From: Lachnospiraceae bacterium | Lineage (GTDB): Bacteria; Bacillota; Clostridia; Lachnospirales; Lachnospiraceae | Reading direction: 5' to 3' | Assembly (NCBI GenBank): GCA_024403455.1 | Contig: JAKSRR010000003.1 | Span: 81,599 to 145,598, forward strand | Length of the DNA stretch: 64,000 nt | Part shown: one piece after another, positions 1-64,000 of the stretch | Layout: each line of letters begins with the position of its first letter | Position numbering within the stretch: position 1 is the stretch's first letter | Position numbers and translations under genes: made by a program | Notes under the pieces: generated by a model | The model's input: the letters and a program-made list of their open reading frames with translations, nothing else | The model's database searches: none | Told to the model about the DNA's origin: nothing

Positions 1-1791
1 GGTGCGATTTTCCAGACTACGAGCAACCTCTTCTCCAACAGGCTCATACTTCTCGATTTCCTGACGAATGGTAATATGGAATGTACTACCTCCGCCGTAA
101 GCACTATCTACCTGTATATCTCCCCCCATCAATTCAACTAATCCTTTACTGATGGTAAGACCAAGTCCCGTACCCTGCACATTTTTATTTCGTCTGTTAT
201 CTACTTGTCCAAACTTTGCAAAGATTTTTTCGATATCTTCCGGTTTGATTCCCGCACCAGTATCCTTAATGTCGAATCGAATCATAGGATTCACTTCATC
301 CTTGTTCCAGCTGGCAGAGAGCTTAACATATCCCTGCTTTGTAAACTTCACTGCATTACCCAGAACATTGGTTAACACCTGACGAATTCTTCCCACATCG
401 CCCACCATCTTCCTCGGAAGTGTTTCATCAACAGCGATTCTGTATTCAACGCCTGTTTCACGCAGTCTGGAAATAACTAACGTATTCACTTCATAGATGA
501 GCTGTGCTAAATCATAGTTATCCGGCAGGATTTCATACTTACCTGCCTCCACCTTGGAAATATCCAAAATATCGTTAATGATATCCAGAAGATTGCTTCC
601 TGCGGTATGAATTTCGCCAACCTTCTCCTTTATATCATTCTCTACCGATTCTTCCTGCAAAATCACCTGACTCATACCGATAATGGCATTCATAGGTGTA
701 CGAATCTCGTGACTCATGTTGGCTAGGAAATTACTCTTTGCCGCGTTAGCTTCTTCTGCTATTTCACGGCTTTCCTTTAACAGTTCAATATATTTTCTCG
801 AATCGGTTACGTCATGCACAAAATAAATGGTATAAATATGTTCCTGGAACTGATCTTTAACATCTGTTTGCTCTAGATTACAAACCTTATCGGTCCCCAG
901 TGTTTCATATACTTTTTCCTCATCGTTGGAGAGTTTAAAGAAATCCTCCATATGCATGCCCAGAAGTTCCTGCATGCTCTTCTGTAAATAGGCTTCTGCA
1001 CTCTTATTGGCAAGAGCTACATTCCCATCTTCGTCTGTAATCACAACCGGAACCCCAACATCCTCAAATACATATTGGGAAACATTGGTTTTGGACAAAC
1101 CAAACACTCTGTTTCTTTTAGAAACTCGATACAATATAATCGTAGCCGCAAATGCGCCAATACAACTTCCTGGAATTGCCGGTGTTCCAAAGATCATAGG
1201 GATTAAGGTGTCCAAAAGATATCCTGCCATAATAACAGGGCCGAACCACATAAAATTCACGTACACGTTACGACTTCTGCGTTTTTTTGCCTTCACTAAA
1301 CCATGTCGTACAATGACATAAAACATAATGAGACCCATTATGTTAGAACCAAACTGCAGATAACGTCCAAACGACATCTTACTCGTATACCAGTAACCCC
1401 AGGGGGTCATTTGGAAAGTTACCGTCTTCTTCTGGATAACAAAGAACCATGCTGTCAGCGACGAAACTACAAAAAGCCCTACAAAGGTATACAGCAGTTT
1501 GCTTTTGAACTGTGTAATTCCTATTGTATAGGTGAATACCGCAATCATAAATAGAGTAATAGACAGTAATGCGATTGCTCTGGGAACATAGGCAAAATCA
1601 CTATTATGGCAAAGGCTCATCCACGCGTAACCCATATTCCATGTGAATACGAAGAAAAACGCCCAAAACATCTGTCTGCTGGTCTTGGAATGATTACTCT
1701 CTCTTAAATTTAAAATACCTAAAAACAGAGCCGCAAATCCCATGGCCATGATTCCTATGGCGACAAGGGAACCGATTACACACTGTTCCAT
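1..1791 (-). CDS. Membrane sensor histidine kinase, 3' end outside window
   Basis: About 597 codons are visible and the frame is still open at the window edge. The first ~220 residues form about seven hydrophobic segments, like the 7TM sensor modules of histidine kinases. A PAS-like segment follows (about residues 240-335). The H-box FLANMSHEIRTPM puts the phospho-acceptor His near residue 361; the N-box (GRIRQVLTNVLGNAVKF) and G-boxes (DTGAGI, GTGLGLTIS) mark the HATPase domain. By family knowledge it autophosphorylates on His in response to a membrane or cytoplasmic signal. The HATPase domain ends near residue 590, so any receiver or Hpt domain of a hybrid kinase would lie beyond the window. 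No partner response regulator is visible. The ATG start opens directly into the first membrane segment. Signal and targets are unknown. Confidence 0.93.
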   Translation of the reverse strand, partial: MEQCVIGSLVAIGIMAMGFAALFLGILNLRESNHSKTSRQMFWAFFFVFTWNMGYAWMSLCHNSDFAYVPRAIALLSITLFMIAVFTYTIGITQFKSKLLYTFVGLFVVSSLTAWFFVIQKKTVTFQMTPWGYWYTSKMSFGRYLQFGSNIMGLIMFYVIVRHGLVKAKKRRSRNVYVNFMWFGPVIMAGYLLDTLIPMIFGTPAIPGSCIGAFAATIILYRVSKRNRVFGLSKTNVSQYVFEDVGVPVVITDEDGNVALANKSAEAYLQKSMQELLGMHMEDFFKLSNDEEKVYETLGTDKVCNLEQTDVKDQFQEHIYTIYFVHDVTDSRKYIELLKESREIAEEANAAKSNFLANMSHEIRTPMNAIIGMSQVILQEESVENDIKEKVGEIHTAGSNLLDIINDILDISKVEAGKYEILPDNYDLAQLIYEVNTLVISRLRETGVEYRIAVDETLPRKMVGDVGRIRQVLTNVLGNAVKFTKQGYVKLSASWNKDEVNPMIRFDIKDTGAGIKPEDIEKIFAKFGQVDNRRNKNVQGTGLGLTISKGLVELMGGDIQVDSAYGGGSTFHITIRQEIEKYEPVGEEVARSLENRT

Positions 1792-1812
1792 TTCAAACTC
1801 CTAAATACAAAT

Positions 1813-2670
1813 CTATTTTTTCTTTTTCTTGAATATGCGGGAGAAGAAGCCTTCTTTTTTCTTTTTGCCCATTTCGGCACCTGCGGTTTCAACATTAGAA
1901 ACCGTCCCGAAAAGAACAGGGCTTTCTTCCGTTTTCTCCTGCTTCGTAGCTACAACTGCATAAGGCTGCGCTTCTTCTCTTGCTTTCTCATCCACCTTCG
2001 CAGTCCTATATTCAGACATTGCGTTTGCCTGGATTTTCTTCTGAAACATCTCTGCTGATGCTTTATGATCCGCAGATACTTCTACTACAGTAGGTGTTTC
2101 CGACATAGATGCTGCAGCTCGATTTACAGAAGGTGCCGCTTGTTCTGCAGGCTTTCTTGAAGGACGCATGAGATCCCAAATCGCTACGGTCTTTCCCTCA
2201 TCCTCGTCATCATCTTCCGCTTGATTATTAGAAACAGGCTCAGATACGGGAGCTGCCGCTCTTGGAACAACACTAAATAAGTCCACTTCTGTATCATCAT
2301 CCTGCATATCCGCCATTGCTTCTACTGAACTCATCTGTGCCAATGGTGTACTCTGTGTAGCAGGTGCTTCTTCTGCAATATTTTCCGCTTGCATGGTAGG
2401 TGTCTCAGTTTCTACTACAGTTTTCTCAGCTACTGGTTCCTCTACTACTGCTTGCGTAGCAGTTTCTGTAGTTTTAACAGCTTCCTTTACGGCATCTCTA
2501 ATAGACATTGTCTGTGCCTTTTCAGCAATACCTGGTGTTGCCGCAGCCGTTTCTATTTCTGCAGGCTGTTCAGGAACCTGCTCAGGTTCCGTCTTTTCTT
2601 CCTTCTTCTCTGTACTGGGACCCATTGCGCCCCAAAATGCTACAGTCTTTCCTTCATCATCATTATACAT
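1813..2670 (-). CDS. Acidic low-complexity protein with duplicated EGKTVA motif and Lys-rich tail
   Basis: Unrecognised, 285 residues. An acidic motif near the N-terminus (DDEGKTVAFWGAMGPS, about residues 4-19) recurs around residues 155-171 as DEDEGKTVAIWDLMRPS. Between and after these the sequence is rich in Glu, Ala, Thr, Val and Pro and looks disordered. The C-terminus is a basic patch, KKKKEGFFSRIFKKKKK, with aromatic residues spaced as in an amphipathic membrane-binding or nucleic-acid-binding tail. No signal peptide or membrane segment is seen. The ATG follows an AGGGAG ribosome binding site. It lies 21 bases upstream of the histidine kinase start, so the two may be co-transcribed. A scaffold or membrane-anchored adaptor is possible but is inference only. 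Confidence 0.75.
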   Translation of the reverse strand: MYNDDEGKTVAFWGAMGPSTEKKEEKTEPEQVPEQPAEIETAAATPGIAEKAQTMSIRDAVKEAVKTTETATQAVVEEPVAEKTVVETETPTMQAENIAEEAPATQSTPLAQMSSVEAMADMQDDDTEVDLFSVVPRAAAPVSEPVSNNQAEDDDEDEGKTVAIWDLMRPSRKPAEQAAPSVNRAAASMSETPTVVEVSADHKASAEMFQKKIQANAMSEYRTAKVDEKAREEAQPYAVVATKQEKTEESPVLFGTVSNVETAGAEMGKKKKEGFFSRIFKKKKK

Positions 2671-2775
2671 ACCGCGTAACTCTCCCTATCGTTTTTCAAA
2701 CTATTCTATTCTCTGTATACCAGGGACTCCATTAGGCATAAAAACCCATACTGTACTATTATACCACAAGCCATC

Positions 2776-2803
2776 AAAAAGAGGGTGCACCGCCCCCCCT
2801 TTT
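2776..2803 (-). terminator. Probable intrinsic terminator
   Basis: On the minus strand a G-rich/C-rich imperfect hairpin (AAAAGGGGGG pairing with CCCTCTTTTT) ends in five T residues, just after the stop of the small membrane protein gene upstream. It separates that gene from the acidic repeat protein. Confidence 0.6.
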
Positions 2804-2807
2804 CCAA

Positions 2808-3398
2808 CTAATATCCTTCTACAGATTGTGATTTTAATTCCATAAGTTCCTGATCGATATTTTTTGTGCCTTCGTTTTCTAAAGACTTCTTTAGGATAGC
2901 ATCTGCTTTAGCAGCCCTCTGTCTAGCACGAGCAAGGGCTTTTTTCGACATCATGTGCATAGCAATACCTACAGAAAGAACCACTGGCCCAATAACAATT
3001 CCTGCAAGCACAGCCCTTCCACCGTTCATTCCCATTCCACCAGAAGCTAACGCCCCACCTCCAAAGAATGCTAACGTCGCTCTTTTTGCTGCTGCCCCAG
3101 TCAGTTCAGAGATTTTCGTTCCAGTAGATGCTTTCGCCGCCAGCATGGCCACTTTATAGGAAAGCAAACCTAGAATGCCTCCTGCTATACCGCCTATCGC
3201 TAATCCTTTCCATCTGGCCTTTTTAATTTCGCCCGGAAAGTCTTCATAGTCTGCCGCATCAACTTCTTTCAAACGGTAGTCCGTTAATTTATTTAATTTT
3301 TCTGCCTCGCCATATTTCTTGTGAGCTCGTACTGAAAGAATAGCTCCTGTAATTCCCGTAATGGTCGAGAACAAAATACCTACCACTGGCGCTAACAT
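2808..3398 (-). CDS. Small membrane protein, unrecognised
   Basis: 196 residues. An N-terminal hydrophobic segment (VVGILFSTITGITGAIL) is followed by a charged stretch, then two Gly/Ala-rich hydrophobic segments (around residues 65-85 and 115-145) containing glycine-zipper-like runs such as GGIAGGILGLL and GGGALASGGMGMNGG. The C-terminal third is basic, Ala-rich and predicted helical, ending acidic. A GAGG ribosome binding site precedes the ATG by five bases. No known family was recognised. The Gly-rich segments suggest packed helices or an oligomeric membrane protein, but function is unknown. Confidence 0.7.
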   Translation of the reverse strand: MLAPVVGILFSTITGITGAILSVRAHKKYGEAEKLNKLTDYRLKEVDAADYEDFPGEIKKARWKGLAIGGIAGGILGLLSYKVAMLAAKASTGTKISELTGAAAKRATLAFFGGGALASGGMGMNGGRAVLAGIVIGPVVLSVGIAMHMMSKKALARARQRAAKADAILKKSLENEGTKNIDQELMELKSQSVEGY

Positions 3399-3502
3399 CT
3401 AAACCTCGCTACTCTAAACGCAAAACACTACCGCCAAATTTCACGAACTCACGGTCGTGTAAATTCACAGCATTCCTGTTCTCAGGTAATTCTACATTTT
3501 CA

Positions 3503-3660
3503 CTACACCTCTACAAGACCCCTCTGCAATATCTTTTCAAATTCTTCTGGCGTGACGGCAAGCATACACTGCATCCCCCTCTCATCCATACCAGCATCTA
3601 TGAACTTTTATAACTGTCAATTTCTTCATCATCCTGGTGGGTAAGGTCTAATAACTTCAT
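3503..3660 (-). pseudogene. Frameshifted remnant of a small gene
   Basis: Reading from an ATG just downstream of the TPR-like gene gives MKLLDLTHQDDEEIDSYK and then an early stop. Shifting the frame by one base at TATAAAAG continues into a protein-like segment, FIDAGMDERGMQCMLAVTPE and on to a stop about 35 residues later. The two halves together would make a ~52-residue acidic protein or the end of a longer one. No good ribosome binding site is seen. A single indel or a sequencing error at the A run would explain it; chance is also possible for such a short stretch. Confidence 0.35.
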
Positions 3661-3675
3661 ATAGACACTTTCATC

Positions 3676-4740
3676 TTATAAACCACTGTAAGCTTCCTGT
3701 AGTTTTTGAATTACAGCATTAACCTGATTTACTGAATATGTACTGGTATTTATAATAATGCCTGCCTGCTTTGGTTCCAGTGGCTCTCCAGTCGCAGACA
3801 AAATTCCCCCATTCTGTTGAAATGTATCTAAATACTGTCGTCTATCGTCCTCCGCCGTAGCAATAAGAATCATATAATATGCATTATTAGCAGCATTAAA
3901 CTGGCTTGCACAGTTGTTATAAAAATCGCTTGCCTGTTGATATTTTGCCCAATTATCATTTGTAAAGCAATACGTATACTCTGACGCACTATTTAAACCA
4001 TTATGATCCTGGTAATTACCATGTTTACAAACAGTCTCTATATAAAAATTCTCAAGTAAAAAGTCCGTGTGATTTGTTGAGTCTGTATTTAGAAACACAT
4101 CAATGCCATTATCATGTAGTATATCTTCTGGAATTTCCTCACCTATATAATCTTCTTCCGCGATTACTTCTGTCTTTGTTTTGTTTTCTTCATTGCCTGC
4201 CAACTCAACGTAATCATTATCCTGTCTATTTTCTTCATTCTTTTCATCTACAATACTTTCCGGCAATCCATCAGTTAGCATATCCGATTCGCCTGCAGCG
4301 ATATCCGCATTATTACTCCCCCTCTTTGTTTCTTCAATATTTTTCTTTTTCTCTTCAATGATACGTCTAAAATCATCTAGTTCTTTATCTCCTGTACTAT
4401 TTTCACCATCAATCAGCACCGTGATTGCTGCATCATAATATGCAATTGCCGCATCTATATCATTTTGGTTAATTGCATCATCCGCTAAGTACACGTAAAC
4501 ATTGGCTATTCCCTCATATGCCTTTACATTCTGTGGATCAATCTCTATTACTTTCTTGAATACTGCAATTGCCATCTCATAATTCATTTCATCTAGATAT
4601 AATCTATCTAATTGTAAATTCTGACTCTCCTTTCTCGAGAAATCAATTTTTATAGAGATAGCAAAAATTAATCCCCCTACCAGTATTAATCCACTCAAAA
4701 CAAAAATTAGTAAACTTTTTTTCCTATCGTTATTATTCAT
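3676..4740 (-). CDS. Membrane-anchored TPR-type protein
   Basis: About 354 residues from the chosen ATG, which has an AAGGA site ten bases upstream; an ATG 11 codons earlier has none. One N-terminal membrane segment (LLIFVLSGLILVGGLIFAI) is followed by about three helical TPR-like repeats, clearest in YEMAIAVFKKVIEIDPQNVK and AIAYYDAAI. A long acidic linker leads to a C-terminal domain of about 120 residues with aromatic residues and three Cys (VCKHG, YTYCF, NNCAS). The topology suggests a membrane-tethered protein with an outward TPR and C-terminal domain. No family was recognised for the C-terminal part, and neighbours do not reveal its role. Confidence 0.75.
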   Translation of the reverse strand: MNNNDRKKSLLIFVLSGLILVGGLIFAISIKIDFSRKESQNLQLDRLYLDEMNYEMAIAVFKKVIEIDPQNVKAYEGIANVYVYLADDAINQNDIDAAIAYYDAAITVLIDGENSTGDKELDDFRRIIEEKKKNIEETKRGSNNADIAAGESDMLTDGLPESIVDEKNEENRQDNDYVELAGNEENKTKTEVIAEEDYIGEEIPEDILHDNGIDVFLNTDSTNHTDFLLENFYIETVCKHGNYQDHNGLNSASEYTYCFTNDNWAKYQQASDFYNNCASQFNAANNAYYMILIATAEDDRRQYLDTFQQNGGILSATGEPLEPKQAGIIINTSTYSVNQVNAVIQKLQEAYSGL

Positions 4741-4796
4741 ATCATTCTTATCCTTTTCTTTGCACTTTTTCATTAACTAAACACAAAGAATACCCG

Positions 4797-5030
4797 TTAG
4801 GTCACAAAAATTGAGGCAAAACGTTTTTTAGTTCTATTATCTCGGATATTCATTAAACATCTGACTAATTTCTGCCAGCCATTGTACCTAACAAAGTTTT
4901 CACTGGGTAATAAATCAAAAAACTGCACCTGGCTATAAGGAACATCAATTCCGAAAAGTTGTTTTACCAATTTTGTAAAATGTTTTTCCATCTCACAAAT
5001 GACATCATCAAAATCGATATATACTTTCAC
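4797..5030 (-). pseudogene. Truncated HAD-type nucleotidase remnant
   Basis: The 77-residue product begins MKVYIDFDDVICEMEKHF, the DxD(D/x) motif I of HAD phosphatases, most like the 5'(3')-deoxyribonucleotidase (NT5C) group. Those proteins are usually near 180-200 residues; motifs II-IV are missing here and the last ~30 residues look unrelated. The start is GTG with its AAAGG site touching the codon, which is poor for initiation. It begins seven bases after the acetyltransferase stop. It is most likely a decayed or truncated gene that cannot fold as a full HAD enzyme. Confidence 0.55.
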
Positions 5031-5036
5031 CTTTTT

Positions 5037-5552
5037 TTACAACACCTTTTCCATCATATGAAATTCTTTGGTCCCCACCACTTCATAATACATGCTTATG
5101 GCAGCCACTTCTCTGTAACCATTTCTTAGGTATAACTTCGTAGCTGGCTCATTCCCTTCTATCACATCAAAATGAATTGCCAAATTACCACTTTCCCTGC
5201 AATACTCCTCGATTTCTTTTAAGAAGGCATCACTAACATTTTTCCCTCGGCATAAAGGGGATACTGCCAATGCATGAATGGTAGCAATCTTTTCTCGTGG
5301 TCCTTTGACTGTCCATGCTATATCATCGTACTCTGGATTCACCTCGTAGTTCACCGCAGCAGCACAGATGATTTTTTCATTCTCCCTTACAATGAACAGT
5401 TCTTGGTTTCTGACCATCTGCTTCACAAAGGATAGATCCGGATACTTCTCCGTATTCCACCCAATCTTCGGTCCCTTGGTATTCATGTAAGCTACAACAT
5501 CTTTATAAAAAGCAAATATTTCTTCTATTTCTACTTCTGTCGCCAGTGTCAT
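5037..5552 (-). CDS. GNAT-family N-acetyltransferase
   Basis: About 171 residues. The central acetyl-CoA binding region reads IHALAVSPLCRGKNVSDAFL, matching GNAT motif A (V-x-x-x-x-R/Q-x-x-G/N), followed by YCRESGNLAIHFDV and the NEPATKLYLRNGYREV motif B. The substrate is not predictable. The third of three near-adjacent start codons (GTG, ATG, ATG) is preferred because GAGGG lies five bases upstream. The GTG option would overlap the upstream gene's stop by four bases, so translational coupling is likely. Confidence 0.88.
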   Translation of the reverse strand: MTLATEVEIEEIFAFYKDVVAYMNTKGPKIGWNTEKYPDLSFVKQMVRNQELFIVRENEKIICAAAVNYEVNPEYDDIAWTVKGPREKIATIHALAVSPLCRGKNVSDAFLKEIEEYCRESGNLAIHFDVIEGNEPATKLYLRNGYREVAAISMYYEVVGTKEFHMMEKVL

Positions 5553-5560
5553 CATGTCCC

Positions 5561-6001
5561 TCACTGCATATTCATGCCTTGTCTAATCTGATCGCGCAAT
5601 CCCATAATCTGCTGGGCTACATATTCACAATTATCTACATAACGGAAGGTAAACTCACCCTGCGCAGTGATTAGGGTAATCGTTCCCCACCGGTAACTAA
5701 TGCCGCGAGCATAGGCACGCTTATACTGTACAAAACTCACTTGTGCTAAGGGAATCACTTTTCCCCCGGGAAGTTCCAGTTCATAAGGGTTCACCATAAC
5801 GACCGGTGTTTTCGGAGCTGACACAATCATTATTCCTAAGGCTAAACCAATAACGATAAACATGCCTGTTATAATGAAATATGGTGCTCTGGGGTCTCTA
5901 CCTGCAATCAAAACACATGCCGCAATGCCCATCAGCGCAACTGCAAAGTATATAAATTCTAGTCCTGTCTTTTTCCTCGCTAATACATATGGATATTCCA
6001 T
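5561..6001 (-). CDS. Two-helix membrane protein with PH-like cytoplasmic domain
   Basis: About 146 residues from the ATG behind GAGGAGG (five-base spacing); a GTG ten codons upstream has no site. Two adjacent hydrophobic segments (residues ~14-32 and ~42-60) are followed by a ~80-residue beta-rich domain (VVMVNPYELELPGGKVIPLA, then SYRWGTITLITAQGEFTFRY), the pattern seen in small bacterial PH-like membrane proteins. Function unknown. Probably co-transcribed with the downstream acetyltransferase. Confidence 0.72.
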   Translation of the reverse strand: MEYPYVLARKKTGLEFIYFAVALMGIAACVLIAGRDPRAPYFIITGMFIVIGLALGIMIVSAPKTPVVMVNPYELELPGGKVIPLAQVSFVQYKRAYARGISYRWGTITLITAQGEFTFRYVDNCEYVAQQIMGLRDQIRQGMNMQ

Positions 6002-6049
6002 CTCTTCCTCCTCAAAGTGGCACCCATTCACTTATCCAAATAAGCACAC

Positions 6050-6679
6050 TCAAACCAAGTCTTCCACACTACATCCGAGCGTTCTCGCAAGAGCAATAAC
6101 CGTTCCGGCAGAAGCCTTGCTGATATCCTTCGTTCCCACTTCATACTGCTGCAAAGTTCTTATATTTACACCAGATTTGTCGGCTAATTCTCGCTGCGAA
6201 CAGCCGTATATTTTTCTCTGTGCCTGCAGTTTCGTAATATCATGCTGATTCGCAATTTTCTTTTCTATAGTATCAACAAATTTTTCCTCAGACGCTTCAT
6301 GAAGCGCAGGATATAATTTTAATATATCCGCCATGTTAATCTTTGATAATATTTCCCTAAAGCTCCGACCTGTTCTCCATTGATAATAGGCTAATATCCA
6401 TCCTGCCCAATATTCTGCAGAACAGTCATATTCAATTTGCGAAGCAGGAAATCTAAAACTCTCCCCCGATTTTTCAAAGACATCCATCGCAAGCTCTGTA
6501 CCTGTTTTTCCTGTCACATATTTCGGATTTCCCTTTCCGTAGTGATCCGCCATACCAGTTGTTATAAAAAGGCTAGCAAACGCATCCGCACTCTTTCCAC
6601 AGGCATTCACAGCATAATCAAAGGCTTCCCCCAGATTCTTCATGGCATCATCAAGATATTTCTCATCGTAAGCGTTCAT
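6050..6679 (-). CDS. HTH (XRE-type) protein, likely antitoxin of the DUF3990 gene
   Basis: 209 residues. The C-terminal ~60 residues form a Cro/cI-like helix-turn-helix (CSQRELADKSGVNIRTLQQY, then ALARTLGCSVEDLV). The N-terminal ~140 residues are a helical domain rich in aromatic residues (SAEYWAGWILAYYQWRTGRS), of a type often found beside DUF3990 genes. Its start lies inside the end of the DUF3990 gene (17-base overlap) behind GGAGG, so the pair is coupled. By analogy with other toxin-antitoxin loci it should neutralise the partner and repress the shared promoter; the palindromes upstream are the likely sites. Assignment as antitoxin is inference. Confidence 0.8.
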   Translation of the reverse strand: MNAYDEKYLDDAMKNLGEAFDYAVNACGKSADAFASLFITTGMADHYGKGNPKYVTGKTGTELAMDVFEKSGESFRFPASQIEYDCSAEYWAGWILAYYQWRTGRSFREILSKINMADILKLYPALHEASEEKFVDTIEKKIANQHDITKLQAQRKIYGCSQRELADKSGVNIRTLQQYEVGTKDISKASAGTVIALARTLGCSVEDLV

Positions 6680-7340
6680 CGGAAGCCTCCATTTTCTCTC
6701 TGATAATGTCTCTTATGTAAATTCCGTCAATATCATTCTTCTCCAATTCCCGCATATAAGCTTCTCTGGCAGCTTCATCCCTTGCCTTTCGCTTCGGATA
6801 ATATTCTTTATGATCTACTGGTGAATAATCCAGAAAATGAATCTGCTTGAAAGCCTTCTCGCTCAAAAGTACATACTGCTGCCCTAATGTTCCAAGATGC
6901 ATCGCATAGTCAAGCTGTTTTAATGATATTCCATTTCCGACAAAAGCTCTAGCAAAGGAAAAATAGGAATCATCTGCTCTGTAACCCACAATCACATCAC
7001 TCTCTTTATATGTAGGCAAAAAGTGCTCTAACAAATACTCTCTCCCTCGCTTCTCTATAGGGGAGGATATACGTCCTATTCGATTATCCATAAGAATTGC
7101 AAGCCAGTTAAGAACACTATACTTTTCATCCGATAAATTCAAAGTCTTTAAATCCGTAAGATCGAGCTCATATCTATTGGCGTAACCATCGATACCATCA
7201 TTGCAGCTCCATTCCTTGCACAGTTCTATATGCTCTGTACAGTAAAATCCTCTGCCATAATCATTATATGCTTTACCTGCACCATATTGTGGTTTTTCTA
7301 TTATATTTGACGAACCGTGGTACAAAATAATCTTATCCAC
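6663..7340 (-). CDS. DUF3990 protein, ADP-ribosyltransferase-like candidate toxin
   Basis: 225 residues, GTG start with AAGGAGG nine bases upstream. The N-terminus has LYHGSSNIIEKPQYGAGKAY followed by NDYGRGFYCTE, the hallmark of DUF3990, whose H/Y motif layout resembles the ADP-ribosyltransferase fold. Near residues 145-160 LGQQYVLLSEKAFKQI is the expected late motif with a Gln (Q-x-Y) where the third catalytic residue would be. The chemistry is not demonstrated from sequence. It is the first gene of a two-gene operon with an HTH protein and has an unusually strong promoter with two operator-like palindromes, as in self-repressed toxin-antitoxin loci. Confidence 0.82.
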   Translation of the reverse strand: MDKIILYHGSSNIIEKPQYGAGKAYNDYGRGFYCTEHIELCKEWSCNDGIDGYANRYELDLTDLKTLNLSDEKYSVLNWLAILMDNRIGRISSPIEKRGREYLLEHFLPTYKESDVIVGYRADDSYFSFARAFVGNGISLKQLDYAMHLGTLGQQYVLLSEKAFKQIHFLDYSPVDHKEYYPKRKARDEAAREAYMRELEKNDIDGIYIRDIIREKMEASDERLR

Positions 7341-7345
7341 CTAGG

Positions 7346-7401
7346 TATACCTCCTTAGAAGTAGTTGTCACAATTATACTTCCACAGAAGTATACCGTCA
7401 A
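7346..7401 (-). promoter_or_regulatory. Promoter with two copies of one palindromic operator
   Basis: On the minus strand TTGACG and TATAAT are 17 bases apart. A perfect palindrome, TATACTTC-CACA-GAAGTATA (+ strand 7375-7394), fills the spacer and part of the -10. A second, imperfect copy, TATACCTC-CTTA-GAAGTAGT (7346-7365), lies 29 bases away, over the predicted transcript start and the AAGGAGG ribosome binding site. The layout predicts strong repression, presumably by the HTH protein of the operon. Confidence 0.8.
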
Positions 7402-7450
7402 ATTATCCTGCAAAGAATGAAGATTTTTATTTGCTAATTTGTTTTTTCAT

Positions 7451-7509
7451 AAAAATAAGTCTCCTCGAGATTGGTGGTTTTTCACTCCCACTCTCTGCGA
7501 AGAGACTTA
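7451..7509 (-). terminator. Long-stem terminator of the DUF4160 operon
   Basis: TAAGTCTC and GAGACTTA pair as the base of a ~50-base hairpin with further internal pairing (GGTGG with CTCCCAC nearby), and on the minus strand it is followed by an AT-rich tail containing TTTTT. It sits downstream of the last gene of the DUF4160/DUF2442 operon. The stem is longer than usual, so a small RNA is an alternative. Confidence 0.55.
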
Positions 7510-7603
7510 CTGCGTTAGCTTTCTATTTCTAAGTACAAATCAATTTATAGCGCTTTTTTAACTTCTATGTTTTCTGCTGCCAATGTATTTTCAGAGTTAT
7601 ACT

Positions 7604-7792
7604 TCACTTTATCTCCACCAATTTTCCAAGTTCTATATCGTAAATCATGGGCTTACGTTCAATATTCCTTCCAAAATCTTCTGGAAGTTTTTCCCCGAAT
7701 CTTTCAATCTCATATGCATCAATTTGGGTCTGAATTTCTTCTATAGTTAAATCGCCAAAACCATGCATTTTTTCATCTTTATAACAAATCAT
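7604..7792 (-). CDS. 62-residue protein, third gene of DUF4160/DUF2442 operon
   Basis: The open frame runs further upstream into the DUF2442 gene, but the ATG reading MICYKDEKMHGFGDL has GAGGAG eight bases before it and is the likely start. The product is small and charged, with an EEIQTQIDAYEIERFGEKLP helix and a C-terminal MIYDIELGKLVEIK strand-like end. No known family. Its place, 28 bases after DUF2442 and before the terminator, suggests it belongs with the DUF4160/DUF2442 pair. Confidence 0.7.
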   Translation of the reverse strand: MICYKDEKMHGFGDLTIEEIQTQIDAYEIERFGEKLPEDFGRNIERKPMIYDIELGKLVEIK

Positions 7793-7820
7793 ACTTTTAT
7801 CTCCTCGTAAATATCTTTCA

Positions 7821-8117
7821 TCAGATTGCTTCAACTGATTCATAAGGATAACTTTCAGCATAGACTGTTTCAGGTGCAATATCTATTTCACCATTATCCC
7901 ATGTCATAACTCCATGAAATATGCTGACATTTTTAAATATTTCCTCATTTCGTAAAGGCTCAAATGCACTACCAGTCAAAGTTGTTGTATCAAAAAGTCT
8001 TTTTTCTCCTGATGTAAATGTTACTAACACCATTCCTCCACGAAGTGGTAAAGCTTCTTTGACACGAATTTCTTCTAAATTATTTCCTGCATAGCAGATT
8101 CCATTTACTATATACAT
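7821..8117 (-). CDS. DUF2442 family protein
   Basis: 98 residues. The segment RVKEALPLRGGMVLVTFTSG, then EKRLFDTTTLTGSAFEPLRN and WDNGEIDIAPETVYAES, follows the DUF2442 pattern (a beta-rich start with a K-x-L-F/Y-D step and a final W-x-(D/N)-G-x-D-(I/L)-(A/S)-P-E-x-L/V-Y). It lies 11 bases after a DUF4160 gene, the usual arrangement. These pairs are widespread in accessory DNA and have been proposed as toxin-antitoxin-like modules; biochemical function is unknown. Confidence 0.85.
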   Translation of the reverse strand: MYIVNGICYAGNNLEEIRVKEALPLRGGMVLVTFTSGEKRLFDTTTLTGSAFEPLRNEEIFKNVSIFHGVMTWDNGEIDIAPETVYAESYPYESVEAI

Positions 8118-8128
8118 ACATTTCCCTC

Positions 8129-8392
8129 TTACATTGGAGCAATCTTCTCAAAATGTTCACCTACAACTGCCAGATTCCACGCTGCATAAGCTTCTTCTTC
8201 ATGGAACGCTAGCCATCCCGTCACCATTTTTAATTGTTTATGTGGTAATGATCCTGCCAACAATTCACCATCTATACCAACTACAGCTTCATACTCACCA
8301 TAATATACATGCACATGAGGCTTATTATGTTGCTTAGTATCTTTGAATAACATGTATATTATCATTCCACCAAAACGACTCAACTCTGGCAT
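8129..8392 (-). CDS. DUF4160 family protein
   Basis: 87 residues. MPELSRFGGMIIYMLFKD then HNKPHVHVYYGEYEAVVGID is the DUF4160 signature (P-x-I-x-x-F-x-G-x-x-I, H-x-P-P-H-x-H-x-x-Y), ending in a helix WLAFHEEEAYAAWNLAV. The His cluster (HNKPHVHV) could bind metal. GGAGGT precedes the ATG. It is the first gene of a three-gene operon with DUF2442 and a 62-residue protein. Confidence 0.88.
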   Translation of the reverse strand: MPELSRFGGMIIYMLFKDTKQHNKPHVHVYYGEYEAVVGIDGELLAGSLPHKQLKMVTGWLAFHEEEAYAAWNLAVVGEHFEKIAPM

Positions 8393-8422
8393 AAACTACC
8401 TCCAATCAAATCCTTTTTGCTA

Positions 8423-8452
8423 ATTATAACAAACTAGTTTATTAGATACCAA
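8423..8452 (-). promoter_or_regulatory. Promoter of the DUF4160 operon
   Basis: TTGGTA and TATAAT with 18 bases between, ending about 30 bases before the DUF4160 start. The spacer contains the 10-base palindrome AAACTAGTTT, a possible operator half of this operon. Confidence 0.6.
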
Positions 8453-8524
8453 TTATAAAACTATCCAACTATGCTTTGATTATACTCTTTATTCCAAAGG
8501 CGAATTCGATAAATTCATTATAAG

Positions 8525-8558
8525 CAAAAAAGACCGCACTCCGAAGCCCCAGTCTCAG
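8525..8558 (-). terminator. Intrinsic terminator after the 179-residue gene
   Basis: On the minus strand GCACT...AGTGC and GACT...GGTC can pair around GGGGCTTCGG, followed by six T residues. It lies directly after the tRNA remnant and the stop of the 179-residue gene. Confidence 0.55.
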
Positions 8559-8590
8559 TGCCGCTAACTGGAATCGAACCTGCATGGTCT
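8559..8590 (-). pseudogene. tRNA 3'-end remnant (Leu-like)
   Basis: The minus strand reads GACCATGCAGGTTCGATTCC followed by AGTTAGCGGCA: a T-arm and the 3' side of an acceptor stem, with no 5' half. It matches 20 of 21 bases of the same part of the intact tRNA-Leu 0.7 kb away, but the acceptor side differs (TAGCGGC against TATCCGC) and the T-stem has an A-A mismatch. It therefore descends from a different tRNA-Leu-like gene, or marks an old integration site. Confidence 0.65.
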
Positions 8591-8591
8591 A

Positions 8592-9131
8592 TCAGCTTTT
8601 CTCTACCTCTTCACCACGCATTTTCTTATTTTTTCTAATAATTTCCTCTTCCGAATAAAATGAAATTTTGTTTTTTGTCAAAGCATTATAAAGATACTTT
8701 ATAAGCTCATCCACATCTTTCTCCTGGTCTTCAAAAAAACTCCTTCCCAGAAGTTCTGGATATACAAAATGGAGCGGCCCCCTTTCCTTGTTCTCATTCT
8801 TAACGGACACGCACAAAAAGCCTCGTTCACAATCAAACACAATTGTATATCTCCTAGGCTTATACACATAAGTAAAAACAAACGTACACTCTGGACCTGG
8901 CCCATATAAATTCTGCAATTCTATCTTGTCTCCAAAATAGGCATTCATTAGTCTGTAAACACGATTCATTCCCTTATGTGATATGCTTTCTCCATTATAG
9001 GCAAATGATTCATTACGTTCTACCGTATTTTCAGAACGTGGCTTTAGGCTTTTGGAAGGACTCTTCAACACAATAAATCTCCCTACAAGCATAGCTATGA
9101 TTATCAACGCACTTACTATTAAATAATACAT
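8592..9131 (-). CDS. Single-span membrane protein, unrecognised
   Basis: 179 residues from an ATG behind GGAGAAG. One N-terminal membrane segment (MYYLIVSALIIIAMLVGRFI) is followed by a soluble domain with alternating beta-type segments (ECTFVFTYVYKPRRYTIVFD) and a charged helical C-terminus. The open frame continues upstream through the tRNA-Leu gene, giving the well-known false N-terminus MAELADAPDLGSGGRPCRFD; this part is rejected. No family recognised. The gene lies between an intact tRNA-Leu and a tRNA remnant, so it may be acquired. Confidence 0.7.
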   Translation of the reverse strand: MYYLIVSALIIIAMLVGRFIVLKSPSKSLKPRSENTVERNESFAYNGESISHKGMNRVYRLMNAYFGDKIELQNLYGPGPECTFVFTYVYKPRRYTIVFDCERGFLCVSVKNENKERGPLHFVYPELLGRSFFEDQEKDVDELIKYLYNALTKNKISFYSEEEIIRKNKKMRGEEVEKS

Positions 9132-9203
9132 AAAATATCTTCTCCAACAATTCTTAGCCAAATTATTAGCCACTTTTTGAAAATCAAGGAAAAATTTGAG
9201 TAT

Positions 9204-9239
9204 AAAAAAATGCTGAGCATCCAAGAAACTCAGCATTTT
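9204..9239 (-). terminator. Terminator of tRNA-Leu
   Basis: AAAATGCTGAG and CTCAGCATTTT form a perfect 11-base stem with an 11-base loop, followed on the minus strand by T residues. It lies 11 bases after the tRNA 3' end. Confidence 0.85.
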
Positions 9240-9249
9240 CAATGTTTCG

Positions 9250-9329
9250 TGCGGATAACAGGAATCGAACCTGCACGGTCTCCCACCAGAACCTAAATCT
9301 GGCGCGTCTGCCAGTTCCGCCATATCCGC
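9250..9329 (-). tRNA. tRNA-Leu, anticodon TAG
   Basis: The minus strand starts GCGGATATGGCGGAACTGGC and ends CCTGTTATCCGCA. Acceptor GCGGATA pairs with TATCCGC; the anticodon stem CCAGA/TCTGG encloses TTTAGGT, giving anticodon TAG. The T-arm is GCAGG-TTCGATT-CCTGT. The variable region is about 11 bases, short for a class II tRNA. CCA is not encoded. The D-arm GCG/CGC contains the GG pair. Followed by a strong terminator, so it is transcribed alone. Confidence 0.95.
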
Positions 9330-9393
9330 TTAACCTTTGAAATAGTAACAAAGAGCTGGGAAAATGTCAAGATTTCGAGACAGCACTCTCTTA

Positions 9394-9822
9394 TTATTCT
9401 GCCTTCTGCTCTTCCTCTCCTGCCAGCTGATAAGTATCACTTTCTGCTGTAGTAATAAGATCTAAGGTTCTGGTTTCCAAATCATCCATCTCCTTTTTCA
9501 TGCGGGGATAGGTCTTCACATCCTTATAAATAAAGTAAATTGCAAACAGCATAAGGAAAATGGCCAGTCCTGTGGAAAAAGGTACGGAGATTCCCAGCGC
9601 AGGTAATGCCTTAAACACAGTCGCTGCTGTACCAATCAGGGATACGATGGTTCTTAGATATGCCAAATGCGTCTGTTCCACAGAAAGACGACTATTCTTA
9701 AAGGCAAGTTCTGTTCGAACCTTACTTAGCTCTGTTCTTTCCCTAGCAAGAACATCCTGATTTCTCGCCAGTGCTTCTTTTAATTTCATCTTTTCAGGTA
9801 TGGTTTTATTCGACTGACTCAT
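9394..9822 (-). CDS. DUF202 family small membrane protein
   Basis: 142 residues. A charged coiled-coil start of ~50 residues leads to LSVEQTHLAYLRTIVSLIGT and then a second hydrophobic helix (TGLAIFLMLFAIYFIYKD), the two-helix pattern of DUF202/YidH-like membrane proteins (the A-x-x-R-T-xx-S/A motif). Function of the family is not settled. A short cytoplasmic acidic tail follows. ATG start 8 bases from a GGAGG site. Confidence 0.8.
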   Translation of the reverse strand: MSQSNKTIPEKMKLKEALARNQDVLARERTELSKVRTELAFKNSRLSVEQTHLAYLRTIVSLIGTAATVFKALPALGISVPFSTGLAIFLMLFAIYFIYKDVKTYPRMKKEMDDLETRTLDLITTAESDTYQLAGEEEQKAE

Positions 9823-9879
9823 AAGAATACCTCCTTACCCACGTAACCCTTATTCATATATAGACGCTGTTTTACTACT

Positions 9880-10854
9880 TTATCCCGGTATGTTAGAGCA
9901 CAGCATCAACTGATCCCCTGGAAGGATGATTTCTCCCGCTTTTACTTCTAGGAGTTCTCCGCCACGCACAATGGCCTGCACATATAATCCCGTCGGGAGA
10001 TCCAAATTCTCTAATGCAACATTGCCATACTGTTCTTCTGTTGCCGTAACCTTTACAAAATTGCGACTGCTATTCTGACGATTCCTTGCTTCCACTTCAG
10101 AGTAACGGCTAACGAATCCCGCACTGATAATACCAGTAGGGATAGCCACCATGCCAACACCTAGGAAGGAAATAAGTATCGCTGCAATCCTGCCGCCAAT
10201 GGTAATGGGGTAAATATCACCATACCCCACCGTTAGTAGGGCAGATACCGACCACCAGATTCCTGCAAATGCATTATCAAATGCTTCTGGCTGTGCTTCA
10301 TGCTCTAATCCATACATACAGAGAGAGGCCGCCAGCATAAGAATCAGAATCATCACCATGGAAGATATGATTTGGCTTCTCTTGGACTTTAAAACATCAG
10401 TGATAACATTAAATGCGTCATAAGTAGAATTCAGCTTAAACAAACGCATAATTCTTACAACACGAAGAATACGAAGCACCACGATTCCCTGGGATAATTC
10501 ATAGGGAAGGAAGAACGTCAGAATCGTCAATAAATCAATAATTCCATAAAAGGAAAAAACAAACTTAAAAACAGATCGAAACCAACTCTTCTCCTTCGGA
10601 TAAAGGAGGTTTGCTGTCCAAATTCTAAGAAGATACTCTACGCCAAAGATTGCTACTATAACTGCATCAACCTGAAATAGCAGATGGTAGTAAGGACGAA
10701 CCTCTTCAAAAGTCTGGGCGATAGTAATCCCCACGCTGATGAAAACCATCACCGAAATCATGATATCAAATAAAATACTGGGCACGTCACCATCCTGCCC
10801 AATCTGAATAATCCTAAATATTCTTTCTTTGATACTCTTCTTCTCTTTATTCAT
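9880..10854 (-). CDS. Voltage-gated potassium channel
   Basis: 324 residues with six membrane segments. S4 carries regularly spaced Arg (LRILRVVRIMRLFKL, about residues 124-140), the voltage-sensor pattern. The pore loop has the K+ selectivity filter SALLTVGYGDIYP near residue 210. After S6 (ILISFLGVGMVAIPTGIISAG) there is a ~75-residue cytoplasmic domain ending GELLEVKAGEIILPGDQLML, like the TrkA-C fold that gates K+ transport proteins. It would act as a tetramer in the membrane, selective for K+. No operon partner is evident. Confidence 0.92.
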   Translation of the reverse strand: MNKEKKSIKERIFRIIQIGQDGDVPSILFDIMISVMVFISVGITIAQTFEEVRPYYHLLFQVDAVIVAIFGVEYLLRIWTANLLYPKEKSWFRSVFKFVFSFYGIIDLLTILTFFLPYELSQGIVVLRILRVVRIMRLFKLNSTYDAFNVITDVLKSKRSQIISSMVMILILMLAASLCMYGLEHEAQPEAFDNAFAGIWWSVSALLTVGYGDIYPITIGGRIAAILISFLGVGMVAIPTGIISAGFVSRYSEVEARNRQNSSRNFVKVTATEEQYGNVALENLDLPTGLYVQAIVRGGELLEVKAGEIILPGDQLMLCSNIPG

Positions 10855-10945
10855 GGTCTACTACTGTAAAAATATTCTTTCCCTGAACGCCTGCCTCTCA
10901 AAGCAGCAAAGTCCGAATGAATCATTATCATCATTTTATCATAGA

Positions 10946-11782
10946 TTATGCAATTCTTTTTATCTTTCCCAAAATCCAGAAAACAAGGAATGCTAAAAAG
11001 TCCATAGCAACAATCGTTGCCCCCACCGGCGTAGACAATAGCATGGATAACAGCATTCCAAGGATTGTGCAAACCACACCAGTGACTGCACTACAGATAA
11101 TGACAGATTTAAACCGCACACATACGCGCATCGCTGAAAGCGCTGGGAATATAATTAATGCCGAAATCAACAACGAACCAATTAGATTCATCCCCATAAC
11201 AATAATGATTGCTGTGATGACGGCAAGCAGCAGCTTATATGCCCCCACCCGAAGGCCCGTGGCTCCAGCGAATCCTTCATCGAAAGTAATGGCAAAAATT
11301 CGATTATAAAACAGTACAAAAATAAGAATCACAATGAAACTCAAAATAGCGGTGAACACAACATCCTTTCGTGTCAGCGTCAAAATGGAGCTGGATCCAA
11401 AGAGTGTACTACACACATCTCCTGCAACATTCGCAGAGCTTTTCGATTTACTCATAACAAGGTAGCCTAACGCCAGTGCCCCCACAGACAACATCGCAAT
11501 AACCGCGTCTCCGCCTACCTTAGAATTTGTTCCTGTACGTAGCAGTAGCACCGCCGCTAAAATGGTTACCGGAAGAATAAAAAACATATTGTTGGTCAGT
11601 TTCATTACGGAAGCAATGGCCATAGCACCAAACGCCACATGAGAAAGACCGTCTCCAATAAAAGAGAATCTCTTCAACACAAGAGATACCCCTAATAAAG
11701 AGGCACATAATGCAATGAGAACGCCTACAATCAGCGCAAACCATACAAAGGGATACTGCAGATATGTAAATAATCTATCCAA
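10946..11782 (-). CDS. znuB: Metal ABC transporter permease (ZnuB/AdcB family)
   Basis: 278 residues from a TTG start that has AAGGAGG nine bases upstream; it overlaps the ATPase stop by eight bases. The frame is open 19 codons further upstream but that part lies inside the ATPase gene and has no site. About eight hydrophobic segments are seen, with LVLKRFSFIGDGLSHVAFGA near residue 40 and TPVGATIVAMDFLAFLV near the end, typical of the ABC-3 family that imports Zn2+ or Mn2+. It is the last gene of the regulator-lipoprotein-ATPase-permease set. Confidence 0.9.
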   Translation of the reverse strand: MDRLFTYLQYPFVWFALIVGVLIALCASLLGVSLVLKRFSFIGDGLSHVAFGAMAIASVMKLTNNMFFILPVTILAAVLLLRTGTNSKVGGDAVIAMLSVGALALGYLVMSKSKSSANVAGDVCSTLFGSSSILTLTRKDVVFTAILSFIVILIFVLFYNRIFAITFDEGFAGATGLRVGAYKLLLAVITAIIIVMGMNLIGSLLISALIIFPALSAMRVCVRFKSVIICSAVTGVVCTILGMLLSMLLSTPVGATIVAMDFLAFLVFWILGKIKRIA

Positions 11783-12494
11783 TGCTGTTTCCCTCCTTTT
11801 CCTTATAAGCCTCCACCGTTCCAAAGAACGAATCTTCACGACTCACCTTTAATACGTGGGTTGCATGCTGCAGCGCGGCTTCCTGGTCGTGAGAGACCAT
11901 AATAATAGCCAGACCACTTACTTTATTCAGTTTGTGAAGCATATCATAAAGTTCTGCCGTTGTCTTTGCATCCAGTCCCGCTGTGGGTTCATCTAAGAGA
12001 AGTAATTTCTCAGAGGCACACAATGCTCTCGCCAGAAGCACTCTCTGCTGCTGCCCGCCGGAAAGATTACGAAAACTCTTATCTTTTAGATCTGCAATGG
12101 CCATACGTTCCAGATTCTTCATAGCCCGTTCTTTTTCCGCTTTTCCAAAGAAGAGACGTTTGCCTAGTCTGGAAAGGCATCCTGAAAGCACAATCTCCCA
12201 TACCGATGCTGGAAAATCTTTCTGCACTTGGGTCTTTTGAGGCAGATATCCGATTTCATAATGCTTCATATCCCCATAATGCATTTCCCCTGCAATAGGC
12301 TTTACCTGATGCACCAGAGTCTTCATAAGAGTACTCTTTCCCGCACCATTTTCTCCTAAGACAACCACGTAGTCACCTGCATTAATAGTAAAGGAAATTC
12401 CTTCTGCCACAGGCTGTCCATCATACCCAAGCGTCAAATTTTTGCAAGTAATACAGTTTTTTGAAATTGTTTTTCGCGTAATCGCTTTCGACAT
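11775..12494 (-). CDS. znuC: Metal ABC transporter ATP-binding protein
   Basis: 239 residues. Walker A is GENGAGKST, the Q-loop is in YLPQKTQVQKDFP, the signature is LSGGQQQRVLLARAL, Walker B LLLLDEPTAGLD and the switch His follows in MVSHDQEAALQHATH. This is the ZnuC/AdcC/MntB-type ATPase that powers metal import. Start ATG with AGGAAAAG upstream, ten bases after the lipoprotein stop. Zn2+ is favoured over Mn2+ because of the adjoining Fur/Zur-like regulator, but that is inference. Confidence 0.92.
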   Translation of the reverse strand: MSKAITRKTISKNCITCKNLTLGYDGQPVAEGISFTINAGDYVVVLGENGAGKSTLMKTLVHQVKPIAGEMHYGDMKHYEIGYLPQKTQVQKDFPASVWEIVLSGCLSRLGKRLFFGKAEKERAMKNLERMAIADLKDKSFRNLSGGQQQRVLLARALCASEKLLLLDEPTAGLDAKTTAELYDMLHKLNKVSGLAIIMVSHDQEAALQHATHVLKVSREDSFFGTVEAYKEKEGNSIG

Positions 12495-12503
12495 CGTCTT
12501 TTC

Positions 12504-13463
12504 CTACCTATAGAGTGCTTGTTTTAACACTGCTAAATTATTCTTCATAATAGAAAGATAAGTTTCCCCATCCTTCGTAGAAATCGTCTGCATCGCATTT
12601 AGTACCAGAAGTTCCCCATTTCTATCTGCAGCTTCCAACACACTTCTTGCAATGGTTTCCTTACTGCCTTCCGTCACAAAAATCTCATCCAGTTCTAGTT
12701 CATTCACTTTGTCTGCTAGAAAGATGACGGTTTCAAAACTGGCATCTGTTTCACTGGAACATCCCGGGAAAGCCGCATAATAGGTTAGCCCCATCTCTTC
12801 TGCCAAATATCGAAAAGGGAATCTGTCAGCCACCAGTATGGTATGCAGATCCGCATTCTCTGCCACATTCGCATAGTCAGATGCTAACATTCTTAATTCT
12901 GCAGCATAATTAGCATAATTATCTTCCAGCCTAGCTTCATCCTCTGGAAACAGCGTAAGAAGCGTATTCTCTATTTCTGCGCAGATTCTAGTCGCTCCCG
13001 AAAGACTTAACCAAACATGCTCATCTAATTCTTCTTCCTCTGACTCTTCTTCCTCCTCGGCTTCCATTCCTTCCACAATCTCTTCTTCCAACAATAGATC
13101 ACTGACTACGTCCATCATTTTAATGACAGCGGGACCATCTGTTTCAGGCATGGCATCAATCACCCATGGATCTAGGGATCCGCCAACCGCTATCACAAGA
13201 TCACTCTCTTGAATTTTCACCACATCATCTACCGTAGGCTGATAGAAATGTAAATCCTGTCCTCCCCCTAGCCAGTAAATCTCCAACTTTCCATTCGACG
13301 GGATGCCATCTGTCAATGTACATACCCAGTCATAGGCTGGAAAGGACGTACATATGATAGTGACTTTGTCATCTGCATTTTGCACACCACAACTGCAACA
13401 TACCCCAAGGCAAAGCAGGGTACTAAGGCAAAGCATGTATATTTTTTGAACTTTGTTTTTCAT
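12504..13463 (-). CDS. znuA: Metal-binding lipoprotein of the ABC importer
   Basis: About 319 residues from the ATG behind AGGAAAG; an upstream in-frame ATG lies against the regulator stop. A lipoprotein signal peptide (LCLSTLLCLGVCCSC) is followed by the two-lobe metal-binding fold: GGGQDLHFYQPTVDDV holds the first candidate His ligand, LDEHVWLS the second, and a late acidic ligand region is IFVTEGSKETIA. The loop before DEHVWLS, His-rich in most ZnuA proteins, is here almost purely acidic (EAEEEEESEEEELDEH). The third position, usually His in ZnuA, reads AFPGCSSETDASF, so the site may differ from canonical Zn2+ binders. Confidence 0.9.
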   Translation of the reverse strand: MKNKVQKIYMLCLSTLLCLGVCCSCGVQNADDKVTIICTSFPAYDWVCTLTDGIPSNGKLEIYWLGGGQDLHFYQPTVDDVVKIQESDLVIAVGGSLDPWVIDAMPETDGPAVIKMMDVVSDLLLEEEIVEGMEAEEEEESEEEELDEHVWLSLSGATRICAEIENTLLTLFPEDEARLEDNYANYAAELRMLASDYANVAENADLHTILVADRFPFRYLAEEMGLTYYAAFPGCSSETDASFETVIFLADKVNELELDEIFVTEGSKETIARSVLEAADRNGELLVLNAMQTISTKDGETYLSIMKNNLAVLKQALYR

Positions 13464-13490
13464 GCGATACACTTTCCTCATGAACACCCT

Positions 13491-13928
13491 TTATTCGTTT
13501 GCCTTTATAGATTTCGTCTGACATTTATCACAAAGGCCATTCAGCATAGAACCAGAACAATCTAATTTAAACCCATGATGTTCCTCCAAATGCTCCGCTA
13601 TTTCCTTCATAAAATGACATTCCATATGATAGATTTTCCCACACTTATTACACTGCATATGAATATGATCCTTGCAGCTAGATTCACCACCATACTGGTA
13701 TCTGGCGCTTCCTTCTTCAGGATTCTTGTATTTCATAAGAATCCCTTCGTCTGCCAGTTTATCCAGATTCCGATAAACCGTTGTGAGATTCATAGTCTCC
13801 TGCTTTTCTTCCAGATAGTTATACAAATCTCTGGCAGTAAAGGAACGTCCTGTCTGCATTTTTAAATAGGTCTCTATGCTTTGTTTGCTTCTGGTTTTAT
13901 ACTTACGATCCATATCATTCCCCATCAT
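13491..13928 (-). CDS. Fur-family regulator, probably Zur-like
   Basis: 145 residues, or 140 if translation starts at the in-frame ATG five codons later. The winged helix reads DLYNYLEEKQETMNLTTVYR then NLDKLADEGIL, the Fur DNA-recognition region. CNKCGKIYHMEC and LCDKC supply the two Cys pairs of the structural zinc site; HIHMQC and HLEEHHGF hold the sensing His/Glu residues. It heads the metal-import operon and lies beside an array of TTTGCAAA sites, so self- and operon regulation is likely. Zinc is the best guess for the metal. Confidence 0.88.
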   Translation of the reverse strand: MMGNDMDRKYKTRSKQSIETYLKMQTGRSFTARDLYNYLEEKQETMNLTTVYRNLDKLADEGILMKYKNPEEGSARYQYGGESSCKDHIHMQCNKCGKIYHMECHFMKEIAEHLEEHHGFKLDCSGSMLNGLCDKCQTKSIKANE

Positions 13929-13937
13929 GAAACTCTA

Positions 13938-14025
13938 TATGCAAATTTGCAAATCATTCACATTTGCAAATCTTTTACATTTGCAAACCATTTGCAATTT
14001 TAATCTATTTTGCTTTCTTTTTCAA
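13938..14025 (-). promoter_or_regulatory. Promoter with iterated Fur/Zur-type operators
   Basis: On the minus strand TTGAAA and TAAAAT are 17 bases apart (14020-14025 and 13997-14002). From the -10 into the leader the sequence ATTTGCAAA(T/C) recurs: starts at 13945, 13962, 13979 and 13990, the first three exactly 17 bases apart, with a further partial copy at 13938. Pairs make palindromes such as TTGCAAA-CCA-TTTGCAA. This is a dense array for one regulator dimer series, most simply the Fur-family protein it precedes. Confidence 0.75.
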
Positions 14026-14058
14026 GTGTTTTAGCTCCTTATCGGTACCCCCGCTTCA

Positions 14059-14087
14059 TTGACGTTTTCCCCATAAAATGGTACATT
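14059..14087 (+). promoter_or_regulatory. Promoter of the TerB-like gene
   Basis: TTGACG and TACATT with 17 bases between. It predicts a transcript start near 14094 and a leader of about 165 bases, which contains the repeated hairpin units described next. Confidence 0.65.
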
Positions 14088-14117
14088 ATCAGTGTTATAG
14101 TCATTAATTTTATTTAT

Positions 14118-14258
14118 AACTACGGAGAAAAAACATTTATTCATGCCAATGAATAAATTACCCTCGCCATAAGAGGCTCGGGTTTTCTTCGAAAACTACG
14201 GAGGAGAATCCTCCCCTCGCCGTGAGGGGCTCGGGTTTTCTTCGAAAACTACGGAGGA
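14118..14258 (+). repeat. Tandem structured leader units ending in ACTACGGAG
   Basis: Two near-identical 45-base units (14161-14205 and 14214-14258, period 53) each contain a CCCTC-GAGGG type hairpin (imperfect in the first), the hairpin GTTTTC-TTC-GAAAAC and end in ACTACGGAGGA. A third, divergent ACTACGGAG stands at 14119-14127, followed by the perfect hairpin ATTTATTCAT-GCCA-ATGAATAAAT. GGAGGA of the first full unit can pair with TCCTCC just after it, while that of the second is the ribosome binding site of the gene. The layout suggests translational control by the leader RNA. Confidence 0.65.
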
Positions 14259-14261
14259 TAT

Positions 14262-14894
14262 ATGACAGCAAAATTATCACTTACTAAAGAAGAAATTTTT
14301 GAAGAAGCAGAGATTTGTTTTAATAACTGCAAACTCCTTGTTGAGTGTCTCGCAGATGCAGCAGCAAAGATGGATCCGGAGTTCAGCAAAGAAAATGCTA
14401 TGGTTCAGTTCGAACTCATGGTTCAGTCCTTACTGTTCTCTCAGGCATTAGCTGACGGTGTTTTCTCTGAAGAAGAAAAAGAGTTCATCAAAAAATTATC
14501 TAAGGACAACAATCTCTTCGACTACATCATTCCTGAAGAAGGAAAGAGCATGACCATGGACGAAGCATTTGCTTTAGACATCGAGAAGCAGAAGGAAATT
14601 GCAGAAGCCATCAATACTGCATTAAATAACTTCGCTGATGATTTTATCATGCCTCTTGCCATGTTAGATGCAGCCGTTGCTACCAACGTTCTCTTCGACT
14701 TATCTACCGACTTAAGTAACTTAAGCGTACTTTTAGGTGCTATCGATGGTGAAATTACTGAGGATGAGTTGGAAGCTTTCACCAACTATTGCGATGAATT
14801 AATCATTGGAAAATGGAAAGACATTAAAAATATCGCAGAAGATATTATGGAAGAAGCTACTGAAACAGCTGACAAGGCAGCTGATGAAGAATAG
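14262..14894 (+). CDS. TerB-like acidic helical protein
   Basis: 210 residues, very acidic and helical. Two internally similar halves carry the TerB-type step: ALADGVFSEEEKEFIKKL near residue 65 and LLGAIDGEITEDELEAF near residue 162, each with an acidic loop that could bind a metal ion. TerB-like domains are found in tellurite/stress proteins and in many uncharacterised contexts. No signal peptide. GGAGG lies four bases from the ATG. It stands alone, divergent from the metal-import operon and ended by a strong terminator. The exact role is unknown. Confidence 0.72.
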   Translation: MTAKLSLTKEEIFEEAEICFNNCKLLVECLADAAAKMDPEFSKENAMVQFELMVQSLLFSQALADGVFSEEEKEFIKKLSKDNNLFDYIIPEEGKSMTMDEAFALDIEKQKEIAEAINTALNNFADDFIMPLAMLDAAVATNVLFDLSTDLSNLSVLLGAIDGEITEDELEAFTNYCDELIIGKWKDIKNIAEDIMEEATETADKAADEE

Positions 14895-14911
14895 TTCATA
14901 CTGATAACCAA

Positions 14912-14945
14912 AAAGGACAGAGCCATAAGCTCTGTCCTTTTTTTG
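14912..14945. terminator. Bidirectional terminator
   Basis: AAAGGACAGAGC and GCTCTGTCCTTT form a perfect 12-base stem with a CATAA loop, with T runs on the plus side and AAAA on the other, serving the TerB-like gene and the convergent ABC exporter operon. Confidence 0.92.
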
Positions 14946-14975
14946 TAGCCCTATCACTTGATTGTGTATACAAAC

Positions 14976-16751
14976 CTAATGCACTCCTGCAAACTGGCTA
15001 TTATACAATTCGCTATAAAAGCCACCCTGCGAAAGTAGTTCTGTGTGATTCCCTTGCTCAATGATATGCCCATCTTTCATAACCAGGATAATATCCGCTT
15101 CCCGAATCGTTGAAAGTCTGTGGGCAACAATAAAGCTGGTTCTTCCCTTCATCATAGCGAGAAATGCCTTCTGAATCTTAATTTCCGTACGGGTATCAAT
15201 GGAGCTTGTTGCCTCATCTAGAATCAACATCGGCGGCAAACATAGCATCACCCTGGCAATACAAAGAAGCTGCTTCTGTCCTTGCGACAGACTACCGCCA
15301 TCCTCTCCAAGCACCGTATCATAACCTTGTGGCAATCGCTTAATAAAACTATGGGCATGGGATGCTTTGCAAGCTTCTATTATTTCTTCCATGGTTGCAT
15401 CCGGTTTTCCCATTGTAAGATTTTCTTTTACCGTCGCATTTTTCAGCCAGGTTTCCTGCAGTACCATACCATAAGAAGAACGAAGACTCTTTCTGGTACA
15501 TTCCGCAATATCCTGCCCCTCCACGGCAATTTTTCCGCGATTGATTTCATAGAAACGCATCAATAAATTAATAATGGTTGTCTTTCCACAGCCCGTAGGA
15601 CCAACAATGGCCACTCTCTGTCCTGGAGACACCTGTAAATTCAAATCTTCAATAAGCTTCTGGGATGGCGTATAAGAGAAATCCACATGTTCAATGGATA
15701 CTTGCCCCGTTACATGCTCTAATACTGTCGCCTGCTGCCCATCTGGAATCTGTGAAGGTTCCTCCATCATTGAAAATATTCGGGAAGCGCAGGCAAGAGC
15801 ATTCTGCAGTTCCGTAATTACACCTGAGATTTCATTAAATGGCTTTGTATACTGATTTGCATAACTAAGTAGGGTTGTTAGCTCACCAACGGTTAACAAT
15901 CCCTTCATCGCACGAAAACCGCCAAACAAAGCAACTGAAGTATACACCAGACCATTGATAAATCTTGTGGACGGATTCGTGGTAGAAGAAAAGAAAATGG
16001 CTCTGAGCGAAATCTTCTTTAACGCTTCATTTGCCTCATGAAACTCTTCTACAGCTTCATCCTCATAGGAAAATGCTTTTACCAATTTTGCATTTCCCAC
16101 CATTTCATCAATCATAGCCGTCTGTGTTGCCTTGGCTTTTGACTGTTTTATAAATAGGTCATGGGTACTTTTGGCAATATAAGCCGCCACAAACAGAGAC
16201 AGCGGCGTAATACAAACTACCACAATAGCAACCAGTACGTTGATACGAATCATAAACACGAGTGTTCCTACGATAGTAACTACACCAGTAAAGAATTGTG
16301 AGAAGCCTAACAATAGGCCTTCGGAAAACTGGTCCACATCGGCAATTACTCTGCTTACAATTTCCCCTGAGGGGTGTCTATCCAAATAAGCAAGCGGCAG
16401 ATTCATGATCTTATCAAAGGCTTCACTGCGAATATCTCTTACTACTTTGTATGTAATCCGGTTATTGCATACATTCATAAGCCACTGGCTTAGTACCACA
16501 CCACCAATCACAATCGCCATCTTCCCAAACACCTTTGCAAGCCCAGCAAAATCAACCTTTCCTGGCCCTACTACAAAATCTACAGCATCACCAATCAACA
16601 CTGGCAGATACAGCGCTAGTAAGGCAGATGCTGCCGCGCAAACTAAGGATAGCCCCAGCATAAACTTATGCCGTCCAATATAATGAAAAATCTTCTTTAT
16701 CGTGGCTTTTCTTTCCCGTTTTTCTTCTACAGTTAATTTCTTCTTTGCCAT
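14976..16751 (-). CDS. ABC exporter half-transporter, canonical ATP-site partner
   Basis: 591 residues: six membrane segments (about 30-330), then an ATPase domain. Walker A is GPTGCGKTT, Walker B MLILDEATSSID with the catalytic Glu, and the switch is FIVAHRLSTI with its His. The signature reads LSQGQ instead of LSGGQ. Together with the next gene it should form a heterodimeric exporter of the BmrCD/LmrCD type: one ATP site has full catalytic residues, the other is degenerate. The substrate (drug, lipid or peptide) cannot be read from sequence. Last gene of a four-gene operon. Confidence 0.92.
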   Translation of the reverse strand: MAKKKLTVEEKRERKATIKKIFHYIGRHKFMLGLSLVCAAASALLALYLPVLIGDAVDFVVGPGKVDFAGLAKVFGKMAIVIGGVVLSQWLMNVCNNRITYKVVRDIRSEAFDKIMNLPLAYLDRHPSGEIVSRVIADVDQFSEGLLLGFSQFFTGVVTIVGTLVFMIRINVLVAIVVVCITPLSLFVAAYIAKSTHDLFIKQSKAKATQTAMIDEMVGNAKLVKAFSYEDEAVEEFHEANEALKKISLRAIFFSSTTNPSTRFINGLVYTSVALFGGFRAMKGLLTVGELTTLLSYANQYTKPFNEISGVITELQNALACASRIFSMMEEPSQIPDGQQATVLEHVTGQVSIEHVDFSYTPSQKLIEDLNLQVSPGQRVAIVGPTGCGKTTIINLLMRFYEINRGKIAVEGQDIAECTRKSLRSSYGMVLQETWLKNATVKENLTMGKPDATMEEIIEACKASHAHSFIKRLPQGYDTVLGEDGGSLSQGQKQLLCIARVMLCLPPMLILDEATSSIDTRTEIKIQKAFLAMMKGRTSFIVAHRLSTIREADIILVMKDGHIIEQGNHTELLSQGGFYSELYNSQFAGVH

Positions 16752-16755
16752 GGTT

Positions 16756-18480
16756 TTATCTCATTTCTTCTTCGGTCTTAAACTGTGATGCATAAATCTC
16801 CTGGTATACCTCACAGTTCTTAAGAAGCTCTTCATGGGTGCCTATTCCCACCTGTTTTCCATCATCCAGTACTAAGATCTTATCTGCACTCATGACCGAG
16901 GCGGTTCTTTGTGAAACAATAATGGTCGTTGGACGAGGATTCATCTCATGGATACTCTTTCGCAGATTCGCATCCGTTACATAATCAAGTGCCGACGCAC
17001 TATCATCTAGAATCAGAATCGGTGCTTCCTTTACCAGTGCCCTTGCAATGGTAAGCCTCTGCCGCTGTCCGCCAGAATAGTTCTTTCCACCCTGCGCAAC
17101 CTCCTGGTCAAGGCCACCTTCTTTGGCAAGTACAAATTCTTTTGCCTGTGCACGCTCTAACGCCGTCAGCAATTCCTCTTCTGTTGCACTAGACTTTCCC
17201 CACAACAGGTTCTTGCGAAGACTGCCACTAAACAACACCGCTTTCTGGGGTACCGATGCAATCTGCTCGCGTAGGGACGCAAAGGTATATTCCTTCACAT
17301 CTTTTCCATCCACAAGAACTGCCCCTTTTGATACATCATAATATCGGGAAATCAGATTTACCACAGAGGTCTTTCCGCAGCCTGTTCCTCCAATAATTCC
17401 AAGCGTTTCCCCTGGTTCCAGAGCAAAATGAATATCAGATAATGCTTCCTCTTGACACCCCTTATAGGTTAATGAAACATGATCAAAACATACGCTACCA
17501 ATCAAATGCTCCGCCTGCACACTACCTTCCTCCATGGAAGATTGTGTAAGCAATACTTCTTCAATTCTTCCTGCACTGGCAAGACTCTTGGTCTCTAGAA
17601 TCATCAGGTTGGCAAGCTTAACCAGTTCGACCAGAATCTGCGACATATAATTTACAAGCGCAATCAGGGAACCCTGGGTGATGATGCCCCCATCCACCTG
17701 CACAGCACCTTTGTAAATCAACCAGATTAATCCTGCATTGATGATGGCATAGGTGAGGGGATTCATGAGTGCCGAAATTCTGCCTACCACAATTTGCATT
17801 TTGGTAAGTCCCGTATTCGCCTCCGCAAACTCCTTCTGCTCGGTTTCTTCCCTGCAAAATGCTCTAATGACACGTACGCCATTCAGATTTGATCTGGTAA
17901 CACCGGTAACCTTATCTAGCTTCCCCTGCACTTTCTTATAAAGTGGAATCGTTCCCAGCATAATTCCATAAACCACAATAGACAGCGCCGGAATAACTAC
18001 CACAAACGTAATGGCGGCCTTTACATTAATCGTAAACGCCATAATCATGGCACCAAATACAATGAAAGGAGAACGTAAGAACAAACGCAGTGCCATATTG
18101 ACGCCGCTCTGCATCTGGTTCACATCTGCGGTTAGTCTGGTAATGAGTGTGGACGTACCTAAACGATCTAGTTCCTGGTAGGGAAGGCTCTGCACATGGC
18201 TAAACAGTGCTTTCTTTACCCCTGCCGCAAAACCAACCGCCGCCTTCGCAGAGAAATACTGTGCTGTTAAGGAGCATCCTAGTCCCACTAGCCCCAGAAG
18301 CACCATAATAAGGCACATCCTAATTAGATAGCCACTATTTTCCGAAGGAATGGCAATATCTACAATCCTAGCAACAACTAAGGGCACAATGAGTTCAAAC
18401 GAAGCCTCTAGCAGTTTAAAGAGAGGCCCAAGCACACATTCTTTTTTATAATTTTTAAAATATTTCCAAAGAGATTTCAA
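16756..18480 (-). CDS. ABC exporter half-transporter, degenerate-site partner
   Basis: 574 residues, six membrane segments followed by an ATPase domain. Walker A GGTGCGKTS and signature YSGGQ are intact, but Walker B ends ILILDDSASALD, with Asp where the catalytic Glu is usual, and the switch is IIVSQRTASV, Gln in place of His. That is the pattern of the non-hydrolysing site in heterodimeric exporters. TTG start with GAGGTGA eight bases upstream; its first base overlaps the glycosyltransferase stop (TTGA). Ends four bases before the partner's start. Confidence 0.92.
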   Translation of the reverse strand: MKSLWKYFKNYKKECVLGPLFKLLEASFELIVPLVVARIVDIAIPSENSGYLIRMCLIMVLLGLVGLGCSLTAQYFSAKAAVGFAAGVKKALFSHVQSLPYQELDRLGTSTLITRLTADVNQMQSGVNMALRLFLRSPFIVFGAMIMAFTINVKAAITFVVVIPALSIVVYGIMLGTIPLYKKVQGKLDKVTGVTRSNLNGVRVIRAFCREETEQKEFAEANTGLTKMQIVVGRISALMNPLTYAIINAGLIWLIYKGAVQVDGGIITQGSLIALVNYMSQILVELVKLANLMILETKSLASAGRIEEVLLTQSSMEEGSVQAEHLIGSVCFDHVSLTYKGCQEEALSDIHFALEPGETLGIIGGTGCGKTSVVNLISRYYDVSKGAVLVDGKDVKEYTFASLREQIASVPQKAVLFSGSLRKNLLWGKSSATEEELLTALERAQAKEFVLAKEGGLDQEVAQGGKNYSGGQRQRLTIARALVKEAPILILDDSASALDYVTDANLRKSIHEMNPRPTTIIVSQRTASVMSADKILVLDDGKQVGIGTHEELLKNCEVYQEIYASQFKTEEEMR

Positions 18481-19646
18481 AGTCCTGTCACCTCTAAAAT
18501 GGTTTCTAGTCTTTTGGCAAAACTATGCTCACTTCGCACCTTGGAAAGGGCCGCCTGCGCCATCTGCTCACGCTCTTTATCATGTTTCAGATAATAGTCT
18601 GCCTTATCAAGTAAATCTTCCCTACTTTCAAAGTAGGCATACTCTTCCCCTGCCGTAAAATATTTTTCAAAATCCATCTGATAGTTGGTCAGTAAAAATC
18701 CGCCACATCCAAGAACATCCATGCAACGAAGAGGAATTCCATGCACAATACTTCGCAGAGAAATATTCAGATTCAATTTCGCGCACTTCATTGCCTTTGG
18801 GGCATCTTCATAATAATTCAGCGTCCCCATATTTCTGACTTTTGGTAGATTTGGGGTAGGGGAAGGCGTAAATAAAGTCACCTCATGATGTTCGGAGAGG
18901 CTTTCTAATAATTCTCGTCTTTCTTCCACAGTAACGAGTCTTGCCAGAAAATAGTTCGCTAGTGTCCAGCCTGCAGTTTCATAACCGTCGCCGTGACCTT
19001 CTATCGGTGCCACCTTCTGTATTCTGCGAACCATTTCCTCGGTTAATCCCGTTTCTAAAATGGTTGCTCCATAGATTTTTTTCTGCGCTGCAACTAATCC
19101 TTCCACATAGCCCTTTGCATATTCATCCAGATTCTCTAATCTTTTAACAAAGCCATGTTTCTCCTCTGTATACATAGAACCAATCATTGTAATTTCGGAA
19201 GAGAAAGCTTTCCGTTCTCTTTCGGAGGGACAAATCGCATCATAGTTTGCTGCTGCCGTAGGAAGTTCGTAAACATTTTGCACGCCCATCCCCTGCAGAC
19301 GCTGCACATCATAGGAATCAAAAACAAAGGCATAATTTGTTGGGAAGGCTATGGTTTTGGAATATAGCTGTACGGACGGACTATCATAAGTCCAGGAAAT
19401 ATATTTTACTTTACAGGCAGCTGCCGCAATCGCTGCTACCGGAAAATAGTTGAAAGAGAATACCGCGTCTGCATCCTCCTGCATAATATGCTTCGCCAAA
19501 TCCGTTGTAAGTGCCTCGTCGTTTCTGGTATTTACACTGCTTTGGGGAAATGCATATTCCACCACCTGAAAACCGGCCTCCGAAAAGGCCGTTTTCATAA
19601 AAGGATTCCCAAAACTATTCCATTCAAGAAAAAGTATTTTCTTCAT
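18477..19646 (-). CDS. CgeB-like glycosyltransferase (DUF3880)
   Basis: About 389 residues. MKKILFLEWNSFGNPFMKTA opens a DUF3880-type N-terminal domain (SWTYDSPSVQLYSKTIAFPT near residue 100), and the C-terminal part (HGIPLRCMDVLGCGGFLLTN, then YLKHDKEREQMAQAALSKV) is the glycosyltransferase family 1 domain seen in CgeB spore-coat proteins and related enzymes. The start was placed four bases after the DJ-1 gene stop; a longer frame would overlap that gene. No strong ribosome site, so coupling to the gene before is likely. Donor and acceptor sugars are unknown. The genes downstream are the ABC exporter, which may carry its product. Confidence 0.85.
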   Translation of the reverse strand: MKKILFLEWNSFGNPFMKTAFSEAGFQVVEYAFPQSSVNTRNDEALTTDLAKHIMQEDADAVFSFNYFPVAAIAAAACKVKYISWTYDSPSVQLYSKTIAFPTNYAFVFDSYDVQRLQGMGVQNVYELPTAAANYDAICPSERERKAFSSEITMIGSMYTEEKHGFVKRLENLDEYAKGYVEGLVAAQKKIYGATILETGLTEEMVRRIQKVAPIEGHGDGYETAGWTLANYFLARLVTVEERRELLESLSEHHEVTLFTPSPTPNLPKVRNMGTLNYYEDAPKAMKCAKLNLNISLRSIVHGIPLRCMDVLGCGGFLLTNYQMDFEKYFTAGEEYAYFESREDLLDKADYYLKHDKEREQMAQAALSKVRSEHSFAKRLETILEVTGL

Positions 19647-19650
19647 ACGC

Positions 19651-20196
19651 TTATGCCATAATCTTTGCTTTGATTTCCATGGCCTGCGCCTCACTATTTA
19701 GTATTCCAATAAGCGCGTAGCCAAAATCAAGGGCTGTACCAAGTCCACGGGAAGTGATGATCTTTCCATCAATCGTAACCTTATCGTAGGTAACTTCTGC
19801 TCCTACAAGCCCCTCTTCCATACCGCCATAGCAGCATGCTTTCTTCCCCTGCAAAAGCCCCATATGGCCAAAGACAGTGGGCGCAGCGCAAATAGCAGCA
19901 ATATATTTATCCTTTGCTACATAATCACGTACAGCCGCCTGCACAGCGTCAGAAGCTTCTAAATTTAGTGTTCCTGGCATACCACCGGGAAGCACAATCA
20001 TATCACCTGTCTTTAACAGTTCCTCATCGAGTGCCTCATCCGCAAACAAGGTAACCTTGTGCGAAGAGGTAATCTCCTTGCTATCCTTAATAGACATCGT
20101 AATGCAATCCACTCCTGCACGACGAAGTAGATCTACCACAATCAGACCTTCACACTCTTCAAAACCATCTGCCAACATTACAAATACTCTACTCAT
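19651..20196 (-). CDS. DJ-1/PfpI family protein
   Basis: 181 residues from the ATG behind AAAGGAA. VFVMLADGFEECEGLIVVDL carries the conserved Glu, and AAICAAPTVFG the reactive Cys in the nucleophile elbow; LPGGMPG and SRGLGTALDF complete the DJ-1 pattern. Members act as deglycases, chaperones or amidases on small thiol-sensitive substrates; ThiJ-like names are historic. First gene of the operon with the glycosyltransferase and exporter, but a shared pathway is not evident. Confidence 0.9.
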   Translation of the reverse strand: MSRVFVMLADGFEECEGLIVVDLLRRAGVDCITMSIKDSKEITSSHKVTLFADEALDEELLKTGDMIVLPGGMPGTLNLEASDAVQAAVRDYVAKDKYIAAICAAPTVFGHMGLLQGKKACCYGGMEEGLVGAEVTYDKVTIDGKIITSRGLGTALDFGYALIGILNSEAQAMEIKAKIMA

Positions 20197-20210
20197 AAAG
20201 GTTCCTTTCC

Positions 20211-20250
20211 ATAAAACAAAGGGCTCCACTTACTTTCGTCAGAAGAGCCC
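20211..20250 (-). terminator. Terminator of dapL
   Basis: GGGCTC...GAGCCC pair across an 18-base loop with inner TTC/GAA pairing, followed on the minus strand by TTTGTTTTAT. It lies 12 bases after the dapL stop. Confidence 0.75.
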
Positions 20251-20262
20251 ATTTTCTTTTTA

Positions 20263-21477
20263 TTACAGTGCTTTAATACGGTTAATTGCTTCTACAGTGC
20301 TTTCGTAAGAACCGAATGCTGTTAAGCGGAAATAATGCTCGCCGGAAGGACCAAATCCTGATCCAGGAGTACCCAGCACATTTGCCTTGTCTAGGAGATA
20401 ATCAAAGAACTCCCAGCTGGTCATGTTATTCGGTGTACGTAACCAGATGTAGGGTGCATTCACACCGCCAGAGCAATCATAACCTGCTTCCTTTAAGCCA
20501 TTCTTAATGTAAGCTGCATTCTTCATATAGTATGCAACCTGCTCCTTTAACTGAGCCTTTCCTTCTGCGCTGTACACAGCCTCACCAGCCTTCTGGATGA
20601 TGTAAGGTGCACCATTATACTTGGTTCCATGACGGCGTGCCCATAAGGAGTGTAACATCACACCATCTCTCTTAATCTCTTTAGGAATTACAACGTAGCT
20701 TAAACGAACGCCAGTAAATCCAGCATTCTTAGAGAAGGAATGCAGTTCGATAGCGCAGGTTCTTGCACCTTCACATTCGTAAATACTATGAGGTACATCT
20801 GCTTCAGAAATATATGCTTCATAGGCAGCATCATAGATAATCACTGCACCAACTTTATTTGCATAATCAACCCACTCCTGCAGCTGGCTTTTGGTAATAG
20901 TAGAACCGGTAGGGTTGTTGGGGAAGCAAAGATAAATTAAATCCGGTGTTTCCTTAGGAAGTTCAGGTGCAAAGTTATTCTCCTTTAAGCAAGGCATGTA
21001 AATAACATCGCTCCAAGTCTCTGTTTCCTTATCATAGGTACCAGTACGACCAGCCATAACATTGGAATCTACATAAACAGGATATACAGGATCGCAAACG
21101 GCAATCTTTGTATTCTGGGTGAAGATTTCCTGAATATTTGCACTATCACTCTTTGCACCATCTGCTACAAAAATTTCATCAGCGGCAATATCACATCCTC
21201 TTGCCTTGTAATCATTCTCCGCAATTGCATTACGCAGGAACTCATAACCAAGGTCCGGAGCATAGCCCTTGAAGGTATCGGCACTAGCCATCTCATCAAC
21301 AGCATCATGAAGGGCCTTAATAATAGCAGGACAAAGGGGCTGGGTTACATCACCGATAGAAAGCTTGATAATCTTCTTATCAGGATGTGCTTCTGCATAC
21401 TCTCTCTGCTTTCTTGCTACAGTGGAAAAAAGATAACTTCCGGGTAATTTTAAATAGTTCTCATTGGGCTGAAACAT
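20263..21477 (-). CDS. dapL: LL-diaminopimelate aminotransferase
   Basis: 404 residues, the usual DapL length. It converts tetrahydrodipicolinate directly to LL-diaminopimelate with Glu as amino donor, in lysine and peptidoglycan synthesis. MFQPNENYLKLPGSYLFSTV and KIIKLSIGDVTQPLCPA match the DapL start; the PLP Lys is in LHSFSKNAGFTGVRLSYV and PLP-phosphate contacts include DGAKSD and CFPNNPTGS. The strong GGAGAAG site is eight bases from the ATG. Transcribed alone or with glnA upstream. DapL rather than DapD/DapC-type routes fits Clostridia. Confidence 0.97.
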   Translation of the reverse strand: MFQPNENYLKLPGSYLFSTVARKQREYAEAHPDKKIIKLSIGDVTQPLCPAIIKALHDAVDEMASADTFKGYAPDLGYEFLRNAIAENDYKARGCDIAADEIFVADGAKSDSANIQEIFTQNTKIAVCDPVYPVYVDSNVMAGRTGTYDKETETWSDVIYMPCLKENNFAPELPKETPDLIYLCFPNNPTGSTITKSQLQEWVDYANKVGAVIIYDAAYEAYISEADVPHSIYECEGARTCAIELHSFSKNAGFTGVRLSYVVIPKEIKRDGVMLHSLWARRHGTKYNGAPYIIQKAGEAVYSAEGKAQLKEQVAYYMKNAAYIKNGLKEAGYDCSGGVNAPYIWLRTPNNMTSWEFFDYLLDKANVLGTPGSGFGPSGEHYFRLTAFGSYESTVEAINRIKAL

Positions 21478-21564
21478 CGTTTCTTCTCCTCACATTCATT
21501 CTTCTTTTCCTAATAGGAAGACCGTTAACAAGTACCTTCCTATCAAACAACAAGTAATAACCAA

Positions 21565-22896
21565 TTAGTACTTGTACAGATATCTGTCAAGTTCCCATGC
21601 AGTTACCTGGGACGCATACTCTTTCCACTCACGCTTCTTTGCAGAAACATACAGCGGAGCAATATGACCACCAAGTGCTGCCTTTACAAGTTCGTCCTTC
21701 TCGAGTTCTTCCACAGCCTCTAATAAGTTGTCAGGAAGGGACTCAATCTGGGCTGCCTTTCTTTCCTCTGCAGTCATCTCGAAAATATTGCGGTTAACAC
21801 CTGCAGGAGGTGTAATCTTATTCTTAATACCATCTAATCCAGCGTGAATAGCAACCGCAATGGCAAGATATGGATTAGCAGAAGGGTCTGGGTTACGAAT
21901 CTCAATTCTAGTTCCTGCACCACGAACAGCAGGCACACGAATCAGAGGACTTCTGTTCTTTGCACTCCATGCAATATGTACAGGCGCTTCATAGCCTGGT
22001 ACCAATCTCTTATACGAATTTACAAGAGGATTCATGATTGCTGTCATCCCCTTCATATGCTTCATTACACCACCGATGAAGTAGTACGCTTCTTGGGATA
22101 AACCATACTCATCCTCCGCATTCTGGAAAATGTTCTCCCCATCCTTACTTAAGGAAAGATTCAGATGCATACCGGAACCTGCCATACCAAACTTAGGCTT
22201 CGGCATAAAGGTTGCATGCTGGCCATGCTTATTTGCAATGGTACGTACAGCAAGCTTAAAGGTCATAACATTATCTGCTGTAGGAAGTGCCTCATCATAC
22301 TTGAAGTCAATCTCATGCTGTGCAGGTGCACATTCATGATGAGATGCCTCAATATCGAATCCCATCTCTTCCAAGGTAATTACAGTATCTCTTCTAACAT
22401 CCTCGCCAAGATCGACAGGACCTAAATCAAAATATCCTGCCTTTTCATGAGAAAGGGTCGTAGGCAGATCATTCTCATCAGACTGGAATAGAAAGAACTC
22501 GCACTCAGGACCAACATTAACGCTATATCCCATATCTGCGGCTTCCTTAATCGCACGACGAAGCACATATCTGGGATCGCCTTCAAAAGGTGTTCCATCG
22601 GTTCTATATACATCACAAATCAATCTTGCAATCTTTCCCTGCTCTGTATTCCAAGGGAAAATCAAGAAAGAATCTAAGTCTGGATGCAGACACATATCAG
22701 ACTCTTCAATACGTGCAAATCCATCGATGGAAGAACCATCAAACATGCACTTATTGTTTAGTGCGTTATCAATATGGCTTGCTGTAATCGCTACATTCTT
22801 AAGATTACCAAAAACATCCGTGAACTGCAGACGAATAAAGGCTACATTCTGCTCATCGATGATTCTTTTGATATCTTCTTTTGTGTACTTTGCCAT
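21565..22896 (-). CDS. glnA: Glutamine synthetase, type I
   Basis: 443 residues, the length of Firmicutes GSI-alpha enzymes. It makes Gln from Glu, ammonia and ATP. MFDGSSIDGFARIEESDM (active-site loop start), PKFGMAGSGMHLNLSL (ATP/Glu site), and NPDPSANPYLAIA are diagnostic. In this class control is by feedback binding and GlnR-type regulators rather than adenylylation. AAAGGAT precedes the ATG. No GlnR gene is next to it here. An inverted repeat lies in the leader. Confidence 0.97.
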   Translation of the reverse strand: MAKYTKEDIKRIIDEQNVAFIRLQFTDVFGNLKNVAITASHIDNALNNKCMFDGSSIDGFARIEESDMCLHPDLDSFLIFPWNTEQGKIARLICDVYRTDGTPFEGDPRYVLRRAIKEAADMGYSVNVGPECEFFLFQSDENDLPTTLSHEKAGYFDLGPVDLGEDVRRDTVITLEEMGFDIEASHHECAPAQHEIDFKYDEALPTADNVMTFKLAVRTIANKHGQHATFMPKPKFGMAGSGMHLNLSLSKDGENIFQNAEDEYGLSQEAYYFIGGVMKHMKGMTAIMNPLVNSYKRLVPGYEAPVHIAWSAKNRSPLIRVPAVRGAGTRIEIRNPDPSANPYLAIAVAIHAGLDGIKNKITPPAGVNRNIFEMTAEERKAAQIESLPDNLLEAVEELEKDELVKAALGGHIAPLYVSAKKREWKEYASQVTAWELDRYLYKY

Positions 22897-23026
22897 GGTA
22901 ATATCCTTTCACTCTTTGGCTACAAGAGATTTCAAAATTCGGTTTCTATTTTACCATAAGTCGGCCTAATTTTATAGTATCTCCTGTACGCATGGGATGA
23001 TGTTTGGACAGAAGGTTGATACACGA

Positions 23027-23056
23027 GATTTCGACCTGCTTCGCACTCTCGAAATC
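23027..23056. repeat. Inverted repeat in the glnA upstream region
   Basis: GATTTCGA and TCGAAATC pair across a 14-base loop, about 130 bases upstream of glnA and before the zinc-ribbon gene's terminator. It could be an operator or leader hairpin of glnA. No glutamine riboswitch consensus was seen. The rest of 22897-23113 shows only a possible TAAAAT -10 near 22944. Confidence 0.4.
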
Positions 23057-23076
23057 GCTAAAAACATTCGAAATAG

Positions 23077-23106
23077 AAAAACAGTGCAGACATCTTGTCT
23101 GCACTG
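23077..23106 (-). terminator. Terminator of the zinc-ribbon gene
   Basis: CAGTGCAGACA and TGTCTGCACTG form a perfect 11-base stem, followed on the minus strand by five T residues. It lies eight bases after the gene's stop. Confidence 0.92.
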
Positions 23107-23113
23107 CCAACTA

Positions 23114-23647
23114 CTAAACTAAATAACTTCCGCAATACTCGCAGTAAGGATTACCTCTTGTTGGAGCACCGCAGTGAGGACAGAAGTCCGGTAAATCAAG
23201 GGGTGCCGGAGGTACATTACTATATGCTGTAGCACCTGTATATGCTGTGTTCACAGTAGGTGTTACAACAGGAGTGCTTACTGCATTTGCAATAGACGCA
23301 CCAACAGCAGTTGCTACCATAGTGCCTAAGAAAGAACTACCATGATGATGGTGACAGGTACTATAGTATCTACGTGGTGGTGGTGGCGGAGGCGCCACAT
23401 GATGATGATAGTGCGGAGTCACCACTGGTCTCGGTGGTGGCGGAGGCGCTACCGGTCTCGGTCTTGGTGGTGGTGGCGGAGGTGCCATCGTTCTTGGTCT
23501 CGGAGGTGCTACCGGTCTTGGAGCAGCTCCACCCATAAGTCCACCCATGGGTCTTCCAGCGGAAGGTCTTGCACCGCCGAAGGCACCACCGGGTCTGGGT
23601 CCTGGTCCTGGTCTTCCACCGCCGGGTCTAGGTCCTGGTCCTGGCAT
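23114..23647 (-). CDS. Gly/Pro/His-rich protein with C-terminal zinc ribbon
   Basis: 177 residues. The N-terminal ~85 residues are Pro/Gly/Arg-rich (GPGPRPGG, APPPPPPRPRP), followed by two His clusters (HYHHH, CHHHHG). A Gly/Ala segment, SSFLGTMVATAVGASIANAV, resembles a short membrane or glycine-zipper helix. The end is a zinc ribbon, FCPHCGAPTRGNPYCEYCG, with CxxC...CxxC. The Pro-rich part on the opposite strand also reads open, which is an artefact of its composition. No family; possibly a metal-binding or scaffold protein. Transcribed alone. Confidence 0.78.
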   Translation of the reverse strand: MPGPGPRPGGGRPGPGPRPGGAFGGARPSAGRPMGGLMGGAAPRPVAPPRPRTMAPPPPPPRPRPVAPPPPPRPVVTPHYHHHVAPPPPPPRRYYSTCHHHHGSSFLGTMVATAVGASIANAVSTPVVTPTVNTAYTGATAYSNVPPAPLDLPDFCPHCGAPTRGNPYCEYCGSYLV

Positions 23648-23732
23648 AATAAATCTCCTCTCATATTATAAAAGTGTGTAATGTTTAACTTATGATAACA
23701 TTTTACTCTATCTGCGTCTTTTTTATCAAGTT

Positions 23733-23748
23733 ATAGGCTACGGCCTAT
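23733..23748. repeat. Small hairpin after degV
   Basis: ATAGGC-TACG-GCCTAT is a perfect inverted repeat 27 bases after the DegV stop. Its minus-strand tail is weakly T-rich, so termination is uncertain. Confidence 0.35.
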
Positions 23749-23774
23749 CCTAAGGAAACTCCCCTTTTACGGAA

Positions 23775-24647
23775 CTATTCCCTTGCTGTACCATAGTATA
23801 TAAGCGCAATCATATCAGGGCCTGTATGAGCGCCAATAATGGGACTAAGCATAGTACATTTAATCTTCGCATCTGGCGCAATCTCTGCAATCTTAATGGC
23901 CATCTCCTGTGCATCCTGCATACAGTCAGCACAACTAATGTAAACCAAATTGCTTATCTCTGGATTATAGTTCCTTGCAAACTGCTCTAACATCCAAGCA
24001 TAGGACTGCTTATTTCCACGCTTCTTTGCTACGGTATCTAACTTTCCTTCTGCATTGATATTCAAAATCGGCTTAATGTTCAGTGCCGTACCAAAGATGG
24101 CAGTTGCTGTACTTACTCTGCCGCCACGGCTTAAATACATCAGATCTTCTACTTTAAACCAATAGTTGATTTTCCCTGCATTCTCTCTAAGCCAAGCTGC
24201 ATTCTCCGCAAGAGTCATACCCTTTTTCTTATTCTCACAAGCGGATTCAACCAAAAGACCCATACCGCCGGTTGCACCTAAGGAATCAACCACTTCCACA
24301 ACAGCATCAGGGTAGGTATCCTTTAGCATCTCGACTGCATTTAATGCCGACTCATAGGTATTGGAAAGTCCTGAGGAAAGAGCAATATATAGCACGCCTT
24401 TCCCTTCCTTTACTGTCTCCTCAAAGGCACTCACATAGTTAAAGGGTGTAATCTGACTCGTTCTTGTCGGTACTTTTTCCCTCAACTTATCATAGTAAGC
24501 ATGCATATACTCACTGGATTCGGGAACCGCACAATGCCTAGACTCTTCCCCCAACATATACTCCATGGGAACATAGCATACATTCTCTGCAGCCGCATAC
24601 TCCATATCAACATCTACTGAAACATCCGTAAAGATTATATATTCCAT
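23775..24647 (-). CDS. DegV family fatty-acid-binding protein
   Basis: 290 residues. MEYIIFTDVSVDVD, TSQITPFNYVSAFEE (the T-S-x-P step), LSSGLSNTYESA and LMYLSRGGRVS match the DegV fold; IIGAHTGPDMIALIYYG closes it with the H-x-G-P-x motif. Family members bind a long-chain fatty acid and supply it to fatty acid kinase (FakA). No fakA gene is seen here. It starts 28 bases downstream of the HD-GYP gene's stop and may share its transcript. Confidence 0.92.
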   Translation of the reverse strand: MEYIIFTDVSVDVDMEYAAAENVCYVPMEYMLGEESRHCAVPESSEYMHAYYDKLREKVPTRTSQITPFNYVSAFEETVKEGKGVLYIALSSGLSNTYESALNAVEMLKDTYPDAVVEVVDSLGATGGMGLLVESACENKKKGMTLAENAAWLRENAGKINYWFKVEDLMYLSRGGRVSTATAIFGTALNIKPILNINAEGKLDTVAKKRGNKQSYAWMLEQFARNYNPEISNLVYISCADCMQDAQEMAIKIAEIAPDAKIKCTMLSPIIGAHTGPDMIALIYYGTARE

Positions 24648-24675
24648 GCCTTACCCCCAGTCACCGAAAATCTTT

Positions 24676-26181
24676 TTAAATGTCAATTTCTAATTTAGAC
24701 CGTTCCTCTTCAGACCAATTGCGCTGCAGCATATATTCAGAAAGAATTCTTACCAGCTCTGCGTCCAGCTTTCCTTCTTCTACCATGTTCTTTAAAATAT
24801 CTAATGCTTTCCGCAACGTCACAGTTCCCTTGTAGGGTCTATCACTACTGGTTAAAGAGTCAAATATATCCACAATCGTTAATAGTCTTGTAAGTACATC
24901 TAAATCTTCCGCTTTTAGTCCATTCGGATATCCCGACCCATCAAGGTACTCATGGTGACGAGCCGCCATCATACGAACACGATTATACTTTTCATTAAAC
25001 CTGATTTCACCTAAAAGCTTATCAGTAAATACAACATGTTGCTGCACTTCCTGTCTTTCATCGGCAGTAAGCGTTCCCTTTAAAATACTAAGATTCTCAC
25101 TTTCCTCTTTGGAAAGATATGGAATCACTTCACCATCGGGTGTCGTATAGGAGCGTTCAGCCATTTCTGCAATACGTCTCAAATCCACATCTGTCAAAAA
25201 CTTTTTCGTATTCAGTTCATGCAGTTCTGCAATAAAGTTTGAAATACGAAGGTCGTCCATGAACCACTTGTTCTCAGAAAGTCTTCCTTCCAAGCAGTCA
25301 ATCTTTAACATTAGCTGTATCTTTTCTAACTTATTACGTACAGCATCTTCCTTTCCACCAAGTCTAGTAGACTTATTAAGAACCTGTCTACTGGTAATCA
25401 TCTTACCAATATCATGCAGCATGGCAGCCATGTAAAGCTGTTCTCTATCATTCTCCGTGAAGAAAATGGAATACTCATCCCTCGTGTGACGAGCATTCAA
25501 ATCATCAATCATTTCCATACAATATTTCGCAACATTTCTTGTATGGTTTGCATTATAGTCCGTTCTAGCTTCAATAGCGTTCGTCAAGCAATCTACGAAA
25601 GACATCATGAGCTCTTCCAAATCCTGAATCAGATTCAGGTTTGTAAGGGCAATCGCCATCTGCGAACAAAGACTGGTTACTACATCCTTATATTCATCAG
25701 GGAAAGGGATCACATCGCCGTCGTCATCCACACAGTTCATGAGAACCAGAATACCTTGTACCTTTTCTCCTGGCTTAAACATGGGAACAACTAACACTGA
25801 CTTCGTATGATAAGAATGATCATTATCATACTTTCTAAAAGGAAGCAGATTAAACTCCTGCCCACCAGTATAGATATCAGGAATATTCAAGGCCTCCCTA
25901 GACTCTGCAACGTAATTCAAGAGATCCTTTTTCCCACTAATAACAAAGGAGCCCTCCTCCACTTCCTCACCGCGACCGACGTAGGTTCCCGCCGTTTTGT
26001 TCACGCTAAGAAGATGGCGGAAGACTCCGTCACTTTCAATGTATAAATCACCAGCATCTGCACTGGTATACTTCATACAACCATCCATAATAATATCAAA
26101 AAGCTTCAGATAAAAGCCTTCTGTGGATAGTTTGTAACCCAACTGAAGAATGTCATTGACATCTTCGGTAATTTTAAGCAT
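24676..26181 (-). CDS. GAF/HD-GYP cyclic di-GMP phosphodiesterase
   Basis: 501 residues. The N-terminal ~180 residues form a GAF-like sensor (VLVVPMFKPGEKVQGILVLM). The HD part has LHDIGK near residue 256, and the GYP part HHEYLDGSGYP near residue 409, the set needed for hydrolysis of c-di-GMP. The stretch between these motifs is longer than usual (about 150 residues), carrying an insert. It should be cytoplasmic. c-di-GMP control would be relevant to the type IV pilus genes in this window, but no link is encoded nearby. Confidence 0.9.
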   Translation of the reverse strand: MLKITEDVNDILQLGYKLSTEGFYLKLFDIIMDGCMKYTSADAGDLYIESDGVFRHLLSVNKTAGTYVGRGEEVEEGSFVISGKKDLLNYVAESREALNIPDIYTGGQEFNLLPFRKYDNDHSYHTKSVLVVPMFKPGEKVQGILVLMNCVDDDGDVIPFPDEYKDVVTSLCSQMAIALTNLNLIQDLEELMMSFVDCLTNAIEARTDYNANHTRNVAKYCMEMIDDLNARHTRDEYSIFFTENDREQLYMAAMLHDIGKMITSRQVLNKSTRLGGKEDAVRNKLEKIQLMLKIDCLEGRLSENKWFMDDLRISNFIAELHELNTKKFLTDVDLRRIAEMAERSYTTPDGEVIPYLSKEESENLSILKGTLTADERQEVQQHVVFTDKLLGEIRFNEKYNRVRMMAARHHEYLDGSGYPNGLKAEDLDVLTRLLTIVDIFDSLTSSDRPYKGTVTLRKALDILKNMVEEGKLDAELVRILSEYMLQRNWSEEERSKLEIDI

Positions 26182-26281
26182 GTACTACGTATGCGCCAAA
26201 ACTACTAACGCATTGCCCCCATTGATTTTTTCTCCTGGACTCTCCAGACATGTTCATTATACCAAAATTATCCCTTTTCGG

Positions 26282-29200
26282 CTATACATTTATCGTCTGG
26301 CCCAGCGCAAAGGAATAAATGACTCTTTCCTTCACTTTTTTTCCGGTAGCCTGCTCCAAAGCTCGCTGGTAATAATATAGCTGCGTCTTATATCGCTTTA
26401 CCAGTTCTTCTCCTGTAGAGACGGCATCTGTCTTGTAGTCCATAAGTACCAGACCATCCTCTTCCTCGAAGTATACGTCGATGACTCCCTGCACAGTAAT
26501 CCACTCATCTGCCGGGAAATCCGTTTCCACTTCATTTGCTGGAAGGCCCATGAAGAAAGGCTTCTCCTTATATAGCTTTCCCTTTTTATCAGCTTCCGCC
26601 ATGCGCCTAGCAAAGGCACTTTCATAAAAGCGAATTGCTCTATCCTCTCGAACTAACGCAGCGTCTTCTTTTTCAATGCGCTCACTCAAAATTGCCTGTT
26701 TTTTTGTCTCTGCAAAGAAAACGTCGTATGCTTCCTCTGGCAGATTTTTGAACGAAGTGAGTTCCATCAACCTATGATATGCTGTACCACGATTCATTCC
26801 AGTAATCACATCTTCTGCATCGTCTTTCATAAATCGCGGTTTTGTACGGGGTGGCTCTTCCTGGGTTTCCGGATACTTTGCCACCTCCCCTACATCCTGA
26901 TACGCTTTCTTCTTTAGATCCGTTACCGTAGTCTTATGATACAAGTTCTTTAGGTCGCTTCTTGGATAGGAAAATGCCATCTGATGCTGCAATTTTTCCA
27001 AGAGTTTCTCATCTACCTTTTCCTGTTCTAAAGCCTCTCTGCTGTAGCACTTTGTAATTTCTTCAGAGAGACTCTCCTCCGCAATGGCCTGCGGTGAAAC
27101 AAAGGAAGTATCAGGTAGATACTTTTTATGAATAGCAGCCGCACGCATTCCTAACAGCAAAAGTTCTCCATAGCTGTTTGCCGCTAGTATATTCTGTTCT
27201 TCCACTGTCATGTCTTCATATTTCTGCCAAAACAATGTTTTCCCATCTGCATCCTTATTTCCAGAAAGCACACCGGTGAAAATCATCTTTTCCTTCGCTC
27301 TGGTCATAGCCACATATAGGGTACGAATATTTTCAGCAAGGGACTCTGTCTTAATAACTCTTCCCAGCATCGCGCGGCGAATCCCTGCACGTTTCACTCT
27401 TGTATCAGGATTGATATAATCTGTGCCCACACCAAAATTTGCATCGCATAACACTGCTCCTTTTAAGTCCGCATTGTTAAACTTTGAAAAGATTTTAGAG
27501 ATAAAACATACGGGGTATTCTAATCCCTTACTATGATGAATCGTCATAAGCTGTACAGCGTTTAATTCTTCATCCAAAATGCCGGCTTCTCCCATATCCT
27601 CGTCTCGCTGCTTCATAAGTTCCAAAAATCTACAGAAGTGGAATACGCCATGGAAACTAGTCTTTTCAAAGGCTTCTGCTCTTTCCATGAGTACATAAAG
27701 ATTTGCTTTTCGCTGCGTTCCTCCCGGGAAAGCGGTCATATACTGTATATATCCAGTCTCATCAAAAATATATTGCAAAAGTTCCCGTATCGTTAAGTAC
27801 TCTGCCTTGCCTCTAAAGTCATCCAGCTTGCGAAGAAATGCATCCAGCCTCTCATCTTCTTCTCTAAGATGCAGCAAAATGTTATATAGCTGAATATGTA
27901 ATTTGGACGTATCTCTTTTTGATACATGATTTTTCAGGTACGCTTCTTTTAACTGTGTCTCCCACTCACCCGCCTTTGCCTTATATTCCGCCACAGCCTC
28001 CTCACTAAAACCACCAAAATGGGAAAGCATCACACCGTAAAGTGGAATGTCCTGCAGCGGATTATCAATCACCTTTAATAAATTAACAACATCCTTCACT
28101 TCTTTGGTATGGAAAAAACCAGTACGCGCCTCATAGGTAAAGGGAATTCCTTCTTCTTCGAACACTTCCCTAAATTCATCAGCACAGTTCTTTACACTTC
28201 GAACAAGGATAACAATATCCTTATACTTTACTGGCCGCATAGCATCCGCTGCCCTATCATATACCCTAAATCCATTCTGCATCATCTTTTTAATGCGTTT
28301 TGCAACCAGTCTGGCTTCAAGAACACTATCACTGCACTCTGCCTCATCCATGGCCTCTAAGCTGACAGTTCCTTTCTCCTCCGCCGCCCCATCCATGGCA
28401 CTGCTTCCACTGCTCTTCTGAGGCTTATTAACAAGCAAAACTTCTGTGCGATTATCTTCTCCCGAAGCAGGATTCTGTCCCTCTTTATAATCAGCCCCGG
28501 TGTATAATCTTGCTTTTTCATCATAATCAATCCCACCCAAAGGCTTTATCATAATCTTTTCAAAGATATGATTGGCAAAGGAAAGCACTTCTTCTCTACT
28601 ACGGAAGTTCTGGTTCAGATCAATTCGAATCTTTTCTCCCTGCTGCCCAAATGTGTGATACTTGTCTAAGAAAATCTGTGGTCTTGCATTGCGAAAACGG
28701 TAAATACTCTGTTTAACATCCCCTACCATAAAGTAGTGATTCTTCCCCTCCGGATGAACCAGAGCAGAAAGAAGTGCCTCCTGCAAGTAGCTGGAATCCT
28801 GGTACTCATCCACCATAATTTCTTTAAAAAATTCCTGATATTCTTTTGCAATCTGCGTCGGTACTCTTTCTCCATCCTCCCGCTTTTCAGTCAGAATATC
28901 GTATGCAAAATGCTCTATATCACTAAAATCAACAATCTTTCGTTCTCTCTTTGTTCTAGCAAAATCTGCCATGAACTCTTCCACTAAAAGTAATAACTCT
29001 CTAGTATAAACGGCTGTTTCTTTTAACTCCTGGAGTCTTTCCTCTACCCCCACCGAAAAATAATTCTGTTGTAGCGTTTTTATAGAAGCAGCCACTGCAT
29101 TTCGGTATGCTTTCACCTGCTCGGTAATTAGCTTGTCCTGGTTCTTTTTGCGGCCAGCCTCCCCCGGCTTACATGCCAAAATAGTTCGTTTTTCTTCATA

Positions 29201-30058
29201 GCTTTCTGCGGCAAGAAACCTCTCACAAATATCCAAAAGATCCCTGCATGGTTTCTCATAGTTATCTGTGTTCTCACTCTCCTGCATTAATCGGAGCGCA
29301 TACTGCATACGCTTCTTATTCTCTTCCATCAACTGTATGGCGCTCTCCATGCACATCATCCACCAGGTTGATGTTTCATACTGTTTACAGGCTTCCTCTG
29401 TATACTCTGCCAGACACCGCTTTACAAATTCTGCAGGTTCTGCCAAACCGTCTGCATAAGCAGCTACTGCTAGAATCATTTCTTCTATGGCGCTTCCCTT
29501 ACCGGTATGGTCATAGCATTCCACCAGACGGCTGAAAGCTATGCTTTCCTCATCTGCACCTTGCTTTGCGCCATTCTCTTCGGCAATTCCATCCTCTGCC
29601 ATATTCTTTGCTATGCTCTGATAGTGACGTTCCATCAGGGCATGCACCACCTCATCCTTTAATAACTTTCCTTCCCCCTCATCCATAAGACGATAGATCG
29701 GGTCGAGCCCAATACTACTATAATGATTGCGCACCAAAAAGGCACAGAAAGAATCAATAGTACAAATATGTGCATTATGAAGAAGCATCTCCTGTCTTAG
29801 AAGATGTCCATTCTCTGGATCTTCTGATAGCGCCTCACGAATCTGCTTTCCAATCCTTTCTCGCATCTCTGCTGCTGCAGCCTTGGTAAATGTCACAATC
29901 AAAAGTCTGTCTACATCCACTGGATGTTCCTTATCAGTAATCAACGCCCTAATTCTTCCGGTAAGCGTCTGGGTCTTTCCACTACCTGCTGCTGCCGCTA
30001 CCAAAATATCTGCGTCTCTTGTATCTACAACTTTCTGCTGATCAACTGTATAATCCAT
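26282..30058 (-). CDS. addA: AddA helicase-nuclease subunit
   Basis: 1258 residues, normal for AddA. AAAGSGKTQTLTGRI is Walker A, VDEYQDSSYLQEALL the UvrD motif II, YVAMTRAKEKMIFTG motif VI, and the C-terminal nuclease has VIDVYFEEEDGLVLMDYKTD with the catalytic Asp/Asp-Tyr-Lys set. With AddB it processes DNA double-strand ends to make 3' single strands for RecA. It starts 11 bases after the addB stop, so the two are co-transcribed, as in most Firmicutes. Confidence 0.97.
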   Translation of the reverse strand: MDYTVDQQKVVDTRDADILVAAAAGSGKTQTLTGRIRALITDKEHPVDVDRLLIVTFTKAAAAEMRERIGKQIREALSEDPENGHLLRQEMLLHNAHICTIDSFCAFLVRNHYSSIGLDPIYRLMDEGEGKLLKDEVVHALMERHYQSIAKNMAEDGIAEENGAKQGADEESIAFSRLVECYDHTGKGSAIEEMILAVAAYADGLAEPAEFVKRCLAEYTEEACKQYETSTWWMMCMESAIQLMEENKKRMQYALRLMQESENTDNYEKPCRDLLDICERFLAAESYEEKRTILACKPGEAGRKKNQDKLITEQVKAYRNAVAASIKTLQQNYFSVGVEERLQELKETAVYTRELLLLVEEFMADFARTKRERKIVDFSDIEHFAYDILTEKREDGERVPTQIAKEYQEFFKEIMVDEYQDSSYLQEALLSALVHPEGKNHYFMVGDVKQSIYRFRNARPQIFLDKYHTFGQQGEKIRIDLNQNFRSREEVLSFANHIFEKIMIKPLGGIDYDEKARLYTGADYKEGQNPASGEDNRTEVLLVNKPQKSSGSSAMDGAAEEKGTVSLEAMDEAECSDSVLEARLVAKRIKKMMQNGFRVYDRAADAMRPVKYKDIVILVRSVKNCADEFREVFEEEGIPFTYEARTGFFHTKEVKDVVNLLKVIDNPLQDIPLYGVMLSHFGGFSEEAVAEYKAKAGEWETQLKEAYLKNHVSKRDTSKLHIQLYNILLHLREEDERLDAFLRKLDDFRGKAEYLTIRELLQYIFDETGYIQYMTAFPGGTQRKANLYVLMERAEAFEKTSFHGVFHFCRFLELMKQRDEDMGEAGILDEELNAVQLMTIHHSKGLEYPVCFISKIFSKFNNADLKGAVLCDANFGVGTDYINPDTRVKRAGIRRAMLGRVIKTESLAENIRTLYVAMTRAKEKMIFTGVLSGNKDADGKTLFWQKYEDMTVEEQNILAANSYGELLLLGMRAAAIHKKYLPDTSFVSPQAIAEESLSEEITKCYSREALEQEKVDEKLLEKLQHQMAFSYPRSDLKNLYHKTTVTDLKKKAYQDVGEVAKYPETQEEPPRTKPRFMKDDAEDVITGMNRGTAYHRLMELTSFKNLPEEAYDVFFAETKKQAILSERIEKEDAALVREDRAIRFYESAFARRMAEADKKGKLYKEKPFFMGLPANEVETDFPADEWITVQGVIDVYFEEEDGLVLMDYKTDAVSTGEELVKRYKTQLYYYQRALEQATGKKVKERVIYSFALGQTINV

Positions 30059-30069
30059 TGTTTTCCCTT

Positions 30070-33000
30070 CTACTTCTGTCTGCTGTATCCATGCACTCGG
30101 ATGTTAAAATCACAAACTTCCCGATAATCGCAATAGGTGCATGTCATTGCATCATAAGGCTTCGCACTCTTTTCGCCGGATAGAATCCCTCTCACGTGTT
30201 CTTCGCAACGCTTTTTGGCCACCTCAATTACCTCGCCAAAAGACTGTTCTTTCGGTATCTGACTCGTTCCTGATGGTGCCCCATCCTTTTTCATTGAAAG
30301 ATGTACGACATCAGACTTTGCTCCACCAACCGCCATATCCCTATCTAATAATGTATAAGCAGCTTCCTCTTCCGTAATCAAACCAGACAATCTCAGTTCT
30401 TTACGAATCCACTCCTCATAGGAAAGACTATCATCATCCTGAAAGGGATCTTGTATGTGATAATAAAACATCCCCGCGGGCGCCACTTCTTTTCCTTCAT
30501 TCTCTTTACGAACTAGCTGTAATGCTTCATCCATATATACAGCCAGCTGCAGCTGCTGACCGTCATAAACTTTCACTAAATCAATCTTTTTATCCCCGCT
30601 CTTATAATCAACAATGCGAACATAAATCTTGTCATCCGTCTCTGCAATATCCATCCTGTCAATCTTTCCACGAAGCGTGACCGATACATCTTCCAAATCT
30701 TCCAGTTTCTGCGTACGCTTCATGGATACCTCGAACTTCATCTTCCGAAAAGCACCCTTTGCAATCTGGTATCCAACGCTTTCTACTGTACGAAGCAAAA
30801 TACGTTCCATACGCTCGACCTGGTATGCCGTGGATGCATCCTGATACAAAACTGCATCTTCATAGCGAATTGCTTCATCACGGGTAATGTCATGAAGAAT
30901 CTCCGCAGCTTCCTCCCTCGTAATGCCAGCCCAGTCTTTTCCTACCTCCTGCAGCCGCATTCCAAACTTTTCCAACACTCCATGAAAGAAGTTGCCTAAA
31001 TCCTGCACATCAAAGCGACTATCTGTTTCTGCAGCCAGTCCCAGTCCATACTTCAAAAAATGTCTATAAGCACAAGCTGCATAGCCTTCTAGTCTAGAAA
31101 CACTAATACTCAAATCCCTGCCAAAGAGTGCTGTAACCAGTTCTTTTGCTAACGGGAAAGAATGATAGGAATAAAATGCACCCTCCAGAAGCGGCTTAAA
31201 CTGTTCTTTTTGCAGCTGATACAATGCTGTAAGCAGTTCTTTTTCTTCCTTACATCTTTCATTTTCTAGTAAGCCTGCAGCATAGTTGCAAACAAGATGC
31301 GCAAAGCTCTCTCTGGCATCTAGCTCCGACGTAATTCTAGAGATTTCTGGTTCCTGCATAGGTCTTCTTTTGGACAGTGCCGGAAACAGCCGTTCAAAGA
31401 CTTCCACCAAATACGAGGGTCGTGCTTCTTTCCCCTCCATATCCGCTACACTGTAAGACAAATACAATTTCTCCGTTGGTGTGCAGACATTCATATACAA
31501 ATAAAGTCTTTGCTGAATCATCTTTTCCCTGGGCGTAGGGGACAACTCAAAACCACCTTCTCTAAAAAACTCTCTCTCCAAATCAGAAAGTAATCCTGTA
31601 CCAGATACATTCTTCGGAATGATTCCATCATTAACCCCCAGGAAGAATAGTACTTTTACCTGAGACAGTCTTGTTCTCTCAATATCGCCAAACTGCACAT
31701 AATCAACGGTTCCTGGAATAATTCCAATCTCCATCTCACTAGCGCCAGCCTCTACCATCTCTTTATATTCTGCAAGAGACATCTGTTCTCCTGCTAAAAG
31801 TTCATGAATCTGTGACAGCACCTCCATCATATAGCCATAAATCTGCTCATATTCTTTCTTTCTCGCAAAATCTTCTTCTGCTTCAAAATATGCAACACGA
31901 GCCTGCAATTTTCTCTCCAAATCGCTCTTTTCAATAAAGGCATATAAATGCTCCGTCAGCACTGCAGCATCTTCTGTCTTTTCTTTTCCCACGGAAAAAG
32001 GGATCTCTAATAATGGCATAAATAAATCAAACACAATAGCGCGAAGCCTGTTTACTTCCTGCATAAGCTCGCTATTCTCATAGAACCCTTTGGTAAACAT
32101 GGCAGACCACTTCTTGCGTCCCCGAATATTCCGACTTTTCATGTACTGTGCCAAAAGATCCACTTCTTCTCTAGATAGCCCCGTCAACCCACTCTTTAAG
32201 AATCTCATCACACTATCATAAGAAAAATCAGTCAGAATAACATCCATACCACTCAACACGTATTCCATAAACGGGTTCAATGTAATACCTGCTCCCTGAT
32301 CCATAAACAGAGGAATCTGACATGCCGAGAATCTTTCTATGGCAGCAGCTCTATACCTGGCAACATCTCCTGTTACCACAGCAATATCTCGGTAAGCATA
32401 CTGTGCCTCCTTCACTAACCTGCGAATCTCTCGACACAAATAACTAATCTCATCCCGGGGACTGGGAAGTACCGCAATCTGAATATTTTCAGGAGTTCCC
32501 TCAAAAGATGCTTTTTCCTTTCTGAAAAGATTCTTCTCAAGAAATGCAAGGGATGGATTCCCAGAATATCTCTTTACACACTCACCATCCAGAACAACAT
32601 CTTCTCCACGCGAAATCTTATCCAGTACAGCCAGTTTCACGAGAGACGCATAACTATTCTTTGTCAAATAAAACAAATCAGTATCTGCTGTCTCTTTTCC
32701 AGAAAGCAGCCGCTTTGCTTCTATCCCTGATATAGTTAAGGTCACCACAACATCCTCGGCACAGGAAAGAAATGCACGAATCACCTGTCTTTGCACCGGT
32801 GTAAATCCTGTAAAGCCATCCAAATAAATCACGCTGTCTTTCAGTAGTTCTGACTTTGGAACTAATCCAGCAAGCATAGATAGCTTTTCTTCGCCTGTAA
32901 CATACTTTTCTGAGAGTGCTGCTAAAAATGCCGCATACAAGGTCTGTAAATCTGCAAGCTTGCCTGCAAGGGCACTTCGTCCCTGGGCATACGCCTGCAA

Positions 33001-33429
33001 ACGTCCTACATCCTCAACAGTCATGCCATACTGCATAAACTCCGACAACACAGACTTCACTTCATGCAGACAACCAATCCTTTCCATACTTGTACCAAGA
33101 ACTGGTAATTTATCTTCTTTCTGCAAATCTCTGGCTACTTTACGAAGTACTAAATTCTTTCCCGTATCATCAATCGCAAGAAGTTCCTTTTTCCCCACTT
33201 CTTCAAAAATGCGATAGCAAAGTCTGGAAAAACTTTGCACATCAATATTCATAATCACTTTATTGGGATGTGCTTCCACCATGGCTTTCTGCGCTGCCAT
33301 AGTAAACTGGTCCGGTACAATCAAAAAGAACTGTTTCTCAGGGAACTGCATTGACTCCCTAAGTACTTCTTCTCTTACATATGTACTTTTTCCGCTACCG
33401 GCTCCCCCAAATATAAATCGAAGTGACAT
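30070..33429 (-). CDS. addB: AddB helicase-nuclease subunit
   Basis: 1119 residues. The N-terminus holds a Walker A, FIFGGAGSGKSTYVREE, and the C-terminus a RecB-type nuclease (VRIVDYKSGDKKIDL) with four Cys that hold an iron-sulfur cluster: one in YAACAYRHF and three in MTCTYCDYREVCDF. AddB scans for the recombination hot-spot sequence in the AddAB complex and cuts the 5' strand. ATG with GGGATAG-type purine-rich leader. First gene of the addBA pair. Confidence 0.96.
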   Translation of the reverse strand: MSLRFIFGGAGSGKSTYVREEVLRESMQFPEKQFFLIVPDQFTMAAQKAMVEAHPNKVIMNIDVQSFSRLCYRIFEEVGKKELLAIDDTGKNLVLRKVARDLQKEDKLPVLGTSMERIGCLHEVKSVLSEFMQYGMTVEDVGRLQAYAQGRSALAGKLADLQTLYAAFLAALSEKYVTGEEKLSMLAGLVPKSELLKDSVIYLDGFTGFTPVQRQVIRAFLSCAEDVVVTLTISGIEAKRLLSGKETADTDLFYLTKNSYASLVKLAVLDKISRGEDVVLDGECVKRYSGNPSLAFLEKNLFRKEKASFEGTPENIQIAVLPSPRDEISYLCREIRRLVKEAQYAYRDIAVVTGDVARYRAAAIERFSACQIPLFMDQGAGITLNPFMEYVLSGMDVILTDFSYDSVMRFLKSGLTGLSREEVDLLAQYMKSRNIRGRKKWSAMFTKGFYENSELMQEVNRLRAIVFDLFMPLLEIPFSVGKEKTEDAAVLTEHLYAFIEKSDLERKLQARVAYFEAEEDFARKKEYEQIYGYMMEVLSQIHELLAGEQMSLAEYKEMVEAGASEMEIGIIPGTVDYVQFGDIERTRLSQVKVLFFLGVNDGIIPKNVSGTGLLSDLEREFFREGGFELSPTPREKMIQQRLYLYMNVCTPTEKLYLSYSVADMEGKEARPSYLVEVFERLFPALSKRRPMQEPEISRITSELDARESFAHLVCNYAAGLLENERCKEEKELLTALYQLQKEQFKPLLEGAFYSYHSFPLAKELVTALFGRDLSISVSRLEGYAACAYRHFLKYGLGLAAETDSRFDVQDLGNFFHGVLEKFGMRLQEVGKDWAGITREEAAEILHDITRDEAIRYEDAVLYQDASTAYQVERMERILLRTVESVGYQIAKGAFRKMKFEVSMKRTQKLEDLEDVSVTLRGKIDRMDIAETDDKIYVRIVDYKSGDKKIDLVKVYDGQQLQLAVYMDEALQLVRKENEGKEVAPAGMFYYHIQDPFQDDDSLSYEEWIRKELRLSGLITEEEAAYTLLDRDMAVGGAKSDVVHLSMKKDGAPSGTSQIPKEQSFGEVIEVAKKRCEEHVRGILSGEKSAKPYDAMTCTYCDYREVCDFNIRVHGYSRQK

Positions 33430-33515
33430 ATCTATCCCTTTCCTTCGCCTTTCGTTATGTAAATACAGTATAGCATACCCATTCTTACTGATAAGTCCGC
33501 TTTATGACTCACTAT

Positions 33516-33540
33516 AAAAAAGGACCTCTGCAGGTCCTTT
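33516..33540 (-). terminator. Terminator of the sigma-like gene
   Basis: AAAGGACCT-CTGC-AGGTCCTTT with T6 on the minus strand, four bases after the stop. Confidence 0.9.
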
Positions 33541-33543
33541 CTT

Positions 33544-34236
33544 TTAGTAAATCTTAACTTTCGTTAATAGCAACCGATACAGTCCATTGGGATCTGGGAA
33601 CACATATCCTTTCTGTAGTTCCGAGAGTGCAATGAGAATTCTTCTCGCATCTACAGCCTTAATCTTGTATCCTCGCTCTTTGCAGTAGTTGTGAATATCT
33701 CTTGTAACCGACTTTTCTATATAAGCAAGTCTTGTCTTTAATGTACCCGGATCTGTCTGCAAACACTCACAAATCACCTCTGTAGACATATCGTTATAGT
33801 AGAATGCTAATGCGGTTGCACGATGAATCTCAGGCAATTTACAAAGGGCATTTTCAAGCACTACCGTGAACTCTGCATCATCCATCTCAGCACCACTTAA
33901 AAATTCAATGGGTACCTGTGGCGGAACAAGTTCTCCTCTTTCTTCTGCCTTCAGTTGTTCTGCTCTCTGGGTCTCGATAAAAATCCCATTATTCTCAGTA
34001 ACCACTTTGTTTAACCACTCTGCAATATGATCCGGAGACTCTAGTACCGCTGTCTCACGAACAACTCTTGCATACAGTTCTAACACCTGATCCACAATCT
34101 TGTTAGGATCTGTAGTGATAAAATATGTCTGAAAATATAAATCATTTAAGGAAAGAGAAAAGATTCTTGCAAAATCATCTTTTTTGCCTTCCAAATAATA
34201 TCTGGCGGATTTAACCAATTCAAATGTTGTATTCAA
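33544..34236 (-). CDS. Sigma-70-like (ECF-type) factor, atypical
   Basis: 230 residues, TTG start with GGAGG seven bases upstream. The C-terminal half shows a region-4-like segment, LPEIHRATALAFYYNDMSTE, then VICECLQTDPGTLKTRLAYI, the helix-turn-helix step of ECF sigma factors (L-P-x-x-x-R-x-x-x-x-L-x-x-x-x-x-x-s-x-x-E-I-A). The N-terminal part could be region 2 but is weakly conserved by eye. An extra ~40-residue tail follows region 4. No anti-sigma gene is adjacent. A non-sigma HTH regulator is possible. Confidence 0.65.
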   Translation of the reverse strand: MNTTFELVKSARYYLEGKKDDFARIFSLSLNDLYFQTYFITTDPNKIVDQVLELYARVVRETAVLESPDHIAEWLNKVVTENNGIFIETQRAEQLKAEERGELVPPQVPIEFLSGAEMDDAEFTVVLENALCKLPEIHRATALAFYYNDMSTEVICECLQTDPGTLKTRLAYIEKSVTRDIHNYCKERGYKIKAVDARRILIALSELQKGYVFPDPNGLYRLLLTKVKIY

Positions 34237-34346
34237 AGGAGCTCCTCCGAGAATGTATATTAAAAAGCCACAAAATTTTCACAATTTACATAATTATTTT
34301 ATCAAAAACGTATGAAGGTTTCAATCAAAAGCCGTCCGAATATGCA

Positions 34347-34371
34347 AAAGACGGAACAAAGTTCCGTCTTT
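34347..34371 (-). terminator. Hairpin, probable terminator of the S24-type regulator
   Basis: AAAGACGGAAC-AAA-GTTCCGTCTTT is a perfect 11-base inverted repeat. The minus-strand tail is TTTT only. It lies ~100 bases upstream of the sigma-like gene, whose possible promoter (TTGTGA, 16 bases, TAATAT) is nearer. Confidence 0.6.
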
Positions 34372-34374
34372 CAG

Positions 34375-34626
34375 GTAGGAGTTATAAAACATTCATCTTG
34401 ATTTTAATTATCTGCTGTTAATCCCTAAGCATCCCTCCCTTCCTTTTTAAGTTTCAGAACATCTCAAAGAGAAAAGGGCAGAGAGAGAACTTTGAGACAT
34501 CCTGTTTGCATGTTTTTATAATAGTCTCTTTCTCTCGCACTTGTAGGAACTAAATTGTTTTATTTCTAATACTATTCATAGGGAAAGTCCCTAAAAGTAG
34601 CCTTCAAAAAGCACCGCATTTTATGC
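34375..34626. other. Non-coding stretch with pairing segments
   Basis: No credible gene in this ~250-base stretch. TCTCAAAG (34462-34469) pairs with CTTTGAGA (34490-34497), two purine-rich runs (GAGAGAGA) face a later pyrimidine run (TCTCTTTCTCTC), and AGGGA-AAG-TCCCT lies near 34580. It could be the long 3' leader of the S24-type gene or a small structured RNA; nothing identifies it. Confidence 0.3.
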
Positions 34627-35370
34627 TTATAATCTGGTCTTTGCCAGTACCTTTCCAAACTTGATCCACCGGTTCATATCTTCCTCTTTTTCCGGATTCA
34701 CTAGGAAGGTCTCCCCATAATCATTGACAGGTTCTAAACGACAAGGATTGGTCTGACGGAATTTACGCAAATACGCTCTATTGCTTTCCCTCGATATAAA
34801 AATCCCAATATCTCCATCCCTCGGTGGTTGTTTCGATACTAGCAAGATATCATCTCTGTGATACACAGGATGCAAATGATTACTTGTTACTCGAATGCCG
34901 CAGGTCAGCGATTCCCCATACTTCTTACGCAATGCGCCGATGGGTACTTTTTCGACATTGCAGGAATCGTAAATCATACCATCCTTCATGTCTCCAGTAA
35001 GCACCAGCACAGATAGAAAATCATTATAATCTGCAGGATGTTTTTCTCTAAAATCCCTTTCAAAATCAACAATACTGCCAATGAAACGATTCTGGCTATC
35101 ACTTAATTCCCGTAAACAGGAAATATAATTAATATTTCCCAGGTTGCGACCTGCTAATTCGTAGAAAAATTTGCCCGTGAGTTCTGATAAACGATAGACC
35201 ACATAAATATCGATACGCTCTGTCTCGCCGCCCACCAGTTTCTTATAACCAGATAAAGACATTTCCAAAGCATCCGCCATCTGCGCTTGGGTATACCCCA
35301 AGGCCACACGCTCTCTTTCTACAGAAAGAATAAGATTGCGATTCACTTCTTGTCTTGATAAAGGTATCAT
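34627..35370 (-). CDS. XRE-type regulator with S24 (LexA/CI-like) peptidase domain
   Basis: 247 residues. The N-terminal HTH is ERVALGYTQAQMADALEMSL then SGYKKLVGGETERID. The C-terminal part (CGIRVTSNHLHPVYHRDDIL, then VSKQPPRDGDIGIFISRES) has the shape of the S24 domain of CI-like repressors, ending NRAYLRKFRQ where the catalytic Lys would be. The usual S-M-x-P nucleophile step reads S-N-H-L-H-P, so self-cleavage is uncertain. It may be a stress- or DNA-damage-responsive repressor; targets are unknown. It stands alone. Confidence 0.82.
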   Translation of the reverse strand: MIPLSRQEVNRNLILSVERERVALGYTQAQMADALEMSLSGYKKLVGGETERIDIYVVYRLSELTGKFFYELAGRNLGNINYISCLRELSDSQNRFIGSIVDFERDFREKHPADYNDFLSVLVLTGDMKDGMIYDSCNVEKVPIGALRKKYGESLTCGIRVTSNHLHPVYHRDDILLVSKQPPRDGDIGIFISRESNRAYLRKFRQTNPCRLEPVNDYGETFLVNPEKEEDMNRWIKFGKVLAKTRL

Positions 35371-35389
35371 CTCCCCACTTCCTTTCCTG

Positions 35390-35427
35390 ACAAAAATGAA
35401 CAGGCAGAAGCCCCCCAGCCTCTGCCT
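35390..35427 (-). terminator. Terminator of malQ-NUDIX operon
   Basis: CAGGCAGA...TCTGCCT pair around a G/C-rich loop, with a T-rich tail (GTTCATTTTTG) on the minus strand, right after the NUDIX stop. Confidence 0.75.
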
Positions 35428-35432
35428 ATCTT

Positions 35433-35933
35433 TTATTCAAATACTTTTTTCATGCTGTCATAATGGAGAAAAATCCCCTGTCGTCCCAGTTCTCGGATTT
35501 CCTCAATGGTTGCCAGTTTAAAGCCCTGTACTTCTCTTTCCTGAACCTTAACGTCGCTCTCCGAAAACTCCATAACAAACTTGTATATATCCACAAAATA
35601 ATTATTCTTTTCTTCCGGATTATCCCTACGATAAGAAAAAACATAACCACCTTCTGCACCAGAGACATCAATGCCGGTTTCCTCTAACATTTCCCTCTGC
35701 ATCGCCGTAAGGGAATCTTCTCCAGCAGTAACACCACCACCTGGCACTTCCCACCAGCCGGCGCCCCAACTTTTATCTGCGCTACGCTGGCTGATTAGAT
35801 ATCTTCCATCTGGACGTTGTAAAACACCAATGACTGTCAAATGGTAATCTCCTGGCTGCATATTCCAATCATTGCGCGCCATCGTCCTACCTGTCAGTTG
35901 TTTGTTTTCATCATATATATCCCAACGTTCCAT
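35433..35933 (-). CDS. NUDIX hydrolase
   Basis: 166 residues from the ATG with AGGAAGG eight bases upstream, 13 bases after the malQ stop. The Nudix box GGGVTAGEDSLTAMQREML, then EETGI, is complete (G-x5-E-x7-R-E-x2-E-E-x-G). The N-terminal WDIYDENKQLTGRTM resembles isopentenyl-diphosphate isomerase-like and YfcD-type NUDIX proteins. Substrate unknown: a nucleoside diphosphate derivative is usual. Probably co-transcribed with malQ. Confidence 0.9.
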   Translation of the reverse strand: MERWDIYDENKQLTGRTMARNDWNMQPGDYHLTVIGVLQRPDGRYLISQRSADKSWGAGWWEVPGGGVTAGEDSLTAMQREMLEETGIDVSGAEGGYVFSYRRDNPEEKNNYFVDIYKFVMEFSESDVKVQEREVQGFKLATIEEIRELGRQGIFLHYDSMKKVFE

Positions 35934-35946
35934 TGTATTTTCCTTC

Positions 35947-37461
35947 CTATTTTTTATCCTTCTTTGCCGGACATCTTCCATATAAATGCGTCAGTTTTGC
36001 AATTTTCTCCGCCAGTTCTGGAGTATATGCATTTTCTTTCATCATCCATGCCCAGTTGCCACCTAATGTAGATGGTGTATTGATTCTCGCCTCACTACCT
36101 AGGCCAAGATAATCCTGCATAGGAATAATACAGGTATCCGCCACACTCTTCATGGCTTCTCCAATGAGTGCTGTTGGCACGTCTTTATTACTCTTTACGC
36201 CAAGATAGGTCTTTGCAAAAATCTTATCCTTATTCTTCAGGCTGCTCCACCAGCCACACACGGTATCATTATCATGGGTTCCCGTATAGACGATGCAGTT
36301 CTTTCCATAGGTATGGGTAAGGTAGTCGTTTTCCTCTCCACTATCAAAGGCAAACTCCAGAATCTTCATGCCCGGATATCCGCAGCGCTGTACTAACTTA
36401 ATAACTGATGGTGTCAAAAGGCCAAGGTCTTCAGCAATGATGGACTGTTTTCCAAGTTCCTTCTTTACCGTTGCAAAAAGATCATAGCCCGGTCCTTTTT
36501 CCCAATGTCCGAACTCCGCAGTCTTATCTCCATATGGAATATGATAATATTCGTCAAATCCTCTAAAGTGATCAATACGAACCACATCATACATTGCAAA
36601 ACAATGTGCCAGACGTTTAATCCACCATGCATAGTTCGTCTCTTTATGATACGCCCATCGATACAAAGGATTACCCCAAAGCTGTCCGGTTTTACTAAAA
36701 TAGTCAGGAGGACATCCTGCCACGCCAATCGGAGTTTTATTTTCATCTAATAAAAATAATTCCGGGTGTGACCAGGTATCAGCACTATCCATAGCAACAT
36801 AGATAGGAATATCGCCGATAATTTTTACGTTCTTGCTATTTGCATAAGCCTTTAATGCAGACCACTGTCTGTGGAACAAAAATTGAATAAACTTTCTAAA
36901 TGCAACTTCTTCCTCAATCTTTGGATCTGCCATTGCTTTTTTCATAGCAGCAGGCTTTTTCATCTTTTCGTCTTCAGGCCACTTATCAAATGACACTCCT
37001 TTATGGAAAGTCTTTAGCCCCATAAATAGCGCATAGTCATCCAGCCAAAAAGCATTCTCCTTTAAGAACGCTTTATAGGCTTCATCCTTCTCATAACGTC
37101 CACTCTTCACGCTTCTGGCATAGGCCTTACGAAGAAGTTTAAAACGTCCTTTGTATATCTCTTCATATTCAATGACGTTAACATCCTCACCACAAGGAAC
37201 CTTCTCGCATTCCTTTGCCGTCAGTAATCCTTCTTCTATCAGTTCTTCCAAATCAATAAAATATGGGTTCCCTGCAAAGGTAGAAAATGACTGATAAGGC
37301 GAATCACCATATCCAGTTGGTCCCATAGGAAGCACCTGCCAGTAGGTCTGCTGTGCCTTTTCCAAAAAGTCTACAAATTCATAAGCTTCCTTCGAAAAAC
37401 CGCCAATCCCGTATTTATTGGGTAAAGAGGCTACTGGAAGCAAAATTCCGCTTGCTCGCAT
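35947..37461 (-). CDS. malQ: 4-alpha-glucanotransferase (GH77)
   Basis: 504 residues, usual for GH77. It moves alpha-1,4-glucan chains between maltodextrins. MRASGILLPVASLPNKYGIG opens the barrel; YDVVRIDHFRGFDEYYHIP carries the nucleophile Asp, IIAEDLG the acid/base Glu and YTGTHDNDTVCGWW the third acidic residue. It pairs functionally with glycogen phosphorylase at the other end of the window: MalQ lengthens short maltodextrins so the phosphorylase can use them. First gene before NUDIX. Confidence 0.96.
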   Translation of the reverse strand: MRASGILLPVASLPNKYGIGGFSKEAYEFVDFLEKAQQTYWQVLPMGPTGYGDSPYQSFSTFAGNPYFIDLEELIEEGLLTAKECEKVPCGEDVNVIEYEEIYKGRFKLLRKAYARSVKSGRYEKDEAYKAFLKENAFWLDDYALFMGLKTFHKGVSFDKWPEDEKMKKPAAMKKAMADPKIEEEVAFRKFIQFLFHRQWSALKAYANSKNVKIIGDIPIYVAMDSADTWSHPELFLLDENKTPIGVAGCPPDYFSKTGQLWGNPLYRWAYHKETNYAWWIKRLAHCFAMYDVVRIDHFRGFDEYYHIPYGDKTAEFGHWEKGPGYDLFATVKKELGKQSIIAEDLGLLTPSVIKLVQRCGYPGMKILEFAFDSGEENDYLTHTYGKNCIVYTGTHDNDTVCGWWSSLKNKDKIFAKTYLGVKSNKDVPTALIGEAMKSVADTCIIPMQDYLGLGSEARINTPSTLGGNWAWMMKENAYTPELAEKIAKLTHLYGRCPAKKDKK

Positions 37462-37697
37462 ACAATCACCAAACCTTTTACATCAAATGAGAGTCCCCTC
37501 TCACAACGCTCATCCATAGTGTGACAAAACTATACATCTTAACTCTTAATTATAGATGATGAATGCGCTGAAAACAACTAATTTATGCATTCCGCAATGA
37601 CTTTTCAAAAACTAATTTAATTTACATAACTTTCCGATAAAATAAATAGAGAGATACCATATTCTCATTTATTTTTGTGTGTGAAAGGAGTATTGTA

Positions 37698-38423
37698 ATG
37701 AAGAAATTTGTTGCAGAATTTATTGGTACAGCTGTCCTTGTTACCTTAGGCTGCGGTACCGCAATGTTGGTTGGATGTGATGCTTCCAATGGATCTGGTT
37801 ATTTATTAACCGCCCTTGCTTTCGGTCTTGTCATCGTCGGTATGGCTTACTGTATCGGTAATATTTCCGGCTGCCACATCAATCCAGCTGTTTCCTTAGG
37901 TGTTCTATTAAGCGGTGGCATGAAGTTTTCCGAATTCATCGGTTACATCTGCGCGCAGTGTCTTGGCGCCTTCGCAGGTGCTGGTCTCTTAAATACCATC
38001 TTTAAGTTGGGTGGTGTCGCTGATATGACCAGTCCTGTCTATGGTGAAATCCAGGGACTCGGATGCAACGGTCTTGGTGGCGTTGGTGACAGCGTGATTG
38101 CTGGTCTTTTGGTAGAAGTAATTCTTACCTTTATCTTTGTGCTTACCATTTTAGGTGTAACTTCAAAGAAGGCTGGTCATGGTTCCTTCGGTGGATTAAT
38201 CATCGGTCTTACTTTAACCTTAGTACATATCTTCGGTATCGGTCTTACCGGAACCAGCGTAAATCCAGCAAGAAGCTTTGGTCCTGCTCTGTTTGCGATG
38301 ATTAATGGAAACTCCGCACCCATGAGCTCTCTCTGGGTATTCGTTGTTGGTCCTCTTCTTGGTGCTGGTTTAGCTGCATGTGTATACATGCTTCTTGAGA
38401 AGAACAAGGAAAGCGCTGAATAA
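37698..38423 (+). CDS. Aquaporin / glycerol facilitator (MIP)
   Basis: 241 residues from the ATG with AAAGGAG seven bases upstream; a GTG seven codons earlier is less likely. Six membrane segments with both pore loops: SGCHINPAVSLGV and GTSVNPARSFGPALF, each with NPA. The Arg after the second NPA and the SFGPAL step lean to the water-selective AqpZ type rather than GlpF (which has NPARDxGPR). Monocistronic; divergent from malQ, with the ~235-base gap holding only AT-rich promoter-like sequence. Confidence 0.93.
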   Translation: MKKFVAEFIGTAVLVTLGCGTAMLVGCDASNGSGYLLTALAFGLVIVGMAYCIGNISGCHINPAVSLGVLLSGGMKFSEFIGYICAQCLGAFAGAGLLNTIFKLGGVADMTSPVYGEIQGLGCNGLGGVGDSVIAGLLVEVILTFIFVLTILGVTSKKAGHGSFGGLIIGLTLTLVHIFGIGLTGTSVNPARSFGPALFAMINGNSAPMSSLWVFVVGPLLGAGLAACVYMLLEKNKESAE

Positions 38424-38462
38424 AGTTGACAGTGGCAACTGATTGCCCTATACTTACATACG

Positions 38463-38548
38463 GAAATGCTAGGGGTGCATTATGCTGAGAGGCTTTAAGC
38501 CGACCCTTATTACTTGAACCGGGTAATACCGGCGTAAGGAAGCAGGTT
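38463..38548 (+). promoter_or_regulatory. TPP riboswitch (THI element)
   Basis: The aptamer core reads AGGGGTGC, CTGAGAGG, then ACCCTTATTACTTGAACC and GGGTAATACCGGCGTAAGGAA, all conserved in thi-boxes. It binds thiamine pyrophosphate and controls the thiamine transporter gene that follows. The loop between P2 and P3 (TTTAAGCCG) is short. Terminator/anti-terminator elements follow directly. Confidence 0.97.
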
Positions 38549-38562
38549 TATTTAAGTATTTT

Positions 38563-38600
38563 TCTCCTGGCATTTACTATTTATGTCAGGAGATTTTTTT
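38563..38600 (+). terminator. Expression platform: hairpin that hides the thiT ribosome site
   Basis: TCTCCTG (38563-38569) pairs with CAGGAGA (38587-38593), whose AGGAG is the thiT ribosome binding site. The hairpin is followed by seven T residues that abut the ATG. One structure can thus both terminate transcription and block translation when TPP is bound. Confidence 0.8.
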
Positions 38601-39284
38601 ATGCTTTACACAGAAGTTGTAAACGACTGGGGCGAACTCACCTATGTCCCCACTACCCTCGGTAACATCCTATTAATCGTCACTATGGTTCTTCTTTTCG
38701 GTCTTGGAATTCTTTTTACTTCTAAGAACCGTAAGGGAAAAGAAAAGAAAGCTGTCCTTTCTGTAAAACAGTTAGTGTTCTGCGCCATGGCCATTGCTTT
38801 AGGAACACTGCTGAGCAATCTGAAGTTATTTGAGTTCCCCACAGGCGGTTCTCTCACGCTCTTTTCCATGTTAATGATCTGCCTTCCCGGATACTTCTTC
38901 GGTGTAGGCGCTGGTATCTTAACAGGTATTGCTCACGGCGTACTGCAGTTAATCATGGATCCCTATGTTTTATATCCTATGCAGCTTGTGATTGATTACC
39001 TTCTTGCCTTCGGTGCTTTAGGTCTTTCTGGACTCTTCGCAAAGTCAAAGCATGGACTCTTGAAGGGATACATTGTTGCTGTTATTGGCCGCTACATCTT
39101 CGCAGTTCTTTCCGGCTACTTATTCTTCGGTTACTATGCATGGGACGGCTGGAAGCCTCTGCCATACTCCCTCGCATACAATGCTGTATACATCTTTGCA
39201 GAAGCAGCTATTACCATCGTCGTTCTTGTCATTCCTCCAGTACAGAATGCAATGGCACGCGTAAAGAAACTGGCTTCGGAATAA
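38601..39284 (+). CDS. thiT: Thiamine transporter, ECF S-component ThiT
   Basis: 227 residues from the ATG that follows AGGAG by eight bases; an upstream ATG lies inside the regulatory hairpin. About six membrane segments. KLFEFPTGGSLTLFSMLMI then LPGYFFGVGAGILTGIAHGV, and DPYVLYPMQLVIDYLLAFGA, are the ThiT signature, with the aromatic/acidic thiamine pocket. It needs a shared EcfA-EcfA'-EcfT module, not in this window. Under TPP riboswitch control. Confidence 0.95.
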   Translation: MLYTEVVNDWGELTYVPTTLGNILLIVTMVLLFGLGILFTSKNRKGKEKKAVLSVKQLVFCAMAIALGTLLSNLKLFEFPTGGSLTLFSMLMICLPGYFFGVGAGILTGIAHGVLQLIMDPYVLYPMQLVIDYLLAFGALGLSGLFAKSKHGLLKGYIVAVIGRYIFAVLSGYLFFGYYAWDGWKPLPYSLAYNAVYIFAEAAITIVVLVIPPVQNAMARVKKLASE

Positions 39285-39320
39285 TATTGATCCTCATGTG
39301 GCTTAGGTCACAGATACTAA

Positions 39321-39348
39321 AACAGCTCCACAAGGGAGCTGTTTTTTT
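39321..39348 (+). terminator. Terminator of thiT
   Basis: AACAGCTCC and GGAGCTGTT pair, followed by T7. Confidence 0.92.
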
Positions 39349-39393
39349 ACTGCGCAAGTGTTAAGAATCGTTATTGATGTATTTCATCATCCG

Positions 39394-39480
39394 TTGACAA
39401 AAAGATACTTTTTTCATACAATAACTTCCAAATAAATATCTTTTTTTCATTCAACAAGCAAAAAAATATCTTTTTCCCAC
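39394..39480 (+). promoter_or_regulatory. Promoter and direct-repeat operators of the toxin-antitoxin pair
   Basis: TTGACA and TACAAT are 17 bases apart (39394-39399, 39417-39422). An A-rich/T-rich repeat, (A)AAAGATACTTTTTTCA, fills the spacer; two more copies (AAATATCTTTTTTTCA near 39434, AAATATCTTTTTCCCA near 39464) follow at roughly 30-base steps, over the transcript start and leader. Such repeats are typical binding sites of the autoregulating antitoxin. Confidence 0.72.
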
Positions 39481-39496
39481 AAAATAGAGGTTAGTT

Positions 39497-39832
39497 ATGT
39501 ACATGGTTGACGCTACAGAATTAAAAACGAATTTCAAAAGATACGCTGGAATAGCTTCTTCTGGAGATGCTGTCCTTATTAAGCGTCCTAAAAAAGAGTC
39601 TAATTTGATCCTTATAAACGAAAGTTCTTATAATCAATGGCAGCGTATTATGGCATATTTAATGAAATTACAGGGATTTACGTCATTAGAAGAAGTTCTG
39701 AAACAGGAAGAAACCAAAACATACTATAGTGAAGACTTTATAAATGCATTTGGTAGTCTTGATGAAGATGACTTAGTTCGTCCTCCACAGCTAGGCTTTG
39801 AATACGACTGCAAAAGAGAGGAGCTTTTGTAA
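39497..39832 (+). CDS. Antitoxin, Phd/YefM-like
   Basis: 111 residues. MYMVDATELKTNFKRYAGIA then SSGDAVLIKRPKKESNLILI is the Phd/YefM fold: a short strand, a helix, and R-P-K-x-x-x-x-x-L-I. The C-terminal 40 residues (YYSEDFINAFGSLDEDDLVR) are acidic and would wrap the toxin. AGAGG precedes the ATG. Its stop TAA is directly followed by the toxin ATG. It should bind the direct repeats in the promoter as autorepressor. Confidence 0.85.
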   Translation: MYMVDATELKTNFKRYAGIASSGDAVLIKRPKKESNLILINESSYNQWQRIMAYLMKLQGFTSLEEVLKQEETKTYYSEDFINAFGSLDEDDLVRPPQLGFEYDCKREELL

Positions 39833-40231
39833 ATGTACTATTTAGATACAAACATCTGTGTTTATTATCTGAATGGACGTTATGATTCTGTTCGGAAAAA
39901 GATCCTGCAAACCATCCCCAAAATTATCCGCATCCCAGCCATTGTGAAAGCCGAATTATTGGCTGGGGCTTTTAGAAGTCAATACAGGGAAAAAACCTTA
40001 GAAATGATGAACACATTCTTAAAGCCATACGACGTTGAAAGTTTCACAGATGAAGCCGTTTATGCGTATGCTGAGATTCATGCTTACTTAACAAACAAAG
40101 GATGCCTGATAGGTCCCAACGATATGTTTATCGCCGCTACCGTTCTTGCTAATAAAGGAACGTTGGTCACCAATAACATAAAGGAGTTTTCAAGAATTCC
40201 AGGGTTATCGTTAGAAAACTGGACAGAATAA
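39833..40231 (+). CDS. PIN-domain ribonuclease toxin, VapC-like
   Basis: 132 residues. MYYLDTNICVYYLNGRYDSV has the first Asp, IVKAELLAGA the Glu, GPNDMFIAATVLANKGTLVT the later Asp residues and TNNIKEFSRI the final T-x-N/D step, so the acidic active site is complete. Such toxins cut tRNA, rRNA or mRNA. A Phd-type antitoxin with a PIN toxin is a frequent mixed pairing. Start codon directly abuts the antitoxin stop, so translation is coupled. Confidence 0.93.
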   Translation: MYYLDTNICVYYLNGRYDSVRKKILQTIPKIIRIPAIVKAELLAGAFRSQYREKTLEMMNTFLKPYDVESFTDEAVYAYAEIHAYLTNKGCLIGPNDMFIAATVLANKGTLVTNNIKEFSRIPGLSLENWTE

Positions 40232-40240
40232 CAAATAAGT

Positions 40241-40270
40241 AGAGGGGGTATATCCCCCTCTTCTATTTTT
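40241..40270. terminator. Bidirectional terminator
   Basis: AGAGGGGG and CCCCCTCT pair around TATAT, with TATTTTTTC on the plus side. It serves the toxin gene and lies at the end of the convergent 62-residue gene. Confidence 0.85.
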
Positions 40271-40451
40271 TCTTATCCTTCTTCTGCTTATTCACTTTAA
40301 TAATAACAACCGCTACATTCATAACAGCGAAGACCGCCCAAATAATGCCAAGCAGTAGATTATTTTTCATAAAGCCAATCACAGAAGCCGCCGTTGCTAA
40401 TAGAATAGTTAGCACACTGCAGATCATTCCGATTTTCTGATAATTAATCAT
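40263..40451 (-). CDS. Small two-helix membrane protein
   Basis: 62 residues: two hydrophobic helices (ICSVLTILLATAASVIGFM and LLGIIWAVFAVMNVAVVIIK) and a basic tail KVNKQKKDKKK. AGAGAGGAAT precedes the ATG. No family; small proteins of this form are common and often unannotated. Confidence 0.65.
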   Translation of the reverse strand: MINYQKIGMICSVLTILLATAASVIGFMKNNLLLGIIWAVFAVMNVAVVIIKVNKQKKDKKK

Positions 40452-40551
40452 GGTTATTCCTCTCTAACACTATTATTTCTACACGCCTGCATATACGAGG
40501 GACTCAAGTACACTTCTTCCGCAACAGCCAAGCCAACATTCGCTTTATATC

Positions 40552-43500
40552 TTATGGAGTAGGCGAATATTCCACAGATAATGCACCACCACTTGTTCCT
40601 GCCGGAAGTACAAAGGAATACTTTGTTGTATCATCTACATCCTGCGTAATCGTAACGGTTAGTGCTGTATCGCCTAACTTTATTCCATTTGGTGTATTTC
40701 CTGCCGGCATTACAAAGACAATGGTGTGATCCTCCGTAGTAGCGCTGCTTCCTCTGTTTCCGCCAAAGACATACTTTCCTTCTGACGTATCTTCCCAACG
40801 ATAAACATCGGTTACATCTGCTGCGTCAAAAGTGACTGTCGTATAATAGCGCAGATGGTATGTCGTCATATCAATTGTATGATTATTTCCTACCAGCCAT
40901 TCGATTCCAGTTACACCAAGATTTTCAGAAGACAGGGTGCCTTCGTAACTGTAGTTGCGAATGGTAAATCTACCTGCTACTTCAATTTTTCCAAACAAAC
41001 CACCTACAGTAGTCGCCCAGGTAGAAGCATCTCCCATCGACTGAATATTGACCTTAACTGCCTTGTAGTCTGCTGTATTCTCTGTAGCATTGTCTACCGT
41101 TCCATTGATGTAGCTATCTACCTCACTGTTTAAATAACCAATGAGACCACCAACCTGCGACAGATTTCTTCCCTGAATGGTTCCTTCCGCAGTCATGTTA
41201 AAGAATTCTCTAACCATCTGCCCTGCGCAATTACCAATGCAGCCGCCAACGCTCGTTAAGTTTCCATTCGCTGCTGTAATACTTCCACTACTGTATACAT
41301 TTTTCACCTTTAGTACGCAATTTCCATTCGCCTGACCAATGATACCACCCGCAGATGTTAAATTATAATCTGACGCAATATTGCCTGTATTCTTCACGTC
41401 ACGCATCGTAAGCGGGTTCGACTGCGCCAGACCCACCATACCACCAATATTGGAGGCATCACTCGTGCTCTGCAGCCAGATCGTTCCTTCGTTTTCGCTG
41501 TTCGCAATGGTAAGTATCGATGTTTTTCCACCCTTTCCAAGCAAACCACCAATATCATTAGCCGTATTGCTTGTAACATGAATCATTGCATGGTTATATA
41601 CCTGGTCCATGGAAAATACAAGATTCACATCATCTGCAAACTGCCCAACAACGCCACCGCATTGTTTCATTCCCTTTGCGATTACAGCGCCATTATTATG
41701 AACAATATTTAATGTATACTGTCCTTTGGAAGCATACCCTACTATGCCGGCGCCATATTGCAAATCTCCTTTCGCTTCTATCGTTCCTTCATTGGTGACG
41801 TTCGTCAGCGTTCCATCTTGCTGCGTTCGTCCAACAATACCTGCAATATATTTGTTATGATTATTACTATTGCTAGCATCAAAGGTTGCCCACTCTGTAG
41901 TCAACGTAATATTGCCTTGGTTTGTAACCTTCTGCAAAGTAGCAGCTCCAGCGACATTGCCAACAACACCGGCAATAAATTGTCCTCTTCCAACCGTAAT
42001 AGTTCCGCTTAACGCATTATTACTATCTGTTATCGTCAGAGTTCCACTACAGTTACCACAAAGTCCTGCGATATATAAATCTGTGTTACTTGCTCCTGCA
42101 ATGGAGATTGCACCACTATTTGAACTATTATAAATCTCCACATTCCCTGTACAATTTCCGCAAAGTCCTGCAATCTGCTTTACTGAATTGCTAGTACTAT
42201 TATTCAAAATAACACCACCATTGCTACCAGCTGTAACAGAAAGTCCTATTTTTACCTCTCCAAAAAGACCGCCTACACACTGAAACGCTCCGTACCCGCT
42301 CATCCATATGTTAGCTGTGTTATCGCCACTTACCAGACTCACAGCCTTTTCCGACTGACCAACGAGGCCACCCACATACTTCATATCAGTCTGCGCTTCA
42401 ATCACATTGTTCGTTCTTCCATTGTAGCTATGCTTCTCATCATAGGTATTATGAACATTCTCCATGGCAAGAGGCGCAGTGGAATGTCCTACAATACCAC
42501 CCGCATATTGCAATGATACATAATTTTTCATACCTATCTCACCATAGGTAGTTACATCCTTTATAGATGTTGGTGCAAGCAAGATTTCACCAACAATTCC
42601 TGCAACTCTGGTGGAACTACCTGCGGCATAGATAGAAGCCTCATTCACAACCCCTTCCATATTTACGATATGTGCTTCATCCACGCCATTGATTCTGCCT
42701 GCAATGCCACCAACACGATCCAAAATACCGCCCGTAGTCTTAATATCAGGTGCATCCAGCCCCGCGACCTTAATATTTGCCACATTCGTAAGTGTTACAG
42801 AACCCTTGGTTTCACCCACAATACCCGCTACGTAGTTGCAGTTTCCAGCAGTCTCTATCTTTCCATAATTTGTGATGCTAGTTAAGGTCAGGTTACCATT
42901 AGCTACCTGCCCCACAATACCAGCCGCATGATCCAGCACTCCATTCGACGAAATCTTTCCGTAGTTATTATAAATGTTCATGGCAACATCGCCTGCATTT
43001 ACCAGACCAACTACCCCACCTACATATGTACACTTCTCCCACGTGGTAGAAATAATATTACCCGCATTGGAACCAACACTCAATGAAAGTCCCTTCATCG
43101 CACTTCCAGCAATACCACCAACATACTGCATGGTTCCAGTTGTCTGGATGTCACCTGTATTGAATAATCCATCTCCCGTGAAAATGCCTTCTCCGCTACC
43201 ATCTTTCTTTCCAACGCAGCCTACAACACCACCTAAATACAGCGCATCACCGTTACCCTCTATTTTTCCTGCGTTCCATACATTTACAAAAGATGCATCC
43301 CTATATATTTGTCCGGCGACACCGCCTACATGATTCAGCATAGTTCCCGAGCCACCCCAGTTATCTCTATGTAAATAACAGGTGCTGGTCGTATCCTTGA
43401 AGGATGCATTTCCATCAACGTAACCTACAATACCAGCGCAGTGATCCATCACTCCCTTACACTCGATTTTAGGCTCACTTGCAGTAACTCCCGCATTCAA

Positions 43501-46500
43501 CAAGTTCGTTCCATAATGCACATCCGTAAAGTATCCGTTCTGCCGCACATAACCAATGATTCCTCCAACACATTTCAGCATTCCTTGGTTTTCCATAATG
43601 ATATCTTTACTACTACTTACCTGATTTATGTCCGCAGAAAGTAGTACATAGCCTGCAACACCACCAATATATGCAGACTTGACCGTCACTGCTCCCACAA
43701 ACCTGATTTCACTTTCACTTATCGACTTCTTGCACGTAAAGTTACCACCTACATACCCTGCAACACCACCGATGTATTCCGTAAATTTGGCTGCCTGCTT
43801 AACTTTGATTTCACAATTACTTGTGATATTTTCGCAGATAAAATCCTTGACAACATATCCAGCCACTCCACCAACACAGCGAACAACTCTATCCGACGCA
43901 TTACCATCAAAATAAATAGATGCTCTATTCGTTACATCTGTACATGTCGTTTTTCCGTCGGCATGGCCAATTAATCCACCGATTCCAAGTTCAGGATTAT
44001 TTTCGCCAGTTTTGGTCACATACAATGTTTTAAAGCTCATCTCTTTTCCCAGATTCGCTACATTCGTAAGATTAACAAAACTCTTACCATATCCTAAGAC
44101 ACCGCCTACACAGTTAGCAGGTAATGTTTCACCCCAATTCTTAAACAAATCAATATCCGCAAAATTTTTAGCATTTTCTATAGTTATTCCACTTTTTGCA
44201 TAGCCAACAAGGCCACCTAAATATTGAACTCTTTGGGGCTTTGATCCGTTTCCTACACCAATAGTAACAAGGTCACCATTATAGCAATTCTTCAGAGTCG
44301 CTCCTAAAGTATTTGTAGTAAAAGTCTTTGTTGCAGGAACATAAGTACCTGCATTACAGATACCGACCAGTCCACCTACATAACCAACGTCGTTGGTTCC
44401 GTTAGCCCCAAAGTTAGCTTTACTTACATCCACATCCGAAAAAGTACATGTGATCGTTGGCTGCTCCATGGTAGATGTTCCCTTAATGAGTCCTCCCCAT
44501 TGTTCCTCATATTTCACATGCTCCACAACGCTGATTGTTCCATCCGCTGCAAGTGTACCACCATTGACGCAGTCTTCCATCTTGGAACCGTTAAATACCC
44601 CTACGATACCTCCCACAGACTCTCTTGCGCTGACACTGGCATAGTTTTCACACTTTGTCATATTTCCTGCGCAACCACCTGCGATACCGCCCACGGTATG
44701 TGCATTATATGCCTTTACTTCCGCATAATTCTTACAATTATCCATATTAGAGAAGGACGCACCAGCGATACCACCTATAAATCGCGCACATATGGTAATC
44801 TTATCCATATGGGAATTATAGGCAACCACAAGTCCCCTATTCTCACAGTTCTGTATAATTGCATTTGCGTTTTTCGATTTAGTTAAACCAACAATACCAC
44901 CTACACCAGCTGTACGATCACCTTTAAATGCATCATTTATATCAATGAATCGCTGCAAAACCAAAGCTTCATTGGAGCAGTTCAGTATACTGTCCCCTGT
45001 AAATCCTGCAATACCACCTCCACGCGCACTATTACGATAGCAGCAAACCATGGGAATAATTAATCGTGAATTATATCTGCTATAACCATCCTGCGCTAAT
45101 AAAGATTTTTGGTTCTCTGCGGTTGTATTTCTATAAACAAGTAAATTCGTTGCCGCAATTTTACCACCATCTTTTACCCTTGTATGACAATTATTGACAA
45201 TACCATCTGCATGCCCAACAATACCTCCTACCTTAGCAGTCGCAACGATAAAACAATTCGTCGTACTGCAACCGTCTAATGCATAATCCTCTGCTGAAGT
45301 TGATGCATAGCTACTATATCCGACAATACCACCTGAAATAGCATCATATGCATAGATGATTCCATCCTCAACATTACAGGAGACTATAGGTTTCGTGGTG
45401 GTACCAGCTATACCGCCAAGATAAGATGGCGTGTAATCTGCCACAGAATCTCCATTCGTTCCCATTTCGCCAACTTTATTATTATCTGCTGGTATTTCAA
45501 CGATATAGTCCAAACATTGACGACCGTCTTCTTTCTTTGTTTCACTCTCACTTTCCAATTCCTGTGCTATCAAAAAGTGAGTGACACTTACATTTGCAAT
45601 AACACCTCTATTCTGTCCACAAACAACTGCACTACGACTCATAGTGAGTAGCACAGCATTAGCAAATTTTAGATTCTGAATGGTTCCCTCATTTTCACGG
45701 AAAAATCCATTACATCTTTCACCCGTTTTTTCACCATTAATATAAATACCTGAAATCGTATGGGGGGCAGCTGCTGTGTCACTTTCAAACACACCCTTAA
45801 AATAGCGCTTCGCAGCAATATTTCCAGTATTCTGCAAATCAACATTACGATCAAAATCCAGTGGAAAGAGTCCTTTTTTCAGATGAATGGTCTTGTTTGT
45901 ATCCGTTTCATTAAAGGCAACATCAGCTACTGACAAGTTCTCTAGGAAGTGAAGGTTACCATTGGAGTTAGCTACATCCGACATAGCGAGCACTTCCGCC
46001 ACTGACTTACCCATGGCATGGGAAACAGCCTGCAAAACAGTATGTTCCTCTCTCTCATACTGGCAGAAATTAATATCATCTGTCACCTGATAGTGCAGAA
46101 ATCTAGCTTCATCTGGGCGATTTAATGCGCCGGAAAGTTGCTGCTTCAAAGCATCCAGACGTGTCATATTCATAACATGACGAACACAGGAAATGCTATA
46201 GATTTCTTTGGCACTGTCATAACCTGCAAACACAGGATTGATTGCATTGGAGTTTGCTGTTAGTCCCGAGGTAGACGAAGACAGACGGCAGTAGAACTCA
46301 CTCTTTTCCGGCGTAGCGCCAAAAACGCCATCCAGCGTTAACTTGCTCATACGATCCTCTTTTTCAGAAGAAAGCAGAATAATACAAAGTGCTTTGTTGT
46401 CGTCTTTCAGTTTATAAAAATATCCCTGCAATGTATCTTTATTCTTAGAACTTGCATCAAGATTTGCCAAAGTATCTACAAGTGAAGAAATAGTACCATT

Positions 46501-47379
46501 GCTATGCTGATTACCACCATTGTTATTCCAATTAACTTTATAGGATTTTGTCTGTTCTCCAATAAGATCAATCGTTAGCTGAGGACCATGTCCATGCTCG
46601 CTACTCGCTAATGTCTCCTCAAACACAAGATATACTCTGTCATCGTTCACAAGCTGCACGCTACTTTCAATGGTCTCCTTGATTTTTTCAGAAACCGCGG
46701 AGGTATCATAAAGGCCATAATATCCCTGATTCTTCTCTTCCAGGCTATCATCATCTCTTAACAGAAGGTTATTTTTCGCAAGCAAATCTCCCGTCTGGTA
46801 GGATGCCAAATTAAAGGCAATGCCCTCTTCCTTACTGTAAAATACGGCCTGTACCACACCGGTGGTCTGGTTATATTCAAAAATAATCTTATTGTCTAAA
46901 TACTCATCATCCACGCCGAGGGAGAACAGCATATTGTATAGGGATGTGGTTCTGTCCTTTGTTCCATCATAAAAGACAGACACTATCTGGGTGCCATCAT
47001 GTTTCTCTTTGTAGGTGGTGTTAAGCTGCAATCCATTCTTTGAAAGAATATTGCCCATATGGGTATCCTGTCTTGCTGCGGCCGCTTCTCGGTAATCAAG
47101 CAGCGTAACAAGGTGCGGTGTTCCCTGGTATGCATCTACAAGATCATTAAACTCCTGCAGCGTTCCATCCTTCTGACGCTGCACGAGATTACTCTGTAAA
47201 CTCATGAAAATGATTTCCGCAGCCGCATTTCGCTCGTTCCTATCAGCATCCTTAATATATTGGCTGATTCCCACTGCACCTAAGCCCAGCATGACTGCAA
47301 TAATTGCCACCACAATAATGACTTCCATCAACGTGAAGCCAAAATTGCGTTTTATGTTTTTAAACATATTTCGTACCAT
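40552..47379 (-). CDS. Giant GLUG-repeat pseudopilin, likely pilus-borne adhesin
   Basis: 2275 residues. The N-terminus (NFGFTLMEVIIVVAIIAVML) is a class-III-type prepilin leader with cleavage expected before F of G|FTLMEV and Glu at mature position 5, then the hydrophobic helix. A long region (about residues 60-650) follows with helices, several acidic loops and no known family. From ~650 to ~2130 about 40 copies of a G-G-(I/V/L)-x-G motif (for example YVGGIAG, HAAGIVGQ, YIAGLCGN) recur every ~30-50 residues with strands between: GLUG-type repeats as in bacterial adhesins, predicted to make a beta-helix-like rod. The last ~140 residues look like a beta domain. GAGGA precedes the ATG. It should be exported and processed by the pilus system. 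Confidence 0.88.
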   Translation of the reverse strand: MVRNMFKNIKRNFGFTLMEVIIVVAIIAVMLGLGAVGISQYIKDADRNERNAAAEIIFMSLQSNLVQRQKDGTLQEFNDLVDAYQGTPHLVTLLDYREAAAARQDTHMGNILSKNGLQLNTTYKEKHDGTQIVSVFYDGTKDRTTSLYNMLFSLGVDDEYLDNKIIFEYNQTTGVVQAVFYSKEEGIAFNLASYQTGDLLAKNNLLLRDDDSLEEKNQGYYGLYDTSAVSEKIKETIESSVQLVNDDRVYLVFEETLASSEHGHGPQLTIDLIGEQTKSYKVNWNNNGGNQHSNGTISSLVDTLANLDASSKNKDTLQGYFYKLKDDNKALCIILLSSEKEDRMSKLTLDGVFGATPEKSEFYCRLSSSTSGLTANSNAINPVFAGYDSAKEIYSISCVRHVMNMTRLDALKQQLSGALNRPDEARFLHYQVTDDINFCQYEREEHTVLQAVSHAMGKSVAEVLAMSDVANSNGNLHFLENLSVADVAFNETDTNKTIHLKKGLFPLDFDRNVDLQNTGNIAAKRYFKGVFESDTAAAPHTISGIYINGEKTGERCNGFFRENEGTIQNLKFANAVLLTMSRSAVVCGQNRGVIANVSVTHFLIAQELESESETKKEDGRQCLDYIVEIPADNNKVGEMGTNGDSVADYTPSYLGGIAGTTTKPIVSCNVEDGIIYAYDAISGGIVGYSSYASTSAEDYALDGCSTTNCFIVATAKVGGIVGHADGIVNNCHTRVKDGGKIAATNLLVYRNTTAENQKSLLAQDGYSRYNSRLIIPMVCCYRNSARGGGIAGFTGDSILNCSNEALVLQRFIDINDAFKGDRTAGVGGIVGLTKSKNANAIIQNCENRGLVVAYNSHMDKITICARFIGGIAGASFSNMDNCKNYAEVKAYNAHTVGGIAGGCAGNMTKCENYASVSARESVGGIVGVFNGSKMEDCVNGGTLAADGTISVVEHVKYEEQWGGLIKGTSTMEQPTITCTFSDVDVSKANFGANGTNDVGYVGGLVGICNAGTYVPATKTFTTNTLGATLKNCYNGDLVTIGVGNGSKPQRVQYLGGLVGYAKSGITIENAKNFADIDLFKNWGETLPANCVGGVLGYGKSFVNLTNVANLGKEMSFKTLYVTKTGENNPELGIGGLIGHADGKTTCTDVTNRASIYFDGNASDRVVRCVGGVAGYVVKDFICENITSNCEIKVKQAAKFTEYIGGVAGYVGGNFTCKKSISESEIRFVGAVTVKSAYIGGVAGYVLLSADINQVSSSKDIIMENQGMLKCVGGIIGYVRQNGYFTDVHYGTNLLNAGVTASEPKIECKGVMDHCAGIVGYVDGNASFKDTTSTCYLHRDNWGGSGTMLNHVGGVAGQIYRDASFVNVWNAGKIEGNGDALYLGGVVGCVGKKDGSGEGIFTGDGLFNTGDIQTTGTMQYVGGIAGSAMKGLSLSVGSNAGNIISTTWEKCTYVGGVVGLVNAGDVAMNIYNNYGKISSNGVLDHAAGIVGQVANGNLTLTSITNYGKIETAGNCNYVAGIVGETKGSVTLTNVANIKVAGLDAPDIKTTGGILDRVGGIAGRINGVDEAHIVNMEGVVNEASIYAAGSSTRVAGIVGEILLAPTSIKDVTTYGEIGMKNYVSLQYAGGIVGHSTAPLAMENVHNTYDEKHSYNGRTNNVIEAQTDMKYVGGLVGQSEKAVSLVSGDNTANIWMSGYGAFQCVGGLFGEVKIGLSVTAGSNGGVILNNSTSNSVKQIAGLCGNCTGNVEIYNSSNSGAISIAGASNTDLYIAGLCGNCSGTLTITDSNNALSGTITVGRGQFIAGVVGNVAGAATLQKVTNQGNITLTTEWATFDASNSNNHNKYIAGIVGRTQQDGTLTNVTNEGTIEAKGDLQYGAGIVGYASKGQYTLNIVHNNGAVIAKGMKQCGGVVGQFADDVNLVFSMDQVYNHAMIHVTSNTANDIGGLLGKGGKTSILTIANSENEGTIWLQSTSDASNIGGMVGLAQSNPLTMRDVKNTGNIASDYNLTSAGGIIGQANGNCVLKVKNVYSSGSITAANGNLTSVGGCIGNCAGQMVREFFNMTAEGTIQGRNLSQVGGLIGYLNSEVDSYINGTVDNATENTADYKAVKVNIQSMGDASTWATTVGGLFGKIEVAGRFTIRNYSYEGTLSSENLGVTGIEWLVGNNHTIDMTTYHLRYYTTVTFDAADVTDVYRWEDTSEGKYVFGGNRGSSATTEDHTIVFVMPAGNTPNGIKLGDTALTVTITQDVDDTTKYSFVLPAGTSGGALSVEYSPTP

Positions 47380-47472
47380 GGTTTTATATCCTCATAAGAA
47401 TGTTCTATAAATTCTATCTTTTCCTACTTTTGTTCGTCGGGGCTTCTGTCTTTCAGTCAAAAATTTAGATGC

Positions 47473-47498
47473 AAAAAACAGGCTAAAAGCCCCCCTGT
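47473..47498 (-). terminator. Hairpin between pilin and giant pseudopilin
   Basis: On the minus strand ACAGG and CCTGT pair around a C/G-rich loop with GGCTTTTAGCC, followed by six T residues. It would stop read-through from the pilin gene or act as a leader element of the giant gene. Confidence 0.55.
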
Positions 47499-47500
47499 AT

Positions 47501-47529
47501 ATTATATCGGATAAAATGTCCGATTCCAA
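47501..47529 (-). promoter_or_regulatory. Possible promoter with inverted repeat, upstream of the giant pseudopilin
   Basis: TTGGAA and TATAAT with 17 bases between. The spacer is exactly the inverted repeat TCGGA-CATTTTA-TCCGA. Its half-sites TCGGACA and TATCCGA recur upstream of the minor-pilin operon. The predicted start lies inside the hairpin that follows, so promoter activity is uncertain. Confidence 0.45.
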
Positions 47530-47597
47530 AGGATTTCGCTAGAAAAATGCTGAAAAAACCAAAGAAAAAAGAGGTTCTAGATTTGATGAAATTGCAA

Positions 47598-47624
47598 TAA
47601 AAAACCGCACCCCGAAGGGTGCGG
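47598..47624 (-). terminator. Terminator of the major pilin gene
   Basis: CCGCACCC-CGAA-GGGTGCGG, a perfect 8-base stem, followed on the minus strand by six T. It lets the pilin be made in excess over the giant pseudopilin. Confidence 0.92.
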
Positions 47625-47648
47625 AGAAAAACAACTAGACCAATACTA

Positions 47649-48122
47649 TTATTTAGGCCAACTAATAGTCGCATCCTTCTCTGCAGTTGTAGGATAATAT
47701 CCTTCAGCCTTATCTGAAACATACTTTACTGCATCACAAACGCCATCCTGGTTGAAATGAATGTAACACGTTTCAGTTGTTCCCCAAGTTGCATTCTGAA
47801 GAGAACCAATGAGTGCTTTTGCAGCATCTTCATCCGCAACCTTCGCTTTAATGTCATCAGCTGTAGTTTTCGCTGTAATTGTAAGCATGGTCTTATCATC
47901 AGGAGAGCTCTTTCCATCAATCTTCAGCTGCGCAACCCACGCATTTGCAGAGGTGTAGCAGGTCTTTGCGTTACCAGCAACCTTAGTATCAGTTGCAGTG
48001 TTTAAGTAGCTGATTAAGTTGGGGGCTACTAATGCAATTAAAATAGCGATGATGGCGATAACGATAATCATCTCCATCAAGGTGAAACCTTTGTTGTTGT
48101 CTTTCTTAAATAACTTTTTCAT
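47649..48122 (-). CDS. Major type IV pilin
   Basis: 157 residues. KDNNKGFTLMEMIIVIAIIA is the prepilin leader, cleaved before F, with Glu5. The soluble part has two Cys pairs likely to bridge (AKTCYTSANAW and TCYIHFNQDGVCD) and an acidic helical middle. Length and form match PilA/ComGC-like pilins of Clostridia. AAGGAGG is well placed before the ATG. It has its own promoter and a strong terminator, which fits a major subunit. A ComGC-type role (DNA uptake) cannot be excluded. Confidence 0.92.
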   Translation of the reverse strand: MKKLFKKDNNKGFTLMEMIIVIAIIAILIALVAPNLISYLNTATDTKVAGNAKTCYTSANAWVAQLKIDGKSSPDDKTMLTITAKTTADDIKAKVADEDAAKALIGSLQNATWGTTETCYIHFNQDGVCDAVKYVSDKAEGYYPTTAEKDATISWPK

Positions 48123-48235
48123 AAGAAATCCTCCTTAATTTTTGTTTTATTTTTTGTTCTTATGAACTTTCATCACTGTTTAAAGTATCGGATGGTACTA
48201 CCCAAACTTTAGTTTTTCGTGATTCTTTTATAAAG

Positions 48236-48264
48236 ATTATACAAATATTCCTCTATCTTGGCAA
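48236..48264 (-). promoter_or_regulatory. Promoter of the major pilin gene
   Basis: TTGCCA and TATAAT, 17 bases apart, about 115 bases before the start codon. The leader can form nested pairs (TCAC...GTGA outside, TAAAGT...ACTTTA inside, GGT-AGT-ACC at the tip) and ends in AAGGAGG. No c-di-GMP riboswitch consensus was found in it. Confidence 0.75.
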
Positions 48265-48332
48265 TACTTTAGTACATTTTGCACTAATAAGAGTCATCCG
48301 TCTTTGTTTTACACAATGATTATCAAGCATCC

Positions 48333-50039
48333 TTAATCCAGGAAGTTAATAACCTTACGCATTTCCTCGATGGTTGTTTTACCCTCAAAGATGAGCTGCT
48401 TGGCATTGGTCTGCATATCGGTAAATCCAAATTGCTCTGCCACTTCCTTAATCTTCTGAGAGGAAGCTCTCTCCATAATGAGCTGACGAATCTCATGATT
48501 TACCATGACAATTTCATGCACTGCGGTTCTTCCGCGATAGCCGGTATAGTTGCATCGCTTACAGCCCTTTCCCTTGTAAAGGATGGCGGGCATCTCTCCT
48601 TTTCCCCATAGAGCTCTGTCCTGCGCAGTCGGCAGCACTTCTTCCTTGCAGTCAGGACAGATAGTCTTTACTAATCGCTGGGCTAAGATACCAATCACAG
48701 AGGAAGCTACAACATAAGGCTCCACACCCATGTCGATGAGTCGCATGAAGGTAGATGCCGCATCATTGGTATGAATGGTAGAAAGCACAAGGTGACCGGT
48801 AATAGCCGCCTGGGCTGCGATGGTTGCAGTTTCCTGGTCTCGGATTTCACCCACCATGATAACATCCGGGTCCTGACGCATGATGGAACGAAGTCCTGCA
48901 GCAAAGGTAAGTCCCGCTTTGGTATTAATATGTACCTGGGTAATATTATCCATAACCTTTTCAACAGGGTCTTCAACCGTAACCACATTGACATTGGGGG
49001 CCGCAACTTCATTTAGTGCAGAATAAATGGTAGTAGTCTTACCAGAACCAGTAGGACCGGTAACCAAAATAACACCATTAGGGTTATGAACTAACATATT
49101 CATCTTTTCAAAGTTTGCTTCGTTCATACCAAGCTCTGTCAACGGAACAACATCCACCTTATTATCGCCCAAGATACGAACTACAATCTTTTCTCCATAT
49201 ACCGAGGGAAGGGTCGAAATACGGAAGGATACATTTTTGGCACCCATTTCCATAGAGAATCGTCCATCCTGAGGAATACGGCGTTCGGAAATATCCAATC
49301 CTGATACGATCTTCAGTCGTGTTACCAAAGATAGATGAATGGATGAGTTTAGTACCATGACTTCCATCAGGTCACCATCGATACGGAAGCGTACTACTAC
49401 ATTGTTCTGCTTCGGTTCAATATGTACGTCGGAAGCCCCCATGGAAACTGCCTGGGTAAGAATGGTATTTACTAACTTAACCACGGGTGAAGAATCGACA
49501 CGGTCCATCATCTGCTGATATGATTCGCTACTTAATTCCTCATCCTGGGCCTGGCGCTCATAGATCTTATTGGTTTCATTAACTACGCTGAACATATTAC
49601 GGTTCGCATAGTTCTGTTCAATGGCAATGCGGATGTGCTCACGCTTTGCCAGCTTTGGTACAATTTCCTTACCAATCTGTTCCTGTAAGTCCTTAAAGCC
49701 AAAATAGTTTAGGGGGTTATCCGTTGCAACAAACAGGAAGTTCCCCTCGATATTTAAGGGCACTAAGGAAAGGGCTTCTGCCGTTTCTCTCGGCACGGTT
49801 GCGATTACTTCGGCACTGGAGGTCAGTTTATTCAGAGGCAAAACCTCTACCAGAAGCTGTTTGGCAAGTTCGCCTAACATCTGGTCTTCCGTTACTAACC
49901 CCATCTCAATTAAAATATCACCCAGCATCTTTCGTTCCGGGAGACTCTTCTGATAAGCCAGTGCATGCTCTAACTGTTCATTTGAAATAAAGCCTGCCTG
50001 AATAAGGACTTCACCAAGCCTCAGCTTATTGTTCGTCAT
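48333..50039 (-). CDS. pilB: Type IV pilus assembly ATPase PilB
   Basis: 568 residues from the ATG behind AAGGGGG; an ATG seven codons earlier lies in the overlap with the preceding gene. N-terminal MshE/GSPII-E-N-type domain (LRLGEVLIQAGFISNEQLEH), then ATPase: GPTGSGKTTTIYSALNEV Walker A, the Asp box, DPDVIMVGEIRDQETAT Walker B and HLVLSTIHTNDAAS His box. Four Cys in CPDCKEE and CKRCNY bind Zn2+. Drives pilus extension. Last gene of the assembly operon before the pilin. Confidence 0.95.
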   Translation of the reverse strand: MTNNKLRLGEVLIQAGFISNEQLEHALAYQKSLPERKMLGDILIEMGLVTEDQMLGELAKQLLVEVLPLNKLTSSAEVIATVPRETAEALSLVPLNIEGNFLFVATDNPLNYFGFKDLQEQIGKEIVPKLAKREHIRIAIEQNYANRNMFSVVNETNKIYERQAQDEELSSESYQQMMDRVDSSPVVKLVNTILTQAVSMGASDVHIEPKQNNVVVRFRIDGDLMEVMVLNSSIHLSLVTRLKIVSGLDISERRIPQDGRFSMEMGAKNVSFRISTLPSVYGEKIVVRILGDNKVDVVPLTELGMNEANFEKMNMLVHNPNGVILVTGPTGSGKTTTIYSALNEVAAPNVNVVTVEDPVEKVMDNITQVHINTKAGLTFAAGLRSIMRQDPDVIMVGEIRDQETATIAAQAAITGHLVLSTIHTNDAASTFMRLIDMGVEPYVVASSVIGILAQRLVKTICPDCKEEVLPTAQDRALWGKGEMPAILYKGKGCKRCNYTGYRGRTAVHEIVMVNHEIRQLIMERASSQKIKEVAEQFGFTDMQTNAKQLIFEGKTTIEEMRKVINFLD

Positions 50040-50691
50040 TTTGTTTTCCCCCTTCTTCAAATGGCAGTATGCCGTAGATTCTAAAGGTCATGGAAAGATT
50101 TCCATAAATGGTATTTTGCTCTTCTTCATCATAATCTCTAAAGAAGTTCTTAGAAATAGCACAGGAGGTAATCTCGATGGTCTTACTTTCTCCATTTAAT
50201 GCATCGATCAGTGCTAACATGTCATCATATTTTCCGGTAGCAGCTAGGGAAACATCACAGGCTAAAAGAAGATCCTTCTCATTATCCTCATCATCCTCTG
50301 CTTCCTCCTCTTCTCCCTTTTCAATAATGACATCAAAAGCCTTATCGCTAATCGTACTAAAGGTTCCAATAGAAAGTGATGTAATATCCAGATGGTTATC
50401 AGCAACCAGCTTATTAACAAAGCCGTCCATGGTATAACTGTTCCAGATACCATTAAAGAAAATATTAATTTTCTCAATTCGTTCCAGCGAATCCTGCTTT
50501 TCTTCAAAAACATTCATGTTAAGAAGGGAATTATTCATGTCTTCCAGCGTCTGCTCATCCGTAGCTTTGGTTGCCACCAGTTCCTTGTGCTCTTTCATCT
50601 TCGGAAGAAGCAGATATACGAACAGGAGTCCGATTACCAAAACACCCAATAACATCTGCAGTAATATTTTTTCTCTTTTTGTAATATTCAT
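50026..50691 (-). CDS. PilO-like inner-membrane protein
   Basis: 221 residues. A short cytoplasmic start and one membrane helix (LQMLLGVLVIGLLFVYLLL) are followed by a coiled coil (KEHKELVATKATDEQTLEDM) and a C-terminal domain with strands and an acidic loop (EKGEEEEAEDDEDNEKD). Topology and gene order after PilM-N match PilO. It would form the alignment ring that links PilM/N to the pilus base. Its end overlaps the pilB start by 14 bases. Confidence 0.8.
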   Translation of the reverse strand: MNITKREKILLQMLLGVLVIGLLFVYLLLPKMKEHKELVATKATDEQTLEDMNNSLLNMNVFEEKQDSLERIEKINIFFNGIWNSYTMDGFVNKLVADNHLDITSLSIGTFSTISDKAFDVIIEKGEEEEAEDDEDNEKDLLLACDVSLAATGKYDDMLALIDALNGESKTIEITSCAISKNFFRDYDEEEQNTIYGNLSMTFRIYGILPFEEGGKQNDEQ

Positions 50692-50703
50692 AACAGAGCC
50701 CCC

Positions 50704-52239
50704 TTACTTCGCAATGGTAAGCGCCAGAGCAAAATTATACACATCCTGGCCATCTATGCCTGTACCTGCGCTGAATCCGCCATAAGCCACATTCGAGAAC
50801 GCAGGGAGCGCCGACAAAACCTCTGTATAATGCGCAGGCAGGTACTTGTCCTCTGCGCTACAGCTGATGGTGATAACATTATTATTCAGTGTGTAGGAAT
50901 TAATCGTAATACCTGCTGGTAATGCATCATCAATCGCTCTGATATAGTCGCTTTCAAAACGGCTCTCACCAGTGAGTTTCTGGATATAAGCTTCCCCTCG
51001 ATCCGCATATCGTCTTGCCTGATCAGCCACAATCGTTTCTTTTTCCACAGAGTAGTATGCGTACAAAAGGTTAGGATCATTGATCGTCATTTCCAGTTCT
51101 TCAATCTCCGCCGATAGGTCTGCATTCTTTTTCTTTTGGAACTGAAATGCCACGATTAGCAAAAATGCAATAAACAGGATAATCACAATAGGAAGCATCT
51201 TCAGATTATGATGTTTTCCTTCTTTAATCTTCAAAAACTCATCGAAGAAGTGGTACTGCCCCACCTTATTTTCCATATTAAGGGCAAGACCAATACTGGT
51301 AATATCCTTCTGCAATCTTCCCGCTCTGACACTGGTAAACCCAGAAATACTACTGGTGGGATTAAAAGGAATCGCTTGAATACCAGTTCCTAAAGATATT
51401 CGATCACATAGCGTCTGCACATCCTTGTAGTTACCATATACGGTGATGCTCTTAATCGGAAGATCCGGATGACGCTGGGAGTGGAATCTGGAAAGACGCG
51501 TAATATTCTCAATGGTCTTATTGATTACGTTCTCATCCTTATCAAAACCAAGATCAATCTTGGTTGCTGCAGACAGGACAAACATGCTTTCTTCTAACGC
51601 ATCCCCCTGCTCAATCAGTTCATGACGATAATAGGGTTCCTCATTTTTTCCACAGTACAGGAAGTTTACTTCATCATTGTTAATGCAGGCTAGGATAGAA
51701 ATATCCTGGCTGCGAAGCAAGCCGCAGCGATCTGCCAATAGCTCCATACAATGAGAATATATATCAATTCCCAAAGGCTCTAGTCCGGCTTTTTTCAAAA
51801 CATCATGATAGTTTGCAATGAGTGCTTTCGGGCAAAGAACTGCACGAACCTTTACAAATCCTTCTTTCAAAGGATCTTCCCCTAACACGATATAATCATA
51901 GATATAGTTCGCATTCAGTTTTCTGCGCTTCTGCAGTTCCTGCTGCACCATGCCATCTAGCACCTTTTCCTTTGCCTTTGGTAAGGACAGCTGTTCGGTC
52001 ATACAATCCGTTGGTGTAACCGCCACAACAACTTTCTTATCTTTAATTTTTGCTTCTTTGAGGGTTGCAACAATAAGATCAGACACACGTAAGTCGTTAT
52101 TAACGAGCATACCTGCAACATAAGAATTCTGCGGCATATTCACCGTAATTGCCTGTAATACTTTTGTTTCTCTGCCCTTCGTCTCTAACTGATAGACCTG
52201 CATCAAATCAGAGCTAAAATCCATACTTAGAAATCGCAT
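50704..52239 (-). CDS. PilM-PilN fusion
   Basis: 511 residues. The first ~330 residues have an actin-like (PilM/FtsA-type) fold: MRFLSMDFSSDLMQVYQL with the first phosphate-type loop, KVVVAVTPTDCMTEQL, ALCPKALIANY-like second half, and GIDIYSHCMELLADRCG. At about residues 347-367 a membrane helix (MLPIVIILFIAFLLIVAFQF) begins a PilN-like part: coiled coil and a ~120-residue domain (PAGITINSYTLNNNVITISC). In most systems these are separate proteins; the joined form resembles GspL. It should hold PilO and contact the PilB/PilC motor. Confidence 0.82.
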   Translation of the reverse strand: MRFLSMDFSSDLMQVYQLETKGRETKVLQAITVNMPQNSYVAGMLVNNDLRVSDLIVATLKEAKIKDKKVVVAVTPTDCMTEQLSLPKAKEKVLDGMVQQELQKRRKLNANYIYDYIVLGEDPLKEGFVKVRAVLCPKALIANYHDVLKKAGLEPLGIDIYSHCMELLADRCGLLRSQDISILACINNDEVNFLYCGKNEEPYYRHELIEQGDALEESMFVLSAATKIDLGFDKDENVINKTIENITRLSRFHSQRHPDLPIKSITVYGNYKDVQTLCDRISLGTGIQAIPFNPTSSISGFTSVRAGRLQKDITSIGLALNMENKVGQYHFFDEFLKIKEGKHHNLKMLPIVIILFIAFLLIVAFQFQKKKNADLSAEIEELEMTINDPNLLYAYYSVEKETIVADQARRYADRGEAYIQKLTGESRFESDYIRAIDDALPAGITINSYTLNNNVITISCSAEDKYLPAHYTEVLSALPAFSNVAYGGFSAGTGIDGQDVYNFALALTIAK

Positions 52240-52250
52240 AACAAACTCCC

Positions 52251-53438
52251 TTATCTATACATTCCATAAAGTGGAATTAAAATACTAGCCATAACGAGTG
52301 CCACGATGACACCAATGGTAACTAACATTGCCGGCTCCATAATAGCCAGAAGTTTCTCCGTTGCATTGTCCGCTTCCTGCTCATAATAGTCAGCAAGCTT
52401 CTGATACATTTCGTCGGAGTTACCTGTGGACTCTCCCGTTGCAATCATGGACCATACCATATCTTCAAAAAGCTGCTCCGATTCCATGGAGTCAGAAAGC
52501 GCTCTTCCTTTTTCTACCTCTTCGCGGCAGGTCATTAGTTTGCCTCGCTGGAAGGTATTGGTTAAGGTCTGTCCACAGATCTCCAGTGCGTTCAAAATGA
52601 CAATACCACTGCTGGTGAGAATATACATGGTGCTGGAGAATCTGGAAATAACACTTTTCTCAAGTAATTTACTAAATACCGGAATATTACATTTTAATTT
52701 ATCTACTGCATAACGGCCGGCTTTGTTCTTTACAATCACCTGCCAGATCATAAGAAGCACTAAGATTCCAATCAGGATATACAACCACTTTGTCGTTAGG
52801 AAGGTACTCACACCCATAAAGAACCTGGTAATTCCTGGAATTTCTTTTCCCTCAAACATCTGGAAGAATTTAGGCATAACGAAGGTAAACAGCAAAATGA
52901 CAACACCTACCGTTACAAGCATCAGCATCACCGGATAAATCATGGCAGAAGTCACTCTGGACTTTGTCTTGTACCCTTTTTCATAGTAGACCGCCATTTT
53001 TGCGATTACATATTCCATAGAACCAGACTGCTCACCAATACGGAACATTTCAATCAGCATAGGTGGGAAAACATTTCCCAGTTTCTTCATGGTATCTGCA
53101 ACGGTATTACCCTTTTCCACAGACTCAATCAGATACATATAAACACGCTTCTTCTGCGGTTTCTTCTCTCTGGCGCTGATTTTCTGAAATACTTCGATAA
53201 CCGGGATACCGGCACTCATCATAATGGAAAACTCACGGCAGAATACAGACAATTCCTTCATCTTAAAACGATAAGGAATGTTCACATTATCTATGTTTCC
53301 CTTTTCTACGTAGCTGATACAAATCATGTTACGATTTTCCAGCATACGATAAAAGGTTGCTTCGTCCACCGCCTGGATAACATCCGTCACGATTTTACCA
53401 GTCTTATTGTCTCTGGCTTTAAATTTGTACTCGGGCAT
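52251..53438 (-). CDS. pilC: Type IV pilus platform protein PilC
   Basis: 395 residues, usual for PilC/GspF. Two repeated cytoplasmic domains of helices (FCREFSIMMSAGIPVIEVFQ, later FSSTMYILTSSGIVILNALE) and three membrane segments, the last (LVTIGVIVALVMASILIPLYG) at the end. It sits in the inner membrane and is turned by PilB to add pilin. 11 bases before the PilM-N start. Confidence 0.95.
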   Translation of the reverse strand: MPEYKFKARDNKTGKIVTDVIQAVDEATFYRMLENRNMICISYVEKGNIDNVNIPYRFKMKELSVFCREFSIMMSAGIPVIEVFQKISAREKKPQKKRVYMYLIESVEKGNTVADTMKKLGNVFPPMLIEMFRIGEQSGSMEYVIAKMAVYYEKGYKTKSRVTSAMIYPVMLMLVTVGVVILLFTFVMPKFFQMFEGKEIPGITRFFMGVSTFLTTKWLYILIGILVLLMIWQVIVKNKAGRYAVDKLKCNIPVFSKLLEKSVISRFSSTMYILTSSGIVILNALEICGQTLTNTFQRGKLMTCREEVEKGRALSDSMESEQLFEDMVWSMIATGESTGNSDEMYQKLADYYEQEADNATEKLLAIMEPAMLVTIGVIVALVMASILIPLYGMYR

Positions 53439-53476
53439 ACTCTTCTCTTCCTTCTACTTCGTAGTGTTTCAAAAAA

Positions 53477-54022
53477 CTACTGCATATAGATTGTGAGTGG
53501 CTTTTCTGATACCGTTACCCTCACATCATTTTCATCAAAAATCTGCACGTTAGCAAAAAATGCTCCCTGATTGTCTTTATAAATGGTAATCTGTGCTGAA
53601 AAACCATCATAAAATCCTTTATCTAAGACCGTATCATAGATCAGTGGTTGACCTTTCACCGAAAGATACTGGGTCGCCTCTGGGATACTCATACTCTTAT
53701 AGGTAAGCTCAGTATCTAACTCCACAGGAAATGTACGCATATACTCACCGCTGTTGTATTTTAACCGTCTGTCATTCACATCATCGGAGAACTGGTGATT
53801 CCAGCTCTTGGCAAACTCTGCGGACAAACCGTTTTCAATGATGGTTGCCATTTCTAATGCTTTATTCATACGCTTCATTTCTACGTAATTGTTCATAATC
53901 GTTGGAACAGTCATAGCCATAACCGTAAAAAAAATACTGACCATCGCTACGGTAACGATCATCTCCAACATTGTAAAACCGGCATTATTCTTTTTTCCCT
54001 TATGTACTCTTTTAGCGCTCAA
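53477..54022 (-). CDS. Minor pseudopilin
   Basis: 181 residues. KKNNAGFTMLEMIVTVAMVS is a standard prepilin site (G|FTMLEM) with Glu5. The start is TTG, overlapping the previous gene by 11 bases; no good ribosome site at proper distance, so coupling is likely. The soluble domain (LDTELTYKSMSIPEATQYLS) has the general minor-pilin form. Likely part of the priming tip complex. Confidence 0.85.
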   Translation of the reverse strand: MSAKRVHKGKKNNAGFTMLEMIVTVAMVSIFFTVMAMTVPTIMNNYVEMKRMNKALEMATIIENGLSAEFAKSWNHQFSDDVNDRRLKYNSGEYMRTFPVELDTELTYKSMSIPEATQYLSVKGQPLIYDTVLDKGFYDGFSAQITIYKDNQGAFFANVQIFDENDVRVTVSEKPLTIYMQ

Positions 54023-54365
54023 TGTATTTTACAAAAGCTCCCTGATGAATCATGGTCATCTGCATCTGTCCGTTCGTTCCGCCCACACCATTTGCGGGTG
54101 TAATCGTATAGTTCACCGCACAATCCGTTACAGAATCAAAGGTTCCAATAGCAGCCAAATCTGCTTTTTTATGCGCCGCATTCACCATCTTCATATCCTC
54201 AGATAATTTTTCTCTAGCTTCATAATTATCAATCGTAATTTGGTTGGATGCTGAAAAACTGGTAGTCACAAAACTAATGGTAATAGCAAAAAAAGCCAAA
54301 CTAATGACTACTTCCATTAAAGTTTCCCCAGTATTTTGTTTTAACACTTTCCAATAGTTTTTCAT
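54012..54365 (-). CDS. Minor pseudopilin with unusual cleavage site
   Basis: 117 residues. The leader reads KQNTGETLMEVVISLAFFAI: G|ETLMEV with Glu in place of Phe at mature position 1, Glu5 kept. The soluble part is short (DSVTDCAVNYTITPANGVGG). It lies one base after the stop of the next pilin-like gene. Position in the operon supports a minor pseudopilin of the GspI/PilV type. Confidence 0.8.
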   Translation of the reverse strand: MKNYWKVLKQNTGETLMEVVISLAFFAITISFVTTSFSASNQITIDNYEAREKLSEDMKMVNAAHKKADLAAIGTFDSVTDCAVNYTITPANGVGGTNGQMQMTMIHQGAFVKYIER

Positions 54366-54366
54366 T

Positions 54367-54801
54367 CTATTCCTTCGCCATAATGTCCTTCACATAATAC
54401 AAACGCAGGGACGAACCACTTTTATATACAGCATTTACCGTATATGTTTTTCCTTCAAAGGCAACCACATAATCCGCAGTATAGTCTGCATATCCCTTTA
54501 CCGTTACTGGTCCACCTTCAAATCCCGTGAATTTCACTTCGCTTCGATTTTCAAAGATTCTAGCCTGATACAAGCGGGAACTCGTATCTAATAATTCATT
54601 ATTAATCTGCTGGAAGACAGAACTCACATATACCGTTGCCTGATCTGTGATAGTTTCCTCTACCAGCCCCGTCGTGGACGCTCTGGCTGCCATCAGCATA
54701 TTGGTACAGAGCACAATAAGAAGCGCAAAAACTGCGATGATAATGAGAAGCGATGCTCCCCTATTATTATTCACCTGTTTCAGTCGCTGTCGTAGCTTCA
54801 T
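54367..54801 (-). CDS. PilX-like minor pseudopilin
   Basis: 144 residues. NNNRGASLLIIIAVFALLIV replaces the usual FT-xxE with G|ASLL and no Glu5, the pattern of PilX/GspK-type tip pilins. The soluble part has strands and ends YYVKDIMAKE. First gene of the assembly operon, 93 bases after the cyclase stop. Confidence 0.78.
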   Translation of the reverse strand: MKLRQRLKQVNNNRGASLLIIIAVFALLIVLCTNMLMAARASTTGLVEETITDQATVYVSSVFQQINNELLDTSSRLYQARIFENRSEVKFTGFEGGPVTVKGYADYTADYVVAFEGKTYTVNAVYKSGSSLRLYYVKDIMAKE

Positions 54802-54839
54802 ACACTTTCCTTTTGGGTTAACTTTCTCTAACTATATTT

Positions 54840-54875
54840 TCGGATAAATGGGCTTCCTTTTTAGTCGCTGTCCGA
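54840..54875. promoter_or_regulatory. Inverted repeat upstream of the pilus operon
   Basis: TCGGATA at one end and TGTCCGA at the other frame a 36-base stretch before the first pilus gene. The same half-sites, joined by only three bases, occur before the giant pseudopilin gene. A shared regulator is possible. Confidence 0.4.
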
Positions 54876-54894
54876 AAAAATTTCTACTTTTTTC

Positions 54895-57723
54895 CTACTT
54901 TTTCGTAAACCGGAACACATTATGCTCCGTATCACCATCCGCAATCTTCTGCTGCAATGTCGCAATATAAAGCTCCAGGGCTGGGTCGTTTTCCGAAGCA
55001 TCCTTCACCTTTTCAAAGTAAGCCATGGATTCTTCCATCTGTCCTAAGTGGAACAGACGAACGGCTTCCCTAAAATCTTTACTAGTCTTTAATCGCTCCG
55101 TCTTTCTGGTTTCATCGAGACAGTCTAAGACTTCATATAATGCCTTCACTTCATTGACACCAGCAACCTGTACCATACCAAGATAACGCATGTTCATGCT
55201 GTCTGGATCAGACATACGATCCAAGGTATCCTTGGAAATCAGCATGGCCGTATTGTAGGTCTTAGTAAGTGATTCCAGTCTAGAGCTGATATTTACGGTA
55301 TTGGAAATAACAGTTCCACTGAGTCTTTCATCTTCACCGACAATACCAACACGAGCCATACCAGAGTGAATACCAATACCAATATTGATAGAGCTAACAC
55401 CCATTTCCTTAGCAGTTTCTGGATTCAATACAACCTCATGATACAGCTCAATACCCGCTTCCACTGCATCATCTGCGTTCTCAAAAAGTGCCATCACTGC
55501 ATCGCCAATATACTTATCAACGAAACCATTATGTTTTCGGATAATCGGACCGGCTTTACCATAAATAACATTCACGAACTCAAAGTTTTCCTTTGCCGTC
55601 ATCATCTCAGAGTTCAGTGAGAATGCACGAATATCGCAGAACAGAACCGTTAGATCTGCACTCTCTGCATCACCTAGGGCAAGATCTGTGAAATTCTCCT
55701 TATGTAGCAATTCACGGAATTTTTCTGGAACAAACTTATAATAGAATTTCTCGTTCTTATCCTTTTGAGCAAAATATTCATCCAGACGGCTAGCCATATC
55801 ATTTACACCCTTACAGATGGCACCAACCTCATCTGTTGACTTATAGTCAACACGCGCCGAAAAATCTCCCTTTGCGATTTTCGAAACTGCCACGCTGGCT
55901 TTCTTTAATGCCCTCGCATTCATGATGGACACAAAAATGAGTGCAATAATCAAAATCGGAACACAGATAATCATGGGACGCATGGTCTCAATCAGCATCT
56001 GACGTATCTTTTCATTAACAAAGGTACAATCGAAAGATAACTCAAATAACGCAACAGCATCTCCTGCTTCATTGTATAAGAAGGTATCTGCAACCATAAA
56101 TTCCGCTACATTGGAATACGCTTTTGTAATAAGCGTTCCGGTAACCTCATCATATACACCATCACGTTCCACAAACTCCCCATATTCATCAGTCTGCAAA
56201 TACGTTCCCATAAAGGGTTGTGCAAAATATGCACTGCCTGCCAGAAGAGTGTATGCTTTCTCCGTATTGCACAAATATATGCCTGCTTCTAAAAATCCAC
56301 TCCAAGAGCGGTTATTATATCCAACTAATTTCTGCAGTTGGTGATACAGTAGTTCTGCACTTCCATCTTCCGCGCAGGCGTTCGTCCGCATTTGTTCGAT
56401 CATCTCCACATCCAACTGCATCTCTGCCAGTTCAGATACGGCAAACATTTCTTTTTGTATTTCCTCCATGTAGTTTTCCTTAACATTTTTGTTAATCAGC
56501 AAAAACATTATGACTACACAGACCCCAACAACAGGCAAATTCAGCAATAACTGTTTTGAAATAATGCCTAATCTCCAGCGCATTAAACAGCCAATCGCAA
56601 GTGCTAAACCTAAGCACAGAAATACAAGTGCCGGAATCCACAGATATAGTGATGCCCACTCAACAATGGTGTAGGAAAATGGAAGGGCATACCCATTTTC
56701 CATCGGAATGATTTCCTCTTCCGTAGCAAGGAGTACCGTATCACAGGCTAAAATCGCCATCATGCCATTACGAAGAGTATAGGCTCCTGTAAATAAAAAC
56801 TCATAATATACATAGTTTTCATCAAAACCACATTCTTCAATCGCTTCGCCATAGAAATCATCAATGGTTAAATAGTCGAGACATTCACCATCTTCTATGT
56901 ACTTCACCTCTCCCATATGAATACCAGAAGGTACCACAACACCATCCCCATATAAAACTGCACTGTATGGGATAAATCCATCTGGATTTTCATAGAGATC
57001 GAATGTTTCTTTATAAAGGAATTCGTATTCTCCATTGGCTGTCAATAAACCAATTTCACCATTAGCAAATGTTACACAGTAGTTACCTTTATAGTCCGCT
57101 CTAACATCCACCGCGAATACATCATCTTCCCGCTGGTAAATTGCTCTTACCGTAAGCACACGACTTTTGGGTTCAAGCGCATAAAATACCAAGTTTCCTT
57201 CTTCATTGCGGTAAACAATCTGCAATGCATCGTCATAGTACTGCATAGCACAAATGTAAGCATCTCCGTGGGGTGCATTCATCTCATGCTCAACTTCGAA
57301 ACGTCCTACTTCGCCTACCAGTTGACCTTCCTGGTCAAATTCCATTATGATCTCTCTGGCAGTCCGGTTCGTATTTTCTTCTATCTCCTCCAGAACAACA
57401 TAAAGCTGATCCTCTGGTCCAAATTCTGCAACGGTCAGATATGCCCCAGGATATGCTTTTAGCTGTGAAGCACAAATAACATATTCTAGATTTTCATCTT
57501 CATCAAATACATAAATCCGTTCACCGCAGTCATTGACTGCAAGTCTGCCATCTTCACTGTTTACCACAAACTGGGGATCCATAAAGAATGCGCTTTTAAA
57601 ATCTCCATAATTTCTAGTTGGAGCCAGTTTCCAAAAAACAAACAGCGCAGCCGCAATGCAAAGCAGCATGATTGCAAACCATGGTCGCAACAAGAAAATT
57701 CTTTTGGATGATTTTTTCTCCAT
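54895..57723 (-). CDS. Class III adenylate/guanylate cyclase with large outer sensor
   Basis: 942 residues from an ATG behind GGAG. A membrane helix near the N-terminus is followed by ~330 residues of repeated beta segments (EDGRLAVNDCGERIYVFDED, later ANGEIGLLTANGEYEFLYKE), propeller-like. Two more helices, a second outer region (~420-580), a helix and a HAMP domain (KIAKGDFSARVDYKSTDEVG) lead to the catalytic domain: LTVLFCDIRAFS holds the first metal Asp (~697) and VDKYIGDAVMALF the second plus a Lys typical of adenylate cyclase. A short TPR-like end closes it. cAMP is probable; the signal is unknown. Confidence 0.88.
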   Translation of the reverse strand: MEKKSSKRIFLLRPWFAIMLLCIAAALFVFWKLAPTRNYGDFKSAFFMDPQFVVNSEDGRLAVNDCGERIYVFDEDENLEYVICASQLKAYPGAYLTVAEFGPEDQLYVVLEEIEENTNRTAREIIMEFDQEGQLVGEVGRFEVEHEMNAPHGDAYICAMQYYDDALQIVYRNEEGNLVFYALEPKSRVLTVRAIYQREDDVFAVDVRADYKGNYCVTFANGEIGLLTANGEYEFLYKETFDLYENPDGFIPYSAVLYGDGVVVPSGIHMGEVKYIEDGECLDYLTIDDFYGEAIEECGFDENYVYYEFLFTGAYTLRNGMMAILACDTVLLATEEEIIPMENGYALPFSYTIVEWASLYLWIPALVFLCLGLALAIGCLMRWRLGIISKQLLLNLPVVGVCVVIMFLLINKNVKENYMEEIQKEMFAVSELAEMQLDVEMIEQMRTNACAEDGSAELLYHQLQKLVGYNNRSWSGFLEAGIYLCNTEKAYTLLAGSAYFAQPFMGTYLQTDEYGEFVERDGVYDEVTGTLITKAYSNVAEFMVADTFLYNEAGDAVALFELSFDCTFVNEKIRQMLIETMRPMIICVPILIIALIFVSIMNARALKKASVAVSKIAKGDFSARVDYKSTDEVGAICKGVNDMASRLDEYFAQKDKNEKFYYKFVPEKFRELLHKENFTDLALGDAESADLTVLFCDIRAFSLNSEMMTAKENFEFVNVIYGKAGPIIRKHNGFVDKYIGDAVMALFENADDAVEAGIELYHEVVLNPETAKEMGVSSINIGIGIHSGMARVGIVGEDERLSGTVISNTVNISSRLESLTKTYNTAMLISKDTLDRMSDPDSMNMRYLGMVQVAGVNEVKALYEVLDCLDETRKTERLKTSKDFREAVRLFHLGQMEESMAYFEKVKDASENDPALELYIATLQQKIADGDTEHNVFRFTKK

Positions 57724-57766
57724 GTATTTCTCCAATCTGTGTCTATAAATCCTTCTTACATTTTAA

Positions 57767-58537
57767 TTACTGTAAGCCTGCCAGTGTCTTATTTAAAGAC
57801 TCCAGCGCTTTCTTAATATTTCCGCTAGTTTCAGCCATACCCTGCGCTAGCTTCTCAACCTCTGTAGCAACAACAGCAAATCCCTTACCAGCTTCTCCCG
57901 CTCTCGCAGCCTCAATGGATGCATTTAATGCAAGTATCTTCTGCCTGGAACTAAATCCTTCAATCTGCTTTGTGCTATCATTCGCTGCAACAATCTGGTT
58001 TGTCGCAGTGGAAATTCCATTCTGCAGTTTGGTAAGAAGCGCACCATTCTTCCAGCTGTTATAACTGGAGCGCACAAACATATTGATTACATCTCCTAGC
58101 AGATTAGCAGATGCCTCAATCTGTTTTCTAGTCTTTACATTCACTTTTTGCAACGCTGCAATATATTTGTCTTCATTGATATCCAATTCTCTTGCAGTCT
58201 GTCTGAATGCCTCCTCATCTGGAGTTTCTGGTAAAACCTGTCCACCAATGACGCTTCCTAAAACAGTACCATCCTCTAAAGTAATGGGAATTCCAAAATC
58301 GACCAAACCCGCATGACAGGAGTACACACCTTTGCCTTCACGGTCGTTCTTTTCGCAACGTTTGCAGCCTTCTTTACTGCCTCTGGTTAACTTAATACAA
58401 AAGTCTGTGAAATTATAACAATCACTAATATACTTTCCATCTGCGCCAACAGCCACTGTTGCCAGACCAGTGCTCTCTGCCCAGTTTTTCATTATTTCCT
58501 CGAATTTTGTCATGTCACAAAAGTCTTGAATATTCAT
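57767..58537 (-). CDS. PocR-domain soluble chemoreceptor-like protein
   Basis: 256 residues, no membrane segment. The N-terminal ~150 residues are a PocR-type sensory domain ([19 protein letters not shown], then [20 protein letters not shown]) with Cys that can bind a metal or haem-like ligand. The C-terminal ~90 residues have [20 protein letters not shown] and [11 protein letters not shown], the signalling tip of methyl-accepting proteins, but only about half its usual length. AGGAGG precedes the ATG. May signal to CheA or act as an adaptor. Confidence 0.88.
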
Positions 58538-58664
58538 CCTTTTTGCCTCCTGATTTGTATTCTATTTATACCAGAGTATAAACCCCCATATTCTGTTTTA
58601 TTATACCACGTTTATTACAAATTCTTTACATTTTCATCAAAACTATAGCAATGTGCCACTGCTT

Positions 58665-58691
58665 CATCAAAAAAACCTGCCTCCGCAGGTT
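58665..58691 (-). terminator. Terminator of the ABC-F gene
   Basis: AACCTGC-CTCC-GCAGGTT with seven T on the minus strand, 38 bases after the stop. Confidence 0.9.
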
Positions 58692-58729
58692 CTTTTGGTT
58701 TAGACACATCGCAATACCGATGCTTCCCA

Positions 58730-60283
58730 TTAAATTTTTGTACTCCACTGACTGCAATCCCAAACCTCGTCGACCAATCCTTCATAGAAGTCTGGTTCAT
58801 GGCATACCATAAGTAGGGTTCCACCATACTCTTTCAAAGCTCGTTTCAGTTCATCCTTTGCATCCACATCCAAATGATTCGTGGGCTCGTCTAACAAAAG
58901 TACATTGGTTTCCTGATTCAAGATTTTACATAACCTAAGCTTCGCCTGCTCTCCACCAGAAAGCACCTTCACCTTACTTTCAATATGTTTGGTCGTCAAT
59001 CCGCATTTTGCAAGAATTGCTCTTACTTCTGCCTGATTAAGAGACGGAAACGTATTCCATACTTCTTCGATACAGGTCGTCTGGATGTCCTGACTCATTT
59101 CCTGTTCAAAATATCCTATCGCCAGATTTTCTCCTTGCTTAACCTGACCATCCAAGGGTTTTATTAATCCTAGAAGACTCTTTAACAATGTGGATTTACC
59201 AATACCATTGGCTCCCGTTAATGCAATCTTCTTTTTCCTTTCCAGGAATAAATCTAACGGCTTTGACAAAGGACCGTCATAGCCAATCACCATCTCCTTG
59301 GTTTCAAATATATATTTTCCTGGCGTTCTTGCTTCTTTAAAATAAAACTCTGGCTTTGGCTTTTCTGCCGCTAGTTCAATTACTTCCATCTTATCCAGTT
59401 TCTTCTGTCTGGACATGGCCATATTTCTAGTAGCTACGCGAGCCTTGTTTCTAGCAACAAAGTCTTCCAATTCTGCAATTTCCTTTTGCTGCTTCTTATA
59501 TGCCGCTTCTAGCTGGCTTTTCTGCATCTCATATACTTTTTGGAAATCATCATAATTTCCTACGTAGCGGGTCAGCTTGCAGTGATCCATATGATAGATG
59601 ATATTTACCACACTATTTAAAAAGGGAATATCATGGGAAATCAGGATGAACGCATTTTCATATTCCTGTAAATATCGTGTGAGCCATACGATATGTTCCG
59701 CGTCTAAATAGTTTGTTGGCTCGTCTAAAAGCAGAATATCCGGCTTCTCCAGTAGTAATTTTGCAAGTAATATCTTCGTTCTCTGTCCACCGGAAAGATC
59801 GCTGACATCACGGTCTAGTCCAAGATCTAAGATACCTAAAGCCCTAGCCACTTCCTCCACTTTTGCATCAATCATGTAAAAATCGTGATACTCCAGAAGA
59901 TCAGTTAAGGTTCCAACCTCTTCCATGAGTTCATTCATTCTATTTTCATCAGCAGAAGCCATTTCTTCATACATGGCATTCATCTGCCCTTCCATTTCAT
60001 AAAGAAAGTTGAAAGCACTACGAAGAACATCACCAATGGTCATCCCTTTTTCTAACACAGTATGCTGATCCAAATACCCTGCACGAACACGCTTACTCCA
60101 TTCAACTTTTCCTTCCTCTGGAGCCTGTTTTCCTGTAATAACATTCATGAAGGTTGATTTTCCCTCACCATTGGCTCCCACAAGACCAATGTGTTCTCCT
60201 TTTAATAGTCTGAAGGAAACATCATCAAAAATTGCACGATCACCAAATCCGTGGGTTACATGTTCTACATTTAAAATACTCAT
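58730..60283 (-). CDS. ABC-F family ATPase
   Basis: 517 residues from the ATG MSILNVEHVTHGFGD; an ATG nine codons upstream lies closer to the hairpin. Two ABC domains: GANGEGKSTFMN with LSGGQRTKILLAKLL and LLLDEPTNYLD, then GANGIGKSTLLK with LSGGEQAKLRL and LLLDEPTNHLD, joined by a charged helical linker (KKQQKEIAELEDFVARNKAR). No membrane part. This is the YkpA/YbiT-like ABC-F group that acts on the ribosome. Some ABC-F proteins give antibiotic resistance, but this group mostly does not. Confidence 0.93.
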   Translation of the reverse strand: MSILNVEHVTHGFGDRAIFDDVSFRLLKGEHIGLVGANGEGKSTFMNVITGKQAPEEGKVEWSKRVRAGYLDQHTVLEKGMTIGDVLRSAFNFLYEMEGQMNAMYEEMASADENRMNELMEEVGTLTDLLEYHDFYMIDAKVEEVARALGILDLGLDRDVSDLSGGQRTKILLAKLLLEKPDILLLDEPTNYLDAEHIVWLTRYLQEYENAFILISHDIPFLNSVVNIIYHMDHCKLTRYVGNYDDFQKVYEMQKSQLEAAYKKQQKEIAELEDFVARNKARVATRNMAMSRQKKLDKMEVIELAAEKPKPEFYFKEARTPGKYIFETKEMVIGYDGPLSKPLDLFLERKKKIALTGANGIGKSTLLKSLLGLIKPLDGQVKQGENLAIGYFEQEMSQDIQTTCIEEVWNTFPSLNQAEVRAILAKCGLTTKHIESKVKVLSGGEQAKLRLCKILNQETNVLLLDEPTNHLDVDAKDELKRALKEYGGTLLMVCHEPDFYEGLVDEVWDCSQWSTKI

Positions 60284-60313
60284 CTTTTCATCCTGCTTTT
60301 TCTTTTTCATAAA

Positions 60314-60357
60314 CAGAACGTCTGAAATGTCCTCTCCAGGGCACCCCAGACGTTCTG
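60314..60357 (-). promoter_or_regulatory. Hairpin before the ABC-F gene
   Basis: CAGAACGTCTG and CAGACGTTCTG make a perfect 11-base stem with a 22-base loop, ending in TTTAT on the minus strand. It stands between the chemoreceptor-like gene and the ABC-F start: terminator of the first, or leader attenuator of the second. Confidence 0.6.
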
Positions 60358-60387
60358 CATTATCTCTTTTTTATCAGTGGCTACAAA

Positions 60388-61200
60388 TTACTTTTTCATT
60401 CTCTTTGCAAGTTCACCAGTAAGTTCTTCGATTTCCTTAATGCCACTAAGAAGCGCATCGGTTTCTGACTTCTGCTTATCCTGTGCCTCAGAAACACTGG
60501 TTAATGCTTTCTGCATCTTAGTTACATCTTCATCAATGCTCTTTAAAAGTTCAAAAATCTTGTTGGAAGAATCCTTCGTGTTACCTGCCAGTTCACGCAT
60601 ATTCTGCGCAACAACAGCAAATCCTTTTCCAGCTTCACCACTTCTTGCCGCCTCAATAGAAGCATTCAGAGCAAGGATATTGGTCTTATTTGAGATTGCG
60701 TTAATATCTTTAACGAAGGTCTGGATTTCCGTAATGTTCTTTAACAGTTTCTCAATAGAACTCTGCAACACAGCAGATTCAGAAGAAATCTCGTCACTGG
60801 ACTCGTGAATGGTCTCCATGCTGCCAGATGCATTGTTAATATTGTTTAATAGCTTCTCTGCAGTAGCAGTGGTAAAATTCTCATTCTCTAAGCTGATGGC
60901 AATTCCCATGGTTCCCACGGTTTCACTGCCATCCTTAATAGGAATCATAATTGCCTTAAACTCAAAACCATATACGGAAGCGGGCATCACTGCTTCCATC
61001 TTCTTTCCAGACTGGAATACCTGCCACATGGGATCATCATGGTTTAACTCATCACCAACATGAATGTCGGCAACAATCTTATCTCCCTTCCAGTAACCAA
61101 GGAAATTATATCCATCGGTGATACTCATCATCATATCAAGTCCTAATGCGTTCTTGATAACAGGTACAGTCTCTAAATACTTTTCTAAAACTTCGTTCAT
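60388..61200 (-). CDS. Soluble chemoreceptor-like protein
   Basis: 270 residues without membrane segments. The N-terminal ~115 residues ([20 protein letters not shown], then [17 protein letters not shown]) form a sensor of the YfmS-like type, ending GTMGIAIS. The C-terminal part is a methyl-accepting signalling helix hairpin with [20 protein letters not shown] and [12 protein letters not shown], long enough to contact CheA/CheW. No adaptation Gln/Glu sites clearly seen. AAAGGGG before the ATG. Confidence 0.9.
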
Positions 61201-61308
61201 TTTTAACCCCTTTCATGCTGCAGTGCCCACCCTTACGGAATTTCCCCAAGCATCAGCACATATTTTTTATATTATACTACGATTCATTCCTTATCGGAAA
61301 TAATAATT

Positions 61309-61336
61309 AAAAAAGGCCTCTGATTTCTCAGAGGCC
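61309..61336 (-). terminator. Terminator of glgP
   Basis: GGCCTCTGA-TTTC-TCAGAGGCC with six T on the minus strand, 18 bases after the stop. Confidence 0.93.
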
Positions 61337-61353
61337 CGTAAACTGTACAAAAG

Positions 61354-63639
61354 CTATTTTAACTTCCAAATATCCTTATTGTATTCGGCAATTGTTCTAT
61401 CAGAGGAGAAGAAGCCTGCCTTTGCGATGTTTGCAAGCATCATCTTGTTCCACTTGGTTCTCTTCTCATAAGCTGCAAAGGTCTTATCCTTTACCTTGAT
61501 GTACTCCTTCAAATCTAACAAGGTCATGAACCAGTCTTTGTTCAGGAGTTCATTGTACAATCTAGTAAGGCTGGTCTTATTGCCATGCTTCATAGTTTCC
61601 TTACCAACGATGAAGTCTACTGCTTCTTTAATAACAGCATCCTTCTCATAAATTTCTCTGGATACATAGCCCTTCTTACCAGCAGCATTCATTGCATACT
61701 TTTTGATAACGGTATCAGAATCCTTACCAAAGATAAAGATGTTATCATTGCCAACCAGCTCATGGATCTCAACATTGGCACCATCATCGGTACCTAAGGT
61801 CACAGCACCATTTAACATAAACTTCATGTTGCCAGTACCGGAAGCTTCTTTACTTGCAAGCGAGATCTGCTCGGAAATATCACAAGCAGGAATCAATCTT
61901 TCTGCATAGGATACATTATAGTTTTCTACAAAGAGTACCTTCATGTAAGGACTTACCTTAGGATCATTGTTAACAATATCCTGCATTACAAGCAACAGAT
62001 GAATAACGTCCTGTGCAATAATATAAGCAGGCGCTGCCTTTGCACCAAAGATAAAGGTGAGCGGTCTTTCAGGCTTCTTTCCAGCCTTGATTTCAAGATA
62101 CTTGTGAATGATGTATAGTGCATTCATCTGCTGACGCTTATACTCATGCATACGCTTAATCTGAATATCAAAGATAGACTCTGGATTCAGTTCAACCTTC
62201 TCATGCTTCTTTACATACTCACAAAGGGCCAGTTTCTTACCCTTCTTGATTTCTTCTAATTTTGCAAGAACCTTTTTATCATCCTTAAATGCAAGAAGCT
62301 TCTCTAACTCATTTGCATTTGTTTTATATCCTTCACCTATCATCTCATCTAAGAAAGCGGTTAATTCAGGATTGCAGGAAAGAAGCCATCTTCTAAAGGT
62401 AATACCATTGGTCTTGTTGTTGAACTTCTTAGGATAAATATTATAGAAATGTGCAAGTTCTGTCTGCTTTAAGATTTCGGTATGAATAGCAGCCACACCA
62501 TTCACAGAATATCCATAGTGGATATCAATGTGTGCCATGTGCACTCTCTCATCCTTATCAATAATCCAAACTCTTTCATCCTTATACTTCTTCTGTACTC
62601 TTGCAGCCAGTTCTTCAATAATCGGGATTAACTGAGGAACTACCTTCTTAAGGTATGCCTTCGGCCACTTTTCAAGAGCCTCTGCCAAAATGGTATGGTT
62701 CGTATATGCACAGGTCTTGCTTACCACCTTAATCGCCTCATCCATAGAGAAGCCTTCCTGCTCCGTAAGAATACGGATCAATTCAGGAATAACCATAGTG
62801 GGGTGGGTATCATTAATCTGAATTGCAGCAAACTGATTCATCTTGTGCAAATCTTTTCCCTGCTCCTTCAGTTCTTTAATAATGAGCTGCGCACCAGAAG
62901 AAACCATGAAATACTGCTGATAGATACGCAGTAAATTTCCAGCCTCATCAGAATCATCCGGATACAGGAATAAGGTTAAGTTCTTTTTGATATCCGTCTT
63001 ATCAAAATCGATTCCCTTCTTTACGATAGATTCATCGATGGATTCAATATCAAATAAATGTAATTTATTAACACCCTTGTTATAGCCAAGTACATCAATG
63101 TCATAGAGACGGCTCTTCACCTTTGTTTTTCCAAACTGCACAGTAAATACAGTCGAGGTCTTATTTAACCAACTCTTATCTTCAATCCAGTCGTTCTTTA
63201 CAGCGCCCTGCATTTTGTTTTTAAATACCTGCTTAAATAAACCAAAGTGATAGTTGAGTCCAATACCATCACCAGGAAGATTTAAAGATGCAATGGAATC
63301 CAAGAAACAAGCTGCCAGTCTTCCAAGACCACCATTTCCAAGAGAAGGTTCGGGTTCCACTTCTTCCACTTTATTGAGGTCTTTGCCAATGCTCTGTAAG
63401 CCACTCTTAATATCTTCATAAATTCCAAGATTGATCAAATTGGAATCCATTAATTTACCAATTAAAAATTCTGCAGAAATATAATATACTTTCTTCTTTC
63501 CAGTAATCGCTTTCTTACCAGCTGTAAGTTCTTTGGTGAGTCCAAGCAATGCATAATAAATTTCTGCATTCGTACATTTCTTCACCGGTTTCTTGTAAGT
63601 CTTTTCGCATAATGCAGCAAGCTGTTCAAATGCTGTCAT
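61354..63639 (-). CDS. glgP: Glycogen/maltodextrin phosphorylase (GT35)
   Basis: 761 residues from the second ATG, which has AAGGAG nine bases upstream (the first, two codons earlier, is only three bases from it). It releases glucose-1-phosphate from alpha-1,4-glucan ends. [20 protein letters not shown] and the PLP Lys motif [15 protein letters not shown] are diagnostic; [15 protein letters not shown] follows. It is a little shorter than many GlgP (about 800), with no regulatory N-terminal extension. Works with MalQ in this window. Confidence 0.97.
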
Positions 63640-63660
63640 ATCCATTTTCTCCTTTTCCTT

Positions 63661-63693
63661 AAAAGTGGCGTAACCTGCATTGCAAGTTACGCC
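63661..63693 (-). terminator. Hairpin after the Ala/Lys repeat gene
   Basis: GGCGTAAC and GTTACGCC pair around an 11-base loop; the minus-strand tail is ACTTTTAAGG. Likely terminator of the repeat gene. Confidence 0.7.
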
Positions 63694-63725
63694 CCCTTTA
63701 TCATCTCTCTTATATCTGTATAAAA

Positions 63726-64000
63726 TTACTTCTTTGCTGTAGCTTTCTTTGCAGTAGTAGCCTTCTTTGCAGGTGCCTTTGCTGCAGTTGCCTTCTTTGC
63801 GGGTGCCTTTGCTGCAGTTGCCTTCTTTGCAGGTGCTGCCTTTGCTGCGGTAGCCTTCTTTGCAGGTGCCTTTGCTGCAGTTGCCTTCTTTGCAGGTGCT
63901 GCCTTTGCTACAGTTGCCTTCTTTGCAGGTGCTGCCTTTGCTGCGGTTGCCTTCTTTGCAGGTGCTGCCTTTGCTGCAGTTGCCTTCTTTGCAGGTGCTG
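63726..64000 (-). CDS. Ala/Lys/Pro repeat protein, histone-H1-like tail, 5' end outside window
   Basis: The last ~91 codons are visible. The product is a repeat of 10-11 residues, [10 protein letters not shown](A), about eight times, ending [10 protein letters not shown] and stop. Such Lys/Ala/Pro tails bind DNA without fixed structure, as in histone H1, bacterial HC1/HC2-like proteins and the tails of some HU or topoisomerase proteins. Which of these it ends cannot be seen. The 30/33-base DNA repeat makes length variation by recombination likely. Confidence 0.85.

Follow-up and report, generated by a model that had tools for sequence, protein, structure and literature searches.

The closest described relatives of the protein studied here, P0001, are modular type IV pilins. 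In its accessible text, Raynaud et al. 2021 (PMC8179133) names the pairing of a pilin with IPR011493, as a predicted M26 peptidase module, and reports, among modular pilins with more than one added domain, an extreme of 860 aa with 12 copies of IPR013211. According to the available parts of PMC8179133 and PMC10628169, PilB and PilC of S. sanguinis share with P0001 a monoderm type IV pilus (T4P), a class III leader, a pilin module, a C-terminal non-pilin domain, a Glu5-less companion minor pilin and a proposed position at the tip; their extra modules are vWA or lectin domains, whereas P0001 carries a rod of ~1,750 residues in a protein of 2275 aa. ComZ of Thermus thermophilus (PMC6561018, accessible portion) likewise joins a pilin to a beta-solenoid with a proposed pilus-tip location, but there a solenoid of ~380 residues lies inside the pilin fold and serves as a DNA receptor, whereas the GLUG-type rod of P0001 is C-terminal. 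Of two further sources, each available in part, PMC3617157 mentions GLUG and pilin in sentences with no connection to each other, and PMC3543383 describes a Pelobacter pilus with three large minor pilins, sizes not given. In the literature searched, we found no description of the family of giants reported below or of its apparently block-exchanged sibling pair.

A GLUG beta-helix is present in M26 IgA1 proteases and in 3n6z of Bacteroides ovatus; P0001 differs in lacking HExxH, in being mounted on a pilin and in its longer rod. Tapirins of Caldicellulosiruptor (6n2c), which are linked to T4P loci and cellulose, are not pilins, and their beta-helix score ranked among the lowest in the fold list of P0001. 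Lachnospiraceae are among the commonest gut and rumen bacteria, and their attachment to mucus, fibre and each other is poorly known.

A giant prepilin is encoded at a type IV pilus locus

We analyzed a window of 64,000 nt on contig JAKSRR010000003.1 (GCA_024403455.1) from a Lachnospiraceae bacterium with an 82%-complete assembly; all coordinates are positions in this window (Table 1). The initial annotation had proposed a 2275-residue protein with a prepilin leader and Glu5, and both proved real: the open reading frame fills the whole interval of 40552 to 47379, and the leader scored above the cut-offs of Pfam N_methyl (22.4 versus 21.2 bits) and TIGR02532 (20.8 versus 16.3 bits). The strand had to be corrected to minus; the plus strand of the interval is riddled with stop codons. 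The leader reads MVRNMFKNIKRNFG/FTLMEV, with the slash at the predicted cut, and Pfam and NCBIfam recognize P0001 through it alone. P0001, more than 10 times the size of the major pilin, has the hallmarks of a type IV pilin, namely a class III leader ending in Gly, a hydrophobic helix (residues 17 to 71 in the model), Glu5 and, in the window, neighboring genes for T4P assembly (PilB, PilC, PilM/N and pilins). With module 1-225 plus a predicted beta-helix, it qualifies as a modular pilin. A sortase-anchored protein was rejected as an identity; among 45 sequences scanned, an LPxTG-like string occurred only in L068_9 and a hydrophobic tail only in L089_12.

The surrounding T4P locus, which was also correctly recognized initially, encodes PilB, PilC, PilM/N, the major pilin and three minor pilins. 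The giant gene is its terminal gene. A PilT-like ATPase gene lies elsewhere in the genome. A search of the 82%-complete assembly for a prepilin peptidase of full length was negative; its two Peptidase_A24 hits were both short and lay within a Tad-type locus.

Table 1. Features of the giant gene and the T4P locus in the window.
Feature	Position	Strand	Remarks
C-terminal tail, residues 2161-2275	40555..40899	-	no confident structure
GLUG-type beta-helix rod (predicted), residues 655-2160	40900..45417	-	41 non-overlapping motifs, ~35-residue spacing
Beta-helix start (predicted), residues 399-654	45418..46185	-	conserved RH..N segment at 400
Ig-like beta-sandwich, residues 235-384	46228..46677	-	predicted; several stretches with pLDDT <50
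Pilin module, residues 15-225	46705..47337	-	long alpha1 helix (17-71) and small head; common to relatives' giants
Class III leader, residues 1-14	47338..47379	-	predicted cut G14/F15; Glu5 = E19
Giant modular prepilin (P0001)	40552..47379	-	single ORF, 2275 aa
Promoter-like site before giant	47501..47529	-	TTGGAA-17-TATAAT
Intrinsic-terminator-like hairpin	47605..47624	-	8 pairs, 7 G-C, then six T
Major pilin, 157 aa	47649..48122	-	
Promoter-like site before major pilin	48236..48264	-	TTGCCA-17-TATAAT
Extension ATPase PilB	48333..50060	-	
PilO/GspM-like	50026..50691	-	T2SSM 16.8 bits, below cut-off
PilM+PilN fusion	50704..52239	-	PilM_2 and PilN both above cut-off
Platform protein PilC	52251..53438	-	
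Minor pilin, J-like (AGFTMLEMIV)	53477..54022	-	J label from order and motif
Minor pilin, I-like (GETLMEVV)	54012..54365	-	I label from order and motif
Minor pilin, K-like, without Glu5 (RGASLLIIIAV)	54367..54801	-	GspK 15.6 bits, far under 130-bit cut-off
Membrane adenylate/guanylate cyclase with HAMP	54895..57735	-	head of locus

The repeats are predicted to form a long beta-helical rod

About 40 GLUG-type motifs had been noted between residues ~650 and ~2130. A search with [GA]G[ILVMC][VILAMCF][GK] bore this out, giving 42 motifs (41 non-overlapping, as those at 897 and 901 overlap) from residue 655 to 2126 at a median spacing of 35, compared with a mean of 0.93 and a maximum of 6 in 2000 shuffles of P0001; the repeat alignment was built from non-overlapping pieces. 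Pfam GLUG (PF07581; we take IPR011493 to be the same family) picked out one stretch, residues 1842 to 1867; its score was 15.4 bits when proteins were scanned, short of the 20.5 cut-off, and 23.3 bits in the whole-genome search. At an E value of 0.001, the profile matched 7 of 30 proteins scanned, and P0001 was among the 23 misses. On the DNA level the giant gene holds just two arrays of 1.9 copies each, so the repeats are old and diverged; an assembly artefact is unlikely on these grounds and was rejected.

The initial annotation had described a long repeat rod on a pilin leader and asked for a structure prediction; the models predict a beta-helix for the rod. P0001 is thus predicted to consist of a pilin module, an Ig-like domain and a right-handed beta-helix of ~1,750 residues; within residues 655 to 2160, the stretch from 1768 to ~2035 was modelled confidently and the remainder is extrapolated by repeat. 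The model of residues 1 to 720 had a mean pLDDT of 59.4, and its fold list, which the Ig-like domain occupies, held no pilin-fold row. Foldseek alone returned no match at an E value of 0.001 for either model, and fold assignments are based on VIA-align of the Foldseek lists (999 and 62 chains). The closest folds to the rod model were M26 IgA1 protease beta-helices, followed at lower scores by other beta-helix proteins, including polysaccharide lyases and tailspikes; the modelled rod thus shows a beta-helix resembling that of M26/3n6z. It comes after the pilin head, with no return to the head seen and the C-terminal 115 residues lacking a confident model. This tail had no relative among the giants compared, and no ligand-binding domain was recognized in P0001. 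Given a rise of 0.48 nm per beta-helix turn, the rod would measure ~20 nm if the 35-residue unit is one turn and ~40 nm if it is two.

Giants are widespread in Lachnospiraceae and mostly adjoin a minor pilin

A profile of the pilin module matched in 31 of 200 family genomes, 25 of which had frames of >1000 aa, so that giants occur in about one in eight sampled Lachnospiraceae genomes; one relative has an open frame of 7664. Their range takes in many members of the Lachnospiraceae and extends to further families of the same order, and 65 non-identical GLUG giants were collected from relatives; the list of 44 giants includes L076_1, which has no GLUG motif. Named carriers include Cuneatibacter caecimuris DSM 29486 (giants L101/L126) and Diplocloster agilis (L074/L124). 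The pilin head module is conserved across the family, and its dN was low in each of three pairs for which it was determined. The fusion, called little described in the initial annotation, is therefore not a rare oddity but belongs to a family of this spread, and the leader-IPR011493 pairing had already been published (PMC8179133, in the part available). Two loci, L082 and L102, carry giants but had no other T4P gene within the stretch fetched. PilM/N homologues were absent from the 34 other same-genus genomes, which does not equal absence of T4P, because one genome of the genus (G004) carries its own T4P locus with a giant (L080). A first scan of genome contigs with the whole P0001 protein gave no relative, and neither did phage records. 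The third match of the first family search, G196 (L003/L008), was dropped as a frame without a prepilin leader. PF11104 was rejected as a counter of T4P genomes: it matched 151 of 200 genomes, as well as E. coli and B. subtilis, often in ~700-aa frames resembling other proteins of that fold. Being unspecific, it cannot serve to relate the number of giants to that of T4P loci.

In most relatives, the gene next to the giant encodes a Glu5-less, K-type minor pilin, as judged by a neighbor test with control; such an adjoining pilin was missing for 13 of 38 and for 8 of 24 giants, and two of the hits, L091 and L155, seem to be miscalls of the rule. Left out of the test were L078 (the same locus as L086), end-cut giants and giants without a downstream gene (L088 and one of L082). 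In the window, the K, I and J genes lie ~6 kb upstream of the giant rather than adjoining it. The K-like pilin at 54367 to 54801 lacks Glu5, as do eight aligned relatives that had been preselected as K-like. An ordinary-size pilin occupies the slot of the giant in two relatives; in L203, one with the same module sits directly before K, I and J. These data support a gene context for the giant like that of a tip-complex minor pilin. The locus thereby resembles the HIJK (GspH/I/J/K) complex, with the giant joining K-like, I-like and J-like genes as a fourth member, although the K, I and J labels derive from gene order, Glu5 and weak profile scores, and the H position of the giant is a putative one.

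A terminator-like hairpin separates the major pilin gene from the giant

The giant gene had been placed directly after the major pilin gene. It is the next gene, but a strong terminator-like hairpin lies between the two, and each is preceded by a promoter-like site; such sites were no more frequent in the region than in shuffles. Scans of two relatives with similar gene order, L073 and L095, showed no terminator at the corresponding position. Major pilin and giant appear to be separate transcription units, which fits many copies of the major pilin and few of the giant, and the hairpin could keep the giant scarce relative to the major pilin.

A pilus-tip role compared with other explanations

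We consider it probable, at roughly 60%, that P0001 is a giant modular type IV pilin that joins a K/I/J tip complex and binds a target through its protruding rod. The pilin module of ~225 residues would first sit in the membrane, then be processed by a prepilin peptidase and enter the pilus. From the gene context and published HIJK complexes, the giant and the K-, I- and J-like minor pilins would make up a complex at the tip, with the major pilin polymerising on it. Ig-like domain and beta-helix would then protrude from the tip, the rod surface would bind a target such as mucus, another cell or a polysaccharide of host or plant origin, and retraction by the PilT-like ATPase would pull the cell towards it. 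Several observations speak against this reading: the missing full-length prepilin peptidase, the ~6 kb between the giant and the K, I and J genes in the window, the giants of relatives without an adjoining minor pilin, the hairpin not seen in L073 or L095, the low mean pLDDT of the model of residues 1 to 720, the absence of a recognized ligand-binding domain, and the giants of L082 and L102 without other T4P genes in the stretch fetched.

Alternatively, the leader might be a mere membrane anchor; the giant would then stay in the membrane with its rod passing through the cell wall, a surface protein outside any pilus. A rod of 20 to 40 nm could span a Gram-positive wall, and both the hairpin between the giant and the pilin gene and the missing full-length prepilin peptidase would suit such a protein; we nevertheless regard it as unlikely, because the pilin head is conserved family-wide with low dN, most relatives keep a Glu5-less minor pilin alongside the giant, and in L203 the slot is taken by a pilin of ordinary size that has the same module. 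There is quite a small chance that the tip beta-helix catches DNA or other cargo for uptake. ComZ, a DNA-binding beta-solenoid pilin with a proposed tip location, provides the precedent (PMC6561018, accessible portion), but the solenoid of P0001 has no positive excess (97 K+R versus 115 D+E), a point tempered by ComZ also being without clear positive patches, and a ~1,750-residue C-terminal rod differs from an insert of ~380 residues.

Several rods might also stand along the shaft like fur and serve cell aggregation. P0001 retains Glu5 as shaft pilins do, and the authors of PMC8179133, in its available text, allow for placement in the shaft given a flexible linker; the bulk of the rod, its apparently separate transcription and its K, I and J partners, which are tip components in known systems, make this arrangement very improbable. 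Least of all do we expect an enzyme, either a pilus-borne IgA1-type protease or a beta-helix polysaccharide lyase. The nearest folds would agree with one, as would the M26 label given to the IPR011493 module (PMC8179133, same portion), but HExxH is missing from P0001, which led us to reject an M26 protease identity, and occurs in only one of 45 giant sequences (L082_7). Moreover, catalysis by M26 proteases is not known to reside in their beta-helix.

Together with the tip reading, the distribution of the giants suggests a widespread, overlooked class of pilus-tip surface proteins. If real, such a family would be a direct answer to how Lachnospiraceae hold on, and would widen the concept of T4P cargo from an added domain to rods 10 times the size of a pilin.

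In a sibling pair, the rod and the tip pilins seem to have been swapped together

A more specific idea, possible but in our estimate somewhat short of an even chance, is that the giants of many Lachnospiraceae and some neighbors in the order form a single lineage-specific tip device with a conserved pilin base, a rod of ~1,300 to >7,000 residues and K/I/J partners, whose exposed part recombines between strains together with the K/I/J genes. If true, one assembly machine would be fitted with changing tips, and a tip cassette swapped as a block would be a commensal counterpart to the adhesin variation of pathogens. Cassette exchange was not backed in the pair L074/L075. In the pair L071/L072, dS was 0.09 to 0.20 in the PilO-like, PilB and PilT-like genes and 0.14 to 0.37 over the pilin module. 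At about residue 240, the end of the module, it jumped to 0.8 to 3.1 or saturation (0.57 in one window of the scan) up to the end of the giant, and the K, I and J genes likewise showed high values; in this pair, the rod and the tip pilins look to have been exchanged as one block.

The giant prepilin closes a type IV pilus locus

In the window, the 2275-aa frame of the giant prepilin lies at the end of a pilus locus that runs on the minus strand from 57735 to 40552 in the order cyclase with HAMP domain, K-like, I-like and J-like pilins, PilC (platform protein), PilM/N (PilM+PilN fusion), PilO-like protein, PilB (extension ATPase), major pilin and giant. The cyclase may couple control of the pilus to a cyclic nucleotide signal. 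A full-length prepilin peptidase was not found in the assembly (2.23 Mb, stated completeness 81.8%); in some relatives one lies within the locus. No giant was present beside the genome's second pilus set (contig C32) in the 20 kb fetched.

Features of the window and of stretches fetched from other contigs and genomes
Feature	Position	Strand	Remark
DUF3990 protein, then helix-turn-helix protein	window 6050-7340
Phd/YefM-type antitoxin and PIN-domain toxin pair	window 39497-40231		antitoxin under Pfam cut-off; adjoins end of giant gene
J-like minor pilin gene	window 53477-54022	minus	not adjacent to giant
I-like minor pilin gene	window 54012-54365	minus	not adjacent to giant
K-like minor pilin gene	window 54367-54801	minus	not adjacent to giant
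Class III cyclase with HAMP domain	window 54895-57735	minus	heads pilus locus
PocR-sensor protein with chemotaxis signalling domain	window 57767-58537		adjoins pilus locus
Second PilB, PilC, pilin set with PilT-like ATPase	L119 4890-12823		same genome, contig C32
Prepilin peptidase	L074 13862-14650		named by sequence; served as query in the peptidase search
Protein of 2094 aa	L008 6817-13101		GLUG-like repeats, then many other repeats; no prepilin leader
Pilin of 198 aa	L203 9252-9848		giants' module without rod
Pilin of 213 aa	L123 7912-8553		overlaps K-like gene
Pair compared by dS	L071 3524-16048; L072 4061-16048

The roughly 40 GLUG-type motifs reported in the initial annotation are real. 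A loose GLUG pattern (GLUG we take to be IPR011493) matched 42 times (41 non-overlapping) between residues 655 and 2126 at a median spacing of 35, versus a mean of 0.93 and a maximum of 6 in 2,000 shuffles of the protein. In a protein scan, the Pfam GLUG model detected a single repeat, under its cut-off. Among 44 giant frames of relatives, the GLUG-like count exceeded that of all 200 own-protein shuffles in 43, the sole exception, L076_1, having zero motifs.

A strong terminator-like hairpin separates the major pilin and giant genes, and promoter-like sites precede both. Over all sites, terminator-like ones numbered 20 (12.4 in shuffles) and promoter-like ones 40 (48.6 in shuffles). These signals would fit a giant that is scarce relative to the major pilin, and they bear on the window's species only, since the hairpin terminator was absent from both relatives scanned (L073 and L095) and promoter-like sites were no commoner than in shuffled sequence.

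Giant GLUG prepilins form a family in relatives

A search with the whole window protein against 397 family genomes returned three relatives besides itself: two were giant prepilins sharing its N-terminal module (L006, 2835 aa; L007, 2099 aa), and the third was rejected as it had no prepilin leader. A profile of the module (E 1e-6) matched 150/397 family and 92/295 order genomes, but many of these matches cover no more than the helix that ordinary pilins have in common. With the helix left out, a stricter profile of 28 rows matched 31 of 200 family genomes, 25 with an open frame of >1000 aa and 6 with shorter ones (200-867 aa); across the phylum it matched 4 of 398, 3 of the 4 from this family.

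Around long frames, 40 stretches were fetched, in part from genomes outside the family but within the order, making 42 with L006 and L007; giant frames were contained in 41 of them (44 frames, including L078_2, a cut copy of L086_0). L094 holds the far half of a giant beginning in L095 (G179:C19), whose open frame is given as 7664 aa and which adjoins a pilin and PilT- and PilB-like genes. Of the 41 stretches, 38 also carried a further pilin gene or one for PilB, PilC or PilM/N; none was present within the stretch fetched in L082 and L102, and L078 overlaps L086, which carries the other pilus genes.

A one-clade profile scanned over named genomes gave at least 130 confirmed stretches and at least 78 kept loci; the 34 with E 1e-10 or better were examined, and in 28 of them a GLUG giant reached 1000 aa or more. 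Isolates among the carriers include Diplocloster agilis and Cuneatibacter caecimuris (both Lachnospiraceae), Lachnospiraceae bacterium AC2029 and Eubacterium sp. MSJ-21; most of the remaining carriers are metagenome-assembled genomes. The giants L074/L124 (D. agilis) and L101/L126 (C. caecimuris) are identical within each pair over the stretches compared. Both species fall within the family group of the window's genome, which is accordingly taken to belong to a Lachnospiraceae species. The combination of prepilin leader and GLUG motifs singled out in the initial annotation recurs in the genome databases: leaving out the window's own giant, all examined loci together contained 72 GLUG giants of at least 1000 aa and at least four motifs, or 65 once 7 identical or cut copies were removed. 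Sixty of the 65 are complete, with frames of 1289-4537 aa in the stretches fetched (median, 3002).

The window giant is a real, well-placed new variant among modular pilins, with a function that we infer. Raynaud et al. 2021 (PMC8179133) report >1,200 modular pilins, which fall into 264 architectures and have a protein of 860 residues as their extreme; among the architectures is IPR012902-IPR011493, called a predicted M26 peptidase. For ComZ, a pilin with a beta-solenoid, a tip location is proposed (PMC6561018). Open-licence literature on GLUG, large, modular, beta-helix and Lachnospiraceae pilins, covered mostly by title and start of abstract, yielded no description of a giant GLUG pilin family.

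Gene context points to a tip complex and a grafted rod

In most relatives the gene directly after the giant encodes a pilin without Glu5, often followed by two further pilins, one with a GTTMIEV-type and one with a GVTLVEM-type leader. Under a fixed rule for Glu5-less pilins, 25/38 next genes versus 20/322 other ORFs matched in a first set and 16/24 versus 16/201 in a second, which has at least five giants in common with the first; two of the matches, L091 and L155, are apparently false positives, and a looser rule had accepted a few of the genes missed here (L074, L098, L101). Passages of PMC10628169 describe the K subunit of known HIJK sets, which is without Glu5, as the cap, and the S. sanguinis pilus as beginning with PilA, also a pilin without Glu5. 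The giant's gene context points to a tip complex. L073, whose PilB shares 61% identity with that of the window, keeps the window's order from PilB through the major pilin to the giant, with a second ATPase after PilB.

The 198-aa pilin of L203 covers module profile positions 3-168 of 170, and K-, I- and J-like genes come immediately after it; PilB or PilC was not seen in the 20 kb fetched. In L123, the 213-aa pilin sits between PilB and K, I and J, i.e., in the giant's slot; it covers profile positions 1-142 only and may be a cut gene. Judged from these sequences, the module can exist as an ordinary minor pilin in that slot, and the rod therefore looks like a grafted part.

The rod diverges faster than the pilin module

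By best local match, the exposed part (Ig-like domain and predicted GLUG-type beta-helix) was less conserved than the module in 18/18 non-identical pairs with module identity of at least 55%, pairs that are not independent because members recur between them. Examples of module versus exposed-part identity are 95 versus 54%, 92 versus 88% and 70 versus 40%. Between L071 and L072, dS was 0.09-0.20 in the PilO-like, PilB and PilT-like genes and 0.14-0.37 in the pilin module; beyond about residue 240 of the giant it was 0.8-3.1 or saturated (0.57 in one dS window), and it was 1.33, saturated and 1.02 in K, I and J, respectively, and 0.59 in a further gene past J. Because dS jumps at the module end and stays high through K, I and J, rod and tip pilins were, in this one pair, likely replaced as a single block by cassette exchange. 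No jump at the module end was seen between L074 and L075. One genome (G184:C36) has a tandem of giant prepilins, 3220 and 3165 aa long (L078 and L086), whose modules are 89% alike and whose exposed parts are 69% alike; between them, dS is 0.07 at the leader and goes up in steps, reaching 0.68 at the C-terminal end.
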